Assembly: GCF_001956985.1 (NCBI RefSeq) | Contig: NZ_CP019082.1 | Span: 2,170,001-2,234,000 of the forward strand | Length of the DNA: 64,000 bases | DNA from: Paludisphaera borealis | Lineage (GTDB): Bacteria > Planctomycetota > Planctomycetia > Isosphaerales > Isosphaeraceae | Reading direction: 5' to 3' | Part shown: one piece after another, positions 1 to 64,000 of the stretch | How the letters are laid out: every line of letters begins with the position of its first letter | Position numbering within the stretch: position 1 is the stretch's first letter | The notes under the pieces: model-generated | What the model saw: the letters and a program-made list of their open reading frames with translations, nothing else | The model's database searches: none | What the model was told of the DNA's origin: nothing | Translations under genes and position numbers: made by a program

Positions 1-36
1 CCCGGCTACAAGAAGGGCTGGTCCCACGGCGGATGA
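1..36 (+). CDS. C-terminal end of an unidentified upstream gene (partial)
   Basis: The first 36 bases read in frame 1 as the last eleven codons of a protein ending PGYKKGWSHGG followed by TGA. The hairpin at 82-105 lies 45 bases downstream and could end this transcript as well as that of clpC. Eleven codons without a stop can occur by chance in GC-rich DNA, so this is only a plausible gene end. No family can be assigned. Confidence 0.3.
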   Translation, partial: PGYKKGWSHGG

Positions 37-74
37 TCAAGCTTCAGTCTTCACTCCGAAACCCATCTTGAGCC

Positions 75-105
75 AAAAAAGAAAGGAGAGCCGAAGCTCT
101 CCTTT
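75..105 (-). terminator. Rho-independent terminator of clpC with a UUCG tetraloop
   Basis: A perfect 10-bp stem (82-91 with 96-105) encloses a 4-base loop. Read on the minus strand the loop is UUCG closed by C-G, the ultra-stable cUUCGg tetraloop. It is followed by one C and six T residues (complement of A75-A80). It lies 30 bases past the clpC stop. The same stem on the plus strand lacks a U tract. Confidence 0.92.
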
Positions 106-135
106 CCCTAGTTCTGTTGTCGAGTGCGCCTGGCG

Positions 136-2637
<2,502 letters not shown>

Positions 2638-2709
2638 GCGGTCTACTCCGATCCGACATTCCTAGCGGCGCCGAGCCGTCCCCGGGAGCGTTCTCACGAA
2701 ACGACTCTT

Positions 2710-2715
2710 ATTGTA
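2710..2715 (-). promoter_or_regulatory. Candidate -10 element of clpC
   Basis: On the minus strand TACAAT (5/6 to TATAAT) lies about 72 bases upstream of the clpC ATG, in a locally AT-rich patch. No good -35 hexamer is seen 17 bases upstream (GAACCA), so it may be a weak or activated sigma-70-type promoter. Confidence 0.4.
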
Positions 2716-2933
2716 CACGCGTTGGCCGCTGTTGGTTCAGTGCAGCTCTCCCGAGCGGAGCGATTTTTACGATTGCGACGGGGAAAACCCCGACTTCGCG
2801 ACGGTCGACGCCCCCCTCGCCCCGCTCTTGACGGGGCCGAGAACGACGCAGGCTCGTCGCCGATATTCCCAGTATACTACGGGAAGCCGGCGCGAGCCCG
2901 AGTGCGACGCACAAAGCACCCCGATCGACCCCT

Positions 2934-3458
2934 TCAAGGCCGATCGAGTCTGGCCAGCGCGGTCTCGACCTCCCACCGCCACTTCGAGCCCCCGTCCTGC
3001 TCAAGGCACTGGCGGAAGGCCCGCCTCGCCGGGCCGAATTGCTGCGTCCGGACGAGGATCGTCCCCAGTTGCATGAGTGCGTCGGCGTCGGAGTCGTCCA
3101 TCGCCAGAATCCGCTCGATCCGTTTCCGCGACTCGTTCCAGCGGCCCTGAAGGTACTCCTCCATGGCTTCGTGGAACAGGCGGTCGATCTCGCGACGATG
3201 CCGGTCGGGATGGCAGAGCCACACCCACCACACCGTGTACGCGAAACTCGCCGACCACGTCAGCGCCGCGAACGCGAACAGAAAATCGGCCCACCCCACC
3301 CCAAACGCCTCGGTCCATACCCACCGCGCCACGATCGCCATGTTGAGCGTCACGCCGAACAGCGAAGCCAGCAGCAACCCCAGAACCTCCTGGCCCGTCC
3401 AGATCTGGGCCAGGCCAGGCCAGAAGCACAGAATGCCGATCCATGATCGCCTGGGCAC
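2934..3458 (-). CDS. Small membrane protein with a C-terminal TPR-like region
   Basis: A 174-residue protein. Two or three hydrophobic segments (roughly residues 5-25, 29-49 and 54-80, the last rich in Trp) are followed by a soluble helical part. That part (AMEEYLQGRWNESRKRIERI, then DADALMQLGTILVRTQQFGPARRAF) has the spacing of tetratricopeptide repeats. The start is GTG at 3458, because GGGGAGGAG stands 6 bases upstream (3465-3473). A longer reading from GTG 3494 would place that SD inside the gene. It precedes clpC in the same direction, but 296 bases separate them. A membrane-anchored scaffold is the most that can be inferred; no specific family is recognised. Confidence 0.75.
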   Translation of the reverse strand: MPRRSWIGILCFWPGLAQIWTGQEVLGLLLASLFGVTLNMAIVARWVWTEAFGVGWADFLFAFAALTWSASFAYTVWWVWLCHPDRHRREIDRLFHEAMEEYLQGRWNESRKRIERILAMDDSDADALMQLGTILVRTQQFGPARRAFRQCLEQDGGSKWRWEVETALARLDRP

Positions 3459-3731
3459 GGTCGACTCCTCCCCGACGCCTACTATAAGTTCCACGAACGC
3501 GAGCCATCACGATTCTAGGTTCCCCGATCCAGGGAATCAAGAATCGCGACACCAAGCACGCACGCGCTCGGTGGCCGCAGCCCAGGGATGAGCTGGGTGC
3601 GGCGTCGATCTCGACCACCGCATGGCCGGGCGAGCGCTCTCTTGTGATCGACCGGTTTGAAGCCGGGGATCATCCAAATACGGATCGGGATCGTGGTTTG
3701 CGTCGAGGATGGGCGGGGCGTGCGGCGGGGG

Positions 3732-5018
3732 TCAGCGGAACAGCTTGTCTCGGAGTTCCTGGCCGATCATCTTCAGGCGTTGTTTATCCTGGCGTTCGAG
3801 CAGGTGGTTGACGGCCGAGCTGGGGCCGGGTTTGGGGGTGGTGAGGCTGACGGTGAGGTCGTCGACGGTCCCGCTGAGCCGGAGGGTGCTGAGGCCGTCG
3901 AGGTCGACGTCAAGGTCGGCGAGCAGTCGCCGCGCTCGGTCGGGGACGCGGTCGGCGAGTCCTTCGAGACTCATCCGATAGTCGAGCCGGCCGTCGAAAT
4001 CGGTCCAGCCTGTGATCACGAGCGGGGTTTTGGCCATGTTCAGAGCGAGCCGTTTCGAGGTCACCCGCCCGTTCTTGACCGCGAAGTCCGAGTTCAGCGA
4101 GGCGACCCGGCTCCGCCGCGGGATGGCGATGTTCCGCTCGACTTCCGCCAGCAGCTCCGTCCCTTCGAGCTCGATCGGATCGATGGTGATCTGACCATGG
4201 CCGAGCAGAGTCTCTCGAAGCCGCTCGCAGGTGTCCCCCTCACCGCGGAGGTACATCTCCATGCTGAGAACGCCGCCGACCTTCGTGGAGGTCCCGGCGA
4301 GCACCGGGACGAGATACCGGAGGATCGACATGCCGTCGTCGAGCTGGACGGAGTCGGCCCGGAACTGACCCTCGAAACTCGGTCGGCCCGGCGTGCGGTC
4401 GAGCGAGCCGGTAAGCTGGAACGGCCCTTCGTTCACGTAGCCGTTCAGGTTGGCGTTGATGTTCTTTCCGTCTTCCCACAGGCCCTCGCCGTTGACCCGC
4501 TCCAGCGTCACGTGGCTGTGCGTGGGCTCGTCGACGACCTGAACCTCAGCGCCTTGCAGTCGGAACTTGAGGCTGCTCGGCCCGCAAGGCTCAGAGGCCG
4601 TCGATTGGGGCGCGGGGCTCGACGAGCGGACGAGGTCGGCCAGTTCGAGCGAGCCATCGGCGCGCCTCAACACGCGGAGCCTGGCGTTCTCGATCTCGAG
4701 GTCGGTCGCGTCGAGCTTGCCGAACAAGAGGCTCGGCAAGCTCAGGTCGAGGTGGACGTTGCCGGCTTCCAGCCAGGGGTCGGCGAGGCCGCCGGGCGCG
4801 CCGATCTTGAGGTTCACGAGATCGACGCCGCCGCCCAGGCAGATCGACAGCGACTCAAGCCCTACCGATCGGCCGCTGGCGCGTTCGATGACCGACACCA
4901 GGTGGACGCGGGCCCAGTCGGTGGGCGCCACCACGACGATCAGGCCCCAGACGAGAGCCGGAAGCAGCGCGATCCCCAGGGCAATCAGCATGAGCCGGCG
5001 GAAGCGGCGGCATTTCAT
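3732..5018 (-). CDS. AsmA-like membrane-anchored protein
   Basis: A 428-residue protein with one N-terminal transmembrane helix (about residues 10-32). An AsmA-type entry follows: SVIERASGRSVGLESLSI, and then the beta-rich repeat pattern with LEIENARLRVLRRADGSLEL typical of AsmA/TamB-like proteins. A second AsmA-like part with ITGWTDFDGRLDYRMSLEGL lies near residues 330-350. Family members are periplasmic inner-membrane proteins linked to envelope biogenesis and lipid transport. ATG 5018 is chosen because GGGAGG lies 8 bases upstream; the longer reading from 5084 would include this SD. It is about 430 residues, on the short side for AsmA. Function here is inferred only from architecture. Confidence 0.75.
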   Translation of the reverse strand: MKCRRFRRLMLIALGIALLPALVWGLIVVVAPTDWARVHLVSVIERASGRSVGLESLSICLGGGVDLVNLKIGAPGGLADPWLEAGNVHLDLSLPSLLFGKLDATDLEIENARLRVLRRADGSLELADLVRSSSPAPQSTASEPCGPSSLKFRLQGAEVQVVDEPTHSHVTLERVNGEGLWEDGKNINANLNGYVNEGPFQLTGSLDRTPGRPSFEGQFRADSVQLDDGMSILRYLVPVLAGTSTKVGGVLSMEMYLRGEGDTCERLRETLLGHGQITIDPIELEGTELLAEVERNIAIPRRSRVASLNSDFAVKNGRVTSKRLALNMAKTPLVITGWTDFDGRLDYRMSLEGLADRVPDRARRLLADLDVDLDGLSTLRLSGTVDDLTVSLTTPKPGPSSAVNHLLERQDKQRLKMIGQELRDKLFR

Positions 5019-5120
5019 CGGAATCCCTCCCGAGCGGCGGGGCGCCCGGCCTTGTTCCGGCCATCCCGGCCGGCGCGGCGACATGATCGGATGGACGAAG
5101 TCCTCGCCGATCGGCTGCGA

Positions 5121-5149
5121 AACATAAGCGAATAACAGATGTACTGCAA
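5121..5149 (-). promoter_or_regulatory. Candidate sigma-70-type promoter of the AsmA-like gene
   Basis: On the minus strand TTGCAG, a 17-base spacer, then TATGTT (-10, 5126-5121). This puts a start site near 5114, about 96 bases upstream of ATG 5018. The patch is clearly more AT-rich than its surroundings. The -35 matches consensus at only 3/6. Confidence 0.35.
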
Positions 5150-5279
5150 GAACACTTTGGAAATCGCCGCGGTCGAGGCCCTCTCGCTAGGGGCGCGGAC
5201 AATGGGCTCGACGGCGAGCACGAGGCATCGCGTCAGCCGGGTTCGTATTGGGAGGCCGCTCACGGCTCGATGATTCTTC

Positions 5280-5978
5280 CTACAGCGGCGCCGACCGCGT
5301 GACGGGCGGGTCGTCGAGAAGGGCGTCGTGATCGGCGAAGATCGTCTCGGAGAGTCGATAGCAGCGATGGCCCGTCAGCGGCGGGGAGTAGACGTGGAGG
5401 CTGACGAGGTTGGTCCCTGGGGGCTCCAGGTTGGTGATCTGGCGGACGTCGCGGGCCCGCGAGACGACCACGGCGCCCGCGTGGACCCGCTGCGACCGCG
5501 ACGGAGCCAGCCGATCGCAGGCGGTCGCCATGAAGGCGATCTCGGTCGCGACCCCCTCGACGACCAGAACACCGCTCGTCGAGCCGCCGTGATCGTGGAT
5601 CGGACTCCCCTGCCCCGGCCGCCAGCAGAGGACCAGGACCTCGTATTGGTCGCCGGCGTGAATCCGCGTCCGCTGGTAGGTTCGCTCATGAAAATGAACG
5701 CAGTCCCAGAGCGCGTCGCGGTCGATCCGAAGGCTTCGGAGGCCGTCGCGAATCCAATCTTCCGGGATCGGGCCGGCGAGCCGATCCCAGGTCTTCAAAA
5801 GCGCGTGCAGGCCCGTCCGCCCCTCGGCCAGGACCGTCGCGGGTCGACCGACGCGTTCGGGCTCGCGTTCGCGTTCCTCGTGTTCCGGCGAATCGGGCGG
5901 GGCGTCGAAAGTCCGCACAATCCGAGGACGGAACCAGCTCGGCGCATGCCCGGTTTGAAAATTATGCCGCGTGCTCAC
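5280..5978 (-). CDS. Cysteine dioxygenase-like cupin protein
   Basis: A 232-residue single-domain cupin resembling type I cysteine dioxygenase, a non-haem Fe(II) enzyme oxidising cysteine to cysteine sulfinate. The metal site is visible as PIHDHGGSTSGVLVVEG (His near 127 and 129) with a third His in VSLHVYSPPL near 194, matching the three-His iron site. The Gly after HDH and the missing canonical Cys of the Cys-Tyr cofactor are common in bacterial homologues, so the true substrate may be another thiol. GTG 5978 is preferred because GGAGGG sits about 9 bases upstream; the longer form from TTG 6029 has no SD. It is divergent from the metallohydrolase gene at 6226. Confidence 0.82.
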   Translation of the reverse strand: MSTRHNFQTGHAPSWFRPRIVRTFDAPPDSPEHEEREREPERVGRPATVLAEGRTGLHALLKTWDRLAGPIPEDWIRDGLRSLRIDRDALWDCVHFHERTYQRTRIHAGDQYEVLVLCWRPGQGSPIHDHGGSTSGVLVVEGVATEIAFMATACDRLAPSRSQRVHAGAVVVSRARDVRQITNLEPPGTNLVSLHVYSPPLTGHRCYRLSETIFADHDALLDDPPVTRSAPL

Positions 5979-6225
5979 GCCGTCAACCCTCCGTGGTCCC
6001 GCATGGTCGGCACACCTTATGTCCGTCAAGTCGCTCGGTCAAGCCGAAAGGCGGGGCTCGCCCAGATCCTCGGAATCGGTGCGGTTGGGCTCCGGCTCCT
6101 TGAAAAGCCCGGCCCGACGCTTTGAAATGGAACCCAGGCGAACGACCGCGGCGCTTCGTTGCGGTCCGGCCGGCCCGGGCGATCATGCACACCTGGCCGA
6201 CGGCGGCCCGTGGGAGGAATATCTC

Positions 6226-8523
6226 GTGCTTGAATCAGCGCGCGTTGATCGAATACTCGGCGGCGTCCTGGCGGCCGGGCTGGTGTTCGGGCTGGCTTCG
6301 GCTCGGGCCGACGTCTTGCCGGTCGTGACCGACGTCGAGTTCCAACCGCTGAGCGCCCAGGTCCGCCGCGTCGTCCAGACGCTCGACCAGCTCGGCCAGC
6401 CGCTCACGCCCCAATCCAAGGAGAGGCTCAACAACGCCGTCGACTCGGCCGACGCGGCCGCCGCCGTCAAGGTGTTCCAGGAAGTCCTCGACCCCCACTG
6501 CCTGATCGGGGTCGAGATCAACGCCGAGAGCCGGGTCAAGGCCGCGCTCGGCCCGGCCGCGCCGAGGCTCTTGCAGAACGGCTGGTGCGTGTTCCTCGTC
6601 AAGGTGCACAACGAAGCCGGCGTGACGGCCGAGCTGGTCGCCGACAGCCCGAACGCCCGGCCGGTTTACAAGCAATCGACCAACGGCGCCGAGCCCAAGG
6701 CCACGGTCAGCGCGGCCGACGTCGTGCAGCGATGGTGCGACGTCTCGATGTTTCGCGACCGTCCGCTTACCCGAACCCTCTCCGGCCTGGCCCTCGAATA
6801 CCGGGTCGTCCAGATCTACAGTCGGGACGCCGGCAAGCGCGAGGCCAAGATCACCTTCGACGTCGGCCAGGGGACGCAGGATCTCGGGTTCCGGAGCGAC
6901 GTCGACATCCTGTTCACGTCCGAGCCGGCCGTCGACGTCACGCTCGACGTCCGCGACGAGGAGGGCAATCCCACGACGGCCTCGTTCATCATTCGCGACC
7001 GGCTGGGCCGGGTCTATCCGTCACAGAGCCGTCGCCTGGCGCCTGACTTCTTCTTCCATCCCCAGATCTACCGGCAGACCGGTGAAACCGTGCCGCTGTC
7101 GGCGGGCGAATTCCGGGTCGAATTCACTAGAGGGCCCGAGTATCTGGTTCAAACCCGGACGATCACCGTGCCGCGCGCGAAGGCTCACAAGGAGTCGTTC
7201 AAGCTCGAGCGCTGGATTCACATGGCGGCGATGAACTGGTTCTCGGGCGACCACCACGTCCACGCGGCCGGCTGCGCCCACTATGAGAGCCCGACCGAGG
7301 GAGTGAAGCCCGAGGATATGTGGCGGCAGATCCTCGGCGAAGACCTTGACGTCGGCTGCGTGCTGAGTTGGGGGCCGTGCTGGTACGCCCAGAAGCAGTT
7401 CTTCGACGGCAAGCTCCACCCGCTCTCGACGCCGAACAACCTGATGCGCTACGACGTCGAGGTTTCGGGCTTTCCGTCGTCGCACGCCGGCCACCTCTGC
7501 CTGCTGCGGCTGAAGGAGGACGACTACCCCGGCACGACGCGGATCGAGGAGTGGCCGAGCTGGGATTTGCCGGTCCTGAAGTGGGGCAAATCGCAGGGTG
7601 CCGTCGTCGGGTTCTCGCACACCGGCTGGGGCTTGAAGACGTCGACGGACGAGATCCCTACATATGAGATCCCGCCGTTCGACGGCATCGGCGGCAACGA
7701 GTACATCGTCGACGTCGTCCACGACGCGGTCGATTTCCTGTCGACGGTCGACACCCCCGCCCCCTGGGAACTCAACATCTGGTATCACACGCTCAACTGC
7801 GGGTTCCGGACGAAAATCAGCGGCGAAACCGACTTCCCGTGCATCTACGGCGAGCGCGTGGGACTGGGCCGGGTGTACGTCAAACTTCCCGACGGCAAGC
7901 TCGACTTCGACCGCTGGTGCCAGGGCCTGAAGGACGGTCGATCGTACGTCGGCGACGGCCGTAGCCACCTGATCGATTTCACGGTCGACGACCGCGCCAT
8001 GGGCGAAGAAGGCAGCGAGCTGAAGCTGCCGGCGCCCGGGACCGTCAAGGCGCGCGTCAAGGCGGCGGCCTTCCTCGATCCCAAGCCTTCCGAAGCGGCG
8101 AAGATCGTCCGCAAGCGTGGGCTCGACGAGAAGCCGTACTGGGACCTCGAACGCGCCCGGATCGGCGACTCGCGCAAGGTCGCCGTCGAGATGATCGTCA
8201 ACGGCCTCCCCGTCGCCCGCCGCGAGATCGAGGCCGACGGCACGATCCAGCCGCTCGAATTCGACGTGCCGATCAAGGCGTCGAGCTGGGTCGCCTTCCG
8301 CATCCTCCTGTCGTCGCACACCAACCCGGTCTTCGTGGTCGTCGGCGACAAGCCGATCCGCGCGTCGCGGAAATCGGCCGAGTGGTGCCTGAAATCGGTC
8401 GACCAGTGCTGGTCGCAGAAAGAGCCGGCCATCCGCGCGTCGGAGAAGGACGACGCCCGCAAAGCGTACGACGTCGCCCGCGCGGCTTACCGGAAGATCA
8501 TCGACGAATCGCCAAAGGAATGA
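6226..8523 (+). CDS. CehA/McbA family metallohydrolase, secreted
   Basis: A 765-residue exported protein. GTG 6226 is chosen because GGGAGGA lies 7 bases upstream and the reading then opens with a signal peptide (VLAAGLVFGLASARA). The C-terminal half carries a PHP-like fold: WFSGDHHVH with the HxH pair near residues 344-346, then a histidine/aspartate-bearing region with FSHTGWGL and DVVHDAVDF. This is the pattern of the CehA/McbA family, named after carbaryl-type hydrolases. Planctomycetes carry many paralogues of unknown substrate, so pesticide hydrolysis should not be assumed. The N-terminal 200 residues are not assigned to a family. The methyltransferase at 8540 follows after 16 bases and is probably co-transcribed. 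Confidence 0.82.
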   Translation: MLESARVDRILGGVLAAGLVFGLASARADVLPVVTDVEFQPLSAQVRRVVQTLDQLGQPLTPQSKERLNNAVDSADAAAAVKVFQEVLDPHCLIGVEINAESRVKAALGPAAPRLLQNGWCVFLVKVHNEAGVTAELVADSPNARPVYKQSTNGAEPKATVSAADVVQRWCDVSMFRDRPLTRTLSGLALEYRVVQIYSRDAGKREAKITFDVGQGTQDLGFRSDVDILFTSEPAVDVTLDVRDEEGNPTTASFIIRDRLGRVYPSQSRRLAPDFFFHPQIYRQTGETVPLSAGEFRVEFTRGPEYLVQTRTITVPRAKAHKESFKLERWIHMAAMNWFSGDHHVHAAGCAHYESPTEGVKPEDMWRQILGEDLDVGCVLSWGPCWYAQKQFFDGKLHPLSTPNNLMRYDVEVSGFPSSHAGHLCLLRLKEDDYPGTTRIEEWPSWDLPVLKWGKSQGAVVGFSHTGWGLKTSTDEIPTYEIPPFDGIGGNEYIVDVVHDAVDFLSTVDTPAPWELNIWYHTLNCGFRTKISGETDFPCIYGERVGLGRVYVKLPDGKLDFDRWCQGLKDGRSYVGDGRSHLIDFTVDDRAMGEEGSELKLPAPGTVKARVKAAAFLDPKPSEAAKIVRKRGLDEKPYWDLERARIGDSRKVAVEMIVNGLPVARREIEADGTIQPLEFDVPIKASSWVAFRILLSSHTNPVFVVVGDKPIRASRKSAEWCLKSVDQCWSQKEPAIRASEKDDARKAYDVARAAYRKIIDESPKE

Positions 8524-8539
8524 ATAAGGAAGAAGCTTG

Positions 8540-9319
8540 ATGGGCGGGACAGGACACGATCGGAATCTGGCGGACGCTTTCGACGGCCAGGCGGCGGACT
8601 TCGAACGCGCGCCGGTGCAGAGCGATCCGGCGGCGCTGAAGCGGCTTGTGCAGGAGGCCGCGTTTCCCGACGGGGCGCGCATCCTCGACGCCGGCTGCGG
8701 GCCGGGGCTCGTCAGCGCGGCGTTTCTTGAAGCGGGATATCGGGTCGAGGGGGTCGACCTTTCGAACGAGATGATCGAGCGGGCGCGGAAGCGTTGCGCG
8801 TTCGCCGGCGATCGGGCGCGGTTCCGTCAAGCGTCGATCTTCGAGCCCGGCATCGAGGCCCTCGCCCCCTTCGACGGCGCCGTCTCCCGCTACGTGATCC
8901 ACCACATGCTCGATCCCGAGAGGTTCCTCGAACGCCAGGTCGAGTTGCTCAAGCCCGGGGGCGTGCTCGTCGCCTGCGATCACGTCACGTCGCCGTCGCC
9001 CGAGGCCGCCGAGATCCATCGGCGACTGGAAGTCGGACGAGATCGGACCCACACCAATAACCTGAGCAGCGGCCGGATCGTCGACCTGTTCGCGGCGGCC
9101 GGACTGGTCGATGTGAGCCTCCGCGAGGAAGCGTTCACGCTCGATTTCGACGAGTGGTTCGACCGAGGCACTCCGACCGAAACCAAAGCCGACTTCCGCG
9201 CGAGCCTGGTCGCAGGCGTCAACGTCCGGGGCTTCACGACGAAGCGGCTTGACGATCAGTCGATTCAAATTCTCTGTATCCGGGCGATCGTGCGAGGCGT
9301 CAAACCCGGGCCGACGTGA
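8540..9319 (+). CDS. Class I SAM-dependent methyltransferase
   Basis: A 259-residue protein. SAM motif I is RILDAGCGPGLVSAAFLEAG near residues 46-66, followed by acidic GVDLSNEMIERAR and the post-I motif around PFDGAVSRYVIHHML. LKPGGVLVACDH corresponds to motif III. Substrate unknown. ATG 8540 is preceded by GGAAGAA. Its last 20 bases overlap the 3' end of the convergent glycosyltransferase gene, so the two transcripts must be complementary at their ends. Confidence 0.88.
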   Translation: MGGTGHDRNLADAFDGQAADFERAPVQSDPAALKRLVQEAAFPDGARILDAGCGPGLVSAAFLEAGYRVEGVDLSNEMIERARKRCAFAGDRARFRQASIFEPGIEALAPFDGAVSRYVIHHMLDPERFLERQVELLKPGGVLVACDHVTSPSPEAAEIHRRLEVGRDRTHTNNLSSGRIVDLFAAAGLVDVSLREEAFTLDFDEWFDRGTPTETKADFRASLVAGVNVRGFTTKRLDDQSIQILCIRAIVRGVKPGPT

Positions 9320-12314
9320 CGCGCCGAGCGGGTGCGGAGGCGAGCCGCTCGGCGTCGGCGAGGTCGGGCTCGACGAAGCTCTCCGCCGCCGCCCGGAACA
9401 AGGCTTCGTACTGGTCGACGAACCATGGATGCGCCGGAAGTCCTTGGAGCACCCACGACGACTGCGCGGCGAGTTCGCCGCGGCGCTCGTCGTCCCGGAT
9501 CAGGTCCGAGAGCCGGTTCGCGAGGCCGTCATGGTCGCCGGGCTCGTAGTAGAGTGCGTTGATCTGATCACGAACTTGCTCGGCGATCCCGAACACCGGC
9601 GTCGTGACCAGCGGCAGGCCGCACGCCATCGCTTCGAGCACCACGCGAGGGTAACTCTCGATCCGCGAGGTGCAGCAAAACACGTCGGCCGCCAGCCAGA
9701 ATCGCGCGGTGTCGCCCGACTCGGGAAAGATCGTGAACCGGTCCCGGCGGTCGGCGGGGAGTTCAGCCGCCCTCCGCCCGAGGTCGCGGCTGTAGGCCAG
9801 ACCGTCGCGGGCCCCCACGACGACGCAGCGCGCTCGACCGGCCGCGTCGACCGGCAGCCTCCGGAACGCTTCGAGCAAATCGTGCTGGCCCTTCCGCTCG
9901 CAGACCGTCCCCAGCGACAGGATGCAGACTTCGCCATCGGCGAGCCCCAGCGCGCGACGCGCCTCGGCGCGATCGATTCCATCGAACCTGGCTCGAAACC
10001 GGTCCAGATCCAGTGGGGTGGGAACCCGCTCGAAATTCGCGTGCGAGTCAAGGTCTTTCCACAAATCCAGCGATCCCCGCGACGCGAACACAACGCGGTA
10101 CGGCGTCGCCAGCGATCCGAGGGCCGCGTGGGCGACCGGCGCGGGGAAGTCGCTGAAGTACGTCTTCCACGGCTCGCTTTCGTGCACGCTCCAGACCGAG
10201 GGAACGCCCGCACGGCGCGCGGCCAGGATCGCCCAGAACGTCTGGAGCGTGTTCGCGTGCAGACAGTCGAAGCCGCCGGCGGCAAGCCGGTCGGCCAGCG
10301 CGCGGACCTCGACCGCCAGGCGATCGTCGGAGTCCGTCGCGTCGATCAAGCTCGGTCGAATCTCGACGTCGATCCCCGCCTCCTCGTACCGCGCCCGGAG
10401 CGGCCCGTCGCGGGGGCTGACGACGACGGCCGAGATCTTCGACGACCGCTCCAGCGCCGACAGCAACTCGTACTGGATCAGCGGCGCGCCTTCCCAGTTC
10501 AGGTTGTGGGTCGCCGCCAGAACGCGGAGCCTTTGTTCCGACGGACCGACCGGTACGACCGTCGGTCGAACTCGAAGATCGGGCGCGGATGGGTCGACGT
10601 GCGGGCTGAGATACGGCTCGACCACGTCCGGGTAGCGCTCGCGGAACGTCGCGATCGCTCGCGGCTCGGCTCCCCGCGACTTCGAAGCCGAAGGAACGAC
10701 GACTTCACAATCGGCCGAGATCACGCACCGCAGCTCTCGCGTTCGGAGCCGCAGGCAATAGTCGACGTCGAACAGGTCGTCCGGGAAGGCATCCGCATCG
10801 AACCCGCCCAAGCTGAGGAACCGATCCCGGCGCGTCATGAAACAACAGGCCGAGACGGCCGAGATGTTGCGACTGACGCGGGCGAGATTCAAATAACCCT
10901 GATCCCAGACCGGCAGGCCCTCGAACACCTTGCGAGCGACGGACCGCTCGGGGTCGATCGAGAGGCCCGCATGATCAAGGGTCCCCTGCCGGTTGAGCCC
11001 CCTCGGCCCCACGGCTCCGACCCCTTCGAGCCGCGACCAGCCGACCATCTGCATCAGGAACCAGGAACCCCTGATCTCCGTGCGACCGTCCACGAACAGG
11101 ATCAACTCCTCGTCGACGGCCTCCACCGCGCGATTCCAGAGAGCGGCTCGACCGCGGTCGGCCCCTTCGAGAACCGTGATCTCGAAGCCCAACGAAAACC
11201 GGCCGAGCTTCGGCATTCGACCGTCCGATCCAATGACGTACACATGAAAATTACGGTAGATCGAAGTTTGCAGCCAGGCGATCAGCCGCGACGTCGAGGA
11301 CGGATCTTCCTCGGCGATCAAGATCGCGACCCGGGGCCCGTCGTCGGGCATGACGGGCTGGAAAACCGCCGAGCCCGCCCGCGCGGCCCAGGAGGGAATC
11401 ACAACGCTACAGTCGATCCCGCGACGGTGGAAAGCTTCCTCCACGGCGCGCCGACCCGCTTCGAAACTCGCGGGCTTCTCGTGACCGCTGGCGGCCGTCG
11501 AGCCCGGAAGAACCCGCCAGTGGTAGAGCAATTGCGGCACGTGGCTGACCCGCCGCGCGCGCTCGCTCGCTCGCAGCAGCAGGTCGTGGTCTTGCGAGCC
11601 CTCGAAGCCGACGCGAAGGCCGCCGAGTTCGTGGTAAAGCGTCGTGCGGATCGCCTTCACATGGCCGGCGTAGCAGTACGAAAGCAGCAGCTCGGGCGAC
11701 CAGTCGGGCTTGAACTCGGGGGCGAAGCGCCGGCCGTTCTCGTCGATTTTATCATGATCCGAATACGCGAGATCAACGTCCGGATTGGCTTCGAGATAGA
11801 GCGCAAGATGCGCCAGGCAATCGGGGTCGAGGACGTCGTCGTGATCGAAGAGCACGAGAAACTCGCCCGAAGCGAGCGTCGCGCCGGAGTTGGTCGCGAT
11901 CGAGATATTGCCGTTTTCGGCTCGTTCGAGTACCGAAATCCGGTCGTCGAGCAAGGCCCAGCGACGGAGTAAAGGCCTGATGTATTCATGGGCGCTGGCG
12001 TCGTCGACGACGATCAGCTCCCAGATTCCGTAGCTCTGCCCGACGACGCTCGCGAGCGCCGCGTCAAGGACGTGCTCCGACGTGTTGTAGACCGGCAGTA
12101 CGATCGAGAACCGGATCGGCCGGCTCAAGGTCGCGAGCGACTCGGAGAGTCGCCGGCCGCGCCGCGAGGTCTTGCGATTGCGGAGCCGCCAGGCGTCGTA
12201 GGGATCGACGGGTTCAGGGATGCGAAAGCCGCCGGGGACGCCGCCGAATCTTCCGGCCGAAATCTTCGATCGGAATCGACGCAAGAGGGTGCGGAGCTTC
12301 CGCCGCGCTCGGCC
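9300..12314 (-). CDS. Multi-domain glycosyltransferase (GT2 - GT2-like - GT4)
   Basis: About 1004 residues from ATG 12314, the only ATG ahead of the first domain; TTG/GTG starts up to 12494 are possible and none has a convincing SD. After a basic N-terminus, a GT2 domain (FSIVLPVYNTSEHVLDAALA, then LVLFDHDDVLDPD with the DxD-type metal site) fills roughly residues 65-320. A second GT2-like Rossmann region follows (VAILIAEEDPSSTSRLIAWL; LILFVDGRTEIRG; GGFDADAFPDDLFDVDYC) at about 330-590. A GT4/GT-B C-terminus has ILSLGTVCERKGQHDLLEAF and SYPRVVLEAMACGLPLV (the EX7E element) at about 620-980. Such chimeras make several consecutive glycosidic bonds in surface glycans. It is 102 bases downstream of the beta-helix gene on the same strand. 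Confidence 0.88.
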   Translation of the reverse strand, partial: GRARRKLRTLLRRFRSKISAGRFGGVPGGFRIPEPVDPYDAWRLRNRKTSRRGRRLSESLATLSRPIRFSIVLPVYNTSEHVLDAALASVVGQSYGIWELIVVDDASAHEYIRPLLRRWALLDDRISVLERAENGNISIATNSGATLASGEFLVLFDHDDVLDPDCLAHLALYLEANPDVDLAYSDHDKIDENGRRFAPEFKPDWSPELLLSYCYAGHVKAIRTTLYHELGGLRVGFEGSQDHDLLLRASERARRVSHVPQLLYHWRVLPGSTAASGHEKPASFEAGRRAVEEAFHRRGIDCSVVIPSWAARAGSAVFQPVMPDDGPRVAILIAEEDPSSTSRLIAWLQTSIYRNFHVYVIGSDGRMPKLGRFSLGFEITVLEGADRGRAALWNRAVEAVDEELILFVDGRTEIRGSWFLMQMVGWSRLEGVGAVGPRGLNRQGTLDHAGLSIDPERSVARKVFEGLPVWDQGYLNLARVSRNISAVSACCFMTRRDRFLSLGGFDADAFPDDLFDVDYCLRLRTRELRCVISADCEVVVPSASKSRGAEPRAIATFRERYPDVVEPYLSPHVDPSAPDLRVRPTVVPVGPSEQRLRVLAATHNLNWEGAPLIQYELLSALERSSKISAVVVSPRDGPLRARYEEAGIDVEIRPSLIDATDSDDRLAVEVRALADRLAAGGFDCLHANTLQTFWAILAARRAGVPSVWSVHESEPWKTYFSDFPAPVAHAALGSLATPYRVVFASRGSLDLWKDLDSHANFERVPTPLDLDRFRARFDGIDRAEARRALGLADGEVCILSLGTVCERKGQHDLLEAFRRLPVDAAGRARCVVVGARDGLAYSRDLGRRAAELPADRRDRFTIFPESGDTARFWLAADVFCCTSRIESYPRVVLEAMACGLPLVTTPVFGIAEQVRDQINALYYEPGDHDGLANRLSDLIRDDERRGELAAQSSWVLQGLPAHPWFVDQYEALFRAAAESFVEPDLADAERLASAPARRVTSARV

Positions 12315-12596
12315 CATCGCCGGGCCAAGACCATCGGACTGAACGACGCGCAGGAAGCGTCGCGGCAGGTGGGTTGCATTCTGGAGTGAAAACCGATCCC
12401 GACGCACCTTCGACGTCGCGCTGCGGCGAGCGTCGATGTGCGAGGCGGCGATCGCCGGTGGTCGCTCGGTTGGGTTCACGATCGCGTTCCACAAGTCCAG
12501 GGGAGTCCCGGACGTCGGATCGTCCGGGACGAGGGCCCTGACTCATACGGCCAACGCGCGATCGCGTCAATCCGAACTTATGGATTGCGCGGAGTC

Positions 12597-14078
12597 TCAA
12601 CCACGCCCGCGAGGGGGCTTGGGCTTTCCGCCGCCGCCCGGCCTCACGATCCCGGGGACGTCCTGCAAGGCGTTGCCGACGGCGGCCGAGTCGACGTAGA
12701 TCGAGCCCTGGCCGTTCGATCCGAACGTGTTGCCGACGACCCAGTTGCTATTGGCCTTCGGCAGCAGCGCGACGCCGAACCCCTTGTTGGGGAACCAGAC
12801 TCCGCTCGACGCCTGGCCGATGAAGTTGGAGGCCATGTAGTTGCCCGTCGCGTTCGAGACCTGGAACCCGTTGACCGAATTACCGGCGACGATGTTGCCG
12901 GTGATCGAATTCGCTTTCGCGCCCGATTCGACGTTGATGCCGACGGCCTGGGTGCCGACGACCGCGGTCTGGGCGACGTTCAGCCCGACGATGTTGTTCT
13001 GAACCCAGTTGCCGGGCGCGCCGGGGAACGAGGCGGTCCCCAGCGAGATGCCTCCCAGGGCGTTCGCCGCGATCACGTTGCCTCCGAACGGTCCGCCGAC
13101 CGCGTTGCTCCCCGAGCCGTTGCCGATCAGCACCCCGAGCTCGCCGTTGGGAATCGCCGTCATGCCCGATTTATCCAGTCCGATCATGTTGGCGAAGACG
13201 ACGTTGAGCTTGGTCGAGGGGTGAAGCAGCTCGACGCCGGACGACTTGTTGCCGGAGAGCACGTCCCCCGGACCGATGAAGTTCTCCTGCGCGCCGGCGG
13301 CGAGGAAGACGCCGTCGGAGTCGTTCCCGAAGCCCGACGCCGTCGATCCGGTCGGATCGGTGCCGATATTGTTGTACTGGATGGAATTCGTCTTGTAGAT
13401 CGCGCCCGACCAGCTCCCGCCGATGTCCTCGCCGATGTTGACCCCGTTGTAGAGCCCGGACATCGTATTGAATCGAATCGTGTTGAAACTGGACTGAAGC
13501 CCCACGCCTGCGGCCGGCTGCGCGGTGAACTGCTTGTTGGTGTGCAGCGTGTTCGAGCCGTCGTAATAGAACCCCAAATAATTATCCTGGATCCAGTTCC
13601 CCTGCGACGACGCGAAGATCGTCACGGCGTTGGCCGTGTAGTTGGACATCGCCAGGCCCTGAATCGTGCTGCCGCTCGACGTCTGACCGCCAGCGCCTTG
13701 CAAGAGGAAGATCGAGGGGACCGACGCATTGCCCCGCACGACGACTAGCGGCTTGCCCGCATATCCCGGCTGCGATTCGCCGTCGATCACGACCTGATCA
13801 TTCAGGTAAAGCGTGCTCGTCACGTCGATGATGAAGGGTGCGGAACCCTGAAGATTGAATTTGACGATGTCGAGCCCAGGACTCGAATTGTTGGCCTGCT
13901 GAATCGCCCAGGGCAACGAACCTTGCGCGGACGCGTCGCCCGACGTATTCGTCACGGTGAAGGTTGAGAGCAGACTCCGATCTTCCAGCCCGAAGACCTC
14001 CGGCAAGAACCGCTTCCTCGACGCCGGTCGTGACGACAGGAGCCGTTCGGTCCGCCGTAGCGAAGATCGAATTGACAT
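12597..14078 (-). CDS. Parallel beta-helix (NosD-like) surface protein with LEDRSLLS N-terminus
   Basis: A 493-residue protein. A short arginine-rich leader leads to VFGLEDRSLLSTFTVTNTSG, the N-terminal signature of many planctomycete extracellular proteins. The rest is Asn/Gly-rich parallel beta-helix repeats: GSTIQGLAMSNYTANAV, GNWIQDNYLG, NSIQYNNIG, GNVIAANALGGI, GNWVQNNIVGL and so on, about 20-25 residues per coil. The C-terminus is PGGGGKPKPPRGRG. The fold suggests carbohydrate binding or cleavage, or a passive surface role; no catalytic residues are identifiable. ATG 14078 follows AAGGAG at 7 bases. A TTGACA promoter lies at 14151-14179. It is the first gene ahead of the glycosyltransferase at 9300. 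Confidence 0.82.
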   Translation of the reverse strand: MSIRSSLRRTERLLSSRPASRKRFLPEVFGLEDRSLLSTFTVTNTSGDASAQGSLPWAIQQANNSSPGLDIVKFNLQGSAPFIIDVTSTLYLNDQVVIDGESQPGYAGKPLVVVRGNASVPSIFLLQGAGGQTSSGSTIQGLAMSNYTANAVTIFASSQGNWIQDNYLGFYYDGSNTLHTNKQFTAQPAAGVGLQSSFNTIRFNTMSGLYNGVNIGEDIGGSWSGAIYKTNSIQYNNIGTDPTGSTASGFGNDSDGVFLAAGAQENFIGPGDVLSGNKSSGVELLHPSTKLNVVFANMIGLDKSGMTAIPNGELGVLIGNGSGSNAVGGPFGGNVIAANALGGISLGTASFPGAPGNWVQNNIVGLNVAQTAVVGTQAVGINVESGAKANSITGNIVAGNSVNGFQVSNATGNYMASNFIGQASSGVWFPNKGFGVALLPKANSNWVVGNTFGSNGQGSIYVDSAAVGNALQDVPGIVRPGGGGKPKPPRGRG

Positions 14079-14438
14079 GCGCAAACTCCTTGGCAGGGAA
14101 GAGGATAGCTCAGGCTGAAGAAGCGAGCCTGCAATCGTGATAGCAGCAGAATTTTCCCACAGCCAAAGTCATGTGTCAAGTTTGACGAATGGAAGAGGCC
14201 CTCTGGCGACCTGTGACCCAGTGGGCTCGACGCGCGCTCCGAACTCGCCCCAAGGAACTGTAGGTCACGGGGTCGTCCGAGTCTGGTTTTCGATCATCGA
14301 CGTGCATCGATCCAGCCTAAACCATGCGCGCGAGCACGCAGGCGTCATCGCGGCGGAAAGGGCTGGATCGCGGGTGGGGCGAGTTGGGAACCGGGACCGG
14401 TCGAGGCCGTCCCGGAGATCAAGCGGGTCGGCAAGCGA
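14079..14438. other. Gene-free interval between co-directional minus-strand genes
   Basis: This 360-base stretch holds the SD and promoter of the beta-helix gene (14151-14179) and otherwise nothing recognised. No terminator-like hairpin with a U tract was seen after the gene ending at 14439. Confidence 0.6.
14151..14179 (-). promoter_or_regulatory. Sigma-70-type promoter of the beta-helix gene
   Basis: On the minus strand a perfect -35 TTGACA (14179-14174), a 17-base spacer and GAAAAT (-10, 14156-14151; 4/6) lie about 72 bases upstream of ATG 14078. The local sequence is AT-rich compared with the genome. Confidence 0.65.
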
Positions 14439-15560
14439 TCAGGCGGCGTCGAGATCTTTCCGGCCTTTGTACATTTGCAAGAGACCGCGCGCGAAGCGCT
14501 CTCGAAGGCTGTTTCTCGGGGCGATCACCTTGCGGTAGCGGCGTCCGAACGCAAGGAACCGGCGAGCCGGGAGCACGACCAGCGTCTTGCCGAGGCCCCG
14601 CTCCAGTTCCTTCCGCAGCTTGGCTTCGAGATCTTCCACCTGCTCCTGAAGGCGGACGTTCCGCTCACGGAGAACTTCTTCCTCGATGTCGGGGTTGAGC
14701 AACGACTCGCTCAGGCTGGTTCGATCTCCCATCCGGCCGGACGACCGGGCCCGCGCGTCGAGCGACTTCCCCTGGTTCCGAACGCCTCGCTCCACGGCGT
14801 AAAGGCACGCGTCGCGGACGAGGGTCAGAAAGTCGTAGTTGGTCGTGAAGAGTTGCTCGATCCTTTTGAGGACGTCTGGGGCGACGCGGTTCGTTTGATG
14901 GAAAACGAGGGCGATCGAGCAATCATAAAGCGAGGGGGCCTCTTCGCGGAGCAGGTGCACGACCGGGCCGGTCTCCGAGGAAGCGAGGCCCAAAACGCCG
15001 CGCGCATTGGGATCGTCGCGGGTCTTGCCCATCCCCAGCACGACAACGACGCCGTCGGCGAATCGATCGAGGAAGCTCGTGACGATCTCGCCGGACGACG
15101 AGGCCGCGATCGACGCCGGCAGCAAGAGAACGGGAATCGCGTCGTGATGCGCGGTCGAGCCGAGGCGCTCCCATCGATCGTCCGTTTGAGGAACCACCGC
15201 AAGCGCGCCGCGGGCGGCCAGAGCCGACGAATCGGCGTAGCTTTGGATGATCTCGTGGAGCCGCTCGCCGCGAGGCGGGAGCGCGGAGGTCTCCTCTTCG
15301 ACGGCGACGCGCGCGACGCGGTGGTTCGCCAGGCAGGCGATCGTCGTGGCGCCCCATGACGACCGGCTCGCCAGATCCGCCGCGATGATCGGCCGTGGGC
15401 AGAATTCGAGGATCAGATGAATCACGTAGTTGTCGAGCGGCGACAGCCCGCACTCGACGTGGTCGGAGTAAGGCGCCTGCTCAAGGTACCCGGCGACGGG
15501 ACCGTAGATCATGTCGATGGTCGAGATCCGAGGCAGGGCCTTCGCGAACCGATCGCTCAT
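14439..15560 (-). CDS. Rossmann-like protein with C-terminal coiled coil, glycan locus
   Basis: A 373-residue protein of no firmly recognised family. Residues 40-190 have a Rossmann-like alternation (IIAADLASRSSWGATTIACL could be a divergent SAM-binding loop; GVVVVLGMGKTRDDP is a second beta-loop-helix). Around residues 285-320 lies a charged coiled coil (EEEVLRERNVRLQEQVEDLE), followed by a basic segment ending RFARGLLQMYKGRKDLDAA. The ATG at 15560 has AAGGAG 8 bases upstream. It is 25 bases downstream of the GT2 gene and clearly in one operon with it. By context it serves glycan assembly. The coiled coil plus basic tail resembles that of two other proteins in this locus. Confidence 0.7.
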   Translation of the reverse strand: MSDRFAKALPRISTIDMIYGPVAGYLEQAPYSDHVECGLSPLDNYVIHLILEFCPRPIIAADLASRSSWGATTIACLANHRVARVAVEEETSALPPRGERLHEIIQSYADSSALAARGALAVVPQTDDRWERLGSTAHHDAIPVLLLPASIAASSSGEIVTSFLDRFADGVVVVLGMGKTRDDPNARGVLGLASSETGPVVHLLREEAPSLYDCSIALVFHQTNRVAPDVLKRIEQLFTTNYDFLTLVRDACLYAVERGVRNQGKSLDARARSSGRMGDRTSLSESLLNPDIEEEVLRERNVRLQEQVEDLEAKLRKELERGLGKTLVVLPARRFLAFGRRYRKVIAPRNSLRERFARGLLQMYKGRKDLDAA

Positions 15561-15585
15561 ACCGAGAACTCCTTGGCAAGCCGTC

Positions 15586-16362
15586 TCAGAGGTATCCGAC
15601 GCCGGGGAAGTACCTCTCGTGATGGGTCCGCGTGAGGTTGCAATCGCGGAATTCCAACTGATTGAAGACGCGCTTGAAGCGTGGTTTGATCGCGTCGGGA
15701 TCGTCGACGGCCCGCATCATCGAGTTCGGCAGATACTGATAAACGCCAAACGTCAGAGGGACGAACACCAGGCGTCGACCGGACGCCGCGAGATGGAGCC
15801 AGAGCTCCCAATCGGCCCAGGCGTCGACCCCGCTCGTATAGCCTCCGCAATCGAGAATCTGTATGCGATCGAGGAGCGCGAAGGCGTCGATGTAGTTTTC
15901 ATCGTAGATTCTCGGCTGAAAACTTTCATTGCTGCACATCCAGAACGCGGAATCCTCGCCGAGCCGACGCATCAGCAGATTGCCGTACACGACCGCTGCG
16001 CCCGTCTCCTTGATCGACCTGAGAAACGAGGGGAAATTCGCTTCGATCAGATAGTTGTCGGCGTCTAGAAAGACGATGTAACGATGCGACGCGTTGAGCA
16101 ACGCCGAGTTGCGAGCCGCGGCCAGACCACGGTTCGTCTCGTGCCGGAGGACGCGGAGGCCCTCGCGGCCGTAGAGCGCCTCGAGGCTGCGGAGCAACGA
16201 CTCAGAGCCGTCGCGCGATGCGTCGTCGACGACCAGCACTTCGCCGGGGATTCCTTCTCGCTTGAGGAGGCGTATGGTTTCGAGGGCCGAGAGGATCGAT
16301 CGCGACAGGAAGAACTCATGATTCCAGTTGGGAATCGCGATGGTCACGCCTTGCTGGTCCAC
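15586..16362 (-). CDS. Glycosyltransferase family 2
   Basis: A 258-residue GT-A fold enzyme. VTIAIPNWNHEFFLSRSI opens the nucleotide-binding domain, VLVVDDASRDGS is the first acidic motif and YIVFLDADNYL carries the DxD metal-binding motif. Family members transfer sugars from nucleotide-sugar donors to growing glycans on the cytoplasmic face. GTG 16362 is selected because GAGGGGG lies 7 bases upstream and the domain begins at residue 5. A reading from 16455 would add a low-complexity Arg/Gly leader. It is short for GT2, with no membrane segment. Confidence 0.88.
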   Translation of the reverse strand: MDQQGVTIAIPNWNHEFFLSRSILSALETIRLLKREGIPGEVLVVDDASRDGSESLLRSLEALYGREGLRVLRHETNRGLAAARNSALLNASHRYIVFLDADNYLIEANFPSFLRSIKETGAAVVYGNLLMRRLGEDSAFWMCSNESFQPRIYDENYIDAFALLDRIQILDCGGYTSGVDAWADWELWLHLAASGRRLVFVPLTFGVYQYLPNSMMRAVDDPDAIKPRFKRVFNQLEFRDCNLTRTHHERYFPGVGYL

Positions 16363-16715
16363 GCCCCGTCCCCCTCGTTGCCGGATCGACCCCGCGAAGC
16401 CGCCCCAGCGTCCCCTCGCCGAAATCCGTTCACGTCGTACAGCCTTCGTTGGCAAGCGGGTTCAGTAGCACTTCCAAGCAATCACGTCAACCCAAGCCTG
16501 CCATCTCCCGAGGCTGTTCCGCAATCAGGAGGCTCGGCTCGGCCCGTCAGGCACCTCGACCGAGCTTGACGCAAAGCCCGGTCGCGACTAGACTCCGCCG
16601 CCGATCGTCCCGACCCGAGCGAGGCGTGACGACGCCTGGGCTCCTGTCGCCGCCCAGTCTCGTTCTCCTTTGCTGAACGAGGATCGGAGCATCCGGCCCC
16701 CGAGGAACGACGGAA
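16363..16715. other. Divergent intergenic region with opposing promoter candidates
   Basis: These 353 bases separate the minus-strand GT2 gene and the plus-strand gene at 16716. A good plus-strand promoter lies at 16566-16594. On the minus strand TTGACG (16490-16485) has a 17-base spacer to TACTGA, a poor -10, so that promoter is uncertain. Confidence 0.55.
16566..16594 (+). promoter_or_regulatory. Sigma-70-type promoter of the 16716-18670 gene pair
   Basis: TTGACG (5/6) at 16566-16571, a 17-base spacer, and TAGACT (4/6) at 16589-16594. The predicted start site near 16602 leaves a leader of about 114 bases. Confidence 0.6.
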
Positions 16716-17696
16716 ATGAACGAGACGCAGAAGGATGTCGGCGGCCGGCGGACGCTGGTCGTGGTTCCCGGCAGGCTCAACTACTTCTATAATCAGGCCG
16801 GGCGACGAATCGCCGAAGTGCTTCGCGCGATGGGTTCAAGCGTCGAGATCCGGACGCTGGCCGAGACCGACGAGTCGAGCTTCGACCTCGCCTTTCTCTG
16901 CAACGTGTCGGAGATCGTGGCGAGCATCGGCGACGAAGCGGAAGGTCTGAAGCGACTCAGGGCCTTGCGGGGGCGATGCCGCGAGTTGCTCAGCCTCTCC
17001 ATCGACTGCGTCTCGACGCCTTGGTACGCGCGCCTCTGCGAACTCAGCCGCCAGATCCAAGCCGACCGGATCATCGATCTGGGGATCATCGCCCAAACGC
17101 CCCCCGAACGTCCCAAGGGCGATCCCCGTTATGAATTCCTCTTCTCGGGCCTGACCCCGAGCGAGAGCCGAACGATGGATCGATGGACCGACGACGGACC
17201 GGAGCGCAGCATCCCCTGGGCGTTCGTCGGCCACGTGACCGAAAGCCGCGCCGCGCTCGTCGATCGCCTGATCCACGATCTGCACCCCGGCGGCTTCGTC
17301 TACGTGCCCGCCCTCGCGCCGTATACCGAGCAGGGTTCTCCCCACTTGAATGAGCAGCAATTTGATCAGGTGCTCAAGCATACGCGCTATCAAATCTGGT
17401 GCTCGCATCACGACCATTTCTACATGGAGCCGGAGCGGTTTCGCAGCTCGCTGCTGACCGGCGGCGTCCCGATCAAGATCGTCCCGCGCAAGCAGGTTCC
17501 GCCGGCCGGGTCTCCGTTCAGTTATCTCTTGTTCTCGGTCGACGCGCTGTACGAGCTTTCGGACCAAAGCTTCACGGAGCTTGCCGACCGCTTCCGGGAC
17601 GATTGGAGAAACCTGCCGACGCTGGAGCAAGGCCTGCGAACCTTGCTCGGCGATCCGAGCCTGGCGGACGCGTCGCGCCACGTTCGAGCGGCCTGA
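16716..17696 (+). CDS. Glycosyltransferase-like protein, family uncertain
   Basis: A 326-residue soluble protein. RRTLVVVPGRLNYFYNQAGR at the N-terminus and the split into two alpha/beta halves suggest a GT-B-type fold. The C-terminal CSHHDHFYMEPERFRSSLLT, then GGVPIKIVPRKQVPP, is reminiscent of CgeB/DUF3880-like glycosyltransferases, in which the conserved Arg-Glu/Gly loop binds the donor. This is a loose resemblance. ATG 16716 has GAGG-rich sequence upstream and a good promoter at 16566. It is followed after 38 bases by the zinc-ribbon methyltransferase and probably shares its transcript. Confidence 0.6.
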   Translation: MNETQKDVGGRRTLVVVPGRLNYFYNQAGRRIAEVLRAMGSSVEIRTLAETDESSFDLAFLCNVSEIVASIGDEAEGLKRLRALRGRCRELLSLSIDCVSTPWYARLCELSRQIQADRIIDLGIIAQTPPERPKGDPRYEFLFSGLTPSESRTMDRWTDDGPERSIPWAFVGHVTESRAALVDRLIHDLHPGGFVYVPALAPYTEQGSPHLNEQQFDQVLKHTRYQIWCSHHDHFYMEPERFRSSLLTGGVPIKIVPRKQVPPAGSPFSYLLFSVDALYELSDQSFTELADRFRDDWRNLPTLEQGLRTLLGDPSLADASRHVRAA

Positions 17697-17734
17697 CGAT
17701 CGACCAACGCGAACAGGGAAAGAGAGGAAGCAGG

Positions 17735-18670
17735 ATGGCGATCGACTCGGAACGTCTCGATCAGATTCTCCCCAAGCTCGCCTGCCCCCGATGCCTGGGC
17801 TCGCTCGGGCGCTCCGAAGGCGGCCTGACTTGCAAGGCGTGCGCCGCGCGGTATCCGATCCACCAGGATCGCCCCGTGTTGATCGAAGACCCCGCCGGGC
17901 CGCCCCGCGTCATGTCGGAGGCCCACCTGAGCAATCAGCCGCCGTTCGAGTTCGTCGATTGGGTGAGCAAGCTCGATGGTTGGGCGCTCAACGTGGGGGC
18001 CGGTGGAACCGCGCGCAAGCTCCCGAACTGCATCGAGATGGAATATTCGATCTTCCGTCACACCGACGTGGTCGGCGACGCCCACAAGCTCCCGTTCGCC
18101 TCGGAGAGCTTCGACGCCGTGGTCACGTTCAATACGTTCGAACATCTGATCAACCCGAACGTCGCCGCGAATGAGATCCATCGCGTGCTCAAGCCCGGCG
18201 GCCGGCTGATCCTGCACACGGCCTTCCTTCAGCCGGTTCACGAGCCTCCGTACCACTTCTACAACACGACCGAGTACGGCCTCCGCAACTGGTTCCGCAA
18301 CTTCCACGTCGAGGACGTCACCGTCTCCGCGAACTTCCAGCCCGGCTACGTGCTCGCGTGGCTCGCCTGCGAGATCCGGAACGCCGTCGCGACGAACCAG
18401 GGCGAAGACGCCGGGAAAAGATTCGGCGCCACGACCCTCGACGAATGGGCAGCCGCCTGGTCCGACCCCGCCCGCCAGTCCGGCCCCGCCTGGGAGACGC
18501 TCAGGACTCTTCCGCAAGACACCCAGAAGCGATTCGCCGCCGGCTTTCAGCTCGTGGCCACTCGTCCCAAGGAAGGCGCGTGGGCCGAGATCCACCACGC
18601 CGCGCGCTCGCAGGGCCACCACCTCCGCTCGCTCGCAAGCCGCTTGAAGAAGAAGACCGGCTGGTTCTAA
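17735..18670 (+). CDS. Class I methyltransferase with N-terminal Trm112-like zinc ribbon
   Basis: A 311-residue protein. Residues 10-50 carry CPRC and CKAC with YPIHQDRPVLI, a Trm112-type zinc ribbon. A class I SAM domain follows: WALNVGAGGTARKLPN (motif I), HKLPFASESFDAVVTFNTFE (motif II/post-II) and HRVLKPGGRLILH (motif III). It probably methylates a sugar or glycan end in this locus, although Trm112-fused methyltransferases occur in many pathways. ATG 17735 has GAGAGGAAG 7-8 bases upstream. A longer in-frame reading upstream overlaps the previous gene and is rejected. The convergent neighbour ends 126 bases away, with a palindromic repeat between. Confidence 0.88.
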   Translation: MAIDSERLDQILPKLACPRCLGSLGRSEGGLTCKACAARYPIHQDRPVLIEDPAGPPRVMSEAHLSNQPPFEFVDWVSKLDGWALNVGAGGTARKLPNCIEMEYSIFRHTDVVGDAHKLPFASESFDAVVTFNTFEHLINPNVAANEIHRVLKPGGRLILHTAFLQPVHEPPYHFYNTTEYGLRNWFRNFHVEDVTVSANFQPGYVLAWLACEIRNAVATNQGEDAGKRFGATTLDEWAAAWSDPARQSGPAWETLRTLPQDTQKRFAAGFQLVATRPKEGAWAEIHHAARSQGHHLRSLASRLKKKTGWF

Positions 18671-18700
18671 TGCGCCAGCTCCGCCGAGCAGCCGGAATAC

Positions 18701-18770
18701 AAGTCCGAAACGCCAGCGAGTGCATTTCAGTCCGCCGCCAGGACGATGTACTCGCTGGCGCCTCGGTCAT
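18701..18770. repeat. Dispersed palindromic element, copy A (diverged)
   Basis: Arms CGCCAGCGAGT (18711-18721) and ACTCGCTGGCG (18750-18760) are a perfect 11-bp inverted repeat. Flanks CCGAAA and CCTCGG extend it imperfectly. The core aligns, with differences, to copies at 26081 and 43274. It lies between the 3' ends of two convergent genes (18670 and 18797). Confidence 0.85.
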
Positions 18771-18796
18771 GTAATTGGGTTGATGCGTCGCGTTCG

Positions 18797-20857
18797 TCAG
18801 GCCGAACGACGGCCCGCCAGCCGCTTCAGCTCGCGCTTCAGCCGTCTTCGTACCGCGATATTCAGATCGTTGCAGGCGTTGAAGATGCCGAGCGGCTCGG
18901 GTTCCTGGACCACGTGGACGACCTGGACCTCGGGAGGAGGCGCGGGCGCGACGACGACCGGAGCAGGCTCGGCCCACAGGGCAATGGCTTCCTGAAGGCT
19001 GCGCCGCATCTGAAGCGAACGGATCGACGGATTCGTGACGGCCTTCCGGTAGACCTCGAATGTCGCGCGGGCCGTCGCTTGCCAGTGAAGCGCCTCGATA
19101 CGTTGACGGCCTCTCTCGGTCAGCTCCGTCCGCAGATCTTCGTCGATCGCCAGACGCTGCATCGCCCGCGCCAGGTCGATGGGTGAGAGTCCATCCGAGT
19201 AAAGCGCGGCGTCGCCGCAGACTTCGGGAACGGAGGAAAACGGCATCGCGACGACGGGCGATCCGGTCGCCATCGCTTCGAGCGGCGGAAGCCCGAACCC
19301 CTCATAGACCGAGGGGAAGACGAGGGCCTCGGCGTTCTGGTACAGCACCTTCAACTCGTGGTCGGAGACCGAGCCGAGGAACGAGACGCCGGGCTGGTCA
19401 TGGACGCCGGCGGCAGTCCGGGGAGCGTTGCCGGCGAGCGCCAGCGCGGGTGGTTCGTCCTCGCGCCACCACTGTCGAAACAGTGCGTACGCCTCGAGCA
19501 GGCCCGCCAGGTTCTTGTGGGGATAGTCGCTTGCGAGGCTGAGGAAGTATCGTGGCGGCAGGTCGAGCCGCGCGCGAATCTCCTCCGCCTCGGCGACCGG
19601 AGCCGCGAACGCATCTACGTCCACCCCCAGGAAGATCGGCGAAATCTCGTCGATCGGAATGCCGAACTCGTCGGCGATCTCGCGGGCCGTGCAACGGGAG
19701 TACGCCAGAATTCCTTGCACGGCCTGGAGCGTCAAACGACTCGTATTTTGATACGTATTGTAGTCGTCTTCGGTCGCGAAGACGCCGGGTAGACGATAGG
19801 CGATCAGATCTTGATACGTGACGACCACGTGCGCCTTGGACTCGAAGAGCAGCTTGGCGTGGCGTCGGTCGAAAATCTGCGCCGGCTTGTGAATCACGGA
19901 GACGTCGTCGGCCCACTCGTCGGGAGAGACGATGCGGCCGGGGACGCCTTCAGCCTGGATCGGGTGAGCGGCGAGGAGGGTCAGATCGATCTCGGGGATG
20001 GCCGCGAGAGCCTTTCCCAGGCTGATCGCGTACATCTTCGTGCCGTTCTGCTCCAACGGCAGGTGGCGGACGTCGTAGGCGACCCGGAGCCTGCCCGAGG
20101 CCTGATACTCGATCGCGTGGCGCACGAGCGAGGCGTCGAGGGACCTCTCGAAGCGGTCGACCTGGCGCGCCAGATGCTCGTGCTTCGCGTGCAAGGTCGC
20201 GCCGTCGCCAGACTTCGATCCGGCCTCGCGGTCTTCACCGCAAAAAACGAACACATGATTCGCTCGCTTGGCGAAGAATCCCAGGGAACGCGCCCGCATT
20301 AGCCAGTCGTCGAGTGCGGCCGAGGCGGTCTTGAACCTTGGATCGAGCAGCCCCACGGCGTCGAGCACGTCGCCACGCAGGTAATTGCAGCCGATCCCGG
20401 CGCGGGGCGTTGAGGTCCAGGGCGCCAGTCCCTCGACCGCTCGGCGGACGCCGGCCTCGTCTATGTCCAAATCATCGGCGTCGACGCCCACCGCCGCGGC
20501 GAGCGCGGTCCGCTCCTCGGAGTGGGCCGCATCGGCGAGCCCAGCCAGCCACCTCTCGGTCACGACGGTCTCGGCATAGACGACGACCGCGTCGCCGCGC
20601 CGTGCGGCCAGGCCGCGATTGCAGCGCTCGACCCACCCGAGGTTGCGCGCGCATCGCAGGTGGTGAAGCCGCGGCTCAGTCGCGACGAGTTCGGCCAGAC
20701 CTTCCGCCAGGTCGAGATCGGAGCAGCCGTCGTCGATCAGCAACAGCCGCCCGAGCGTGGGCCCGCTCACATCGAGGATCTTCTGGAGGCGGCCGAGGAT
20801 CGCAAGATCGCCGCGCACGACCGGCACGATGACGTCGGCGTTCCGTTTCTGAGCCAT
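18797..20857 (-). CDS. Bifunctional glycosyltransferase (GT2-like N-terminus, GT4 C-terminus)
   Basis: A 686-residue protein. Residues 1-230 form a GT2-like domain (VIVPVVRGDLAILGRL, then LLLIDDGCSD and GDAVVVYAETVVT, where the usual DxD is replaced by a poorly conserved AET). Residues 255-620 form a GT4 domain: LRVAYDVRHLPLEQNGTKMY, YFLSLASDYPHKNLAGLLEA, and EGFGLPPLEAMATGSPVVA with the donor-binding EX7E. A Pro/Ala/Val-rich linker (APVVVAPAPPPEVQVVHVV) leads to a basic C-terminal helix (RRRLKRELKRLAGRRSA), which may bind the membrane. The missing DxD makes the N-terminal domain of doubtful activity. ATG 20857 has GGAG 7-8 bases upstream. Confidence 0.88.
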   Translation of the reverse strand: MAQKRNADVIVPVVRGDLAILGRLQKILDVSGPTLGRLLLIDDGCSDLDLAEGLAELVATEPRLHHLRCARNLGWVERCNRGLAARRGDAVVVYAETVVTERWLAGLADAAHSEERTALAAAVGVDADDLDIDEAGVRRAVEGLAPWTSTPRAGIGCNYLRGDVLDAVGLLDPRFKTASAALDDWLMRARSLGFFAKRANHVFVFCGEDREAGSKSGDGATLHAKHEHLARQVDRFERSLDASLVRHAIEYQASGRLRVAYDVRHLPLEQNGTKMYAISLGKALAAIPEIDLTLLAAHPIQAEGVPGRIVSPDEWADDVSVIHKPAQIFDRRHAKLLFESKAHVVVTYQDLIAYRLPGVFATEDDYNTYQNTSRLTLQAVQGILAYSRCTAREIADEFGIPIDEISPIFLGVDVDAFAAPVAEAEEIRARLDLPPRYFLSLASDYPHKNLAGLLEAYALFRQWWREDEPPALALAGNAPRTAAGVHDQPGVSFLGSVSDHELKVLYQNAEALVFPSVYEGFGLPPLEAMATGSPVVAMPFSSVPEVCGDAALYSDGLSPIDLARAMQRLAIDEDLRTELTERGRQRIEALHWQATARATFEVYRKAVTNPSIRSLQMRRSLQEAIALWAEPAPVVVAPAPPPEVQVVHVVQEPEPLGIFNACNDLNIAVRRRLKRELKRLAGRRSA

Positions 20858-21169
20858 GCCAATGCTCCGGACGATGTTGATTCTCGACGTAAAGGAAGCT
20901 CGGACGATACAGGAGGCCGGAGGTGTACCATCCTTCTGTAAAACCGGTCAAGGCGCGTCCCGACTTTTGTACGCGGGACGTCGAGCCGGAGACGGCGCGC
21001 GTTGTTGAATTCAGCGTCGGCGCCATGCGAATCGATCTTGTCGTCTCCGCGACTCTCTGATAGAAGTCCGACGCAAGTCTCGGGGTAGGCCTCCATAATT
21101 TGACACGCGCGAAGAGGCGTATCCGACGGAATCGCGCCGGGATTCGCGACACGCAGAACGGGTGATTCC
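20858..21169. other. Divergent intergenic region with opposing promoter candidates
   Basis: This 312-base region separates the minus-strand glycosyltransferase gene and the plus-strand MBOAT gene. Minus strand: TTGACC (20951-20946), 18-base spacer, TACACC (20927-20922). Plus strand: TTGTCG (21038-21043), 17-base spacer, TAGAAG (21061-21066). Both are partial matches. A TTGACA near 21102 has no partner -10. Confidence 0.45.
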
Positions 21170-22621
21170 ATGTTATTCACCGAGCCTACGTTTCTCTTCT
21201 TGTTCCTACCGACGGTGGTCTTGATCCATTGCGTCCTCCGCCCCCGCCTCAGGAACCTGTGGCTGCTGGCGGCGAGCTTCCTCTTCTATTGCTGGGGGGA
21301 AGGGCGGTTCGTCCTCTTGATGGTCGGATCGATCACGGTCAACTATGTTTTCGGACTGCTTCTTGGATACATACAACGGCCGACTCTGAGAAAGCTCTTG
21401 CTCGGAGCGGGCGTCGCGTCGAATCTCCTTGTCCTGATCTACTTCAAGTACTGCACGTTTCTGGTCGCGAACCTTGATGCGGCCCTGGCCTCGCTCCAGC
21501 TTCCGCCGATCGAGGTCGGATTGATTCCGCTGCCGCTCGGGATCTCCTTCCTCACGTTTCATACAATCTCATATCTGAGCGACGTGTATCGCGGCACGAT
21601 CAAACGCGAGAGCAATCCGATCGACTTGGCGCTTTACGTCATGCTCTTTCCCCACCTGATCGCCGGGCCGATCGTCCGGTACGCCGACATCGTCGCGGCC
21701 ATGAAGGCGCGAACGCTCGCGGTCGACGAGTTCGCCTATGGGATACGCAGGTTCCTTGGCGGCTTGGCGAAGAAGCTGCTGATCGCCAACCAGCTCGCGG
21801 CCACCGCCGACCTGATCCTGGGAATCCCTTCGAGCGAGCTGAACGCCGGCCTGTCGTGGCTGGCGATGGCCTGTTACACGTTCCAGATCTATTTCGATTT
21901 CTCGGGCTACTCCGATATGGCGATCGGCCTCGCCCACATGTTCGGAATTCGGTTCCATGAGAACTTCGATCATCCCTACTGGGCGACCTCGGTCACCGAC
22001 TTCTGGCGGCGGTGGCACATCTCGCTGTCGAGCTGGTTCCGCGATTACGTCTACATCCCCCTGGGGGGCAATCGGCGCGGCTCGGCCCGGACGTATTCGA
22101 ATTTGATGACGATCTTCCTGCTCTGCGGCCTCTGGCACGGCGCCAACTGGACGTTCATCGTCTGGGGGTTGTACCAGGGAGCCTTCCTCGTCATCGAACG
22201 CGTAGGGTTGGGACGCGTCCTCGATCGCCTGTGGCGGCCGTTGCGGCACGCCTACCTCGTGCTGGCCGTCGTGGTCGGCTGGGTCGTGTTCCGGATGGAT
22301 ACGCTGAGCGGGGCCGGTGAAATCCTAAGGGCCATGTTCGGCTTCGGCTCGGGGGCCGGGATCAAGTACCACGTCAGCCTCTACCTGACCAACGAGGTGG
22401 CCGCGCTCCTGGCGATCGCCGCCCTGCTATCGACGCCCCTGCTGGGCCGGCTGGGGCGAAAGATCGAGGAATTCGAGACCACGCTCGCCGACCGCTGGGG
22501 CTCGTTCGCGCCGGCGCCGATCCGCCTGGCGCGGGTCGCGGCCTACTGCTCGATTCTCGTCCTGTGCTTGAGCTTCGTGGCGCAGAAGAGCTACAACCCC
22601 TTCATTTACTTCCGGTTCTGA
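21170..22621 (+). CDS. MBOAT family membrane O-acyltransferase (AlgI-like)
   Basis: A 483-residue polytopic membrane protein. The MBOAT signature is visible: DFWRRWHISLSSWFRDYVYI, then LGGNRRG, and the conserved His in LLCGLWHGANWT near residue 323, the expected catalytic histidine. PHLIAGPIVRY and YFDFSGYSDMAIG are also AlgI/DltB hallmarks. AlgI-type proteins carry acetyl groups across the membrane for O-acetylation of exopolysaccharide. The next gene, an AlgX/AlgJ-like SGNH protein, begins 3 bases after the stop, so the two form a translationally linked pair. This implies that the glycan made by this locus is O-acetylated. Confidence 0.93.
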   Translation: MLFTEPTFLFLFLPTVVLIHCVLRPRLRNLWLLAASFLFYCWGEGRFVLLMVGSITVNYVFGLLLGYIQRPTLRKLLLGAGVASNLLVLIYFKYCTFLVANLDAALASLQLPPIEVGLIPLPLGISFLTFHTISYLSDVYRGTIKRESNPIDLALYVMLFPHLIAGPIVRYADIVAAMKARTLAVDEFAYGIRRFLGGLAKKLLIANQLAATADLILGIPSSELNAGLSWLAMACYTFQIYFDFSGYSDMAIGLAHMFGIRFHENFDHPYWATSVTDFWRRWHISLSSWFRDYVYIPLGGNRRGSARTYSNLMTIFLLCGLWHGANWTFIVWGLYQGAFLVIERVGLGRVLDRLWRPLRHAYLVLAVVVGWVVFRMDTLSGAGEILRAMFGFGSGAGIKYHVSLYLTNEVAALLAIAALLSTPLLGRLGRKIEEFETTLADRWGSFAPAPIRLARVAAYCSILVLCLSFVAQKSYNPFIYFRF

Positions 22622-22624
22622 TCT

Positions 22625-23875
22625 ATGCCATATGAACATCGACCAAAGGCGTCGGGCCGGCGCGCCGATCTTCTGCTGATCGTCGGCTTCTTCTCGATCC
22701 TCGTCTACCCCGCGCTCTCGCTCGTCGAGAACCCGGAGGAGCTCAAGGCGCGGGGCGTGACCGAGAAGCGGGCGCTGACGCCGCGGCCGCCGATCTGGCA
22801 ATTCGCGGCGGCGCCGTCGAAGTTCGTGGCCGACTTCAAATCGTTCTTCGAGGACCAGTTCGAGGGACGCGGCCAGCTCGTCACGTTCAATTCGCTGCTC
22901 CGCTACAACGTCTTCGACGTCTCGACGAATGCGTCGGTCCTGCCGGGAAAACACGGCGCGATGTTCTTCGCGGGAGAAGCCGTCGTGCCGCGCCACGACT
23001 TCGGGCATGAGACGGCGAGGTATCGCCGGGTCTTGCCTGTGACGGACCGGAGGCTTAAACGGCTTCAGGATCTACTCGAAAGCCGGCGGAAATGGGCCGA
23101 GAGCATGGGCGCCAAGTTCGTCTTCGTCGTCGCGCCCGACAAGAGCACAACGTACTCGGAGTTGCTCCCGGAGTGGTTGAACCCGCTTGACGGACCGACG
23201 TTCACCGATCAATTGATCGACCACCTGAAGGCGACGACCAACATCGAGATCGTCGACCTTCGACCCGCGCTCGAAAAGGCGAAACAGCCGGGAAAGCCGC
23301 TTTTTTACCTTCGCGACACCCACTGGAACTACGAAGGCGCTTTGGTGGGGTATCACGAGACCACCCGCTGGTTGAAGGAGAAATTCCCGGCGATCACACC
23401 GTTCGGTCCTGACGACCTCGTGCGCAAAGGCGAACGACATCAGGGTGACATGACCCAGATGCTCCACCTGGGGACGCGACTCTCGGAGCGGTCGCACCAA
23501 GTCTTGCTCAAGTCGCCACGCAGTGCGATCGTCCCGTTCGAGTACGACTCGACGCCGGTGTCGAGCTGGGCGGCCCCCCCCATCACCTACAAGAGCCATG
23601 ACGCTCGCCTCCCGAAAGCTCTCGTTTATCACGATTCATTTATGCTGCTCTTGATGCCTTATCTCGCGGAGAACTTCGATTCGTCGATCTTCATTCGCGA
23701 TCAACGCGTGGTCACAAGCACCGTCAAGGGCTATAAGCCTGACGTCGTAATCTTCGAATGCGTCGAGCGGACTCTGTACTACCTGGCCTACATCACCGAC
23801 GACCTGCTCCCCACGATCGAGCCCGCCATGATCGCGGAGAACCCGATTCAATCCAGTTCGCACGTGAAAAAATAA
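22625..23875 (+). CDS. AlgX/AlgJ-like SGNH O-acetyltransferase
   Basis: A 416-residue protein with an N-terminal membrane anchor (about residues 16-36) and a periplasmic domain of the AlgX/AlgJ group. The Asp/His pair lies in YLRDTHWNYEGA (Asp231, His233). LVYHDSFM near residue 338 is a plausible Ser nucleophile block. Such proteins take the acetyl group moved by the MBOAT partner and place it on the polysaccharide. It starts 3 bases after the MBOAT stop. ATG 22625 is the only nearby start with an anchor. No dedicated terminator is obvious downstream. Confidence 0.88.
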   Translation: MPYEHRPKASGRRADLLLIVGFFSILVYPALSLVENPEELKARGVTEKRALTPRPPIWQFAAAPSKFVADFKSFFEDQFEGRGQLVTFNSLLRYNVFDVSTNASVLPGKHGAMFFAGEAVVPRHDFGHETARYRRVLPVTDRRLKRLQDLLESRRKWAESMGAKFVFVVAPDKSTTYSELLPEWLNPLDGPTFTDQLIDHLKATTNIEIVDLRPALEKAKQPGKPLFYLRDTHWNYEGALVGYHETTRWLKEKFPAITPFGPDDLVRKGERHQGDMTQMLHLGTRLSERSHQVLLKSPRSAIVPFEYDSTPVSSWAAPPITYKSHDARLPKALVYHDSFMLLLMPYLAENFDSSIFIRDQRVVTSTVKGYKPDVVIFECVERTLYYLAYITDDLLPTIEPAMIAENPIQSSSHVKK

Positions 23876-24105
23876 CGAATCTCGCATCGATCGTCGGGAA
23901 GGTTGGGCGGCCTGTTCGGGGCCGACGCCGCGACGACCGAGGTGTTCGTCGGTCCCCGTTCTCGCCTGTTTTCTGGTCTTGTCTGATCGGACGTTCCCTT
24001 TTATAGTCCCGCGCGACAATCCGCCCTCCTCCGACTCAAGTGGGGCCAGGGCGTCAATCACTTCGTCGCCCTTTTCGTCGACTTGAGAAAAGAAAGAGAG
24101 CTCGA

Positions 24106-25911
24106 ATGTCGAACTCGATCACGTCAGAGCCGACGTCGCCAGACTCTGCGACGCATCCCATCGAGCCGGAGAGAAGCAAGCTCGCTCGCGTCCGCCAAGG
24201 ACTGCGAGGCGTTCTCTTTCCGAGCGCCTCCCCGGTCGGCCTCACCGGCGAGGGCTCGGGCAAGGCGCCCAACGTCCAGGCGCTGGAACTGGAGATGTCG
24301 TGGCTCAAGATGCAGCTCGCCCAGTACCGCAAGGAACAGGGGCAGTTCGAGGGGCTTGAGCCGTTCGTCCTGGGAACCGAGCACGTCTCGGGGATCGTGC
24401 CGCCGATCGCCGGCGCCGGGGTCCGAGCCACGGTCGGCTCGCCGTCGATGGCCGGCTACCTCGTCAGCGGCGACGCCTGGCAGATCCTGATCAGCAAGTT
24501 CCTCAAGCCGAATTCGCAGGTCCTCGACATCGGCTGCGGCTGCGGCAAGATGGCGCGCAACCTAGCGTACCATCCGCATATCAAGAAGTTCATCGGCTTC
24601 GATGTAATCCAGGACAGCATCGACTACTGCAACCAGACCCTGGTTCCGCGGATCGGCTCGAAGTTCGAGTTCCACTGCTACAACGTCTACTCGGAATGCT
24701 ACAACCCGCAAGGGACGATCAAGGCGTCCGAGCTGGTCTTCCCGGCCACGGACGGTTCGATCGACCTGGCCTGGGGCTGCTCGCTGTTCACGCACCTGCT
24801 TGAACCCGACGCCAAGCACTACCTGCGTGAAGTCCGCCGCGTGCTGTCGCCGAGCGGGATGTTCCTGCCGACGATCCACATCAATCCCGCGCCCGGCACG
24901 CGGTACTCGGGAAATGAGGTTCGGGTCGACATCGACATCGACTACTTCGCCGAACTCGCGGCCGAGGCCGGTCTCTCCCTCGCGGTCAAGCTCGGCGAGG
25001 TCTGCGGCCAGTACGCGCTGCTGTTCAAGGTCGCCCCGGGCGCCGAAGCGCCGAAGATCGTCAACGTCAACGGCACGAAGTCCGAGGCCGAGGTCGCCGA
25101 AGCCTCGAAGCCGAAGACCGGCGGAGTCCCCGTCCCTCCCAATGAGGGCGCGCTCACCGGGGAGATGCTCCGGCTCAACGGCCTCGCCGCCGAGAAGGAG
25201 GGCGTGACGCCTGACGTCCATCCCAAGGACTTCATCTTCTGGTTCGTCGCGACCCACCCCGAGCTGTCACTGGACAGCGCGACGACCTACTATTTTGAGG
25301 ACGGCGCCCGCTCGGCCGACAAGCTCGACAAGGAGCTGACCAGCCTGTTCGGCGAGGAAAAGAAGCCGATCAAGCTGCTCGAGTTCGCCTCGGGCTACGG
25401 CTGCGTCTCACGACACCTCAAGAAGAACCCCCGGTTCGACCTGACGAGCTGCGACATCCACCCCGAAGCGATCGACTTCTTGACGAACAAGATCGGCGTC
25501 AAGGCGCTCCAATCGGCGCACACGCCCGAGAAGTTCTCGACGCCCGAGAAGTACGACGCCATCTTCGCGCTCTCGTTCTTCTCGCACATGCCGAAGGCGA
25601 CCTTCGGACGCTGGATCAAGGCGTTGTACAACTCCCTCAACGCCCCCGGCTACCTGCTGTTCACGACGCACGGAATCAAGAGCATCGGCGGCCTGCAAAT
25701 CACTGCCGAGGACATCCCGGCCGACGGCTTCTGGTTCCAGGCCCGGAGCGAGCAGCACGACCTCGACGCCGAAGAATACGGCCTTACTCTCAGCCTCCCG
25801 AACTTCGTGATCCCCGAAGTCCATCGCGTCGTCGGCTCGCCGATCGCCAACTACAAGCAAGCCGAGTGGTGGTTCCACCAGGACCTCTGGATCGTCAAGC
25901 GCGAACGCTGA
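24106..25911 (+). CDS. Tandem class I methyltransferase protein
   Basis: A 601-residue protein with two SAM-binding domains. Domain one (residues ~110-300) has VLDIGCGCGKMARNL near 139, and IDLAWGCSLFTHLLEPDAKH with LREVRRVLSPSGMFL. A linker rich in Glu, Pro and Lys spans about 310-390. Domain two (about 395-595) has IKLLEFASGYGCVSRHL near 422 and YDAIFALSFFSHMPKATFG. Two methyltransferases in one chain suggest sequential or two-site methylation of one glycan. An alternative is that one domain is regulatory. ATG 24106 with a GAGAG purine run upstream is preferred over a longer reading from 24040. An intrinsic terminator follows at 25941. Confidence 0.9.
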   Translation: MSNSITSEPTSPDSATHPIEPERSKLARVRQGLRGVLFPSASPVGLTGEGSGKAPNVQALELEMSWLKMQLAQYRKEQGQFEGLEPFVLGTEHVSGIVPPIAGAGVRATVGSPSMAGYLVSGDAWQILISKFLKPNSQVLDIGCGCGKMARNLAYHPHIKKFIGFDVIQDSIDYCNQTLVPRIGSKFEFHCYNVYSECYNPQGTIKASELVFPATDGSIDLAWGCSLFTHLLEPDAKHYLREVRRVLSPSGMFLPTIHINPAPGTRYSGNEVRVDIDIDYFAELAAEAGLSLAVKLGEVCGQYALLFKVAPGAEAPKIVNVNGTKSEAEVAEASKPKTGGVPVPPNEGALTGEMLRLNGLAAEKEGVTPDVHPKDFIFWFVATHPELSLDSATTYYFEDGARSADKLDKELTSLFGEEKKPIKLLEFASGYGCVSRHLKKNPRFDLTSCDIHPEAIDFLTNKIGVKALQSAHTPEKFSTPEKYDAIFALSFFSHMPKATFGRWIKALYNSLNAPGYLLFTTHGIKSIGGLQITAEDIPADGFWFQARSEQHDLDAEEYGLTLSLPNFVIPEVHRVVGSPIANYKQAEWWFHQDLWIVKRER

Positions 25912-25940
25912 GACGAGCCCTGACTGACTCCGAACAAGCA

Positions 25941-25970
25941 AGAACCCCGGTCGATCGGCCGGGGTTTCTT
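25941..25970 (+). terminator. Rho-independent terminator of the tandem methyltransferase gene
   Basis: AACCCCGG (25943-25950) pairs perfectly with CCGGGGTT (25959-25966); the stem can extend inward by a G-U and a C-G pair to a GATC loop. TTTCTTATT follows. It is 30 bases past the stop at 25911. Confidence 0.9.
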
Positions 25971-26080
25971 ATTGCGCCTCGTCATCGGCTGCGATTGCTC
26001 AAATCCAGATACAAACGATCATGACGCCGTGGCGAAGCCCGGCCTCATGAAAATGGCGTCTTGCGGTCGGCCGGGTCCGA

Positions 26081-26157
26081 GTACAAGCGCGACGCGCCAG
26101 CGAGTGAAATTCCGGTCGGCCGTTGGAACCATTCACTCGTTGGCGCTTCGGGCTTAT
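26081..26157. repeat. Dispersed palindromic element, copy B
   Basis: Left arm 26094-26109 and right arm 26131-26146 match at 14 of 16 positions as inverted repeats (GCGCCAGCGAGTGAA against its complement); the flanks GTACAAGC and GGCTTATAT extend the pairing. The inner segment, read on the minus strand, matches copy C closely (TTCCAACGGCCGACCGGAA here, TTCCAACGGCCGATCGGAA there), so B and C are inserted in opposite orientations. It lies between convergent genes. Confidence 0.92.
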
Positions 26158-26228
26158 ATCTCGGAGCCACCAGTTCTTATGAGGCCGGGCGTTGCTGCGG
26201 CGTTATGAAGGTCTAAAGCCCCCCCCCG

Positions 26229-29200
26229 TCAGGCGCTTTCGCGAGACACGAATCCCTGGGAACGATCCTGAATCGAGAGAATCACGCGGGGCTCGCGAGG
26301 GAAGATGAGGAAGTCGCGGGCGTGGAAATACGACTCGGTGCAGACGGCCGACGTCCGGTCGATGTGGAATCGTTCGTCGAAAATCCGTCGCGCGTCGTCG
26401 CTGTGTTCGCCGTGAAGCTCCGGCTGCTTGAGATACCGGAGCAAGGCGGAGACCATTCGATCGACGTCGAGGACCGATCGATCGTTGGGAGGCAGGAAAA
26501 TGCCGGCTCGCCTGCGGTCGTGGGCGAGCATATCGTGGACGACACCGCGATCGGGAGCGATCACCGGGACATTGCAAGCTAGTGCGGCGGCGACGAGCGA
26601 GAGGGCCTCGTTGGCGGCTTCGGCGTGCGGCGCCAGGGCGGCGTCGCACTGGGCGAGCAAGGCCAACGGATCGATGGCCCGAGGCGCCGGGATCGTCATC
26701 CGATTCAGATGGTGATGACGATGATCGCGCTTGAGCGCGGCGACGGCTGCGTCCGGCAAGACCAGTCGGACGCGACGATCGGCGCGTTCGGCCGACGGCA
26801 TGCGGTTCACGATCTGAACCGCGTCCATCGCTTCCTTCCAGAAAAGCTTCGAGCCGGTCCCGTCGTCGATCAGGTAAACCAGGAAATCGCCGTCCCGCTT
26901 GCTGATCGGAATCGGATCGCGCTGAAGCAGCGCGTCGGGTTGGAACCCGCTGAACATCTTGATCCACCGCTTGCCGGCGAGAACCGGCCACTTCTCGGCC
27001 AACTTCAGGCTCGCCTGGCTCTCATGGAAGATTCCCGAGATCGACGCCAACGCGCCGGATGAAGGGCGATCGTCTTCGGTCGAGTCGCTCTCGTCGTCGA
27101 GCCAGCCGTCACGACCTTCTTCGAGGTGAATGAACCAGGGGATGTTCAACTCGGAATTGAGTTCGAGGACGAGCTGATCGGCCCGGACGAATCGCGAATG
27201 AATTACGTCGATGCGATGAAACCGGATCAGCTCGCGGAGGATCTCGATCCGCTGGCGGTTGAGCGCGCCGGCGGGCGAATCGGAGCCCGACCACGGCGTG
27301 TCGCCGAGGGTCCCTTCCAGAAGAATTACGCGGCCGTCGAGCCGGCTCGCCAGGTCGTCATGAGCCGCCACCGGCGCCACGCAGCAGAGAAAAACCTGAT
27401 GATCGCGGGCCAGGGCGTCGGCCAGATGAAGCATCGAGGCGGCTGCAACGCCCTTCTCGGCCCCGTCGATCACCAGCAGGACCTTGAGGTCGGGACGTCC
27501 GCCGACGCGGTCGGCGAGAATCTCGCGAATCCGATTCAAAGGGGCCACGGCCCGGGCGTTGGCCATGAGCGGAGGCCGCTTCAGTCCGAATCGCTCGGTC
27601 AGCGAGTTGTATTCGAGGAGCGTCTGCCCGAGACTGCGGGCTATCGCGTTGGCCGAGACCGAAAAGGTCTCGAAGATGCGGGCCTTCACATGCAGAGTCT
27701 CTTCCGCGTGTGTGTCGGCCTTGACCGACTGGTGGGAGACCGTCTGCTCGTGGCGTCGATAGAAGTTCAAGACGTCGGGGACGAAGGCGATTTTTCGGTC
27801 GCGGATCTGCATGGCGTAGAACAGCCAGTCGCCGGCGAACCGCATGCCGGCCAGTTCCTCGGCGAAGCTCAGCCGCTCGCTGCGCCGGAATACCACAGCG
27901 CTGGCGTTGGGAATCGTGTTCTTCTGGCTGAGCGCGAACTCAGCCTCCTCAGTCCCCTCGGCCGAATACCGCGAACGCCAGCGATCCGGCGAAAGGTCGT
28001 TGGTGTGCGCCAGGAAGTCGGCCACCCAGACCTGGCCTTCCGGGCCGATCAGCGCCGACTGACAGTAGGCGAGCGCGACGCCGCGATCGTGGAATTCCGG
28101 CAGCAGCCGTTCGAGGAACTCGGGGTGGCTACAGTCGTCGGATTCGGCGATCCAGACCAGGTCGCCGGTCGCCATCTCGAAGCCCTTCATCCACTGCTTG
28201 AACGTGCTCCCGCTGTTCTTCTGGTTGACGACCACACGGATCGGAACCGGCGACAAGGAGGCCAGCCGCTTGACGACCTCGACGCTGTCGTCGGGCGAGG
28301 CATCGTCGAGAACGATGATTTCATGCGGACGCACCGTCTGCTCGAAGATGCTTCGAAGGCGGTCTTCCAGGTAGGCGGCGTGGCGATAGTTGGGGACGAT
28401 CACCGACACCTTGAGGCTCTGAGCGGGTCGATAATCATACTCGGACCTGAGAATGCCGAGCATGTCGTCCATGAATCGGGGCCACGTGAAATCGCGACGG
28501 ATGGTCGCGCGGCCCTTGCGGCCCATCGCCGACCGCAGCGGGTGGTCGGTGAGGAGCCGGCGCACAGCCTTGGCCATCGCGTTGGCGTCGAGGTACGGCA
28601 CGGCGATTCCCGCGTCGCCCAGCACCTCGGGCGCGCCGCCGGAGCCCTGAAACGCCACGACCGCCAGCGAGCTTTCCATGGCTTCCAGGTTGGCGAACGG
28701 GCAAGGGTCTTCACGCGAGGTCAGGGCGAAGACGTCGGCGCCCAGGAAATACGGCGACATATCTTCGCGCGTGCCCAGGAACCGGATTCGATCGGCGAAG
28801 CCGGCGGCCTCGATGTCGTGGGCCAACCATTTGCGGAGCCCTGGATCGCTGGGATGTCCGACCCAGATGAACCAGGTTCGGGCGGCCAGAGCGGCCATCG
28901 CCGGATCGTTCAGAAATTGCCGCGCCATCTGGACGAACAGGTCGGCGCCCTTCCGCAGATCGATCGTGCCGCAACCGACGACGATCCGCGCGTCGTCGGG
29001 CAGACCAAGCTCGGCGCGGATGCGCGCTCGCATCGGCTCGTGATTCAAGTCGCGCGTCTTGGCGTCGAGTCCGTAATAAAGCGTCCGGATCGACGACGGC
29101 TCAATCGAGAACCGCTGGATCAACGCGCTGCGGACGACGTCGGCGGGGACGATCATATGCCGGCTCGCCGACTTGATCCGGTCGATGGCGGACTTGCCGC

Positions 29201-30968
29201 CGAGGATGTCGATGAACGTCGGCAGCTCGTGAATCCACGACAGCACCGGGACGTTCTGGTCGGCAAAGGCCTCATGAAACTCGCTCACCGCCATCGTGTT
29301 GCAGATCGCAACGCCGGTTCGAGAGAATTCCCGAAATCGCGCGGCGATCGTATGGGGCGCGTCTGACCAGGAAACTCCCTGCGCGCAGAGCGCTTGCAGA
29401 TCGAACGTTGGGGCGTGCTGGGCGAACTGTTCGGAGAGTTCGCCGCCGGATCGAAGCACGGTCCAGCATTCGACGTCGGGCAGCTTGGACAGTTCCTCGG
29501 ACAGTCGGAGCAGACACAGCGGCGCCCCGGTCCGGCAGGCGGCGTGGCCGACCAGAAGGATCTTGAACGTCGGCCTGGTGCGGGCGCCGTCGAGCGGGCG
29601 AGCCCCCGTGTAGGTCCACGGCAGATCCTCGAACCGTGCGGTACTTCGAGCGGGGACGATCGAGCGATAAACCGGCGACGATTCGAGAGCCGTCTGCGCC
29701 GACACCGAGTCTCGGATCTTGAGCGTGGTCTTGATCTTTCTGACCACGCGCCGCGAGGCCTTCCCAACCGCCGCACGAGGCCCGACGGTCACGGCGATGC
29801 GCGCAAATCGCGTGGCGAGGACCAGGCAGCGCCCGTGCAGCCGGGTCTCGGGAAAGTAACTGCCGCGGAACCGTCTCGCTTTTTCGAGCAACCGCCAGCC
29901 GAGGCTGTGCTGAAGACGGTTGAGCTGGTCGAGGGTCACGGCGTGGTGATGCTGGTGATGGGCGAGATGGTGGCGCAGCCAGGGGTTCTCCTGGCGGAGG
30001 GCCGAGTTCTCGTGGCTCATCGACTGGTGCTTCTCATCGAGGAGCGAGTTCTCCTCGCGAAGCAAGACGTTCTCCTCGCGGAGGGCCTGGTTCTCCTCAC
30101 GGGCGCTGAAATCGGCCAAGCCGACGGAGGGACTTCGCTTAAGGCCGCTTTCGTTCACGGTCGGGCTCGCGTCGTAGTAATAATCAGCTTCGCCCCGGGC
30201 ACCCATGCCAAGGATCGCCGCGTCGTCCTCGGGGTAGTCCACTTGCTGGCGCTGTTCGGCTTTCATTCGATCAATCAGGCTCTGCCCCAACCGTGCATAG
30301 ACGAGGCGGATCTCGTTACGCAAAGGGGGAACCTCATGAGCCTCGAACAACGGCCTGAGCCGCTCGGGAACCTTCGCGCCCATCGCCACAAGGCCGAAAC
30401 CGTCGCCGTGCGTGAACTCGAAGGTCTTATGCCTGCTCGCGAGTTCGTGGAAGAGGTGGTACGACCCCAAGCCCCGGCGCTGAACGCCAGTCCTCGGCAG
30501 CAGGAGGACCGCCCGGTCGGAGAGCTTGGACGCCCAGGCGTCCAGATCGCGTTGGAACGTTTCGACCTTCTCGGCGTCGGCGAGAACCATGAGGTCGATC
30601 GAGTGATCGGCGAAGGTCTCGACGACCTCCTCGGCGGCGACGAGCACGAGCTTCGAAAATACGCCGAAGGCGCGGTCGTGGCTCACTCGCGCACGCTGAT
30701 GAGCCGCATCGACGAACGCCGCGCCCGACTTTCGCGACGGCATAGCGTCGACAGCCGTACAGCGCGTTCCGAGACCTAGTCGCTTGACCGCTTCACCGAG
30801 GCTGAAATACACGCCGAGGGGTCGAATCCCGAGCTGAATGATCTCTTTCGGCTGCGCAGCCTGGACGGTCCAGAACGCTACGGGACTGAATAGAGCCTGG
30901 CTGAGCGGTTCGCAGGATTGGTCGGGCATCCAGAACGAGGCTTCCGACAGATACTGTGAGACATCCAT
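26229..30968 (-). CDS. Giant chimeric glycan protein: methyltransferase-like - coiled coil - GT4 - GT2 - GT4-like
   Basis: A 1579-residue protein. Residues 1-250 resemble a glycan-locus methyltransferase (Methyltransf_24 type) with eroded motifs: QLGIRPLGVYFSL where ELGTxxGxS is usual, and LMVLADAEKVETF where HIDGxHxYEAV is usual. Residues 283-330 are a coiled coil with repeated LREEN units, then a His-rich HHLAHHQHHHA. A GT4 domain (FKILLVGHAACRTGAPLCLL; EDPCPFANLEAMESSLAVVA) spans about 465-835. A GT2 domain (VSVIVPNYRHAAYLEDRL; IIVLDDASPDDS; LVWIAESDDCSHPEFLE) covers about 850-1110. A third, GT4-like domain (DLKVLLVIDGAEKG; APHAEAANEALSLVAAAL) covers about 1155-1560. ATG 30968 has AAGGAG 10 bases upstream. 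It probably builds several linkages of the local polysaccharide while scaffolded by the coiled coil. Confidence 0.88.
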   Translation of the reverse strand: MDVSQYLSEASFWMPDQSCEPLSQALFSPVAFWTVQAAQPKEIIQLGIRPLGVYFSLGEAVKRLGLGTRCTAVDAMPSRKSGAAFVDAAHQRARVSHDRAFGVFSKLVLVAAEEVVETFADHSIDLMVLADAEKVETFQRDLDAWASKLSDRAVLLLPRTGVQRRGLGSYHLFHELASRHKTFEFTHGDGFGLVAMGAKVPERLRPLFEAHEVPPLRNEIRLVYARLGQSLIDRMKAEQRQQVDYPEDDAAILGMGARGEADYYYDASPTVNESGLKRSPSVGLADFSAREENQALREENVLLREENSLLDEKHQSMSHENSALRQENPWLRHHLAHHQHHHAVTLDQLNRLQHSLGWRLLEKARRFRGSYFPETRLHGRCLVLATRFARIAVTVGPRAAVGKASRRVVRKIKTTLKIRDSVSAQTALESSPVYRSIVPARSTARFEDLPWTYTGARPLDGARTRPTFKILLVGHAACRTGAPLCLLRLSEELSKLPDVECWTVLRSGGELSEQFAQHAPTFDLQALCAQGVSWSDAPHTIAARFREFSRTGVAICNTMAVSEFHEAFADQNVPVLSWIHELPTFIDILGGKSAIDRIKSASRHMIVPADVVRSALIQRFSIEPSSIRTLYYGLDAKTRDLNHEPMRARIRAELGLPDDARIVVGCGTIDLRKGADLFVQMARQFLNDPAMAALAARTWFIWVGHPSDPGLRKWLAHDIEAAGFADRIRFLGTREDMSPYFLGADVFALTSREDPCPFANLEAMESSLAVVAFQGSGGAPEVLGDAGIAVPYLDANAMAKAVRRLLTDHPLRSAMGRKGRATIRRDFTWPRFMDDMLGILRSEYDYRPAQSLKVSVIVPNYRHAAYLEDRLRSIFEQTVRPHEIIVLDDASPDDSVEVVKRLASLSPVPIRVVVNQKNSGSTFKQWMKGFEMATGDLVWIAESDDCSHPEFLERLLPEFHDRGVALAYCQSALIGPEGQVWVADFLAHTNDLSPDRWRSRYSAEGTEEAEFALSQKNTIPNASAVVFRRSERLSFAEELAGMRFAGDWLFYAMQIRDRKIAFVPDVLNFYRRHEQTVSHQSVKADTHAEETLHVKARIFETFSVSANAIARSLGQTLLEYNSLTERFGLKRPPLMANARAVAPLNRIREILADRVGGRPDLKVLLVIDGAEKGVAAASMLHLADALARDHQVFLCCVAPVAAHDDLASRLDGRVILLEGTLGDTPWSGSDSPAGALNRQRIEILRELIRFHRIDVIHSRFVRADQLVLELNSELNIPWFIHLEEGRDGWLDDESDSTEDDRPSSGALASISGIFHESQASLKLAEKWPVLAGKRWIKMFSGFQPDALLQRDPIPISKRDGDFLVYLIDDGTGSKLFWKEAMDAVQIVNRMPSAERADRRVRLVLPDAAVAALKRDHRHHHLNRMTIPAPRAIDPLALLAQCDAALAPHAEAANEALSLVAAALACNVPVIAPDRGVVHDMLAHDRRRAGIFLPPNDRSVLDVDRMVSALLRYLKQPELHGEHSDDARRIFDERFHIDRTSAVCTESYFHARDFLIFPREPRVILSIQDRSQGFVSRESA

Positions 30969-31145
30969 GTCCTACGCGCTCCTTGATCCCCTGCCTCGCG
31001 CCAAGTCCATGCCCGCAAACCATCTGAAGCACGTTGGCCGACACCGACGCCCTTGCGTCCGGTCGGGTCGGCGTGTGAGACGGCCTCCGATTGCCGGGTG
31101 CTAACTTCGCGCGAACCCAGGGGACTCCCGCTGCTGACCAGCAGA

Positions 31146-31174
31146 CTAATGACAGTACGACCACCCCTTGTCAA
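31146..31174 (-). promoter_or_regulatory. Candidate promoter of the giant chimera gene
   Basis: On the minus strand a perfect TTGACA (31174-31169), a 17-base spacer, then CATTAG (3/6). It would give a leader of about 170 bases. A small palindrome at 31131-31144 begins right after the -10 and overlaps the likely start site, where an operator could lie. Confidence 0.4.
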
Positions 31175-31621
31175 TCCAAAGGCCGGCGATGCGATGACTC
31201 GCCAAGCTCGATCGGCTCTCGATCGATCGGCGAAGACCGCCCGACCGGCCTCCTCGGGCCGCCGTGCTTCACTGCAATCGACGCAACTTCTCGGCGAGGG
31301 TTCCATCCCCTCGCCGACCGCCTCCCGCGCCCGTCGCGAATCACCTATATCCTTGCTCACGATCGCCCTAATGATTTTCGGCCGGTGCGGACCACGTCTC
31401 CAACCTTATTGATGCGACCGCCCAAGGATCGAGGTTCCACACGAGCCGACCGACCGCCGAAACCCCGTCCACACATCCATTTTCATCAATCGGCTTGCCC
31501 GATCCGGAGACGCGCCCAATGAATAAAAATTCATGCAGTCCACAACGGGGTTGAAGTCGCTCGGGCTGGCAACCGCGACCGCTCGGCGAGATCGGTCGAA
31601 ACTGGATTCGGCTTGCGTCGA

Positions 31622-31650
31622 TTGACAGATTCGGACGGTGGGTTTACATT
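31622..31650 (+). promoter_or_regulatory. Sigma-70-type promoter of the GT8-like/wecB unit
   Basis: A perfect TTGACA at 31622-31627, a 17-base spacer, and TACATT (4/6) at 31645-31650. The start site near 31657 leaves a leader of about 184 bases. Confidence 0.65.
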
Positions 31651-31840
31651 CTCGCCACGATTCAGAGCGGGCGGACGACCCGGCGCATGCGATTTCCCGA
31701 GCCATGGAGGGAGAAGGATCGCCTCGCGCCGCGTCTGTTGGAAACGAGCGATCGGTCGACGTCTCAACGAGTCGTCGGCCTCGAATCGCCGACTACCGGC
31801 CGCGTGACGTCGAAATCTTGTCTGGCGCAAAGGAATGCCC

Positions 31841-33025
31841 ATGCACGTCTTCACGAGCATCACGGCCAACTACCTCCCCAAGGCCGCCGCACTGGCCCAT
31901 TCGGTCAAGCGGGTTCAACCCGAGGCGGTCTTCCACGTCGTGCTCTCGGACGACATGCCGGCCTGCTCGCCGCACATTACCGAAGCGTTCGACTCGATCA
32001 TCAACATCCGCGACCTGCCGATCGACGAACTCCCCCGATTCATCTTCCGACACCGCCTCGTCGAGCTGTGCACGGCGGTCAAGGGAACGGCGTTCCAGTA
32101 CATCGCCGACCGCTTCGGCGCCGACCGGATCTACTACTTCGATCCCGACATCATCGTCGCCGGCCGGCTGGACGGGCTCGAACGGGCGCTAGATTCGGGC
32201 AGCGTGCTGCTCACGCCGCACTCGATCGAGCCGGAAACCGATCCGATCGCGGTCCTCGACAACGAACACTGCTGCCTGCGTCACGGCGTCTACAACCTGG
32301 GCTTCCTGGCCGTCCGGATGAGCGCGAACGGGCGCAAGTTCGTCGATTGGTGGGCCGACCGGTTGCGGAACTACTGCTACGACGAGGTCGAGAACGGGCT
32401 GTTCACCGACCAGCGCTGGGTGGATCTCGCGCCGGCCTTGTTCGACGACATCACGATCCTCCGCGAGCCCCAGTACAACGTCTCCACCTGGAACCTGACC
32501 CACCGCCGCGCGACGGGCGAGGTTCCGTACGGGATCGAGATCAACGGCCGCCCCTTGTGCTTCTACCATTTCTCGGGCTTCGACAGCGGCGCCCAGCTCA
32601 CGATGCTCGACCGCTACGGATCGCACAGCCCGGTGCTGTATGAGTTCCGCGACTGGTACATCGCCCAGTGCGAACACTTCGGCCAGTCGACGATCGGCAA
32701 GATCCCCTGCATCTACGGCCGATACGCCAGCGGCCTGAAGATCAGCGACGCGCACCGCAAGGCCTATCGCCGGCGCGACGACCTGATGCGGTACTTCACC
32801 AACCCGTTCGACGACGTCGAGCCGGTCCAGTCGTACCGCCACTGGTATCAGACCCATGTGGAAGGCGCGCCCCCGGTCGCGGAGTCGGTTCCTGCCGCCG
32901 TCGAGTCCGCCGCTCAGAACGGCGACGGGCTCAGAAAGTTGTTCCGGGAGCACGCCCCCGAGCCGGTGCTGCGCGTGGCTCGATCGGCGAAATCCGCCCT
33001 CCGTCGACTGTCTGGACCTGCTTGA
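31841..33025 (+). CDS. Glycosyltransferase, GT8-like
   Basis: A 394-residue GT-A-type enzyme. HVFTSITANYLPKAAALAHS at the N-terminus is the GT8-like opening, and IYYFDPDIIVAGRLDGLE carries the metal-binding DxD near residue 100. NLGFLAVR and LCFYHFSGFD are further conserved blocks. Some planctomycete and cyanobacterial glycan loci carry this family with unknown sugar specificity. ATG 31841 is chosen over ATG 31835 because AAAGGA directly abuts 31835, leaving no room for it, but stands 6 bases from 31841. wecB follows after 50 bases on the same strand. Confidence 0.85.
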   Translation: MHVFTSITANYLPKAAALAHSVKRVQPEAVFHVVLSDDMPACSPHITEAFDSIINIRDLPIDELPRFIFRHRLVELCTAVKGTAFQYIADRFGADRIYYFDPDIIVAGRLDGLERALDSGSVLLTPHSIEPETDPIAVLDNEHCCLRHGVYNLGFLAVRMSANGRKFVDWWADRLRNYCYDEVENGLFTDQRWVDLAPALFDDITILREPQYNVSTWNLTHRRATGEVPYGIEINGRPLCFYHFSGFDSGAQLTMLDRYGSHSPVLYEFRDWYIAQCEHFGQSTIGKIPCIYGRYASGLKISDAHRKAYRRRDDLMRYFTNPFDDVEPVQSYRHWYQTHVEGAPPVAESVPAAVESAAQNGDGLRKLFREHAPEPVLRVARSAKSALRRLSGPA

Positions 33026-33075
33026 CACCACCTTGAATCCGCCCTCGGGTCGGAGTTGACCTGGGAGAAATACGC

Positions 33076-34215
33076 ATGAGTTCACAGACTCGCCAGACCG
33101 TGGTCTGCGTCGTCGGCACCCGCCCCGAGGCGATCAAGATGGCGCCGGTGATCCGGGCGCTTCGGGCGTCGTCGTGGGCGCGCTGTCGGGTGATCTTCAC
33201 CGCCCAGCATCGCGACCTGGTCGCCCCCGTCTTCGAGTTCTTCGGCGTCCAGCCGGACGTCGATCTCGACGTCATGCGACCGGGGCAGTCGCTGGCCGAC
33301 CTCAGCAATCGGCTGCTGGCCAGCCTTCACGATTCGCTGCGACGGGAAGACCCGGATTTCGTGCTGGCCCAGGGCGACACCACGACCGTCCTGGCCGCGG
33401 CCCTGGCGAGCTACATGCTGAGCGCGCCGTTCGGTCACATCGAGGCCGGCTTGCGCACCCATCGGCTGGACTCGCCCTTCCCCGAGGAAGCGAACCGCGT
33501 GGCCGTCAGCCACCTGTCGACCCTCCACTTCGCGCCGACGACCGCGGCACGCGAGAACCTGCTGCATGAGGGGATCGAGCGGGCGTCGATCCACATAACC
33601 GGCAACACCGGCATCGACGCCTTGCACCTCGCCGCGCGGCGCGATTCGCCCCTGGGAGCGAAACTCGACCCCGACAAGCGGCTGATCCTCGTGACCGTCC
33701 ATCGCCGCGAAAACCAGGGCGAGCCCCTGAGGCGGATCTGCGAGAGCGTCCGCGCCATCCACGAGAGTTTCGAGGACGTCGAGATCCTCTGGCCGGTCCA
33801 TCCCAATCCGGCCATCGGCCCGGTCGTCGCCGAGATCGTCGGCGGCCTGCCCCGGGTGCGGCTGGTCGAGCCCCTCTCCTACGGCTCGTTCGTGACCGCG
33901 ATGAAACGCTCCGCCCTGATCCTCAGCGACAGCGGCGGCATCCAGGAAGAGGCCACCGCGCTGCGCAAGCCGGTGCTCGTCCTGCGCCAGGTGAGCGAGC
34001 GCGACGAGGCTGTTCGCTGCGGCGTGGCCCGGCTCGTCGGCCACGACCCCGCGACCATCGTGGCGGAGACGTCGCGGCTGCTGGGCGACGCCGTCGACGG
34101 CCGGCCGCTGGCCCAGGCCGAGTCGCCGTTCGGCGACGGTCGCGCGGCCTCGCGGATCGTCTCGATCGTCAAGAAAAGCCTCAACCCTGTTCGATCAAAG
34201 GCCGTTCGCGCCTGA
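33076..34215 (+). CDS. wecB: UDP-N-acetylglucosamine 2-epimerase (non-hydrolysing)
   Basis: A 379-residue cytoplasmic enzyme interconverting UDP-GlcNAc and UDP-ManNAc. The hallmarks are VVGTRPEAIKMAPVI at the N-terminus, VLAQGDTTTVLAAALAS, GHIEAGLRTH, VTVHRRENQG and LSDSGGIQEEA. Length and motifs are normal for WecB. Its product can be oxidised to UDP-ManNAcA, but no WecC-like dehydrogenase is in the window, so ManNAc itself may be the unit used. ATG 33076 follows GGGAGAA. It indicates that the polysaccharide assembled here contains ManNAc or a derivative. Confidence 0.96.
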   Translation: MSSQTRQTVVCVVGTRPEAIKMAPVIRALRASSWARCRVIFTAQHRDLVAPVFEFFGVQPDVDLDVMRPGQSLADLSNRLLASLHDSLRREDPDFVLAQGDTTTVLAAALASYMLSAPFGHIEAGLRTHRLDSPFPEEANRVAVSHLSTLHFAPTTAARENLLHEGIERASIHITGNTGIDALHLAARRDSPLGAKLDPDKRLILVTVHRRENQGEPLRRICESVRAIHESFEDVEILWPVHPNPAIGPVVAEIVGGLPRVRLVEPLSYGSFVTAMKRSALILSDSGGIQEEATALRKPVLVLRQVSERDEAVRCGVARLVGHDPATIVAETSRLLGDAVDGRPLAQAESPFGDGRAASRIVSIVKKSLNPVRSKAVRA

Positions 34216-34242
34216 ATTTCACTGATAAAACCAAGGTGACGC

Positions 34243-34260
34243 CGGGGGCCGAAGCCCCCG
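34243..34260. terminator. Hairpin between convergent wecB and sulfotransferase genes
   Basis: CGGGGGC (34243-34249) pairs perfectly with GCCCCCG (34254-34260) around CGAA; read on the minus strand the loop is UUCG. The minus-strand side has only a weak T tract (CCTTGGTTTTATC) and the plus side has none. It probably terminates or insulates transcripts from both sides. Confidence 0.65.
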
Positions 34261-34275
34261 ACCGCCTTCCGCCTG

Positions 34276-35838
34276 CTACACCGGGCGATCGATCCGGGTG
34301 GTCCGCTCAACGCCCGACGGCCCCAGGTGGCGGAACTTGAGCCAGATCTGCTTGATCTGCCTTCGTCCTCGGAGCGCCGCGCCGAGGACCGCGTGCGATT
34401 CGATGCGATCCAGTCGTTTGCGAAGCTCGACCGTTTCGAGCCAGAGTTTCTGCTCGCGATCGAGGGCCAGTCGGAACTGGTCGTCCCGCTCGATCGTCAT
34501 TTCCTGGATCCGAGCGATGCGATCCTGGGTCTCGGCAAGCCGGGCGCGATCGGCCGTCCAGGCCTCCTGAGTCAGGCTGAGCGCCTCCTGGTGCTGATCC
34601 ATCCGCGCCAGGCTTCGCTCGAGTTCGAGGTTGCGGTTCTGGACCGCCGCGAGCTGCGCGACCGCATGCTCATACGACTGCTGAATCTGGACGACGTGGT
34701 TCTCGGTGTGGGCGAGGACGCCCTGCGTATGGGCGAGGAGCTGTTCGGCCGAGACCCGCCGCTCTTGCGTCGAGACGAGGCTCTCCATGGTCCGGGCCAG
34801 GTTCATCTCCGACTGTTCGACGCAGTGCTTCGCCAGGTTGAACGCCTTCTCCGCATCGACCAGGTCGGTCTCGGCCCGCACGGCTCGGGCTTCGAGTGCG
34901 TGCGCGATGGCTCCGGCTTCCGCGACCACGTCCTTGTGTCGTTGGAGATCGAAAAGCGTCACGCCAAGCTGTTTCTGGGTCTCGCCGAGCAATCGATGCA
35001 TCGTCGCTTCGTATTGGCGGGCGTCCTTCGCGAGGCGTGCGGCGTTGATCGTCGGGTCGAGACCATCCCATGCGTCACCGCTGATTTGTTCGAGCGATTC
35101 TTGCGCGGCGTGCGAGACGATCGCCGGCTGGTGATGGACGCACGACCGATCGAAAGCGGCGTCGACCGTCGCGTCGTCCCAGGCCAGGCCGCACGCCTCG
35201 ACGAGCTGGCGGAGATCGGTCTGGAAATGGGCGTCGCTGAACCGAATGATCCTCGCGTCGCCGCCGAATTCCTCAGCGACCGCCTTCATCCGCGCGAGGT
35301 GGACCCCCACCAGGTCGAGGGCCCGCCAGTAAGGCATGATCCCCCCGCTCCTCGTGCAGAGGCTCATGGCGATCTCGTGGGGCGAGCGAACCAGCAGGAC
35401 CGGCACGACTTCGACGCCGGCCGTCGATTCAAAGACGCGTCGCCAGAACGGCCATAGCAGGACCGTTCGCGGATCTTTGAAGCCCGAGATCGAGCCGCTC
35501 GCGACCAGGGTGCTGACCAGCGATTCGGCCTCGGCGAACCACTCATCGGGAATCGACCTGTCCGAAGGCCATTCGCCCTGGGAATCGACAAACCGCGCAA
35601 GCAGCTCGGGATCTTCGGTCCCCTCTTCCTGAAAGCCGAACGCCCACGTCTGGATCTTCCGGTTCAATTCGAGGAACGGAACCGGTTCGAAGTGCCCGTA
35701 CGGATTGCTCGGCGCCGCGCCGAGCAGCTCGAACGGGCCGAGCGACATTCCAAGCTTCTGCAGGACGTTCGCCGTCAGGCTGGAACCGCTACGGTGCATG
35801 CATAACAGAACGACCAGCTTACGCTTTGATTCATCCAT
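34276..35838 (-). CDS. Sulfotransferase-like protein with long C-terminal coiled coil
   Basis: A 520-residue protein. KLVVLLCMHRSGSSLTANVL at residues 7-26 is the 5'-phosphosulfate-binding loop of PAPS-dependent sulfotransferases, and NPYGHFEPVPFLELNRKI is typical of the glycan-locus branch. VPVLLVRSPHEIAMSL is the 3'-phosphate region. From about residue 265 to 500 it is a long coiled coil (DVVAEAGAIAHALEARAVRA; LARMDQHQEALSLTQEAWTA). A basic tail follows (RGRRQIKQIWLKFRHLG). If active it would sulfate the polysaccharide, although no PAPS synthesis gene is near. ATG 35838 is used; a reading from 36570 would run through the antisense of metG. Confidence 0.82.
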   Translation of the reverse strand: MDESKRKLVVLLCMHRSGSSLTANVLQKLGMSLGPFELLGAAPSNPYGHFEPVPFLELNRKIQTWAFGFQEEGTEDPELLARFVDSQGEWPSDRSIPDEWFAEAESLVSTLVASGSISGFKDPRTVLLWPFWRRVFESTAGVEVVPVLLVRSPHEIAMSLCTRSGGIMPYWRALDLVGVHLARMKAVAEEFGGDARIIRFSDAHFQTDLRQLVEACGLAWDDATVDAAFDRSCVHHQPAIVSHAAQESLEQISGDAWDGLDPTINAARLAKDARQYEATMHRLLGETQKQLGVTLFDLQRHKDVVAEAGAIAHALEARAVRAETDLVDAEKAFNLAKHCVEQSEMNLARTMESLVSTQERRVSAEQLLAHTQGVLAHTENHVVQIQQSYEHAVAQLAAVQNRNLELERSLARMDQHQEALSLTQEAWTADRARLAETQDRIARIQEMTIERDDQFRLALDREQKLWLETVELRKRLDRIESHAVLGAALRGRRQIKQIWLKFRHLGPSGVERTTRIDRPV

Positions 35839-35990
35839 GACGTAATTCCCCTGCCCCTCGCATCGGCGCGAGGGACGCGATCCTGTACATCGACGGCGGC
35901 CGATCCTTTCCCATTCTTTATCTCTATCGGCGAAAACAGGGAACGTCAAAGACAGAAAACTCGGCCGCCGCCGTTGGCGCCAGGCGCGAC

Positions 35991-37577
35991 TCAGCGGGTC
36001 TCGACCTTGGGAAACAGAGGCGTCGGCTTCCCATTGACGATCGGCGCCGTGACCCGGAGCGAAGCCCCGGAGAATGGAGTCGCGGCCATGCCGTACGAGA
36101 CGTCGTCCCAGGGTCGATCGGACTCGAAGTCGAACGCCCGGTAGAACGTCTCGGCCGTCCGGGGCAGGAACGGCTTGATCAGAATCGCGGTCAACCGCAT
36201 CCAATCGGCGACGTTCGCCAGCACCACCCGGGTGGCTTCCAGATCGGTCTTCGCGAGCTTGAACGGCTCGGTCTCCTGGATGTAGCGATTGGCGGCGTCG
36301 ACGACTTCGAGCCAGATCCGCTGAAGGGCCGTGCTGTAGTCGAACGCCCCCACCTGGCCGCGAAGCTGCTCGGTCAGCGCGCCGACGTCCAGGCCCTTCC
36401 TCCAGATCGTCAGGTCGATCCCCTCGGTCGAGCCGAGATCCCCCTCGAAGTACTTCAGACACATCGTCAGAATGCGGCTGTACAGATTGCCCAGGTTGTT
36501 GGCGAGCCCGCTGTTGTAGGCGTCGGCGAAGCGCTCGAACGAGAACTCGCCGTCGCCGCCGAACGGGCACTGACTCATGAAGTAGTACCGGAACGCCTCG
36601 GCCGAGAACTGGCCGATCAGGTCCATCGGCTCGACCACGTTGCCGAGACTCTTGCTGAGCTTCTGGACCTCGCCGGTCTCCTCGTTCTTGCGATAGACGA
36701 AACCGTGGCCGAAGACCTTCCGGGGCAAGGCGACTCCCGCCGACATCAGCATCGCCGGCCAGAGGGCGCAGTGGAACCTCGTGATGTCCTTGCCGATGAC
36801 GTGGACGTCCGCCGGCCAGAGCCGGGCGAACCGCTCGTCGTCGCTGCCGTAGCCGACCGCCGTGACATAGTTCAACAAGGCATCAAACCAGACGTAAATC
36901 GTCTGATCCGGATCAAACGGAACGGGAATCCCCCAGGTAAACCCCTTGCGCGAGATCGCGACGTCCTTCAGTTCCCCTTCCACGAGGCTGACGATCTCGT
37001 TGCGACGGCTCTCCGGCTGGATGAAGTCGGGGTTCTCGGCGTAGAAGGCCAGTAGCCGATCGCGGTACGCGGAGAGGCGGAAGTAGTAGTTCTCCTCCTC
37101 GACCCACGACAGCGGCGTGTTGGGATGGTTCGGGCACTTCCCCCCCGCTTCGGCGACCTCTTTCTCGGTCTTGAATGACTCGCATCCGGTGCAGTAGTGG
37201 CCCGCGTAGACGCCCTGATAGATGTCGCCCGCGTCGTAGACCGCCTGGATGAACTTCTTGCAGCCCTCGTGGTGCCGCGCCTCGCTGGTCTGGATGAAGT
37301 CGTTGTTCGAGATCTCGAGCGCGGTCCAGACCTCCTGGAACTGCCGGGCCATGTCGTCGACGTACGCTTTCGGCTCCAGCCCGAGTTCCCGGGCGCGGAG
37401 GGTGACCTTGTTCGTGTTCTCGTCGTTGCCCATCAAGAAGTGGACCGAGGCGCCTTCCATGCGGCGGAACCGAGCCTGGACGTCGGCCCCGATCTTCTCG
37501 AACGCGGTCCCGATGTGGGGCCGACTGTTGGGGTAGTCGATCGCCGTCGTGATGTAGAACCGATTCTGCTCTGCCAT
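35991..37577 (-). CDS. metG: Methionine-tRNA ligase
   Basis: A 528-residue class I aminoacyl-tRNA synthetase. The HIGH motif appears as SRPHIGTAFEKIGAD near residue 20, and KMSKS as KLSKS at 306-310. A single zinc knuckle CTGC ... CPNH lies near 125-150. The anticodon-binding helical domain follows (LANNLGNLYSRILTMCLKYF). It ends near residue 528 without the C-terminal tRNA-binding (EMAP-like) domain found in longer MetRS, a common short form. ATG 37577 is used because AAGGA lies about 9 bases upstream; the longer 544-residue reading adds an unconserved leader. Confidence 0.96.
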   Translation of the reverse strand: MAEQNRFYITTAIDYPNSRPHIGTAFEKIGADVQARFRRMEGASVHFLMGNDENTNKVTLRARELGLEPKAYVDDMARQFQEVWTALEISNNDFIQTSEARHHEGCKKFIQAVYDAGDIYQGVYAGHYCTGCESFKTEKEVAEAGGKCPNHPNTPLSWVEEENYYFRLSAYRDRLLAFYAENPDFIQPESRRNEIVSLVEGELKDVAISRKGFTWGIPVPFDPDQTIYVWFDALLNYVTAVGYGSDDERFARLWPADVHVIGKDITRFHCALWPAMLMSAGVALPRKVFGHGFVYRKNEETGEVQKLSKSLGNVVEPMDLIGQFSAEAFRYYFMSQCPFGGDGEFSFERFADAYNSGLANNLGNLYSRILTMCLKYFEGDLGSTEGIDLTIWRKGLDVGALTEQLRGQVGAFDYSTALQRIWLEVVDAANRYIQETEPFKLAKTDLEATRVVLANVADWMRLTAILIKPFLPRTAETFYRAFDFESDRPWDDVSYGMAATPFSGASLRVTAPIVNGKPTPLFPKVETR

Positions 37578-37726
37578 GTACCCGATCCTTGCGCTGAGAA
37601 TCTTGGCTTCCGAAAACCCGTTCAAAGGAAACCCCGAGACCTCAATATCTTAGAGAACGCCATCAAGGGGGAAGTTCGCCGTCGATCCGAAAGTGCGGGA
37701 TCGAGTGTACCAGATCATGAACCCGG

Positions 37727-38317
37727 CTACTTCGGCGCGGGGGTGGTTCGGGAGCGTCGCCGCAGGAGCCCCCAGGCCGACACCAACCCGATCAGCAACA
37801 GGCTGCTCGGCTCCGGCACCGACGGCGGCAGAGTCTCCAGGGGTGCCAGAGGCGTGATCGGCGGCTCGACCTCCGGCGCGACCGGGACGCTCGTGGGCGG
37901 ATCGAGGGTGAGCGGTGCCAGGAGTCGACCGAGATAGGGGTGGTAGCGATCGAACCGCAGCGGGTTCAGATCACGCCGCCAGATCAGGTAGTCGATCATC
38001 GGATTTGCGGCGATCGAGGCGGGGTCTCCGTTGAGGATCTGGAAGATCGAACGCCGGACTGGGATCGTGAAGGCTGGCGACTGCGACGTCGCCCAGACCT
38101 CCGGCCCCGTCGAGAGGAACAGGTTCCAGGCGTTCGGAAGCGTCGGCGTCACAACCGCGCTGGCCTGCAAGAGTTCCTGGCTCCCCCTCATCGCTCCGAA
38201 CGTACGGAGCGGGGTCGCCTGGGCGTCGGCCGCCGACAAGGCGAGGCCGACGGCGACGAAGACGACGGGCGTCCATCGCGTGGGTCGAGGCTGAAGCGTC
38301 TGCTGGGTCGCATCCAT
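37727..38317 (-). CDS. PEP-CTERM sorting domain protein
   Basis: A 196-residue secreted protein. A hydrophobic stretch near residues 15-33 acts as the export signal. The C-terminus has VPEPSSLLLIGLVSAWGLL followed by RRRSRTTPAPK. This is the PEP-CTERM tripartite signal recognised by exosortase: Pro-Glu-Pro, transmembrane helix, Arg-rich tail. The middle part is not recognised. Family members are extracellular or surface proteins, often linked to exopolysaccharide, which fits the locus. ATG 38317 has AGGTG 5 bases upstream. The gene is divergent from the aldehyde dehydrogenase. Confidence 0.85.
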   Translation of the reverse strand: MDATQQTLQPRPTRWTPVVFVAVGLALSAADAQATPLRTFGAMRGSQELLQASAVVTPTLPNAWNLFLSTGPEVWATSQSPAFTIPVRRSIFQILNGDPASIAANPMIDYLIWRRDLNPLRFDRYHPYLGRLLAPLTLDPPTSVPVAPEVEPPITPLAPLETLPPSVPEPSSLLLIGLVSAWGLLRRRSRTTPAPK

Positions 38318-38641
38318 GCGTCACCTGGGTCGTTTGTCCATCAACGGCGGCTGTCCTGGCCACGGTCGACGAACGGGGAGCTTGTTCCATGCATTGATTG
38401 AGATCGGTCGAATCGGTCCGGGGCATTGAATCGAATTCTCCGATTGCAACGAAGGTGGTGCGGGTTGTAACGGATGTATCTTCTGCTTGTGCGGGTCGGT
38501 CGGCCCGGACGCCTCTATCGACGCAACGCGCGACCACCAATCGTTGTCTACCCCGGCGGCTCTCGTTATGGTGACAGAGAAGGTGCGGCCCTCGATCAGC
38601 CGAGGAGATCGCCCGAAGCGACATCCAAAGGAGAGCGGAAC
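38318..38641. other. Divergent intergenic region, one promoter candidate
   Basis: These 324 bases lie between the PEP-CTERM gene (minus) and the aldehyde dehydrogenase gene (plus). A plus-strand promoter candidate is at 38544-38572. No clear minus-strand promoter or other element was seen. Confidence 0.5.
38544..38572 (+). promoter_or_regulatory. Candidate promoter of the aldehyde dehydrogenase gene
   Basis: TTGTCT at 38544-38549, 17-base spacer, TATGGT at 38567-38572 (each 4/6). It predicts a leader of about 63 bases before ATG 38642. Confidence 0.4.
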
Positions 38642-40120
38642 ATGGTCCGGACGGTGGAGAACGCGGCGAAGTCTTCGGAATACCCGACGCAGATGTACAT
38701 CGACGGCCAGTGGAGAGACGCCGCCAGCGGCAAGACGCTCGCGGTGATCAACCCGGCTGACGAGTCGGTCGTGGCCGAGGTCGCTTACGGCGACGCCTCC
38801 GAGACCAAGGCCGCCATCGACGCCGCCGCCCGCGCCATGCCGGGCTGGAGGGCACTCTCCGTCTACGACCGCGCCAAGATCCTCAAGAAGACCGCCGACC
38901 TGATGCGCGATCGCGCCGACACCATCACCCGCGCACTGACTCAGGAGCAGGGCAAGCCGCTGCCCGAGGCCAAGGCCGAGGTCCTCCACGCCGCCGACAC
39001 GTTCGAGTGGTTCGCCGAGGAGGGCAAGCGCGCCTACGGCCGGATCATCCCTCCCACCAACATCACCAAGCGGTATTACACGATCAGCCACCCGGTCGGC
39101 GTCGTCGGCACCATCACCCCCTGGAACTTCCCCGCGGCGCTCCCCAGCCGGAAGATCGCCCCCGCGCTGGCCGTGGGATGCACCGTCGTCAGCCGGCCCG
39201 CCGATCAGACCCCCTTGACCCTCCTCTTGATGTTCCAGTGCCTGGCCGACGCCGGCCTGCCGCCGGGCGTCGCCAACCTCGTCATGGGTCCGCCCCGGCC
39301 GTTCGCCGACGCCCTGTTCGACCACCCGGCGATCCGCAAGATCAGCTTCACGGGCTCGACCGAGGTCGGCAAGGAACTCCTCCGGCGGTCGGCCGATCAG
39401 GTGAAGCGGATGAGCCTGGAACTCGGCGGCCACGCCCCCCTGATCGTGTTCCCCGACGCCGACGTCCAGCAGGTGGCCCAGGCGGCCGTCATCGGCAAGT
39501 TCCGCAACAACGGCCAGGTCTGCATCGCCCCCTCCCGGTTCTACGTCCACGAGAAGATCGTCAAGGATTTCACCGAGGCCGCCGTCGAGCTGGCACGCAA
39601 GCTCAAACTGGGCAACGGTTTGGAGGATGGCGTCCAGGTCGGGCCGATGTTCGAGGCCAAAGCCCTCGACAAGGCCGCGAAGCTGATCGACGACGCCAAG
39701 AGCAAGGGAGCGTCGATCCTGACCGGCGGCGGCAAGTCGTCGCGATTCGACAAGGGCTACTGGTTCGAGCCGACCGTCCTTACCAACGTCGACGGCAACA
39801 TGAAGCTGATGACCGACGAGCCGTTCGCCCCCGTGATGCCGATCCTCGACTTCGACAAGCTCGACGACGTGATCGCCGCCGCCAACAACACCCCCTACGG
39901 CCTGGCCGCCTACGTCTTCACCAACGACCTGACCGTCGCCACCCGGATGGCCGAGGGCCTTGAAGCCGGCATCATCGGCATTAACGACCCAATCCCCGCA
40001 ACCCCCCAATGCCCGTTCGGCGGCATGAAGGAATCCGGCCTGGGCCGCGAACTCGGGTCCGAAGGGCTCGACGCCTACCTCGAAACCAAGTACGTCGCCG
40101 TCGGCCTGCGGCAGTCCTGA
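38642..40120 (+). CDS. NAD(P)-dependent aldehyde dehydrogenase, succinate-semialdehyde dehydrogenase-like
   Basis: A 492-residue enzyme of the aldehyde dehydrogenase superfamily. The cofactor-binding ITPWNFPAALPSRKIAPALA is present. The general-base Glu is in MSLELGGHAPLIVF (Glu260) and the catalytic Cys in NNGQVCIAPSRFYV (Cys294). The closest textbook match is succinate-semialdehyde dehydrogenase, although specificity cannot be read off the sequence. ATG 38642 follows AAAGGAG at 8 bases; a longer frame from 38474 has no SD. The 3' end faces ispG across a 926-base repeat-rich gap. Confidence 0.92.
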   Translation: MVRTVENAAKSSEYPTQMYIDGQWRDAASGKTLAVINPADESVVAEVAYGDASETKAAIDAAARAMPGWRALSVYDRAKILKKTADLMRDRADTITRALTQEQGKPLPEAKAEVLHAADTFEWFAEEGKRAYGRIIPPTNITKRYYTISHPVGVVGTITPWNFPAALPSRKIAPALAVGCTVVSRPADQTPLTLLLMFQCLADAGLPPGVANLVMGPPRPFADALFDHPAIRKISFTGSTEVGKELLRRSADQVKRMSLELGGHAPLIVFPDADVQQVAQAAVIGKFRNNGQVCIAPSRFYVHEKIVKDFTEAAVELARKLKLGNGLEDGVQVGPMFEAKALDKAAKLIDDAKSKGASILTGGGKSSRFDKGYWFEPTVLTNVDGNMKLMTDEPFAPVMPILDFDKLDDVIAAANNTPYGLAAYVFTNDLTVATRMAEGLEAGIIGINDPIPATPQCPFGGMKESGLGRELGSEGLDAYLETKYVAVGLRQS

Positions 40121-40153
40121 CCGATCTATGGGGCGGGCGGGCTCGACGCGATT

Positions 40154-40516
40154 TTGGCTTCGTTCGCGCCGAAAACCGCCCTTCCCCCTCGGCCGACGAC
40201 CCGCCCTGGCATCGCCATCCGGCCGTCGGCGATTGGCTTCGTTCGCGCCGGCTCCAGAGGGCCGGACAAGCGATTTAACATCTGCTTTCAAAAGCCTTTA
40301 GGCGTAACGCCAAAATTGGCTTCGTTTGCTCTTTTTCCTCCCCGGTTTCCCTTCTTCCCCCCGGGAGAAGGTGTCTGGAACGGCCGGATGAGGGTCGTAG
40401 CGATTCGATGCGCGGACCGCGAACTTCCCGCGCCGCATTGGGTTCGTCCGCTCACTTTTCGAACCGGAACAGAGCGGCCGTGGGCTTGGCGGATTGGGTT
40501 CGTCCGCTCACTTTTC
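40154..40516 (+). repeat. Cluster of five TTGG[C/G]TTCGT direct repeats
   Basis: Copies start at 40154, 40233, 40316, 40438 and 40494. The first two share TTGGCTTCGTTCGCGCCG, 79 bases apart. The last two are identical over 24 bases (40437-40460 and 40493-40516), 56 bases apart. The third is TTGGCTTCGTTTGCT. Spacing is irregular, so this is an interspersed rather than strict tandem array. Confidence 0.85.
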
Positions 40517-40996
40517 CCATCGTCGCCGCTTGGCCTCCCTCGCGTCCCATTGGCCTACCTCATGCGTTCCGCACATTCCGATGAATCCAACGAACCGTGA
40601 TGATCCGATCAATCGAATTTTCAAAGACCGAACAACCGACAACTCACCAATCTAAACATACTGCATTCGACGCCTCGTCGAAGAACGGCAGTCGCGAAAT
40701 CCCCAGGTCGTCGGCAGATCGGGCCGGAACGATCCGACGTTCGGACCAAGGAGCGCGGGGGTTGACGATGGCGGCCCCGTGGGGATCGTCGCGAGGGTCA
40801 CGATACGAAAAATCGAGCGAGGCGAAGGAGGCGGCGGGGATCATTCATCCTTCGCGCGCCGGCCCGCGACGGGGTGAGCGCAAGAGTGCAATGGACCGTC
40901 CTTGTGTCCACAACCACTTCGTCGCCCAGGCCGCCGCTATTGCCAACGCCGATCGGGCACCCACAAGGGGCCCCCCTCACAGCGATACTCGGGCTA

Positions 40997-41021
40997 CCGG
41001 CGCACACCGCGGGTGCGCCGG
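40997..41021 (-). terminator. Stem-loop downstream of ispG
   Basis: CCGGCGCAC (40997-41005) pairs perfectly with GTGCGCCGG (41013-41021), and CCGCGG in the loop is itself palindromic. It lies just after the nearer ispG terminator and may back it up. It has no U tract. Confidence 0.4.
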
Positions 41022-41027
41022 CTGGAC

Positions 41028-41049
41028 AAAGACCGCTTCAGGGCGGTCA
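41028..41049 (-). terminator. Intrinsic terminator overlapping the ispG stop codon
   Basis: On the minus strand GACCGC (41048-41043), loop CCTGAA, GCGGTC (41036-41031), then TTTG. The stem begins inside the TGA stop codon, so termination must occur right at the gene end. The U tract is short. Confidence 0.6.
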
Positions 41050-42216
41050 GTTCAAGACGGTCAGGCTCGCCTTGTTCTGCTTCTGCTTCTCTTTTTCGAG
41101 GTAGGAGGCGAGCGGCTTGACCTCTTCGTCGAAGCGGTGGACTTCTTCGAGGAGGGCGTCGACCATCTCGGCTTCCTTGACGTGGCGGATGGGGATTCCG
41201 CGCTTGAAGATGATGCCCTTGCCGGCGCCGGCGGCGATGCCGAGGTCGGCCTCCTTGGCCTCGCCGAAGCCGTTGACCAGGCAGCCGAGGATGCTGACGC
41301 GGATCGGGTTGGAAAGGTTCTTCATCCGCTCCTCGACCTCGGCGACGATCCGCTCAAGGTCGATGTCGAGCCGGCCGCAGGTCGGACAGGCGACGACTTC
41401 GGGCTTGGTCACGCGGCGGTCACAGGCGCGGAGGATGTCGAAGCCGGCCGCGATCTCCGGGACCGGGTCGCCCAGGAGCGAGACCCTGATCGTGTCGCCG
41501 ATCCCCCGAAGGACGATCGCGCCGATGCCGGCGGAGCTTTTCAGCGTGCCATAGTCCTTCGAACCGGCTTCGGTGATCCCGACGTGGGTCGGGTAGTCGC
41601 ACTGGCGGGCGTACTGGGTGTAGCACTCGACGGCCGTTGGCACGTGGCTGGCCTTAAGGCTGACGATCATCAGCTTGTAGCCGAGGCTCTCGGCGGTCTC
41701 GATGTACCGCAGCGCGCTCTCGACCATCGCCTCGGGGCATGGGAAGCCGTACTTGTCGATCAGATCTTTTTCGAGGCTGCCCGAATTGACGCCGATCCGC
41801 ATCGGCACGCCGGCGTCGCGGGCCTTGCGGACGACTTCCTTGAACCGCTCCTCGCCGCCGAGGTTGCCGGGATTGATCCGGATCTTGTCGACGGCGCGAC
41901 GGCCCGAGGGGGTCCGGGCTTCGAGGCAGGCGAGAGCCATGCGGTAGTCGTAGTGGATATCGGCGATCAGCGGGATCTTCATGTGGTCCCGGATCGCCTC
42001 GCAGCCCGCCACGTCTTCCTTCTTGGGGACGGTGACGCGGACGACCTCGCAACCGGCTTCCTCCAGGCGCTGGATTTGCTCAAGCGTGGCCTGGGCGTCG
42101 AAGGTGTTGGTGGTCGTCATCGATTGCACCGAGATCGGGTTTTCGCCCCCGATCAAGTGGTCGCCAATGCCGACTTCCTTCGTCTTGTGCCGCGGGGTGG
42201 TCGTTGCGTAGGCCAT
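41047..42216 (-). CDS. ispG: 4-hydroxy-3-methylbut-2-enyl diphosphate synthase (IspG/GcpE)
   Basis: A 389-residue iron-sulfur enzyme of the MEP isoprenoid pathway, converting methylerythritol cyclodiphosphate to HMBPP. The 4Fe-4S ligands are Cys277 and Cys280 in ACPTCGRLDIDLE and Cys312 in GCLVNGFGEA, with the nearby Glu. SVQSMTTTNTFDAQATLEQI and IADIHYDY are conserved TIM-barrel blocks. It is the short bacterial form without the plant/Chlamydia-type insertion. ATG 42216 has a weak SD. It stands alone, with a hairpin at its stop. Confidence 0.97.
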   Translation of the reverse strand: MAYATTTPRHKTKEVGIGDHLIGGENPISVQSMTTTNTFDAQATLEQIQRLEEAGCEVVRVTVPKKEDVAGCEAIRDHMKIPLIADIHYDYRMALACLEARTPSGRRAVDKIRINPGNLGGEERFKEVVRKARDAGVPMRIGVNSGSLEKDLIDKYGFPCPEAMVESALRYIETAESLGYKLMIVSLKASHVPTAVECYTQYARQCDYPTHVGITEAGSKDYGTLKSSAGIGAIVLRGIGDTIRVSLLGDPVPEIAAGFDILRACDRRVTKPEVVACPTCGRLDIDLERIVAEVEERMKNLSNPIRVSILGCLVNGFGEAKEADLGIAAGAGKGIIFKRGIPIRHVKEAEMVDALLEEVHRFDEEVKPLASYLEKEKQKQNKASLTVLN

Positions 42217-42357
42217 TGATCGTCGCCCTACTTTGTTGTCAAATCAGACTTTAACGCGTTCTTCCAACGTAGCCGACACATGCATTCATCGTAATCGAAT
42301 GCGACCGCCCGGTCAAGGCGAGTGGCGGCCCCGAACCTCGCCTTGAACCGAGCCGAG

Positions 42358-43239
42358 ATGAGCAAGATCCCCCTGCCGCGCGTCGTGAAACGGCCCCTGG
42401 TCGCCGTCTGGAACGCCTCCCACCGGCTCGGCTGGCTGGCCCGCGACTACGCCTCGGCGATCGCGCACGGTCGGATCGAGCCCTGTTCGGTCTGCGGGAA
42501 GACGCGGCCGATGCTCTACCGCCGCCGCGTGATCCCCAACCGCCTGGTCGAACTCTGGGGCCTCTCGCCGGGTCAGGCGGTCGCCCTGGCCCGCAAGGAG
42601 TCGTCCGATTGCTCGGCCTGCGGCGCGAAGCTCCGCGCCCGGCGACTCGCCGAGGTTTTGCTCAACCTCTATCCGACCGGCGCACGATCGCTCCGGGATT
42701 GGACCCGATCAGCGGTCGCCCGCGACCTCCGCATCGCCGAGATCAACCGCATCGACGGCCTCCACGAGGCGCTGAAGGGGCTCCCCGGCTTTCAGCCGTC
42801 AGACTTCACGCCCGGAGCTAGTCCCGGCTCGGTCGTCGACGGCGTGCGGTGCGAGAACTTCACCCGGCTGACCTACCCCGACGCCTACTTCGACCTCGTC
42901 CTCACTTCCGAGACGCTCGAACACGTTCCCGACCTCGCAACAGCCCTCGCGGAGTGCCGTCGCGTGCTCGCTCCTGGCGGCCGGCACGTCTTCACCGCGC
43001 CGGTGTCGCCGAACGTCTCCAAGACCTTCCCGCGCGCCCGGCTCGGCCCGGACGGCTCGGTCGAACACCTGGCACCCTCGATCTCCCATCCCGGAGGCGA
43101 CTGGGGCTACCCGGTCTTCACCGAGCTGGGGACCGACTTTCCCGACATCCTCCGTCAGGCCGGGTTCGAGACCGAGATCCGATTCGGCCCCATCAGCGAC
43201 GACGACCTGGCGCAGGTTTACGTCTGCCGCAAACCGTAG
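42358..43239 (+). CDS. Zinc-ribbon class I methyltransferase
   Basis: A 293-residue protein. CSVCGK and CSACG in the first 90 residues form a likely treble-clef zinc site. A class I SAM domain of the type found in sugar and lipid methyltransferases follows: YFDLVLTSETLEHVPDLATA, CRRVLAPGGRHVFTAP and GYPVFTELGTDF. Motif I is divergent (no GxGxG is obvious), so SAM binding is inferred. ATG 42358 is chosen; GTG 42322 is possible with a short AAGG. It ends 87 bases from a convergent membrane protein gene, with repeat copy C in between. Confidence 0.78.
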   Translation: MSKIPLPRVVKRPLVAVWNASHRLGWLARDYASAIAHGRIEPCSVCGKTRPMLYRRRVIPNRLVELWGLSPGQAVALARKESSDCSACGAKLRARRLAEVLLNLYPTGARSLRDWTRSAVARDLRIAEINRIDGLHEALKGLPGFQPSDFTPGASPGSVVDGVRCENFTRLTYPDAYFDLVLTSETLEHVPDLATALAECRRVLAPGGRHVFTAPVSPNVSKTFPRARLGPDGSVEHLAPSISHPGGDWGYPVFTELGTDFPDILRQAGFETEIRFGPISDDDLAQVYVCRKP

Positions 43240-43273
43240 GACGCTCACACGGAATCGCTCGGATCGCGAAGCC

Positions 43274-43353
43274 GTACGAGCCCGATGTGCCAGCGAGTGA
43301 ATCGATTCCAACGGCCGATCGGAAATTTACTCGCTTGCGCTTCGGGCTGGTAT
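43274..43353. repeat. Dispersed palindromic element, copy C
   Basis: Left arm 43274-43302 and right arm 43325-43353 are long imperfect inverted repeats (GAGCCCGATGTGCCAGCGAG against the complement of TCGCTTGCGCTTCGGGCT). The core is collinear with the reverse complement of copy B. Its right arm is translated as the last residues (PARSASE) and TAA stop of the minus-strand membrane protein. Confidence 0.92.
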
Positions 43354-45498
43354 TCCGCTCCCCGCCTGCGAGAGGCGACGGTTCAGGCGATTGGGTATCA
43401 CGGTCGTAAGAGCGGCGCGCTGGACGTCTTCGGCGCTCAGCTTGTAGATGTAGATCGAGTGGCCGATGCGGTCGATCGGCTCGAACTGGCGGAAGTAGGC
43501 GAAGGCGTTTTCCTCGACATTCCACGAAGGCTGCCAGGCTTCTTGCCAGTAGGCGGTGTTGTCGTAGAGTCGCCAGGAGATTCCGTAGAGCATCGTCGCG
43601 CTCACGGCGTAATAGCCGGGCGTCAGCTTCGGGGACGGACCGATCACGTGCAAGCCCGGGGTGTTGAACATGGGCGAGACGTCGGCCGGTTTGACCGGCG
43701 GCAGAAACCAGTCGAAGTGATCGCCCCGGACCGTGAAGATGCTGGGGTTGATCTGGCCGAAGAGGGCCAGGCCGATTCGCTCATCGGGGATGTGGGTCCG
43801 GCACCACTCGCGAAGCCCGACGAGGTCCTGGCCCCAGTCGAGATTGCTGTCGATCAGCCGGGCGGGAACGCGGTCCGGTCCTCCCGAGGCCCAGTTGAAA
43901 TAGGCGAGGTAGTGCGGGTGGCTCGCCAGCGTCGAGCCTACAGTCAGGGCCAACGCGCCGAGCACCGCCGCCCGACCGCCGGCCCGAGCCCGGCCGGAGA
44001 GCCCTTCGACCCAGGGTACGACCTTGCCCGCCTGGATGTAAATATAAGGGAAGACCGCGAGGACGTAGCGCAGCCCGAGGTTGATGTCCGTGAGAAAGCT
44101 CATCGCGAAGAGGATGACGATCGGAATAGTCCCGAGCGCAACCTCGTCGGCCCATCCCTCGCGCGACCGCCTGCCGACGGCCAGAGCCGCAAGCGAGGCC
44201 AGTGCGAGCAGCCACGTCCCTTCGGGCATCTTGTAGGCGAGGGTCGCCAGATAGTAGTACCACCACCCCGATCGCCGAAGCTCGCCGTTGAGGTAGACCG
44301 AATAGCCGGTCACGGAACGGTCGGTCGAAGCAGCCTCCGCGCGGGCCGTCGCGAGGTCGCCGCCGGAGAGGGCGCGCTTCGCCTTCGAGAACCGAATCGG
44401 GATACCTTCCGACTCGATCTTCTGCTCGTCGAAACCGAGCAAGTAATGCTCAGGCAAGGGGGCGGGAACGTGTTCGAGGATCGTCCCTCGGAAGCGGTTC
44501 TGCGCGAACGGCCAGATGATGTCGTACAGCGGGTTCGTGGTCGCGGGCGACCTGCGCACGCCCCCCGGGACCGGGCTCGTCAAGCTCTGGCTCGCGAACT
44601 CGAAGCTCCCCAGCGGCTTGCCGACCCCTTCGAACAGATAGCCGACGTCGATCGTCAAGATGCTGAGCGCGACGATGATCAAACCATGTATGACGCCCCT
44701 GCCGACGCGCCTCGGCCAGCCGTCGGGCGACGCGACGAGGATCGTCCGGACGACCCAGAGGAACGGCCAGACGAAGTACAGGAGGAGCATGCTGAACTTG
44801 GAGAGCTGGGCCAACCCCAGGGCCACGCCCGCGACGATCGCCCACGGCAGGCTCGGGCTTCGGAGGTAGCGCCAGAACAGGTACGTCGCCCCGGCGCCCA
44901 GGACCGTCGAGCCGACGTCCGTCGTGACCAGTCGCGTGTGCGCCAGGATGTTCGGGCAGAAGACCCAGAGGCAAAGGCTGAGCAACCCGCCGTAAGGCCC
45001 GTACAGCCGGCTCGACCAGGCGAAGACGACGAGACCGCCGAGCACCGAGAACAGCGGCATGACCATTCGCGCGAGCTGAAACAGCTCGAAGTAGCGGGCG
45101 GCGTTCACGAAGGCGAACGTCTGCGAGAACGTCGTCTGGGAAGGCTCGCGGTCCGTCCAGCTTTTCATCTGGTAGAGCGGGTCCATCACCGGATTCGACA
45201 GCACGACGGGCAAGGCGGCGATCAACTTGATGAGCGGAGGATTGTGGCGATAGAGGCGGAACGTATGCTTCTGCCAGTAGGTGAGTCCCGCCGGCATGTG
45301 AACGACCTCGTCGACCGTCGGGTTCTCGGTGATCAGGCTCCGTTCCGCCAGCGCCAGGTGAACCGCCAGCAAGCCGGCGACGGCCAGCCCGATCCAGACG
45401 ACCTGGCGACGCGCCCGGGCCGGCTCGGGGAGAGCCGGTGGACTCGGCGGAATCTCCGGGACGGCCGGGCGGATTTCATGTCGCGGCTTGCGAGCCAA
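43327..45498 (-). CDS. Polytopic membrane glycosyltransferase, GT39/ArnT-like
   Basis: A 723-residue protein with about 10-12 transmembrane helices and a soluble C-terminal part. In the first extracytoplasmic loop NPTVDEVVHMPAGLTYWQ supplies the acidic pair typical of GT39/PMT enzymes, which use polyprenyl-phosphate sugars. Later loops contain HNPPLIKLIAALPVVL and SNLDWGQDLVGLREWC. The protein ends in RSASE encoded by repeat copy C, so its native C-terminus may have been altered by insertion. TTG 45498 is taken as start because AGGAG lies about 8 bases upstream. The sugar and acceptor are unknown; protein or lipid glycosylation outside the membrane is likely. Confidence 0.82.
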   Translation of the reverse strand: MARKPRHEIRPAVPEIPPSPPALPEPARARRQVVWIGLAVAGLLAVHLALAERSLITENPTVDEVVHMPAGLTYWQKHTFRLYRHNPPLIKLIAALPVVLSNPVMDPLYQMKSWTDREPSQTTFSQTFAFVNAARYFELFQLARMVMPLFSVLGGLVVFAWSSRLYGPYGGLLSLCLWVFCPNILAHTRLVTTDVGSTVLGAGATYLFWRYLRSPSLPWAIVAGVALGLAQLSKFSMLLLYFVWPFLWVVRTILVASPDGWPRRVGRGVIHGLIIVALSILTIDVGYLFEGVGKPLGSFEFASQSLTSPVPGGVRRSPATTNPLYDIIWPFAQNRFRGTILEHVPAPLPEHYLLGFDEQKIESEGIPIRFSKAKRALSGGDLATARAEAASTDRSVTGYSVYLNGELRRSGWWYYYLATLAYKMPEGTWLLALASLAALAVGRRSREGWADEVALGTIPIVILFAMSFLTDINLGLRYVLAVFPYIYIQAGKVVPWVEGLSGRARAGGRAAVLGALALTVGSTLASHPHYLAYFNWASGGPDRVPARLIDSNLDWGQDLVGLREWCRTHIPDERIGLALFGQINPSIFTVRGDHFDWFLPPVKPADVSPMFNTPGLHVIGPSPKLTPGYYAVSATMLYGISWRLYDNTAYWQEAWQPSWNVEENAFAYFRQFEPIDRIGHSIYIYKLSAEDVQRAALTTVIPNRLNRRLSQAGSGIPARSASE

Positions 45499-45584
45499 GC
45501 GAAGACTCCTGACAAGTTACGTAGCCATTAAAACAAGCTGTCGCAAGCATGCCTTCTCCCCTTGCGGGAAGAAAGGGAAATCGA

Positions 45585-47126
45585 CTAGAAGCCGCCTTCT
45601 ACGAGCTGGCTGATCTCGCGAAACGTCCCGCGCAGGTTCTGGTACAGGCTTTGGTAAACCTTGTAGGCCTTGTCGTAGTAAGCCTTGGCGCGGTGATCGA
45701 CGTTCGTGCTTTCCAGCGTCATGATCGTCGCGTCGCAGGCTTCAGGGACGGTCGCGAAGCCGCCGGTTCCCACCTGAGCCAGCAGCGCGACGCCGAACGC
45801 CGGGCCCTCGGTCGAGTTCAGCGTATGGACGTCGCAGCCGTAGATGTCGGCCTGGATCTGCTTCCAAAGCGCGTTGCGGGCGCCGCCGCCGGAGACGCGG
45901 ATGTGGTCGATCTCGGAGCCCATCTCGCGGATCAATTCGAGACTGTCGCGCATCGCGTACGTCGCCCCTTCGAGGACCGCCCGGATCAGGTGAGGACGGC
46001 CGTGACGGACCGTCAGGCCGATCCAGCCCCCCTTGGCGTCGGGGTCGAAGTGCGGCGAACGTTCGCCGGTCAGGTACGGCAGGAAGAACAACCCTTCCGC
46101 CCCCGGGCCGGCGATCGCCGCCTCGGCGGTGAGCAGGAGGTACGGGTCGATGCCCTGCGTCCGGGAAAGCTCGACCTCGGCCTTGCCCAGCTCGTTGCGG
46201 AACCACTGCAAGCTGCCCCCCGCCGAGAGCACGACGCCCATGACGTGCCACGCGCCCGGGACGGCGTGACAGCCACGCTGGAGCCGGCCGAGGGGGTCGA
46301 AGCCGGGCTTGTCGGTGTGGGCGAAGACGACGCCCGAGGTCCCCATCGTCGCCGAGGCGACGCCCGGCCGGACGATCCCGTTGCCGACCGCGCCGGCCGG
46401 CTGGTCGCCGCCGCCGCCGACCACCGGAGTTCCAACGGGCAAGCCGGTCGCCTCCGAGCCGATCGCGCTGACCTGGGCCGAAACCTCGAAGCTTTCGTGG
46501 CAGGGCGGCAGGAGCGCGGGGTCGATGTCGAGCTTGGCGAGCAGCTCGCGGCTCCATCGGCGATTGGCGACGTCGAGCAGCAGCGTGCCCGAGGCGTCGC
46601 TGACCTCCGTCGCGTAGGCGCCGGTCAGGCGATAGCGGACGTAATCCTTCGGTAAGAGCACCTGGCGAACCCGTTCCCAGTTCGCCGGCTCCTCCTTGCG
46701 GACCCAGAGCAGCTTGGGCGCGGTGAACCCGGTCATCGCGCGGTTGCCAACCATCTTGATGAGCGCCTCGCGCCCCCCCGCGCGATCCTCGATCTCCGCG
46801 CACTGGGCGGCCGTCCGCTGGTCGTTCCAAAGGAGCGCGGGACGGACGACTTCGCCCGACGCATCGAGGAAGACCGAGCCGTGCATCTGGCCGCTGAGGC
46901 CCACGCCGGCCACGTCGGCCGGCGCGAACTTGCCCGAGGAGAGCACGGCGCGGAGGGTCTCCTGGGTCGCGCGCCACCACAGCTCGGGGTCTTGCTCCGA
47001 CCACCCCGGCCGCGGGTGCGAGCACGGGTACTCCGAAGACGCCGACGCGAGGATCTTGCCGTGCTCGTCGATGGCCAGCGTCTTGGTCCCGGACGTGCCG
47101 ACGTCGATGCCGATCGTGATACTCAA
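45585..47126 (-). CDS. xylB: Xylulokinase, FGGY family
   Basis: A 513-residue sugar kinase phosphorylating D-xylulose. ITIGIDVGTSGTKTLAIDEH is the phosphate-1 motif, AGVGLSGQMHGSVFLD is the QMHG block diagnostic of xylulokinases, and RVSGGGARNALWKQI is the adenosine motif. TTG 47126 is chosen. GGGAG lies 8 bases upstream, and this TTG overlaps the TGA of the preceding hydrolase gene as TTGA, a sign of translational coupling. No xylose isomerase is in the window. Confidence 0.93.
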   Translation of the reverse strand: MSITIGIDVGTSGTKTLAIDEHGKILASASSEYPCSHPRPGWSEQDPELWWRATQETLRAVLSSGKFAPADVAGVGLSGQMHGSVFLDASGEVVRPALLWNDQRTAAQCAEIEDRAGGREALIKMVGNRAMTGFTAPKLLWVRKEEPANWERVRQVLLPKDYVRYRLTGAYATEVSDASGTLLLDVANRRWSRELLAKLDIDPALLPPCHESFEVSAQVSAIGSEATGLPVGTPVVGGGGDQPAGAVGNGIVRPGVASATMGTSGVVFAHTDKPGFDPLGRLQRGCHAVPGAWHVMGVVLSAGGSLQWFRNELGKAEVELSRTQGIDPYLLLTAEAAIAGPGAEGLFFLPYLTGERSPHFDPDAKGGWIGLTVRHGRPHLIRAVLEGATYAMRDSLELIREMGSEIDHIRVSGGGARNALWKQIQADIYGCDVHTLNSTEGPAFGVALLAQVGTGGFATVPEACDATIMTLESTNVDHRAKAYYDKAYKVYQSLYQNLRGTFREISQLVEGGF

Positions 47127-47968
47127 GGCCGTAGCTCCCAACGCTCGCCGCATCGCAAGACGCGCGGACTGGTCCCGGCCGGCAGCCGACCCGCCTCGGC
47201 CTCGAAGAGTCCGACCGGAACCGTGTTGAATGTGAACATGTCGTAATGCTGAGGAACGACGAACCGAGGTCCGATCCGAACGGCCAGATCGACGGCCTCG
47301 GCCGCCGACATATTGCCCGCCACGCCCCGCGCGGGGTCGCGGCCGTTGATCGGCAAGAATAGCACGTCGAACCGATCCGCCCCGAGCGCCTCGGCCAGAC
47401 CTTCGTACAAGAGCGTGTCGCCGCTGTGATAAAGCCGCAGGCCGTCCGACTCGATGACGAACCCAAGATACGGATGCCGGCCGGCCGCGTCACGGTCGAA
47501 CCCCTCGTGAGCCGACGCAATCGCCCGGACGCGAAACCCGGCGCACTCGAAGGTCGCCCCGACGTCGAGTCCGACCAGCCGATCGTCCGGCAGCCCCAGG
47601 CCGTGCGCGTGCTCGCGGATCGCCTCGGGCAAGGCGAGGACCGCCGCCGGCGAGGCGTTCAGCAGCGCCGAGGCCGAGCCCGGGTCGAGGTGGTCGGAGT
47701 GCTTGTGGCTGGCGAGGATCAGATCGATCCCGCGCAGGTCTTCGCCCAGGATCGGCGACCGCGTCATCCGGACGTGCCGCCGTTCGGTCGCCTCGTACTT
47801 GCGCGTCAGGTGCTCCGAGAGATAAAGGTCGACCGCCAGCAGTCCGGACCGCGACTTGAGCAGGTAGCCGCTCTGCCCCAGCCACCAGACGGCCAGGCCG
47901 CCGGGCGGAACGGTCGTCTCGGCGATCTCGCGCGCCAGGTCGGGGCCGCTGCGGTATGGTTCAATCAT
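47123..47968 (-). CDS. MBL-fold metallo-hydrolase, UlaG-like
   Basis: A 281-residue metallo-beta-lactamase-fold protein. The metal-binding SHKHSDHLDPGS (HxHxDH) is near residue 90, with a second His in IASAHEGFDRD and the Asp in YHSGDTLLYEG. VWWLGQSGYLLK at the start matches the UlaG (L-ascorbate-6-phosphate lactonase) branch. With xylulokinase fused by a 4-base overlap, a sugar-lactone or sugar-phosphate role is reasonable but unproven. ATG 47968 follows a G-rich SD; the longer reading to 48088 runs into the palindrome at 48018 and is rejected. Confidence 0.82.
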   Translation of the reverse strand: MIEPYRSGPDLAREIAETTVPPGGLAVWWLGQSGYLLKSRSGLLAVDLYLSEHLTRKYEATERRHVRMTRSPILGEDLRGIDLILASHKHSDHLDPGSASALLNASPAAVLALPEAIREHAHGLGLPDDRLVGLDVGATFECAGFRVRAIASAHEGFDRDAAGRHPYLGFVIESDGLRLYHSGDTLLYEGLAEALGADRFDVLFLPINGRDPARGVAGNMSAAEAVDLAVRIGPRFVVPQHYDMFTFNTVPVGLFEAEAGRLPAGTSPRVLRCGERWELRP

Positions 47969-48017
47969 GTCGGCCCCCCTTTCGATGGCTCTGAAAAAAC
48001 GGGGCGGGGCTCCTTCC

Positions 48018-48090
48018 GGGTGGCTGTGGCGGAATGCCACAGATCGGACGCCACGGCCCGCGCATCTGTGGCATTCTGCCACAGCCACCC
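48018..48090. repeat. Large inverted repeat with 27-bp arms
   Basis: The left arm (48018-48044) and the reverse complement of the right arm (48064-48090) agree at 26 of 27 positions; the 19-base centre is CGGACGCCACGGCCCGCGC. Each arm contains GAATGCCACAGAT and CTGTGGC, so the arms are internally semi-palindromic as well. It stands between two minus-strand genes, ahead of the UlaG-like gene. Confidence 0.9.
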
Positions 48091-48149
48091 AAGGCTTACC
48101 TCTCCCATTTTCATGAAGTCGGGCGTCACAGCGTCTTGATGGTTTGTGG

Positions 48150-49178
48150 TCAAGAGCGTCCCAGCTCGCGGCGGACGATCGCCGCGCCCTCGGCCAGCGA
48201 TCGAGCCTTGGCCACCGCCAGATGCCGGGCCGTCTGCGAGAACCCGCAGTCGGGCGTGATCGACACCCGCTCGGGCGCGACGTGCTTGAGGACCGCGCGC
48301 AGCCGCTCGGCCACCAGCCCCGGCGGCTCGATCCAGGTGTTCTTGACGTCGACCAGGCCGACCGCCACGTCCATCGTCTCGGGGAGTTCGGCCAGCAGCT
48401 CGATCTCCGCCATCTCGCGGCTGGCGAACTCGAGCGCGAGCTGCGACACCCGGGCGCGGCCGATGTGCGGGAACAACGGCCGATAGGTGCGATGCCCCAC
48501 CGCCCGCGCCCGGTAATTGCCGAAGCACATGTGCATGCTGACGTACGCCTTGACGCCCGCGACCGTGCGAGCGATCACGTCGAGGAAGTAGTCGGGAGCG
48601 TCCGGGTGGCAGGCGAAGCTCGGCTCGTCGAGCTGGATGAAGTCGACCCCGGCGGCGTCGAGGGCTTTCAGCTCGGCCGCGACGATCGGAATCAACGCTT
48701 CGGCCGTCGCCGCGCGATTCGGATACACGTCGCCGCCGTCGATGCAACCCGCCAGGGTGAACGGCCCCGGGATCGGAATCTTGACCGGGCCGGTGGTGTA
48801 CTCGCGAAGGCGGTGGTACTCGGTCGTCGTCCCCAACCCCTCGGGAGCGGTGAGCGGGGCGATGCAGCGGTAGCGATCGCGCTGGTCGTGGGCGGGGGCG
48901 CCCCAGTGCCGGGCTTTCCGCAACGGCTCCAGACCGCCGAGATACTCGTAAAACCCCAGGTTGAAGTCCACCCGTTGCATCTCGCCGTCGGTGATCCGGT
49001 CGAGGCCCGAGCGGACCTGGTCGTCGATCGCCAGCCGGATCGCGTCGCGGACCGCTTCCTCGCGGTCGACGGGCCCGTACAACTCGGGTCGGTCCTTGAC
49101 GTCGCCGACGAATTTCTCGTACCAGCCCGGGAACGACCAACTGCCGATCACCGTGGCGGGAATCAGAGGTTCCGCCAT
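48150..49178 (-). CDS. Cobalamin-independent methionine synthase (MetE) catalytic-domain protein
   Basis: A 342-residue TIM-barrel protein resembling only the C-terminal half of MetE. PATVIGSWSFPGW opens the barrel. Expected zinc ligands are visible as VSMHMCFGNYR (His and Cys) and ITPDCGFSQTA (second Cys), with DFIQLDEPSF between. Stand-alone MetE-type domains often use methylcobamides or small methyl donors rather than methyltetrahydrofolate, so the reaction is unknown. ATG 49178 follows GGGAGAAG. It is the first gene of a minus-strand set followed by the hydrolase and xylulokinase, with the 48018-48090 palindrome between. Confidence 0.85.
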   Translation of the reverse strand: MAEPLIPATVIGSWSFPGWYEKFVGDVKDRPELYGPVDREEAVRDAIRLAIDDQVRSGLDRITDGEMQRVDFNLGFYEYLGGLEPLRKARHWGAPAHDQRDRYRCIAPLTAPEGLGTTTEYHRLREYTTGPVKIPIPGPFTLAGCIDGGDVYPNRAATAEALIPIVAAELKALDAAGVDFIQLDEPSFACHPDAPDYFLDVIARTVAGVKAYVSMHMCFGNYRARAVGHRTYRPLFPHIGRARVSQLALEFASREMAEIELLAELPETMDVAVGLVDVKNTWIEPPGLVAERLRAVLKHVAPERVSITPDCGFSQTARHLAVAKARSLAEGAAIVRRELGRS

Positions 49179-49558
49179 CGACTTCTCCCTTTCTTCAAGA
49201 TCCCGATCGACCGGGACGATGAGACCAGATGGCGGGTGTGCGAGCCCGCCGTCTCGGAACGGCCACGATCGAGATCGCCTTCGACCCGCGCGCCCGTTCT
49301 CGCCGCACGTTCACGACCTCCCATTGAATCTACCTCCATGAACGGGGAGGCACCAGGCTCCCGTGAACCCAGCCGCCGCCCCGACGGCGAACCACACGCC
49401 TCATTGCGTGAGCCCATGCTAGCCTTTGTCACAATCCGGCCTCCGGAATAGAATGAGTAAGTGAAGGCAACGCTGTTCCGGTGTTGAGGGAACGAGTTCG
49501 CGGGGGATCGCCGCGGATTGCCCGCGCCTGCCCACATCTTCTCTTCAGAGGTGGTGCG
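49179..49558. other. Divergent intergenic region with a strong plus-strand promoter
   Basis: A 380-base interval between the MetE-like gene and the glucoamylase-type gene. It contains the promoter at 49426-49454 and nothing else recognised. No minus-strand promoter of similar quality was seen. Confidence 0.55.
49426..49454 (+). promoter_or_regulatory. Sigma-70-type promoter of the glucoamylase-type gene
   Basis: TTGTCA (5/6) at 49426-49431, 17-base spacer, TAGAAT (5/6) at 49449-49454. The start site near 49461 gives a leader of about 98 bases. It is the best promoter match in the window. Confidence 0.72.
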
Positions 49559-51115
49559 ATGGCTCGATCGCCTGTTTCGCCGTACGTCGTCGGTTTGTTC
49601 GGGATGATCGTCGGCCTGTTCGGGTCGTCGAACGCCCACGGCCAGCCGACCGCGTCGTCGCTCGCTCCAGCCGATCGGGCGGTCCTCAAGCGCTACGCCG
49701 AGGACGCCTGGCGGTCGATGGACCGCCTGACCCAGCCCAGCGGCCTGCCCGCCGACCGCATCCATCGCAAGGGAGAAGGCTGGGACGCCGCCGTGATGGA
49801 GACCTCGCCGACGAACATCGCGTCGTACATCTGGAGCGTCATGGCCGCCGAGCAGCTTGAGATCATCCCCCACGACCAGGCGCGCGACCGGCTGACGCAG
49901 ACGATCGTGACGCTCGAACGGATGAATCGCCCGCACGGTTTCTTCATCAACGACATCGATCCGAGGGACGGCGCGCGTCTGCTGGTCTCGCCCGTCAACT
50001 CTCAGCCCCGCCGACCGCTGCTATCGAGCGTCGACAATGCGTGGCTGGCGGTCGCCCTGACGATGGTCGTCAATACCCAGCCCGAACTCGCGCCCGCCGC
50101 CGCCAAGCTCCTGGAGGCCATGGACTTCGGGTTCTTCTACGATTCGTACGACCCGGCTCGGCCGGTGCAGCATCCCGGCTTGTTGCACGTCGGCTACTGG
50201 ACCGACGAGAACGCCTTCTTCGGTCATTACGGCATGCTCAACTCCGAGGCCCGGATCGCCAGCTATCTGGCCATCGCCCGCGGCCAGCTTCCGGCCGAGC
50301 AGTACTATCGGATGTACCGAACGCTGCCGACCGACGTGGGGCCGCAGTTCCAGACGCCGACCGGAGAGCGCCGGGAATACCTCGGCGTGCCGGTGTTCGA
50401 GGGGGCCTACAATTACCAGGGGACGCGGATCGTCCCGAGCTGGGGGGGCAGCATGTTCGAGGCCCTGATGGTCACCCTCTTCGTCCCTGAGGCGTCGTGG
50501 GCCCCCCGAAGCTGGGGCGTCAACCACCCGCTCTACGTCCGGGCGCAGATCGTCCACGGCCTCCAGGAGATGCAGTACGGCTTCTGGGGCTTCTCGCCCG
50601 CGTTCCGGCCGGCCGGCGGCTATGAAGTTTACGGCGTCAATGGACTGGGAACGAACCCGGACGGCTACTACTCGTACGAGATCGGCTGGGGCGTGCCGAT
50701 GATCTCCAACGTCGTCATCACGCGGACCCCGCACGGAATCGTCACCCCCCACGCCTCGTTCCTCGCCCTCCGCTTCGCCCGCCAGGAAGCGATGACGAAC
50801 CTCCAGAACCTCAAGAACCGGTTCCCGTCCTACGGCGCCCTCGGCTTCCAGGATTCCGTCGACGTCACCGCCGGACTCGTCTCGGGCTTCGTCCTGGCGC
50901 TCGATCAGGGGATGATCCTCGCCGCGATCACCAACGAACTGAGCGACGACTACATGCAACGCGCCTTCACCACCGGCGCGGTCGAGCGGATCGTCCGTCC
51001 CCTGATCGCCCAGGAAGAGTTCACCGCCGGCGCGCCGGGCCAGTTCAACCGCGCCGGACGTCCCGAAGCCCGGTTCACCGAAGCCCACCGCATCCACGTC
51101 CGCGCAAGCGAGTGA
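49559..51115 (+). CDS. Secreted glucoamylase-domain (PF10091-type) protein
   Basis: A 518-residue exported protein with signal peptide VVGLFGMIVGLFGSSNAHGQ near residues 10-29. An (alpha/alpha) barrel follows: PTNIASYIWSVMAAEQLEII and SSVDNAWLAVALTMVVNTQP, then RIVPSWGGSMFEALMVTLFV and YGFWGFSPAF. These are the conserved blocks of the bacterial glucoamylase domain, whose members include beta-1,2-glucan hydrolases. Substrate here is unproven. ATG 49559 has AGAGGTGG upstream and a strong promoter at 49426. The last codons read RASE then TGA from CGCAAGCGAGTGA, matching one arm of the dispersed repeat. No terminator was seen. Confidence 0.85.
   Translation: MARSPVSPYVVGLFGMIVGLFGSSNAHGQPTASSLAPADRAVLKRYAEDAWRSMDRLTQPSGLPADRIHRKGEGWDAAVMETSPTNIASYIWSVMAAEQLEIIPHDQARDRLTQTIVTLERMNRPHGFFINDIDPRDGARLLVSPVNSQPRRPLLSSVDNAWLAVALTMVVNTQPELAPAAAKLLEAMDFGFFYDSYDPARPVQHPGLLHVGYWTDENAFFGHYGMLNSEARIASYLAIARGQLPAEQYYRMYRTLPTDVGPQFQTPTGERREYLGVPVFEGAYNYQGTRIVPSWGGSMFEALMVTLFVPEASWAPRSWGVNHPLYVRAQIVHGLQEMQYGFWGFSPAFRPAGGYEVYGVNGLGTNPDGYYSYEIGWGVPMISNVVITRTPHGIVTPHASFLALRFARQEAMTNLQNLKNRFPSYGALGFQDSVDVTAGLVSGFVLALDQGMILAAITNELSDDYMQRAFTTGAVERIVRPLIAQEEFTAGAPGQFNRAGRPEARFTEAHRIHVRASE
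51101..51115 (+). repeat. Solo arm of the dispersed repeat at a gene 3' end
   Basis: GCGCAAGCGAGTGA (51102-51115) matches the right arm of repeat C read on its minus strand (GCGCAAGCGAGT) and ends the gene in the same frame, ASE then stop. No opposite arm was found within 150 bases, so it is either a remnant or a chance match. Confidence 0.45.
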
Positions 51116-51657
51116 TTTTTTACACCACGCATCACTTCATCCGGTCTTCGCGGACTGAACACACCTCACCGTCCGAACTCATTGCAAAATCGAAGGTTAG
51201 CGACGATGGGCGATGCCCGTACCACGGAGCTGCGCCGTTTGCCTTGTCGCCGTTTTGCCGATTGCGCAGAATATCCGACATGTTGATTGCGAACTCGATG
51301 GCGAGTTCCAAAAAACGCGCCAACGCCGTCGTCGATGGCCTCGTAATACCTTGCAAGTGAAACTCGATTGTTTGACAATAATTGCACCCAGACCGACTCC
51401 ACGGGACGTCCGCCACCCCCGCTCGACGCCCCTGTCCCCCAAGACCGCTCTTTTCCCCAGCCCCAGACGCTATCAGGATCTCCACTGATCGTGTTACCGC
51501 ACAAGAGTTTGCAGCATTGCGACGGTCGCCCGGGAGTGGGACGCTAGTCCCTCCCGCCATGAGCGATCGGATTCAAGACAAGACGCCCGCCCTCACGCAT
51601 AGAGCCTTCGTCGCGTCCGGCGCGACGAGGATTGAAACAAACGCAGGAGATGTGATC
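51116..51657. other. Lower-GC gap, possible decayed sequence of unknown origin
   Basis: These 542 bases hold no confident gene. The part from 51121 to about 51300 is about 55% GC, well below its neighbours. On the minus strand an open stretch (about 51132-51400) translates into unusually protein-like sequence (ITRPSTTALARFLELAIEFA, then GAAPWYGHRPSSL) of no recognised family, possibly a gene remnant. A TTGACA at 51372-51377 has no partner -10. Confidence 0.4.
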
Positions 51658-52965
51658 ATGGCGACCGGATTTCCGACCCCGATGAGTCGTCGAGGGTTTC
51701 TGACCGTGGGATCGATCGGCCTCGGGGGATTGACCCTGGCCGACCTGCTGCGCGTCCAGGCTCGGGCCGACCAGAAGAATTACGCCCCCATCGAGGCCAA
51801 GGCCGACTCGGTGATTCACATCTTCCTGCCGGGCGGCATCGCCCACCAGGAGACGTTCGATCCCAAGCCGTTCGCGCCGATCGAGTACCGGGGCGAGATG
51901 AACTCTGTCCCGACCAAGATCGACGGCGAGCGGTTCAGCGAGACGCTGGCCCAGACGGCCCAGGTCGCCGACAAGATGACGGTCATCCGGTCGATGACCC
52001 ACGGCGAGGCCGCCCACGAGCGCGGCACGCACAACATGTTCACGGGCTACCGGCCCAGCCCCGCGCTCGTCTACCCGAGCTTCGGCAGCGTGGTCTCGCA
52101 CGAGTACGGCCCCAAGAACAACCTGCCGCCGTACGTCTGCATTCCGAGCATCCCCAACGTGTACGCGGGGACCGGCTACCTCAGCTCGGCGTTCTCGCCG
52201 TTCAGCCTGGGGAGCGACCCGGCCGCCGAGGGCTTCCGCGTGCAGGACCTGAACCTGCCCAGCGGGATCGACACGGGCCGGTTCACCACCCGCCGCACGG
52301 TGCTTGACGCGGTCAACGACCACTTCGCCAAGGCCGAGAAGAGCGACAACATCGGAGCGATGGACACCTTCTACGAGCGGGCCTACAGCCTGATCAGCTC
52401 GGAGAAGGCCCGCGAGGCGTTCAACATCGCCGCCGAACCCGCCAAGATCCGCGACGAGTACGGCCGCAACCCGGCCGGTCAGCGGATGCTGCTGGCCCGG
52501 CGACTGGTCGCCGCCGGCGTCCGGATGGTCACGATCCAGTACGGCGGCTGGGACCTGCACTCGCAGATCGTCCCCGGCATGAAGAGCCAGATGCCGGCCT
52601 TCGACCAGGCGTACGCCACCCTGATCCGCGACCTCGACCGCCAGGGCCTCCTCAAGCGGACGCTCGTCATGGTGTCGAGCGAGTTCGGCCGCACGCCCAA
52701 GATCAACAAGGACGCCGGCCGCGACCACTGGCCGAAGGTCTTCAGCGTCGCCCTGGCCGGCGGCGGCATCAAGGGGGGGTACATCCACGGCGCGTCGAAC
52801 GCCACGGCCACCGAGCCCGATCGCGACCCGGTCGGCCCCGAAGACCTGGCCACGACCGTCTACCACCTCATGGGCATCGTCGCCGACAAGGAACTCATGT
52901 CGCCGGGCAACCGGCCGATCGAGATCGTCGACGGCGGCAAGGTGGTCAAAGAGCTGATGGCCTGA
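51658..52965 (+). CDS. DUF1501 domain protein with Tat signal
   Basis: A 435-residue planctomycete-type DUF1501 protein. A twin-arginine signal (MSRRGFLTVGSIGLGGL) lies at residues 9-25, so it is exported folded. DSVIHIFLPGGIAHQETFDP, SMTHGEAAHERGTHNMFTGY and VMVSSEFGRTPKINKDAGRD are the family's conserved, sulfatase/phosphatase-like blocks; Asp/His/Asn residues there could bind metal. Function is unknown; the genes nearly always neighbour DUF1549/DUF1553 genes, as here. ATG 51658 has AGGAG 8 bases upstream; the long upstream extension is rejected. It leads a four-gene run ending at the terminator at 60790. Confidence 0.93.
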   Translation: MATGFPTPMSRRGFLTVGSIGLGGLTLADLLRVQARADQKNYAPIEAKADSVIHIFLPGGIAHQETFDPKPFAPIEYRGEMNSVPTKIDGERFSETLAQTAQVADKMTVIRSMTHGEAAHERGTHNMFTGYRPSPALVYPSFGSVVSHEYGPKNNLPPYVCIPSIPNVYAGTGYLSSAFSPFSLGSDPAAEGFRVQDLNLPSGIDTGRFTTRRTVLDAVNDHFAKAEKSDNIGAMDTFYERAYSLISSEKAREAFNIAAEPAKIRDEYGRNPAGQRMLLARRLVAAGVRMVTIQYGGWDLHSQIVPGMKSQMPAFDQAYATLIRDLDRQGLLKRTLVMVSSEFGRTPKINKDAGRDHWPKVFSVALAGGGIKGGYIHGASNATATEPDRDPVGPEDLATTVYHLMGIVADKELMSPGNRPIEIVDGGKVVKELMA

Positions 52966-53096
52966 CCCCTCGTCGAACCTCGCGAAGGGCCGCGATCCTT
53001 GACGGTCGCCGGCCCTTCGCCCCGCCTTGCATCGCTTCGCGGTACTTCGAGACCGATCGCCCGAACCCGCCGGCCCATCACTTGAGAAATTCCAAA

Positions 53097-55568
53097 ATGC
53101 CTTCCTCCCGCCCCCCCCTGCTCAGGTCGTCGCTCCTGGCCCTGCCCCTGGCGCTCGCGACCGCCCTGCCCGCTCTCGCCTCGACCCCCAGCCTGACGGC
53201 CGTTCGACCGGTCGGCGGCCAGCGCGGCGTTGAGCTCGACGTCACGTTCTCCGGCGCCCGACTGGGCGACGCCAAGGAGATCCTGTTCTATCAGCCGGGC
53301 GTGACCGCCACCGCGATCACGAAGGTCGACGACAACAACGTCAAGGCGAAGGTCAAGATCGCCGCCGACAGCCCGCTCGGCTGGCACGACCTCCGCATCC
53401 GGACCGCCACCGGCCTCAGCGAGCTGCGCGGCTTCAGCGTCGGTGCGTTCCCGGAAGTCGCCGAGGTCGAGCCCAACAACGATTTCGCCGCCCCCCAGGC
53501 GATCCCGATGAACGTCACGATCAACGGCGTCGCCGATAACGAGGACGTCGATTACTTCGTGGTCGACGCCAAGAAGGGCGAACGGATCTCGGTCGAAGTC
53601 GAAGGCATGCGGCTGGGGATCACGTTGTTCGACCCCTACGTGGCGATCCTCAACACCAAGAGGTTCGAGCTGGCGTCGAGCGACGACGCGGCGCTCCTCT
53701 GGCAAGACGCGTTCGCCTCGGTGGTGGCTCCGGAAGACGGCAAATACATCATCCAGGTGCGCGAGAGCGCGTACGCCGGCAACGGCGCGTGCCTGTACCG
53801 CGTGCAGGTGGGCAACTACCCGCGCTCGACCGGCGTCTTCCCGCCGGGGGGCAAGTTCGGCGAGACGCTCGCCGTGCGCTGGATAGGCGACCCGGCCGGC
53901 GAGGCGACGGTCAACGTCACGCTGCCGGCCGCCTACGTCCCGAACTTCGGCATCACGCGGCAGGACGAAAAGGGACTGTCGCCGCACCCAAACCTGTTCC
54001 GGCTCACCCCCCTGGGCAACGTCCTCGAAAAAGAGCCAAACAACGACCAGGCCACGGCGACTCCGTTCACGGCTCCCATGGCCTTGAACGGCGTGCTGGA
54101 AAAGGCCGGCGACGTCGATCATTTCGTCTTCGCGGGGAAGAAGGGCCAGACGTACGACTTCCGGCTGTTCGGCCGCCAGCTCCGCTCGCCGATCGACTCG
54201 GTGATGTACCTGGCGAAGAAGGGGGCCGGCGCCGCGGTCGGCAACGACGACGCCGTCGGGCCCGACAGCTACTTCCGGTTCGCCTGTCCTGAAGACGCCG
54301 AGTACGTCGTCTCGGTCGTCGATCAACTGGGCAACGGAGGCCCCTCCTACGTCTATCGGATCGAGGTCAGCCCCGTCGCTCCCAGGCTCACCGTGTCCAC
54401 CCCCGCCGAGCAGATCATGCTGGGGACCGGCGTCATGGCCCCGAGCGTCCCCCGAGGCAACCGCCAGGCGATCCTGATCCAGGGGAGCCGGGCCGACTTC
54501 GGCGGCGACGTCAACATCCTCGCCGAGAATCTGCCGCCGGGGATCGAGATGGAAGCCCCCGTGCTGGTCGCCAGTCAGGCGATCGTCCCGGTCCTGTTCA
54601 AGGCCAAGGCCGACGCCCCGCTCGCCGCGACGCTCGCCAAGATCTCGGGCAAGTCGGTCGATCCCAAGGTTGAAGTCGCCTCCGAGTTCAGCTCGCAGGC
54701 CGCGTTCGTCCTCTCGCCGGTCAACAACGGCATCATCGTCTGGTCGCGGACCGTCGACCGCCTGGCCGTCGGCGTGACCGAGGAGAGCCCGTACTCGATC
54801 GAGATCGTTCAGCCGAAAGTCCCCATGGTCCGCAGCGGCCAGATGGGCTTGAAGGTCCGGGCGACCCGCAAGGAAGGCTTCAAGGCGGCCATCGCCGTGT
54901 CGCTCCCCTGGAACCCTCCCGGCGTCGGCTCGTCCGGCGGCGTGGCGATCCCCGAGGGGCAGAACGAAGCCGTGATCCCCATGAACGCCGACGGCGGCGC
55001 CGAGCTGCGGACCTGGAAGATCGTCGTCAACGGCACGTCGAGCGGACCGACCGGTCCGATCATGGTCTCGTCCCAGCTCGCCGACCTGACGATCGCCGCC
55101 CCGTTCGTGGGCCTGACGTTCCAGGCCGCGACGGTCGAGCAAGGCAAGGAAGCCGACATGGCGGTCGCCGTCACCAAGAACGTCGACTTCCCGGGCGAGG
55201 CCGACGTGAGCCTCGTCGGACTCCCGAACAAGGTGACGACCGACGTCAAGAAGATCACCAAGGACAGCAAGGACATCGTGTACCACCTGAAGACCGACGC
55301 CACGTCGCCGGCCGGCAACCACACGAACCTGTTCTGCCAGGTGGTCGTCACCCAGAACGGCGAACCGATCGTCCACAACATCGGCTCGGGGACCTTGCGA
55401 ATCGACGCCCCGCTCCCCAAGCCGGCCGCCGCCGCGGCTCCAGCCCCGGCCGCCGCGCCCGTCGCCGCGGCCGCGCCAGCCGCCGCGCCGGCCAAGCCGT
55501 TGAGCCGGCTCGAAAAGCTGCGGCTCGACAGCAAGCAAAAGCAGCAGGCGGCGGCGGCCGGCAAGTGA
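53097..55568 (+). CDS. Secreted PPC-domain protein
   Basis: An 823-residue exported protein. After a signal peptide (LLALPLALATALPALAS) an IPT/TIG-like domain spans about residues 30-115. Two PPC (bacterial pre-peptidase C-terminal) domains follow: VAEVEPNNDFAAPQAIPMNV near 120-240 and VLEKEPNNDQATATPFTAPM near 310-430. Further beta domains lead to a low-complexity tail of Pro/Ala (about residues 780-800) and a charged end. PPC domains bind calcium and carbohydrates or aid secretion. ATG 53097 is used; TTG 53082 is an alternative; neither has a strong SD. It lies in the transcription unit led by the DUF1501 gene. Confidence 0.87.
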   Translation: MPSSRPPLLRSSLLALPLALATALPALASTPSLTAVRPVGGQRGVELDVTFSGARLGDAKEILFYQPGVTATAITKVDDNNVKAKVKIAADSPLGWHDLRIRTATGLSELRGFSVGAFPEVAEVEPNNDFAAPQAIPMNVTINGVADNEDVDYFVVDAKKGERISVEVEGMRLGITLFDPYVAILNTKRFELASSDDAALLWQDAFASVVAPEDGKYIIQVRESAYAGNGACLYRVQVGNYPRSTGVFPPGGKFGETLAVRWIGDPAGEATVNVTLPAAYVPNFGITRQDEKGLSPHPNLFRLTPLGNVLEKEPNNDQATATPFTAPMALNGVLEKAGDVDHFVFAGKKGQTYDFRLFGRQLRSPIDSVMYLAKKGAGAAVGNDDAVGPDSYFRFACPEDAEYVVSVVDQLGNGGPSYVYRIEVSPVAPRLTVSTPAEQIMLGTGVMAPSVPRGNRQAILIQGSRADFGGDVNILAENLPPGIEMEAPVLVASQAIVPVLFKAKADAPLAATLAKISGKSVDPKVEVASEFSSQAAFVLSPVNNGIIVWSRTVDRLAVGVTEESPYSIEIVQPKVPMVRSGQMGLKVRATRKEGFKAAIAVSLPWNPPGVGSSGGVAIPEGQNEAVIPMNADGGAELRTWKIVVNGTSSGPTGPIMVSSQLADLTIAAPFVGLTFQAATVEQGKEADMAVAVTKNVDFPGEADVSLVGLPNKVTTDVKKITKDSKDIVYHLKTDATSPAGNHTNLFCQVVVTQNGEPIVHNIGSGTLRIDAPLPKPAAAAAPAPAAAPVAAAAPAAAPAKPLSRLEKLRLDSKQKQQAAAAGK

Positions 55569-55690
55569 ACCCCGTCCCGCCACGCATGGTGACTCCTCGA
55601 TACGCGACTTTGTGACTTACAGAGATTTCCGGTCGGACCGCCCAGGCTTTCGGGTCGGCCGGCTTTCTTGCAGATAAGGACTTCCTCGTC

Positions 55691-58309
55691 ATGTTCAGGT
55701 CGACCGGATCTCTCGCCCGAGCGATGCAACGAGCGCTCGTCGGGATCGGAAGCAGCGGCCTCTGCCTGGGCGTCACGTTCGCCCAGGAGCCGGCCAAACC
55801 CGCCGCCCCGGCTCCGGCGCCCGCCGCCGCGCCCGCCCCAGCCCCGGCAACCCCAAAGCCGGAAGCGAAGCCCGCCGCTCCGGCCCCGGCTACCGCTCCG
55901 ATGCCTGAGATTCCGGCGACGCCGATCGCTCCCGAGCCTGCGCCGACGGTCGGTCTGACGCAGATCCAGGTCTTTCCCGACGTGATCCATCTGACGACGG
56001 CCCGCGATCGCCAGTCGATCGTGGTCCAGGCGTCGTACGCCGACGGCATCACCCGCGACGTGACGCGCGAGGCGAAGCTGACTCCCGCCAACCCGGCGGT
56101 CCTTCGCCGCGATGAGGATACGTTCTATCCGCTGAGCGACGGCGAGACGACCATGGCCGTGACGTTCGGCGACAAGTCGCAGACCATCCCGGTCAAGGTG
56201 GCGCAGGCGAAGACGCAGTTGCCGCTCAGCTTCCGGCTCGACGTGATGCCGGTCTTCCTGCGGGCCGGCTGCAATACGGGAAGCTGCCACGGCTCGTCGC
56301 GCGGCAAGGACGGCTTCCGGATCTCGATCTTCGGCTTCGACCCCGACGGCGACCACTTCCGCCTGACCCGCGAGATGGTCGGCCGGCGGATCAACCTGGC
56401 CGTCCCCGCCGACAGCACGCTCCTCGAAAAATCGATCGGCGCGGTGCAGCACACCGGCGGCAAGCGGTTCGAGGCCGGCAGCGAGATGTACCGGATCATT
56501 CACGAGTGGATTGAGAAGGGCGCCAACAACGACGACGTGAGCAAGCTGCCCACCGTCCTCGGCGTCGACATCTATCCCAAGAACGGCGTGCTCGACGGCA
56601 AGGGGTCGCGGCAGCAGATGACGGTGCGGGCGCGCTACTCCGACGGCACCGACCGCGACGTCACCAAGCTGTCGCTCTTCCAGACGAACAACGAGTCATC
56701 CGCCGCCGTCACGCCCGAGGGTCTGGTGACCGCCGGCGATCGCGGCGAGGCGTTCGTGATGGCTCGGTTCGAGACCCACACGGTCGGCTCGCAGTTCATC
56801 GTCCTGCCCAAGGGGCTCAAGTTCGCGTACCCGAGCGAGCCCGAGGCCAACTACATCGACAAGCTCGTCGCCGCGAAGCTCCAGAAGCTGCGCATCGCCC
56901 CGTCGGGCGTCTGCGACGACGACGCCTTCCTGCGCCGGGTGTACCTCGACGTCGTCGGCCTGACGCCGACCACCGACGAGTACACCAAGTTCATCACCTC
57001 GACCGATCCGGCCAAGCGGGCCAAGGTGATCGACGAGCTGCTCGAGCGCAAGGAGTTCTCCGAGATCTGGGTCAGCCAGTGGGCGGAGCTGCTCCAGATC
57101 CGGTCGACGATCACGGTCAGCTACAAGTCGATGTTCCTGTATTACAACTGGCTCGTCGAGCAACTCTCGAAGAACATGCCGATGGACCAGATGGTTCAAG
57201 AGCTTCTCGGCGCCAACGGCGGCACGTTCAAGAACCCGGCGACGAACTTCTACCAGACGACGACCGAGACGCTGCCGCTCACCGAGAGCGTGGCCCAGGT
57301 CTTCATGGGCATGCGAATCCAGTGCGCCCAGTGCCACAACCACCCGTTCGACCGCTGGACGCAGGACGACTACTACGGGTTCGCCGCGTTCTTCTCGCAG
57401 ATCGGCCGCAAGCAGGCCGAGGACTTCCGCGAGCTGATCGTCTTCAACTCCGGCGGCGGCGAGATGAACCACCCGGTCGGCGGCCGGGTCATGCCTCCCA
57501 AGTTCCTGGGGGGAGAGGCCCCCGACGTCAAGGGCAAGGACCGCCGCGTGGTCCTGGCCAAGTGGCTCGCCTCGCCCCAGAACCCGTGGTTCGCGTCGTC
57601 GTTCGCCAACCGCGTCTGGGCCCACTTCACGGGCGTCGGCATCGTCGAGCCGGTCGACGACTTCCGGGTCAGCAACCCCGCGTCGAACCCCGAATTGCTC
57701 GAAGCCCTCGGCAAGCGGTTCACCGAGACGAAGTACGACCTCAAGGCCCTCGTCCGCGACATCTGCAACTCGCGCACTTACCAGCGCGTGACCACCCGCA
57801 ACGAGAGCAACACCGGCGACGAGCGCAACTTCTCCCACGCCCTGGTCCGGCGGATCAAAGCCGAGAGCCTGCTCGACACGATCAGCCAGGTGACCGAGAC
57901 GAAGGACAAGTTCGCGGGCCTGCCGGTCGGCGCCCGCGCCGTGCAGATCGCCGACGGCGGCAACTCGACCTACTTCCTGACGACCTTCGGCCGGGCCACG
58001 CGGGAGACCCCCTGCTCGTGCGAGGTCAAGATGGAGCCGACCCTCTCGCAGGCGCTCCACCTGCTCAATGGCGACACGGTCAACGCCAAGATCCAGCAGG
58101 GGGGCGTGATCAAGAAGCTGATGGAGTCGAAGAAGTTCCCCGAGGAGCGGATCACCGACCTCTACATCCGCACCCTGGCCCGCAAGCCGACCAAGGAAGA
58201 GCTCGACAAGATCGTTCCGTCGCTGGCCAAGGCGCCCGACCAGGCGCAGGCGCTCGGCGACATCTTCTGGGCCCTGCTGAACAGCCGCGAGTTCCTCTTC
58301 AACCATTGA
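55691..58309 (+). CDS. DUF1549/DUF1553 protein with Ig-like and cytochrome-type motifs
   Basis: An 872-residue exported protein. A signal peptide and an Ala/Pro-rich linker (residues ~35-85) precede two Big_2-like domains (IVVQASYADGITRDVTREAK near 110; MTVRARYSDGTDRDVTKLSL near 310). CNTGSCH near residue 197 and CAQCH near 545 are haem-c-type binding motifs. DUF1549 (YIDKLVAAKLQKLRIAP on) and DUF1553 (RRVVLAKWLASPQNPWFASS on) follow in the usual order. Such proteins are typical of planctomycetes and of unknown function; electron transfer to secreted hydrolases has been proposed. ATG 55691 has AAGGA upstream. It is 25 bases from the next gene. Confidence 0.92.
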   Translation: MFRSTGSLARAMQRALVGIGSSGLCLGVTFAQEPAKPAAPAPAPAAAPAPAPATPKPEAKPAAPAPATAPMPEIPATPIAPEPAPTVGLTQIQVFPDVIHLTTARDRQSIVVQASYADGITRDVTREAKLTPANPAVLRRDEDTFYPLSDGETTMAVTFGDKSQTIPVKVAQAKTQLPLSFRLDVMPVFLRAGCNTGSCHGSSRGKDGFRISIFGFDPDGDHFRLTREMVGRRINLAVPADSTLLEKSIGAVQHTGGKRFEAGSEMYRIIHEWIEKGANNDDVSKLPTVLGVDIYPKNGVLDGKGSRQQMTVRARYSDGTDRDVTKLSLFQTNNESSAAVTPEGLVTAGDRGEAFVMARFETHTVGSQFIVLPKGLKFAYPSEPEANYIDKLVAAKLQKLRIAPSGVCDDDAFLRRVYLDVVGLTPTTDEYTKFITSTDPAKRAKVIDELLERKEFSEIWVSQWAELLQIRSTITVSYKSMFLYYNWLVEQLSKNMPMDQMVQELLGANGGTFKNPATNFYQTTTETLPLTESVAQVFMGMRIQCAQCHNHPFDRWTQDDYYGFAAFFSQIGRKQAEDFRELIVFNSGGGEMNHPVGGRVMPPKFLGGEAPDVKGKDRRVVLAKWLASPQNPWFASSFANRVWAHFTGVGIVEPVDDFRVSNPASNPELLEALGKRFTETKYDLKALVRDICNSRTYQRVTTRNESNTGDERNFSHALVRRIKAESLLDTISQVTETKDKFAGLPVGARAVQIADGGNSTYFLTTFGRATRETPCSCEVKMEPTLSQALHLLNGDTVNAKIQQGGVIKKLMESKKFPEERITDLYIRTLARKPTKEELDKIVPSLAKAPDQAQALGDIFWALLNSREFLFNH

Positions 58310-58334
58310 TTCGAACGGGAAACGGAATTCATTG

Positions 58335-60749
58335 ATGTTTCCCTTCGCTCTTAATATGAGACCAGCCGTCATGCGATCTCGAATCTCGGCCGTCCTCTCG
58401 TCCGTGGCCTTCCTCTGCGTCGCTCCGGTCGCGCTCGCCGATGACAAGGCCGCGGAGAAGATCACCTTCGCCGACCACGTCTCGCAGGTCTTCCGGAGCC
58501 GTTGCGGGGCGTGCCACAACCCCGACAAGGCGAAGGGGGGCCTGAACCTGGAAACCTACAGCGGGGCCATGCAGGGAGGCGGCTCGGGCAAGGTGATCGA
58601 GCCCGGCGACCCGGACGGCAGCTCGATCCTCGGCCTGATCCTTCAGACCGACGAACCCAAGATGCCCCCGAAGTCGGAGAAGATCCCCGACGCCGAGATC
58701 GACCTGATCCGCAAGTGGATCGCCGGCGGCGCGCTCGAGACCTCGGGCAGCGTGGCGACGGTCAAGGCCAAGCCCAAGTTCGAGATGAAGCTCGACCCGT
58801 CGGCCCTCGGCAAGCCCGCCGGCGAACCCGCCATGCCCCACGACCTGCTCACCGAGCCGTTCGTCCCTCAGGCGCACCCCAGCGCCGTGGTGGCGCTGGC
58901 CGCGAGCCCCTGGGCGCCGCTGCTGGCCGTGGGCGGTCACAAGCAGGTGCTCCTCTACCGCACGACCGACCATCACCTGATGGGGGTCCTGCCGTTCCCC
59001 GAGGGGACGATCCACGTCCTCAAGTTCAGCCGCAACGGCGACATCCTCCTGGCCGCCGGCGGCCGTGGCGGCCAGTCGGGCCTGGCCGTGGGCTTCAACG
59101 TCAAGACCGGCCAGCGCGTCTTCGAGGTCGGCAAGGAATACGACGCCGTGATCGCCGCCGACATCAGCCCCGACCACGGCCAGGTCGCCCTCGGCGGCCC
59201 CAGCCGGATTCTCCGGATCTACAACACGGCCGACAACAGCCTCGTGTACGAGATGAAGAAGCACACCGAGTGGGTCACCGCCGTCGAGTTCAGCCCCGAC
59301 GGCGTCCTCCTCGCCAGCGGCGACCGTAACAACGGCCTGATGGTCTGGGAGACCGCCACCGGGCGCGAGTTCCACGACCTTCGCGGCCATAACACCGCAC
59401 TCACTGACGTCTCCTGGCGGGCGGACTCCAACGTCCTCGCCTCGTCGAGCGAGGACGGCACGGTCAAACTCTGGGAGATGGAGAACGGCACGGCGATCAA
59501 GAACATCGCCGCCCACGGCCCCGGCGCCTCTTCGGTCCGGTTCGCTAAGGACGGCCGCCTCGTCACCTCGGGTCGCGACCGCGTCGTCCGGATCTGGGAT
59601 CAGAACGGCGGCAAGCAACTCGAATTCGAGGCGTTCAACGACCTGGCCCTCCGCGCCGTCTTCACCCACGACGAGGCCGCCGTCGCCGGCGCCGGCTGGA
59701 TGGGCGACATCCGACTCTGGAACGCCAAGGACGGCCACCGGCTGACCGTCCTCGCGCCCAACCCCGCCCCGATCGCCGTCCGGATCGACCAGACCCAGCA
59801 GGCCATGACGGCCGCCACGGCGGAGGCCGCGGCGCTCTCCAAGGAGCTTCCGCCGCTCCAGACCGCCGCCGCCGCCGCGACCGACGTCCAGGCCAAGGCC
59901 CAGCAGGCCGCCACGGCGGCTGAACAGGCCGCCGCCCAGCAGGCGGCCGTCGTCGTCGAGAGCGAGAAGGTCGTGAACGCCAAGGTCGCCGTCCTCCAAG
60001 ACGCCTCGGCCACCGCCGGGGCCGCCGAGCAGATCGCCGGCCAGTCGCAAGCCGCGCAGGCCGCCGCCGAGAAGGCCGTCGCCGACACGACCGCCGCCGA
60101 AAAAGCCGCGGCCGACGCCCTCGCCGCCTCCAAGACGGCCGTCGAGAAGGCGCTGGCCGACAAGACGGCCAACGATCCCGCCCTCGCCGCGGCCGCCGCC
60201 GCGCTCAAGACGGCCGCCGACGCCGCCGCGACCGTCAAGGCCGCCGACGAGTTGGTCAAGCAATCCCAGCGCGCGACCGAGCTGATCCAGGCCGTCGCCG
60301 CCGCCGGTCGTCGCCAGGCCGACGCCCTGGCCGCCCTCAACGTCGCGACGGCCGCCAAGGCCGCCGCACCGGCGGCCGTCGCCCCGGCTCAGTCGCGCAA
60401 CAAGGCCGCCCAGATCGGCCTGGTTGCGGCGAAGGCCGCGGCCAAGGCCGTCGAACTGGAGAAGGCCGCCGCAGACAAGGCCCTCGCCGACGCCCGCGCG
60501 GCCTCCGCGACCGCCACGGCCGCCGTCGCCGGCGTCAAGAAGAACCTCGAAATCGCGACCGCCGGCAAGGCCGCCGCCGACAAGGCCCTCGCCGACAAGG
60601 CCGGGCCCGCCGCCGCCGTCCAGGCGAAGGCCGTCGCCCTCAAGGCCGAACTCGACCTCCTCGCCGTCGAGAAGCAGCGGGCCGACGCCTCCAAGGCCGG
60701 CCTCGCCGCCGCTGCGAACACCGGCGACGCCCAGGCCAAACGCGAGTAA
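58335..60749 (+). CDS. Planctomycete cytochrome-C/WD40 protein with Ala-rich coiled-coil tail
   Basis: An 804-residue exported protein. A signal peptide ends near VAPVALAD. A PSCyt1-type cytochrome domain carries RSRCGACHNP (CxxCH) near residue 55 and PKMPPKSEKIP with a possible Met ligand. About seven WD40 repeats span residues ~175-480 (VTAVEFSPDGVLLASGDRNN; LASSSEDGTVKLWEMEN). From about 485 to 804 it is an Ala-rich coiled coil with recurring AADKALAD units, very unusual for this family. ATG 58335 is used; ATG 58356 or 58371 would shorten only the leader. It closes the DUF1501 gene run and is followed by a strong terminator. Confidence 0.9.
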   Translation: MFPFALNMRPAVMRSRISAVLSSVAFLCVAPVALADDKAAEKITFADHVSQVFRSRCGACHNPDKAKGGLNLETYSGAMQGGGSGKVIEPGDPDGSSILGLILQTDEPKMPPKSEKIPDAEIDLIRKWIAGGALETSGSVATVKAKPKFEMKLDPSALGKPAGEPAMPHDLLTEPFVPQAHPSAVVALAASPWAPLLAVGGHKQVLLYRTTDHHLMGVLPFPEGTIHVLKFSRNGDILLAAGGRGGQSGLAVGFNVKTGQRVFEVGKEYDAVIAADISPDHGQVALGGPSRILRIYNTADNSLVYEMKKHTEWVTAVEFSPDGVLLASGDRNNGLMVWETATGREFHDLRGHNTALTDVSWRADSNVLASSSEDGTVKLWEMENGTAIKNIAAHGPGASSVRFAKDGRLVTSGRDRVVRIWDQNGGKQLEFEAFNDLALRAVFTHDEAAVAGAGWMGDIRLWNAKDGHRLTVLAPNPAPIAVRIDQTQQAMTAATAEAAALSKELPPLQTAAAAATDVQAKAQQAATAAEQAAAQQAAVVVESEKVVNAKVAVLQDASATAGAAEQIAGQSQAAQAAAEKAVADTTAAEKAAADALAASKTAVEKALADKTANDPALAAAAAALKTAADAAATVKAADELVKQSQRATELIQAVAAAGRRQADALAALNVATAAKAAAPAAVAPAQSRNKAAQIGLVAAKAAAKAVELEKAAADKALADARAASATATAAVAGVKKNLEIATAGKAAADKALADKAGPAAAVQAKAVALKAELDLLAVEKQRADASKAGLAAAANTGDAQAKRE

Positions 60750-60789
60750 CCCGCTCTCGTCTCCCTCCGATCGACAGCCTCAACAAACC

Positions 60790-60835
60790 CTGGCCGCGCG
60801 CGAAGCCCTCAGCCTCGCGCGCGGCCAGTTTCGTT
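60790..60835 (+). terminator. Rho-independent terminator closing the DUF1501-to-WD40 gene run
   Basis: A perfect 14-bp stem CTGGCCGCGCGCGA (60790-60803) with its complement (60815-60828), an 11-base loop, and TTTCGTT after it. It is 40 bases past the stop at 60749. Confidence 0.88.
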
Positions 60836-60900
60836 GACGGAGCATGGATTCCTGATCCGACCCCCACGTCTTCAATCGTCGACAATGAAGCGAAATTGTC

Positions 60901-61288
60901 TTGGCACGCTGCAATCCAGCAACTTTCAAGCATGCGACTCCGACTACAGGCGACGGCCTCGCCGTCGCCCACGACGTGGGCATCTTCCGCGTGAGCGATC
61001 AGTCGTTAGTCGGATCGATTACACTTCCCACCGGGACGGGAGGAGTTCTCCTCGACGGCTTCCGCTACTATTCTTTGGGAAGCAGTCTTGCTCTCGTCGC
61101 CGGAGAGCAATACTTGATCGCCATCACCATTTGCAGGCGTCGCCGCCCCTGGCGTGTTCGGCCCCAACTTCCTGTTCAATGACGGAACGGCGGTTCCGGA
61201 GCCCTCGACGTTGGTCATGGGACTCGTCCCGGTGCTTCTGTCGTTGGCCGCCTCGCGCCGTCGGCAGTTAGCGCACAACGCAGCCTGA
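60901..61288 (+). pseudogene. Truncated, frameshifted PEP-CTERM protein gene
   Basis: In one frame (60901 to about 61125) the DNA encodes AHDVGIFRVSDQSLVGSITL, then GFRYYSLGSSLALVAGEQYL, a sequence type I associate with small planctomycete PEP-CTERM proteins. In the next frame (about 61118-61288) it continues FAGVAAPGVFGPNFLFNDGT, then VPEPSTLVMGLVPVLLSLA, RRRQ and TGA, a full PEP-CTERM signal. The second frame has a TGA at 61115-61117, so one indel near 61118-61132 breaks the gene. No signal peptide or start with SD precedes the remnant. It sits between the terminator at 60790 and the acyl-CoA ligase. Confidence 0.72.
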
Positions 61289-61321
61289 TCTCCCCAGTCG
61301 ATCGGCCGAAGTCCGACGATC

Positions 61322-63010
61322 TCAGGCCGTGGGAACGGCGGTGACGTCCTCCAGGCCGAGGTCGCGGATGGCCTGATCGCGAAGCTGGTACTTCTGGACC
61401 TTGCCGGTCACCGTGCGCGGTAGGTGCGGGACGATCCGAATGATCTCCGGGATCTTGAAGTGTGAGATCCGCCCGTGGCAGAAGCGGCGGACGTCGGCTT
61501 CGGTGATCGTCGCGCCCGGGCTGGGGACGATCCAGGCGGCGACGATCTCGCCGTACTTGCGGTCGGGGAGCCCGGCGACGACCACTTCACTGACGTCGGG
61601 GACCGTGTTCAAAAACTCCTCGACCTCCGGCGGGTAGATATTCTCGCCCCCTCGAATGATCAGCTCCTTCGACCGCCCGACGATCCGATAGTTGCCGTCG
61701 TCGCGTAGCCGGGCCAGGTCGCCGGTGTGCAGCCATCCCTCGGCGTCGATCGCCCTGGCGGTCGCGGCCGGATTCTTGTAGTAACCCGCCATCACGTCGT
61801 GCCCCCGGGCGCACAACTCGCCGGGCTCGCCGGGGGGGGAATCGCTCCCCGTGGCCGGGTCGACCAGCTTGACCTCGATCCCCGGCAGCGGCTTGCCCAC
61901 GGTCCCAACGCGCGACTCGATCGGGTCGTCGACCGCCGTAAACGTGATGATCGGCGAGGCTTCGGTCTGCCCGTATCCGATGCAGATTTCCCTCGCCCCC
62001 ATCACGGTCGTCACCTTCTCCATCAGCGGCAACGGGCACGGAGCGCCCGCCATGATGCCGGTGCGCAGGCTCGACAGGTCGTGCTTGGCGAAATCGGGAT
62101 GTTCGAGCTGCGCGACGAACATCGTCGGCACGCCGTAGATCGACGTGCAGCGCTCGCCGCTGATCGCCGCGAGCGTCGCGCCGGCCTCGAACGCCGGCGC
62201 GGGAACGATCATCGCCGCGCCCGCGACCGTGCACACGGCGGTCCCCAGCACGCAGCCGAAGCAGTGATAGAACGGCACCGGCACGCAGACCCGATCGCGC
62301 TCCGTGTAAAGAAGCCGCCGGCCGACGTAATACGCATTCATCAAGACGTTACGATGCGTCAGCATCGCGCCCTTGGGCAGGCCGGTCGTCCCCGAGGTGA
62401 ACTGGATGTTGAAGACGTCGTCGGCCCGCATCGGCGCCTGCCGGGCGGCGAGATCGGCGGCTGTCGCGCGCGGGCCGTTCTCAAGCTCGCTCCAGCTCAG
62501 CCATCCGGGAGACGGCCGCGCGCCGAGCGAGATCAAGCGACGGAGCCGGGGGAACCGCGACGAGGACCACTCGGGTCCGTCGGCCGTCGCCGCCTCGGGG
62601 CAAAGTGATTGGGCCATGCCGACGAAGTCGGAGCCTTTGAACGGGCTGCCGACGATCATGGTCGAGACGTCGGCGAGCCGGAGCGCCTCCTCCAGCTCAT
62701 GCAGGCGGTACGCCGGGTTGATGTTCACCAGAACGGCGGCGGCCCGGGCGGCGGCGAACTGGGACACGACCCATTCAGGGACGTTCATCGACCAGATCCC
62801 GACGTGCTCGCCAGCCTCGATCCCCTGCGCGATCCAGGCCGACGCCATGCGATCCGCGCGCGCGTCGAGGTCGCTCCACGACCAGCGGACGCCGAGCGCC
62901 GGGAAGACCAAGGCGTCGCGCTCCGGCCAGGTCTCGGCCGCTCGCCGCAGCACGCCGCCCATCGTCTGGTCGTACACCCAGGGGAGGGAGTCGAGCCGCG
63001 TTCCGGTCAT
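61322..63010 (-). CDS. AMP-forming acyl-CoA ligase
   Basis: A 562-residue member of the ANL superfamily activating a carboxylic acid with ATP and CoA. The P-loop-like FTSGTTGLPKGAMLTH (A3) is near residue 200, GYGQTEASPIITF (A5) near 340 and GWLHTGDLARLRDDG (A7/A8) near 430. The catalytic Lys is in RTVTGKVQKYQL (A10) near the end. It resembles medium/long-chain and acyclic-terpenoid acyl-CoA ligases. ATG 63010 has GAGGTG close upstream. It follows the enoyl-CoA hydratase by 36 bases, so both act in one acid-degradation operon. An 8-G run at 61832-61839 is a site to confirm by read depth. Confidence 0.93.
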   Translation of the reverse strand: MTGTRLDSLPWVYDQTMGGVLRRAAETWPERDALVFPALGVRWSWSDLDARADRMASAWIAQGIEAGEHVGIWSMNVPEWVVSQFAAARAAAVLVNINPAYRLHELEEALRLADVSTMIVGSPFKGSDFVGMAQSLCPEAATADGPEWSSSRFPRLRRLISLGARPSPGWLSWSELENGPRATAADLAARQAPMRADDVFNIQFTSGTTGLPKGAMLTHRNVLMNAYYVGRRLLYTERDRVCVPVPFYHCFGCVLGTAVCTVAGAAMIVPAPAFEAGATLAAISGERCTSIYGVPTMFVAQLEHPDFAKHDLSSLRTGIMAGAPCPLPLMEKVTTVMGAREICIGYGQTEASPIITFTAVDDPIESRVGTVGKPLPGIEVKLVDPATGSDSPPGEPGELCARGHDVMAGYYKNPAATARAIDAEGWLHTGDLARLRDDGNYRIVGRSKELIIRGGENIYPPEVEEFLNTVPDVSEVVVAGLPDRKYGEIVAAWIVPSPGATITEADVRRFCHGRISHFKIPEIIRIVPHLPRTVTGKVQKYQLRDQAIRDLGLEDVTAVPTA

Positions 63011-63046
63011 GGAGCACCTCGCGAGAGCCAACCGACGACGTCGTGG

Positions 63047-63829
63047 TCAGGATACCCAGCGCGGCGGGCGCTTTTCCAGGAACGCGCGCATGCCCTCCCG
63101 CGCTTCTTCCGAGCCGCGCATCGCGGCGCTGACGGCCGCCGCGCCGCGGAGGTCGGCGGGCTTGCCGTCGGTCTCGACGAGCAGCTTCTTCACCATCGCC
63201 TGGGCCCCCGGCGCGCCTCGGGCGTAGCGCTTGCCCAGTTCGACGGCGGCGGCGAGACATCCGTCGTCGGGCGTGATCTCGTTCACGAGCCCCCAGGCGT
63301 GAGCCACTTCCGCCGTGATCGGCTCGCCACTCAGCAGCAATTGGCGGGCTCGACGGCCGCCGATAAGACTCGTCAGGTCGTGCATGACGACCACCGGCGC
63401 GAGGCCGCGAAGCACCTCGGGATAGCCGATCCGGGCCTTGGCGACGGCTACGGCCACGTCGCAGGCGGTCATCAGCCCCGCGCCGCCGGCCAGGGCGTCG
63501 CCGTTGACGGCGGCGATCACCGGTTGGGGCAACGTGTGCAGCCGTCGGATCAGGTCGGCGAAGGCGTGCATCGCGTCCACGCCGGCCTGCTGGGCCTCGG
63601 TCGACGCGTCGTCGGCCGCCGCCTCCTTCAGGTCCATGCCCGAGCAGAACACCTTCCCCTCGCCCGTCAGAACGACCGACCGAATCCGCGGCGTCTTGGC
63701 GATCCGGTCCAATTCGTCGCGGAGCTTCGAGATCAGGTCGCGAGAGAGCGCATTACGCTTGGCCGGCCGCGCGAGGGTCAGGATCGTCACCGGGCCGTCG
63801 ACGTCGGTTTTGACCAGTGCATGGGTCAT
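63047..63829 (-). CDS. Enoyl-CoA hydratase/isomerase family protein
   Basis: A 260-residue crotonase-fold enzyme. The acyl-CoA oxyanion-hole blocks are VFCSGMDLKEA near residue 65 and VNGDALAGGAGLMTACDVAV near 110. IGYPEVLRGLAPVV holds the Glu-bearing active-site region, with the second Glu of classical hydratases not obvious, so isomerase or other crotonase activity is possible. ATG 63829 has GAGGAG 9 bases upstream. The same frame runs open upstream into an AtuA-like sequence with no stop, so it may also be the C-terminal half of a fusion. It precedes the acyl-CoA ligase gene on the minus strand. Confidence 0.88.
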   Translation of the reverse strand: MTHALVKTDVDGPVTILTLARPAKRNALSRDLISKLRDELDRIAKTPRIRSVVLTGEGKVFCSGMDLKEAAADDASTEAQQAGVDAMHAFADLIRRLHTLPQPVIAAVNGDALAGGAGLMTACDVAVAVAKARIGYPEVLRGLAPVVVMHDLTSLIGGRRARQLLLSGEPITAEVAHAWGLVNEITPDDGCLAAAVELGKRYARGAPGAQAMVKKLLVETDGKPADLRGAAAVSAAMRGSEEAREGMRAFLEKRPPRWVS

Positions 63830-64000
63830 GGCGCATGTCTCCTCGAACGCGGTTTGATGGGCTCCGTCGGGTTTGGGGTCTTCCAATCTCAGCTCCAGAA
63901 GCGCCGTCCCCAGGGCCTTGCCCTGCGAGTCGAGCCGGAGCGACCGGCTGGCGCCGCCTCCGAGCGCATGTTCGATCACGAAATTGAAGGCCAGCAGGTT
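63830..64000 (-). CDS. C-terminal part of an AtuA-like domain, in frame with the enoyl-CoA hydratase (partial)
   Basis: The minus strand from the window edge reads NLLAFNFVIEHALGGGASRS, then LRLDSQGKALGTALLELRL. This matches my memory of the conserved C-terminus of AtuA-related (acyclic terpene utilisation, ferredoxin-fold) proteins. Normally a stop follows within a few residues. Here about 17 more codons lead straight into the hydratase ATG with no stop. Either the two proteins are fused, or the hydratase is translated from its own SD as well as by read-through. Confidence 0.6.

Follow-up and report, generated by a model that had tools for sequence, protein, structure and literature searches.

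The active form of a methyltransferase–coil–glycosyltransferase (GT) chain is already known as a terminator of glycan chains. The available text on Klebsiella pneumoniae O7 describes ORF6 as a single chain that carries an active N-terminal methyltransferase, a coil and GT modules (PMC11231755), and presents E. coli WbdD, a methyltransferase-kinase with a coiled coil, as a split form of the same arrangement (PMC11231755, PMC3482155). The methyltransferase of both systems is described as an active chain-ending enzyme with an adjacent kinase, and the coil as a ruler. A limited literature search found no published description of an inactive methyltransferase domain in a glycosyltransferase; the accessible part of a Neisseria study records truncated methyltransferase genes in the capsule region that are unlinked to capsule synthesis (PMC6619384).

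The protein analysed here is a genus-wide version of this architecture without the active-site residues. It resembles O7 ORF6 in having an N-terminal methyltransferase fold, a coil and then glycosyltransferase modules on a single chain. It differs from O7 ORF6 and WbdD in that the methyltransferase motifs are lost and no kinase was found among the 11 Pfam families matched at E up to 1, a distinction drawn from domain descriptions. An active terminating enzyme of the WbdD type beyond the coil is therefore not recognizable. Taken at face value, the motif loss would make chain ending by methylation impossible for the chimera. We also considered a WbdD-like coil ruler setting glycan length as a candidate role.

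Gene, domain order and orthologues

The window, a stretch of 64,000 bases, comprises bases 2,170,001–2,234,000 of the 7,497,544-base largest contig of the wetland bacterium Paludisphaera borealis, whose genome of 7,651,896 bases is in three contigs. The gene and its parts are as follows, in window coordinates.

26229..30968, minus strand: whole chimera gene, 1579 aa (open reading frame, Pfam, orthologues in 5/5 other genus genomes)
30249..30968, minus strand: residues 1–240, Methyltransf_24-like domain with a class I O-methyltransferase fold and missing motifs (Pfam, AlphaFold2, structure search, tree)
29634..30248, minus strand: residues 241–445, variable linker (alignment, weak ZapB match, crude heptad scan)
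28419..29633, minus strand: residues 446–850, GT4 domain with intact REDPCPFANLEAME and GCGTIDLRKG motifs (Pfam, alignment)
27579..28418, minus strand: residues 851–1130, GT2 domain with intact LDDASPD, AESDD and GDWLFY (Pfam, alignment)
26232..27578, minus strand: residues 1131–1579, degenerate GT-B-like domain (weak profile matches, motif loss)

The frame runs from an ATG start at 30968 to a stop at 26229 with zero internal stops, bearing out the 1579-residue reading frame claimed by an earlier sequence-only reading of this DNA. Among 59 genomes searched, the whole-protein frame was present in all six of Paludisphaera, P. borealis included; in two of them (G004 and G005) the match consists of two pieces inside one open frame. 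The five full-length orthologues are 54–61% identical to the P. borealis chimera. A full-length open frame in 6/6 genus genomes rules out a gene-model, assembly or chance artefact. Pfam scanning and sequence comparison gave the order degenerate methyltransferase, coil, GT4, GT2, degenerate GT-B. The sequence-only reading had proposed five parts in this order, and the order stands, but the last part is degenerate, GT4-like by ancestry and no third transferase.

The linker carries a conserved basic segment, F-P-x-T-R-L-H-G-R-C, and a heptad-patterned stretch at about residues 288–352 (bounds set by eye). This stretch is coil-like as judged with a crude heptad scan, whose best windows differ among orthologues.

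The N-terminal domain is predicted to keep a methyltransferase fold

In the full chimera, Methyltransf_24 (PF13578) matched residues 55–156 with E 3.9e-4 and 21.7 bits against a curated cut-off of 26.3; residues 1–240 alone scored 23.6 bits and the genome search 24.7 bits, both below the cut-off. AlphaFold2, run on residues 1–240 with seven sequences, nevertheless predicted a class I methyltransferase fold (pLDDT 89.5, pTM 0.88), an alternating alpha/beta Rossmann arrangement like that of solved O-methyltransferases. The top structural match of the model was the O-methyltransferase 8c9v (Z 15.1, rmsd 2.6 over 169 residues), catechol O-methyltransferases (COMT) matched at Z about 14, and MeT1 (6g80) was fourth in the Foldseek list. 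MeT1 (6g7d/6g80) was also the best PDB sequence match of a profile of the intact relatives (E 0.0069); with degenerate rows included in the profile, MeT1 was missing at E 0.1 and CmcI alone was listed (0.066). The available text on MeT1 describes a mannoside 1-O-methyltransferase acting on the 1-OH (PMC9883506). MeT1 shares its fold with the Paludisphaera domain, and the E-L-G-x-x-x-G-x-S and IDGxH-HD motifs with the intact relatives; the Paludisphaera domain differs from MeT1 and Methyltransf_24 in missing these motifs and falling below the Pfam cut-off.

Relatives of the domain were gathered from Isosphaeraceae (14 of 45 genomes matched), from other phyla and from other Planctomycetota, where 6 of 343 genomes matched at E 1e-20, the own genome included. 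A contig scan with residues 1–250 as query returned zero relatives, and its rerun with an alignment query returned six loci.

Within P. borealis, no second subfamily member was found either by the orthologue profile (all 53 candidates scored, at E 0.001) or by the intact profile (8 of 26 candidates scored, E 1e-20). An intact subfamily paralogue elsewhere in the genome, acting as the real methyltransferase, was rejected as an explanation, as among the candidates scored both profiles find the chimera alone. The genome has six genes over the Methyltransf_24 cut-off, every one outside the window; two of these, L043 with an IDGxH block and L042 with IDADH, are matched by neither profile.

Active-site motifs are missing in all six Paludisphaera proteins

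Three segments of the domain mark the former active site.

30807..30839, minus strand: former SAM-binding loop after strand 1, residues 44–54, with E45 changed to Q, H49 to R, and G51 and S53 lost (alignment)
30570..30587, minus strand: former H-I-D-G-x-H metal/catalytic block after strand 4, residues 128–133, with D130, G131 and H133 lost in 6/6
30489..30497, minus strand: former H-D-T where strand 5 ends, residues 158–160, with D159 replaced by R or K in 6/6

In P. borealis the first reads QLGIRPLGV (residues 45–53) and the region of the second VLADAEKVETF (residues 128–138), exactly as quoted in the sequence-only reading. The SAM-loop motif used there for comparison was also correct: the intact relatives have E45 in 16/16, G51 in 15/16 and S53 in 16/16 sequences, against 0/6 each in Paludisphaera, where G47 of E-L-G-x-x-x-G-x-S is retained (6/6). 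Altogether E45, G51, S53, D130, G131, H133, H158 and D159 are missing in all six proteins, leaving neither an I-D-G-x-H nor an H-D block. By analogy with COMT, we take D130 and D159 to be metal ligands. The replacements are fixed at three sites, with Q45, R49 and R/K159 in 6/6. H128 is retained in four of the six sequences, and all six have an acidic residue, D or E, at position 74, where strand 2 ends. Inspection of the SAM-pocket residues thus found the conserved ones gone, save the acidic residue 74 and G47, and with these two retained some nucleoside binding remains conceivable.

We further counted retention at the 46 positions that are at least 90% conserved in the 16 intact relatives. 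Paludisphaera retains 12 of them in 6/6 sequences (P40, G47, Y54, S105, W145, K148, G168, F183, F185, H187, G190 and G192) and 17 in 0/6; the twelve retained positions look like core and C-terminal structure. A pocket set of 14 positions holds nine of the 17 full losses, against 8/32 elsewhere (positions 24, 27, 30, 85, 112, 135, 169 and 193; Fisher p 0.019), which is suggestive of over-representation, the pocket set and the label 'intact' being our own choice. Three sequences that are degenerate themselves (L035, L033 and L034) were excluded from the intact set, and its 16 rows include L039 (Asp130 to Tyr), L083 (start cut, F at 159) and L085 (A at 51).

The suggestion that the first domain is a dead methyltransferase is upheld by the loss of the motifs in 6/6 orthologues, the retained fold and the position of the domain beside intact relatives in the tree. 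On sequence and phylogeny, the case that the domain no longer methylates is strong. With the active site apparently lost and the domain nonetheless retained in 6/6 genus genomes, its probable task is to hold or position something, not to methylate it.

Two transferase domains with intact motifs and a degenerate GT-B-like domain

The GT4 domain matched Glycos_transf_1 with E 5.9e-27 and 94.7 bits (cut-off 26.4), and its E-x7-E region, REDPCPFANLEAM, is identical in 6/6 orthologues. Within it D754 and E762 have the spacing of E-x7-E, the first Glu being an Asp that is preceded by Glu753. The segments GCGTxDxRKG and REDPCPFxxLEAM were found in all eight sequences having the domain (nine sequences aligned). 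The GT2 domain gave a Pfam match with E 1.1e-25 and 91 bits (cut-off 23.3) and has AESDD as its DxD-type motif in 6/6; LD(D/N), AE(S/A)DD and GDW are retained in 9/9 aligned sequences, and GT2 is the most conserved part of the chimera (mean identity 81%).

The C-terminal domain gave a different picture. The window copy lies below the cut-off for all four GT families that it matched, including Glyco_transf_4 at the end of the chimera (E 1.7e-4), and these weak GT4-type matches span both of its halves. At E up to 1, Glyco_transf_4 matched the domain in five of six orthologues and Glyco_trans_1_4 in four of six. Profile comparison matched it to GT4 proteins along the domain with probability 74; a match to the chimera's own GT4 was undetected (probability 1.1), and a PDB profile search gave no confident match (best E 0.074). 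AlphaFold2 with three sequences reached a pLDDT of 40. All seven sequences that reach the region have A, L or F in place of the second Glu of E-x7-E. Six relatives have the first part alone of the domain (G016, G028, G034, G060, G062 and the second copy of G059); GT4-GT2 precedes this shortened form in G016, G028 and the second copy of G059, and in G034, G060 and G062 GT2 precedes it without a matching GT4 in front.

The proposal of an oligosaccharide builder with three transferases consequently found no support in its third unit: GT4 and GT2 have intact motifs, while the C-terminal domain is sub-threshold, lacks the second Glu in 7/7 and is shortened in six relatives, and we rejected three active transferases. 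With that domain degenerate, two working transferase units are counted. Domain counts thus overstate activity, since two of the four enzyme-like units of the chimera look functional.

Constraint along the chain

Mean pN/pS over 15 pairs was 0.50 for the methyltransferase domain, 0.58 for the linker, 0.41 for GT4, 0.24 for GT2; the first and second halves of the C-terminal domain gave 0.50 and 0.56. These ratios are uncorrected, with mean pS of 0.49–0.61, and are rough values. A higher ratio in the methyltransferase than in both GT domains is the pattern expected from partial relaxation. Constraint on the methyltransferase domain is weaker than that on the transferases, yet its frame is open in every genus genome searched.

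Fusion history and related chimeras

A maximum-likelihood tree built from 25 sequences united the six Paludisphaera domains in one clade (100/100) on a long stem of 1.08. Their sisters (support 95/89) are the intact proteins L027 and L028 from another genus of the family, each encoded by a methyltransferase-coil frame of its own, 421 and 455 residues long. In a genome of this sister genus g7 (G059), the parts are unfused, with an intact methyltransferase-coil protein (L074:5276-6538) 5.8 kb from a GT4-GT2-GTB protein of 1347 residues (L074:12293-16333). As the parts are unfused and intact in the sister genus, fusion and motif loss are probably both specific to Paludisphaera. The simplest history, reconstructed from sequence comparison, is that two genes would have fused in the Paludisphaera ancestor, with the motifs lost on the same branch. 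In the other g7 genome having both parts (G028) the two are about 2 Mb apart, so that a pre-fusion neighbourhood rests on G059 and on G016, where a more distant intact methyltransferase lies about 6 kb from a GT4-GT2 protein. The unfused intact counterparts in the sister genus offer a clean natural comparison for a non-methylating role of the methyltransferase fold.

Fusion by itself needs no enzyme death, as two other chimeras are fused yet intact: L038 (Acidimicrobiia) and L086 (G413), with frames of 1397 or 1644 aa. Like the Paludisphaera protein they have an N-terminal Methyltransf_24 domain, a coil-like linker (by eye) and then glycosyltransferase domains; they differ in their intact methyltransferase motifs and in GT order, which is GT2 first, or RgpF then GT4.

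A second chimera (L053:13744-17925), in a genome of the same bacterial family (G065), has the order methyltransferase-GT2-GT2-GT4. Like the Paludisphaera protein, it has a fused methyltransferase with substitutions at the Asp and His of IDGxH and at the Asp of HD; unlike it, it retains E, G and S of the SAM loop, scores 44.3 bits, over the Pfam cut-off, and places GT2, GT2 and GT4 in that order. It groups with L029–L031 (81/83), away from the Paludisphaera clade, and its motif loss therefore looks independent. About 9 kb separate it from L029, an intact methyltransferase-coil protein. Two standalone frames of 254–255 aa (L033:1267-1995 in G064 and L034:1414-2142 in G027) are without IDGxH and HD, and represent either a distant family or another non-catalytic set. 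The incomplete motifs of L053, and of L033/L034, are a hint of repeated decay or conversion.

Proposed role and alternative explanations

We give a probability of about 0.6 to the reading that the chimera is a two-transferase enzyme of envelope-glycan assembly in which a degenerate methyltransferase is retained as a non-catalytic binding or dimerising module. GT4 and then GT2 would be two working glycosyltransferases on one chain, building a cell-envelope glycan. The first domain would descend from a sugar O-methyltransferase, ancestrally a separate methyltransferase-coil protein, that was fused to a GT4-GT2 protein on the Paludisphaera stem and lost the SAM loop, the catalytic block and the metal-binding Asp. 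As a non-catalytic module it may bind the growing glycan or its carrier, or dimerise the enzyme, with oligomerisation or spacing as further proposed roles; standing at the far end of a coil of ~60 residues, it would position the acceptor. The C-terminal GT-B-like domain would be likewise degenerate. The binding or scaffolding role that the sequence-only reading had offered for the methyltransferase domain, putative as it is, is plausible. It is unlikely, in our judgement, that the pocket was converted so that Arg49 and Arg/Lys159 form a putative anion site, turning the methyltransferase fold into an acceptor sensor; such a pocket would hold a phosphorylated or lipid-diphosphate-linked glycan acceptor and feed the GT4-GT2 core.

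The domain might instead be a decaying remnant, unused after the fusion and retained because its folding protects the rest of the chain. The long stem branch, the decay of the C-terminal domain as well, and a pN/pS that exceeds the values of the GT core, falls between GT4 and the linker and matches the first C-terminal half, are consistent with this. We consider it doubtful, however, as residues 1–240 hold 66 invariant positions across the six sequences (the other five being 49–55% identical to that of the window), stops or frameshifts occur in 0/6 (L005 and L006 have short gaps), and the replacements at 45, 49 and 159 are fixed, not random. Continued catalysis, as a metal-free divergent methyltransferase or as other chemistry in a remodelled pocket, would fit the retained fold, G47, Y54, the acidic residue 74 and the His at 128 in four of six proteins, but it appears quite unlikely given eight active-site residues gone in 6/6 and a 623-aa neighbour, with two ordinary methyltransferase matches, that could do the methylation. 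Very improbable is a three-transferase machine in which an active C-terminal GT-B domain lets the chain build a trisaccharide: the weak Pfam matches over both halves and the profile match to GT4 proteins speak for it, and are outweighed by the lost second Glu, the six relatives with the shortened domain, the failure of the chimera's own GT4 to match, and a second C-terminal half that is the least conserved part after the linker (mean identity 52%).

Genomic neighbourhood

Four genes near the chimera recur across the genus.

31835..33025, plus strand: 396-aa protein, 69–73% identical in 5/5 other genus genomes
33076..34215, plus strand: non-hydrolysing UDP-GlcNAc 2-epimerase (WecB), 415 bits (cut-off 210)
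24040..25911, plus strand: 623-aa protein with two methyltransferase matches, near the chimera in 5/5 other genus genomes
18797..20857, minus strand: GT4 glycosyltransferase, near the chimera in 5/5 other genus genomes

Each of the five other Paludisphaera genomes has this neighbourhood, with the WecB-type epimerase and the 396-residue, 623-residue and GT4 proteins near the chimera; L058 shows the 623-residue and GT4 genes in the opposite order, the former being truncated where the L058 region ends. The WecB-type context points to an envelope glycan that would contain a ManNAc-type sugar. The 623-aa protein could be an alternative source of methylation. The 396-aa protein matched neither Pfam nor NCBIfam at E 0.001; its YFDPD stretch suggests a transferase of GT-A type. 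The available text on the P. borealis genome counts 83 glycosyltransferases and describes two large GT clusters (PMC5352709); one cluster, BSF38_01716-01727, may by its tag numbers alone be the chimera locus.

Three further observations concern this part of the window. An MBOAT acyltransferase and AlgX-like pair (21170-23875) had no match at E 1e-8 in the regions compared from the other Paludisphaera genomes; it may be an insertion in P. borealis that serves glycan acylation. Within 34276-37625, a MetG tRNA synthetase frame (35991-37625) overlaps a 764-aa frame (34276-36570), whose true start may lie further in. A small protein with a PEP-CTERM sorting motif (37727-38317) adjoins the glycan locus.
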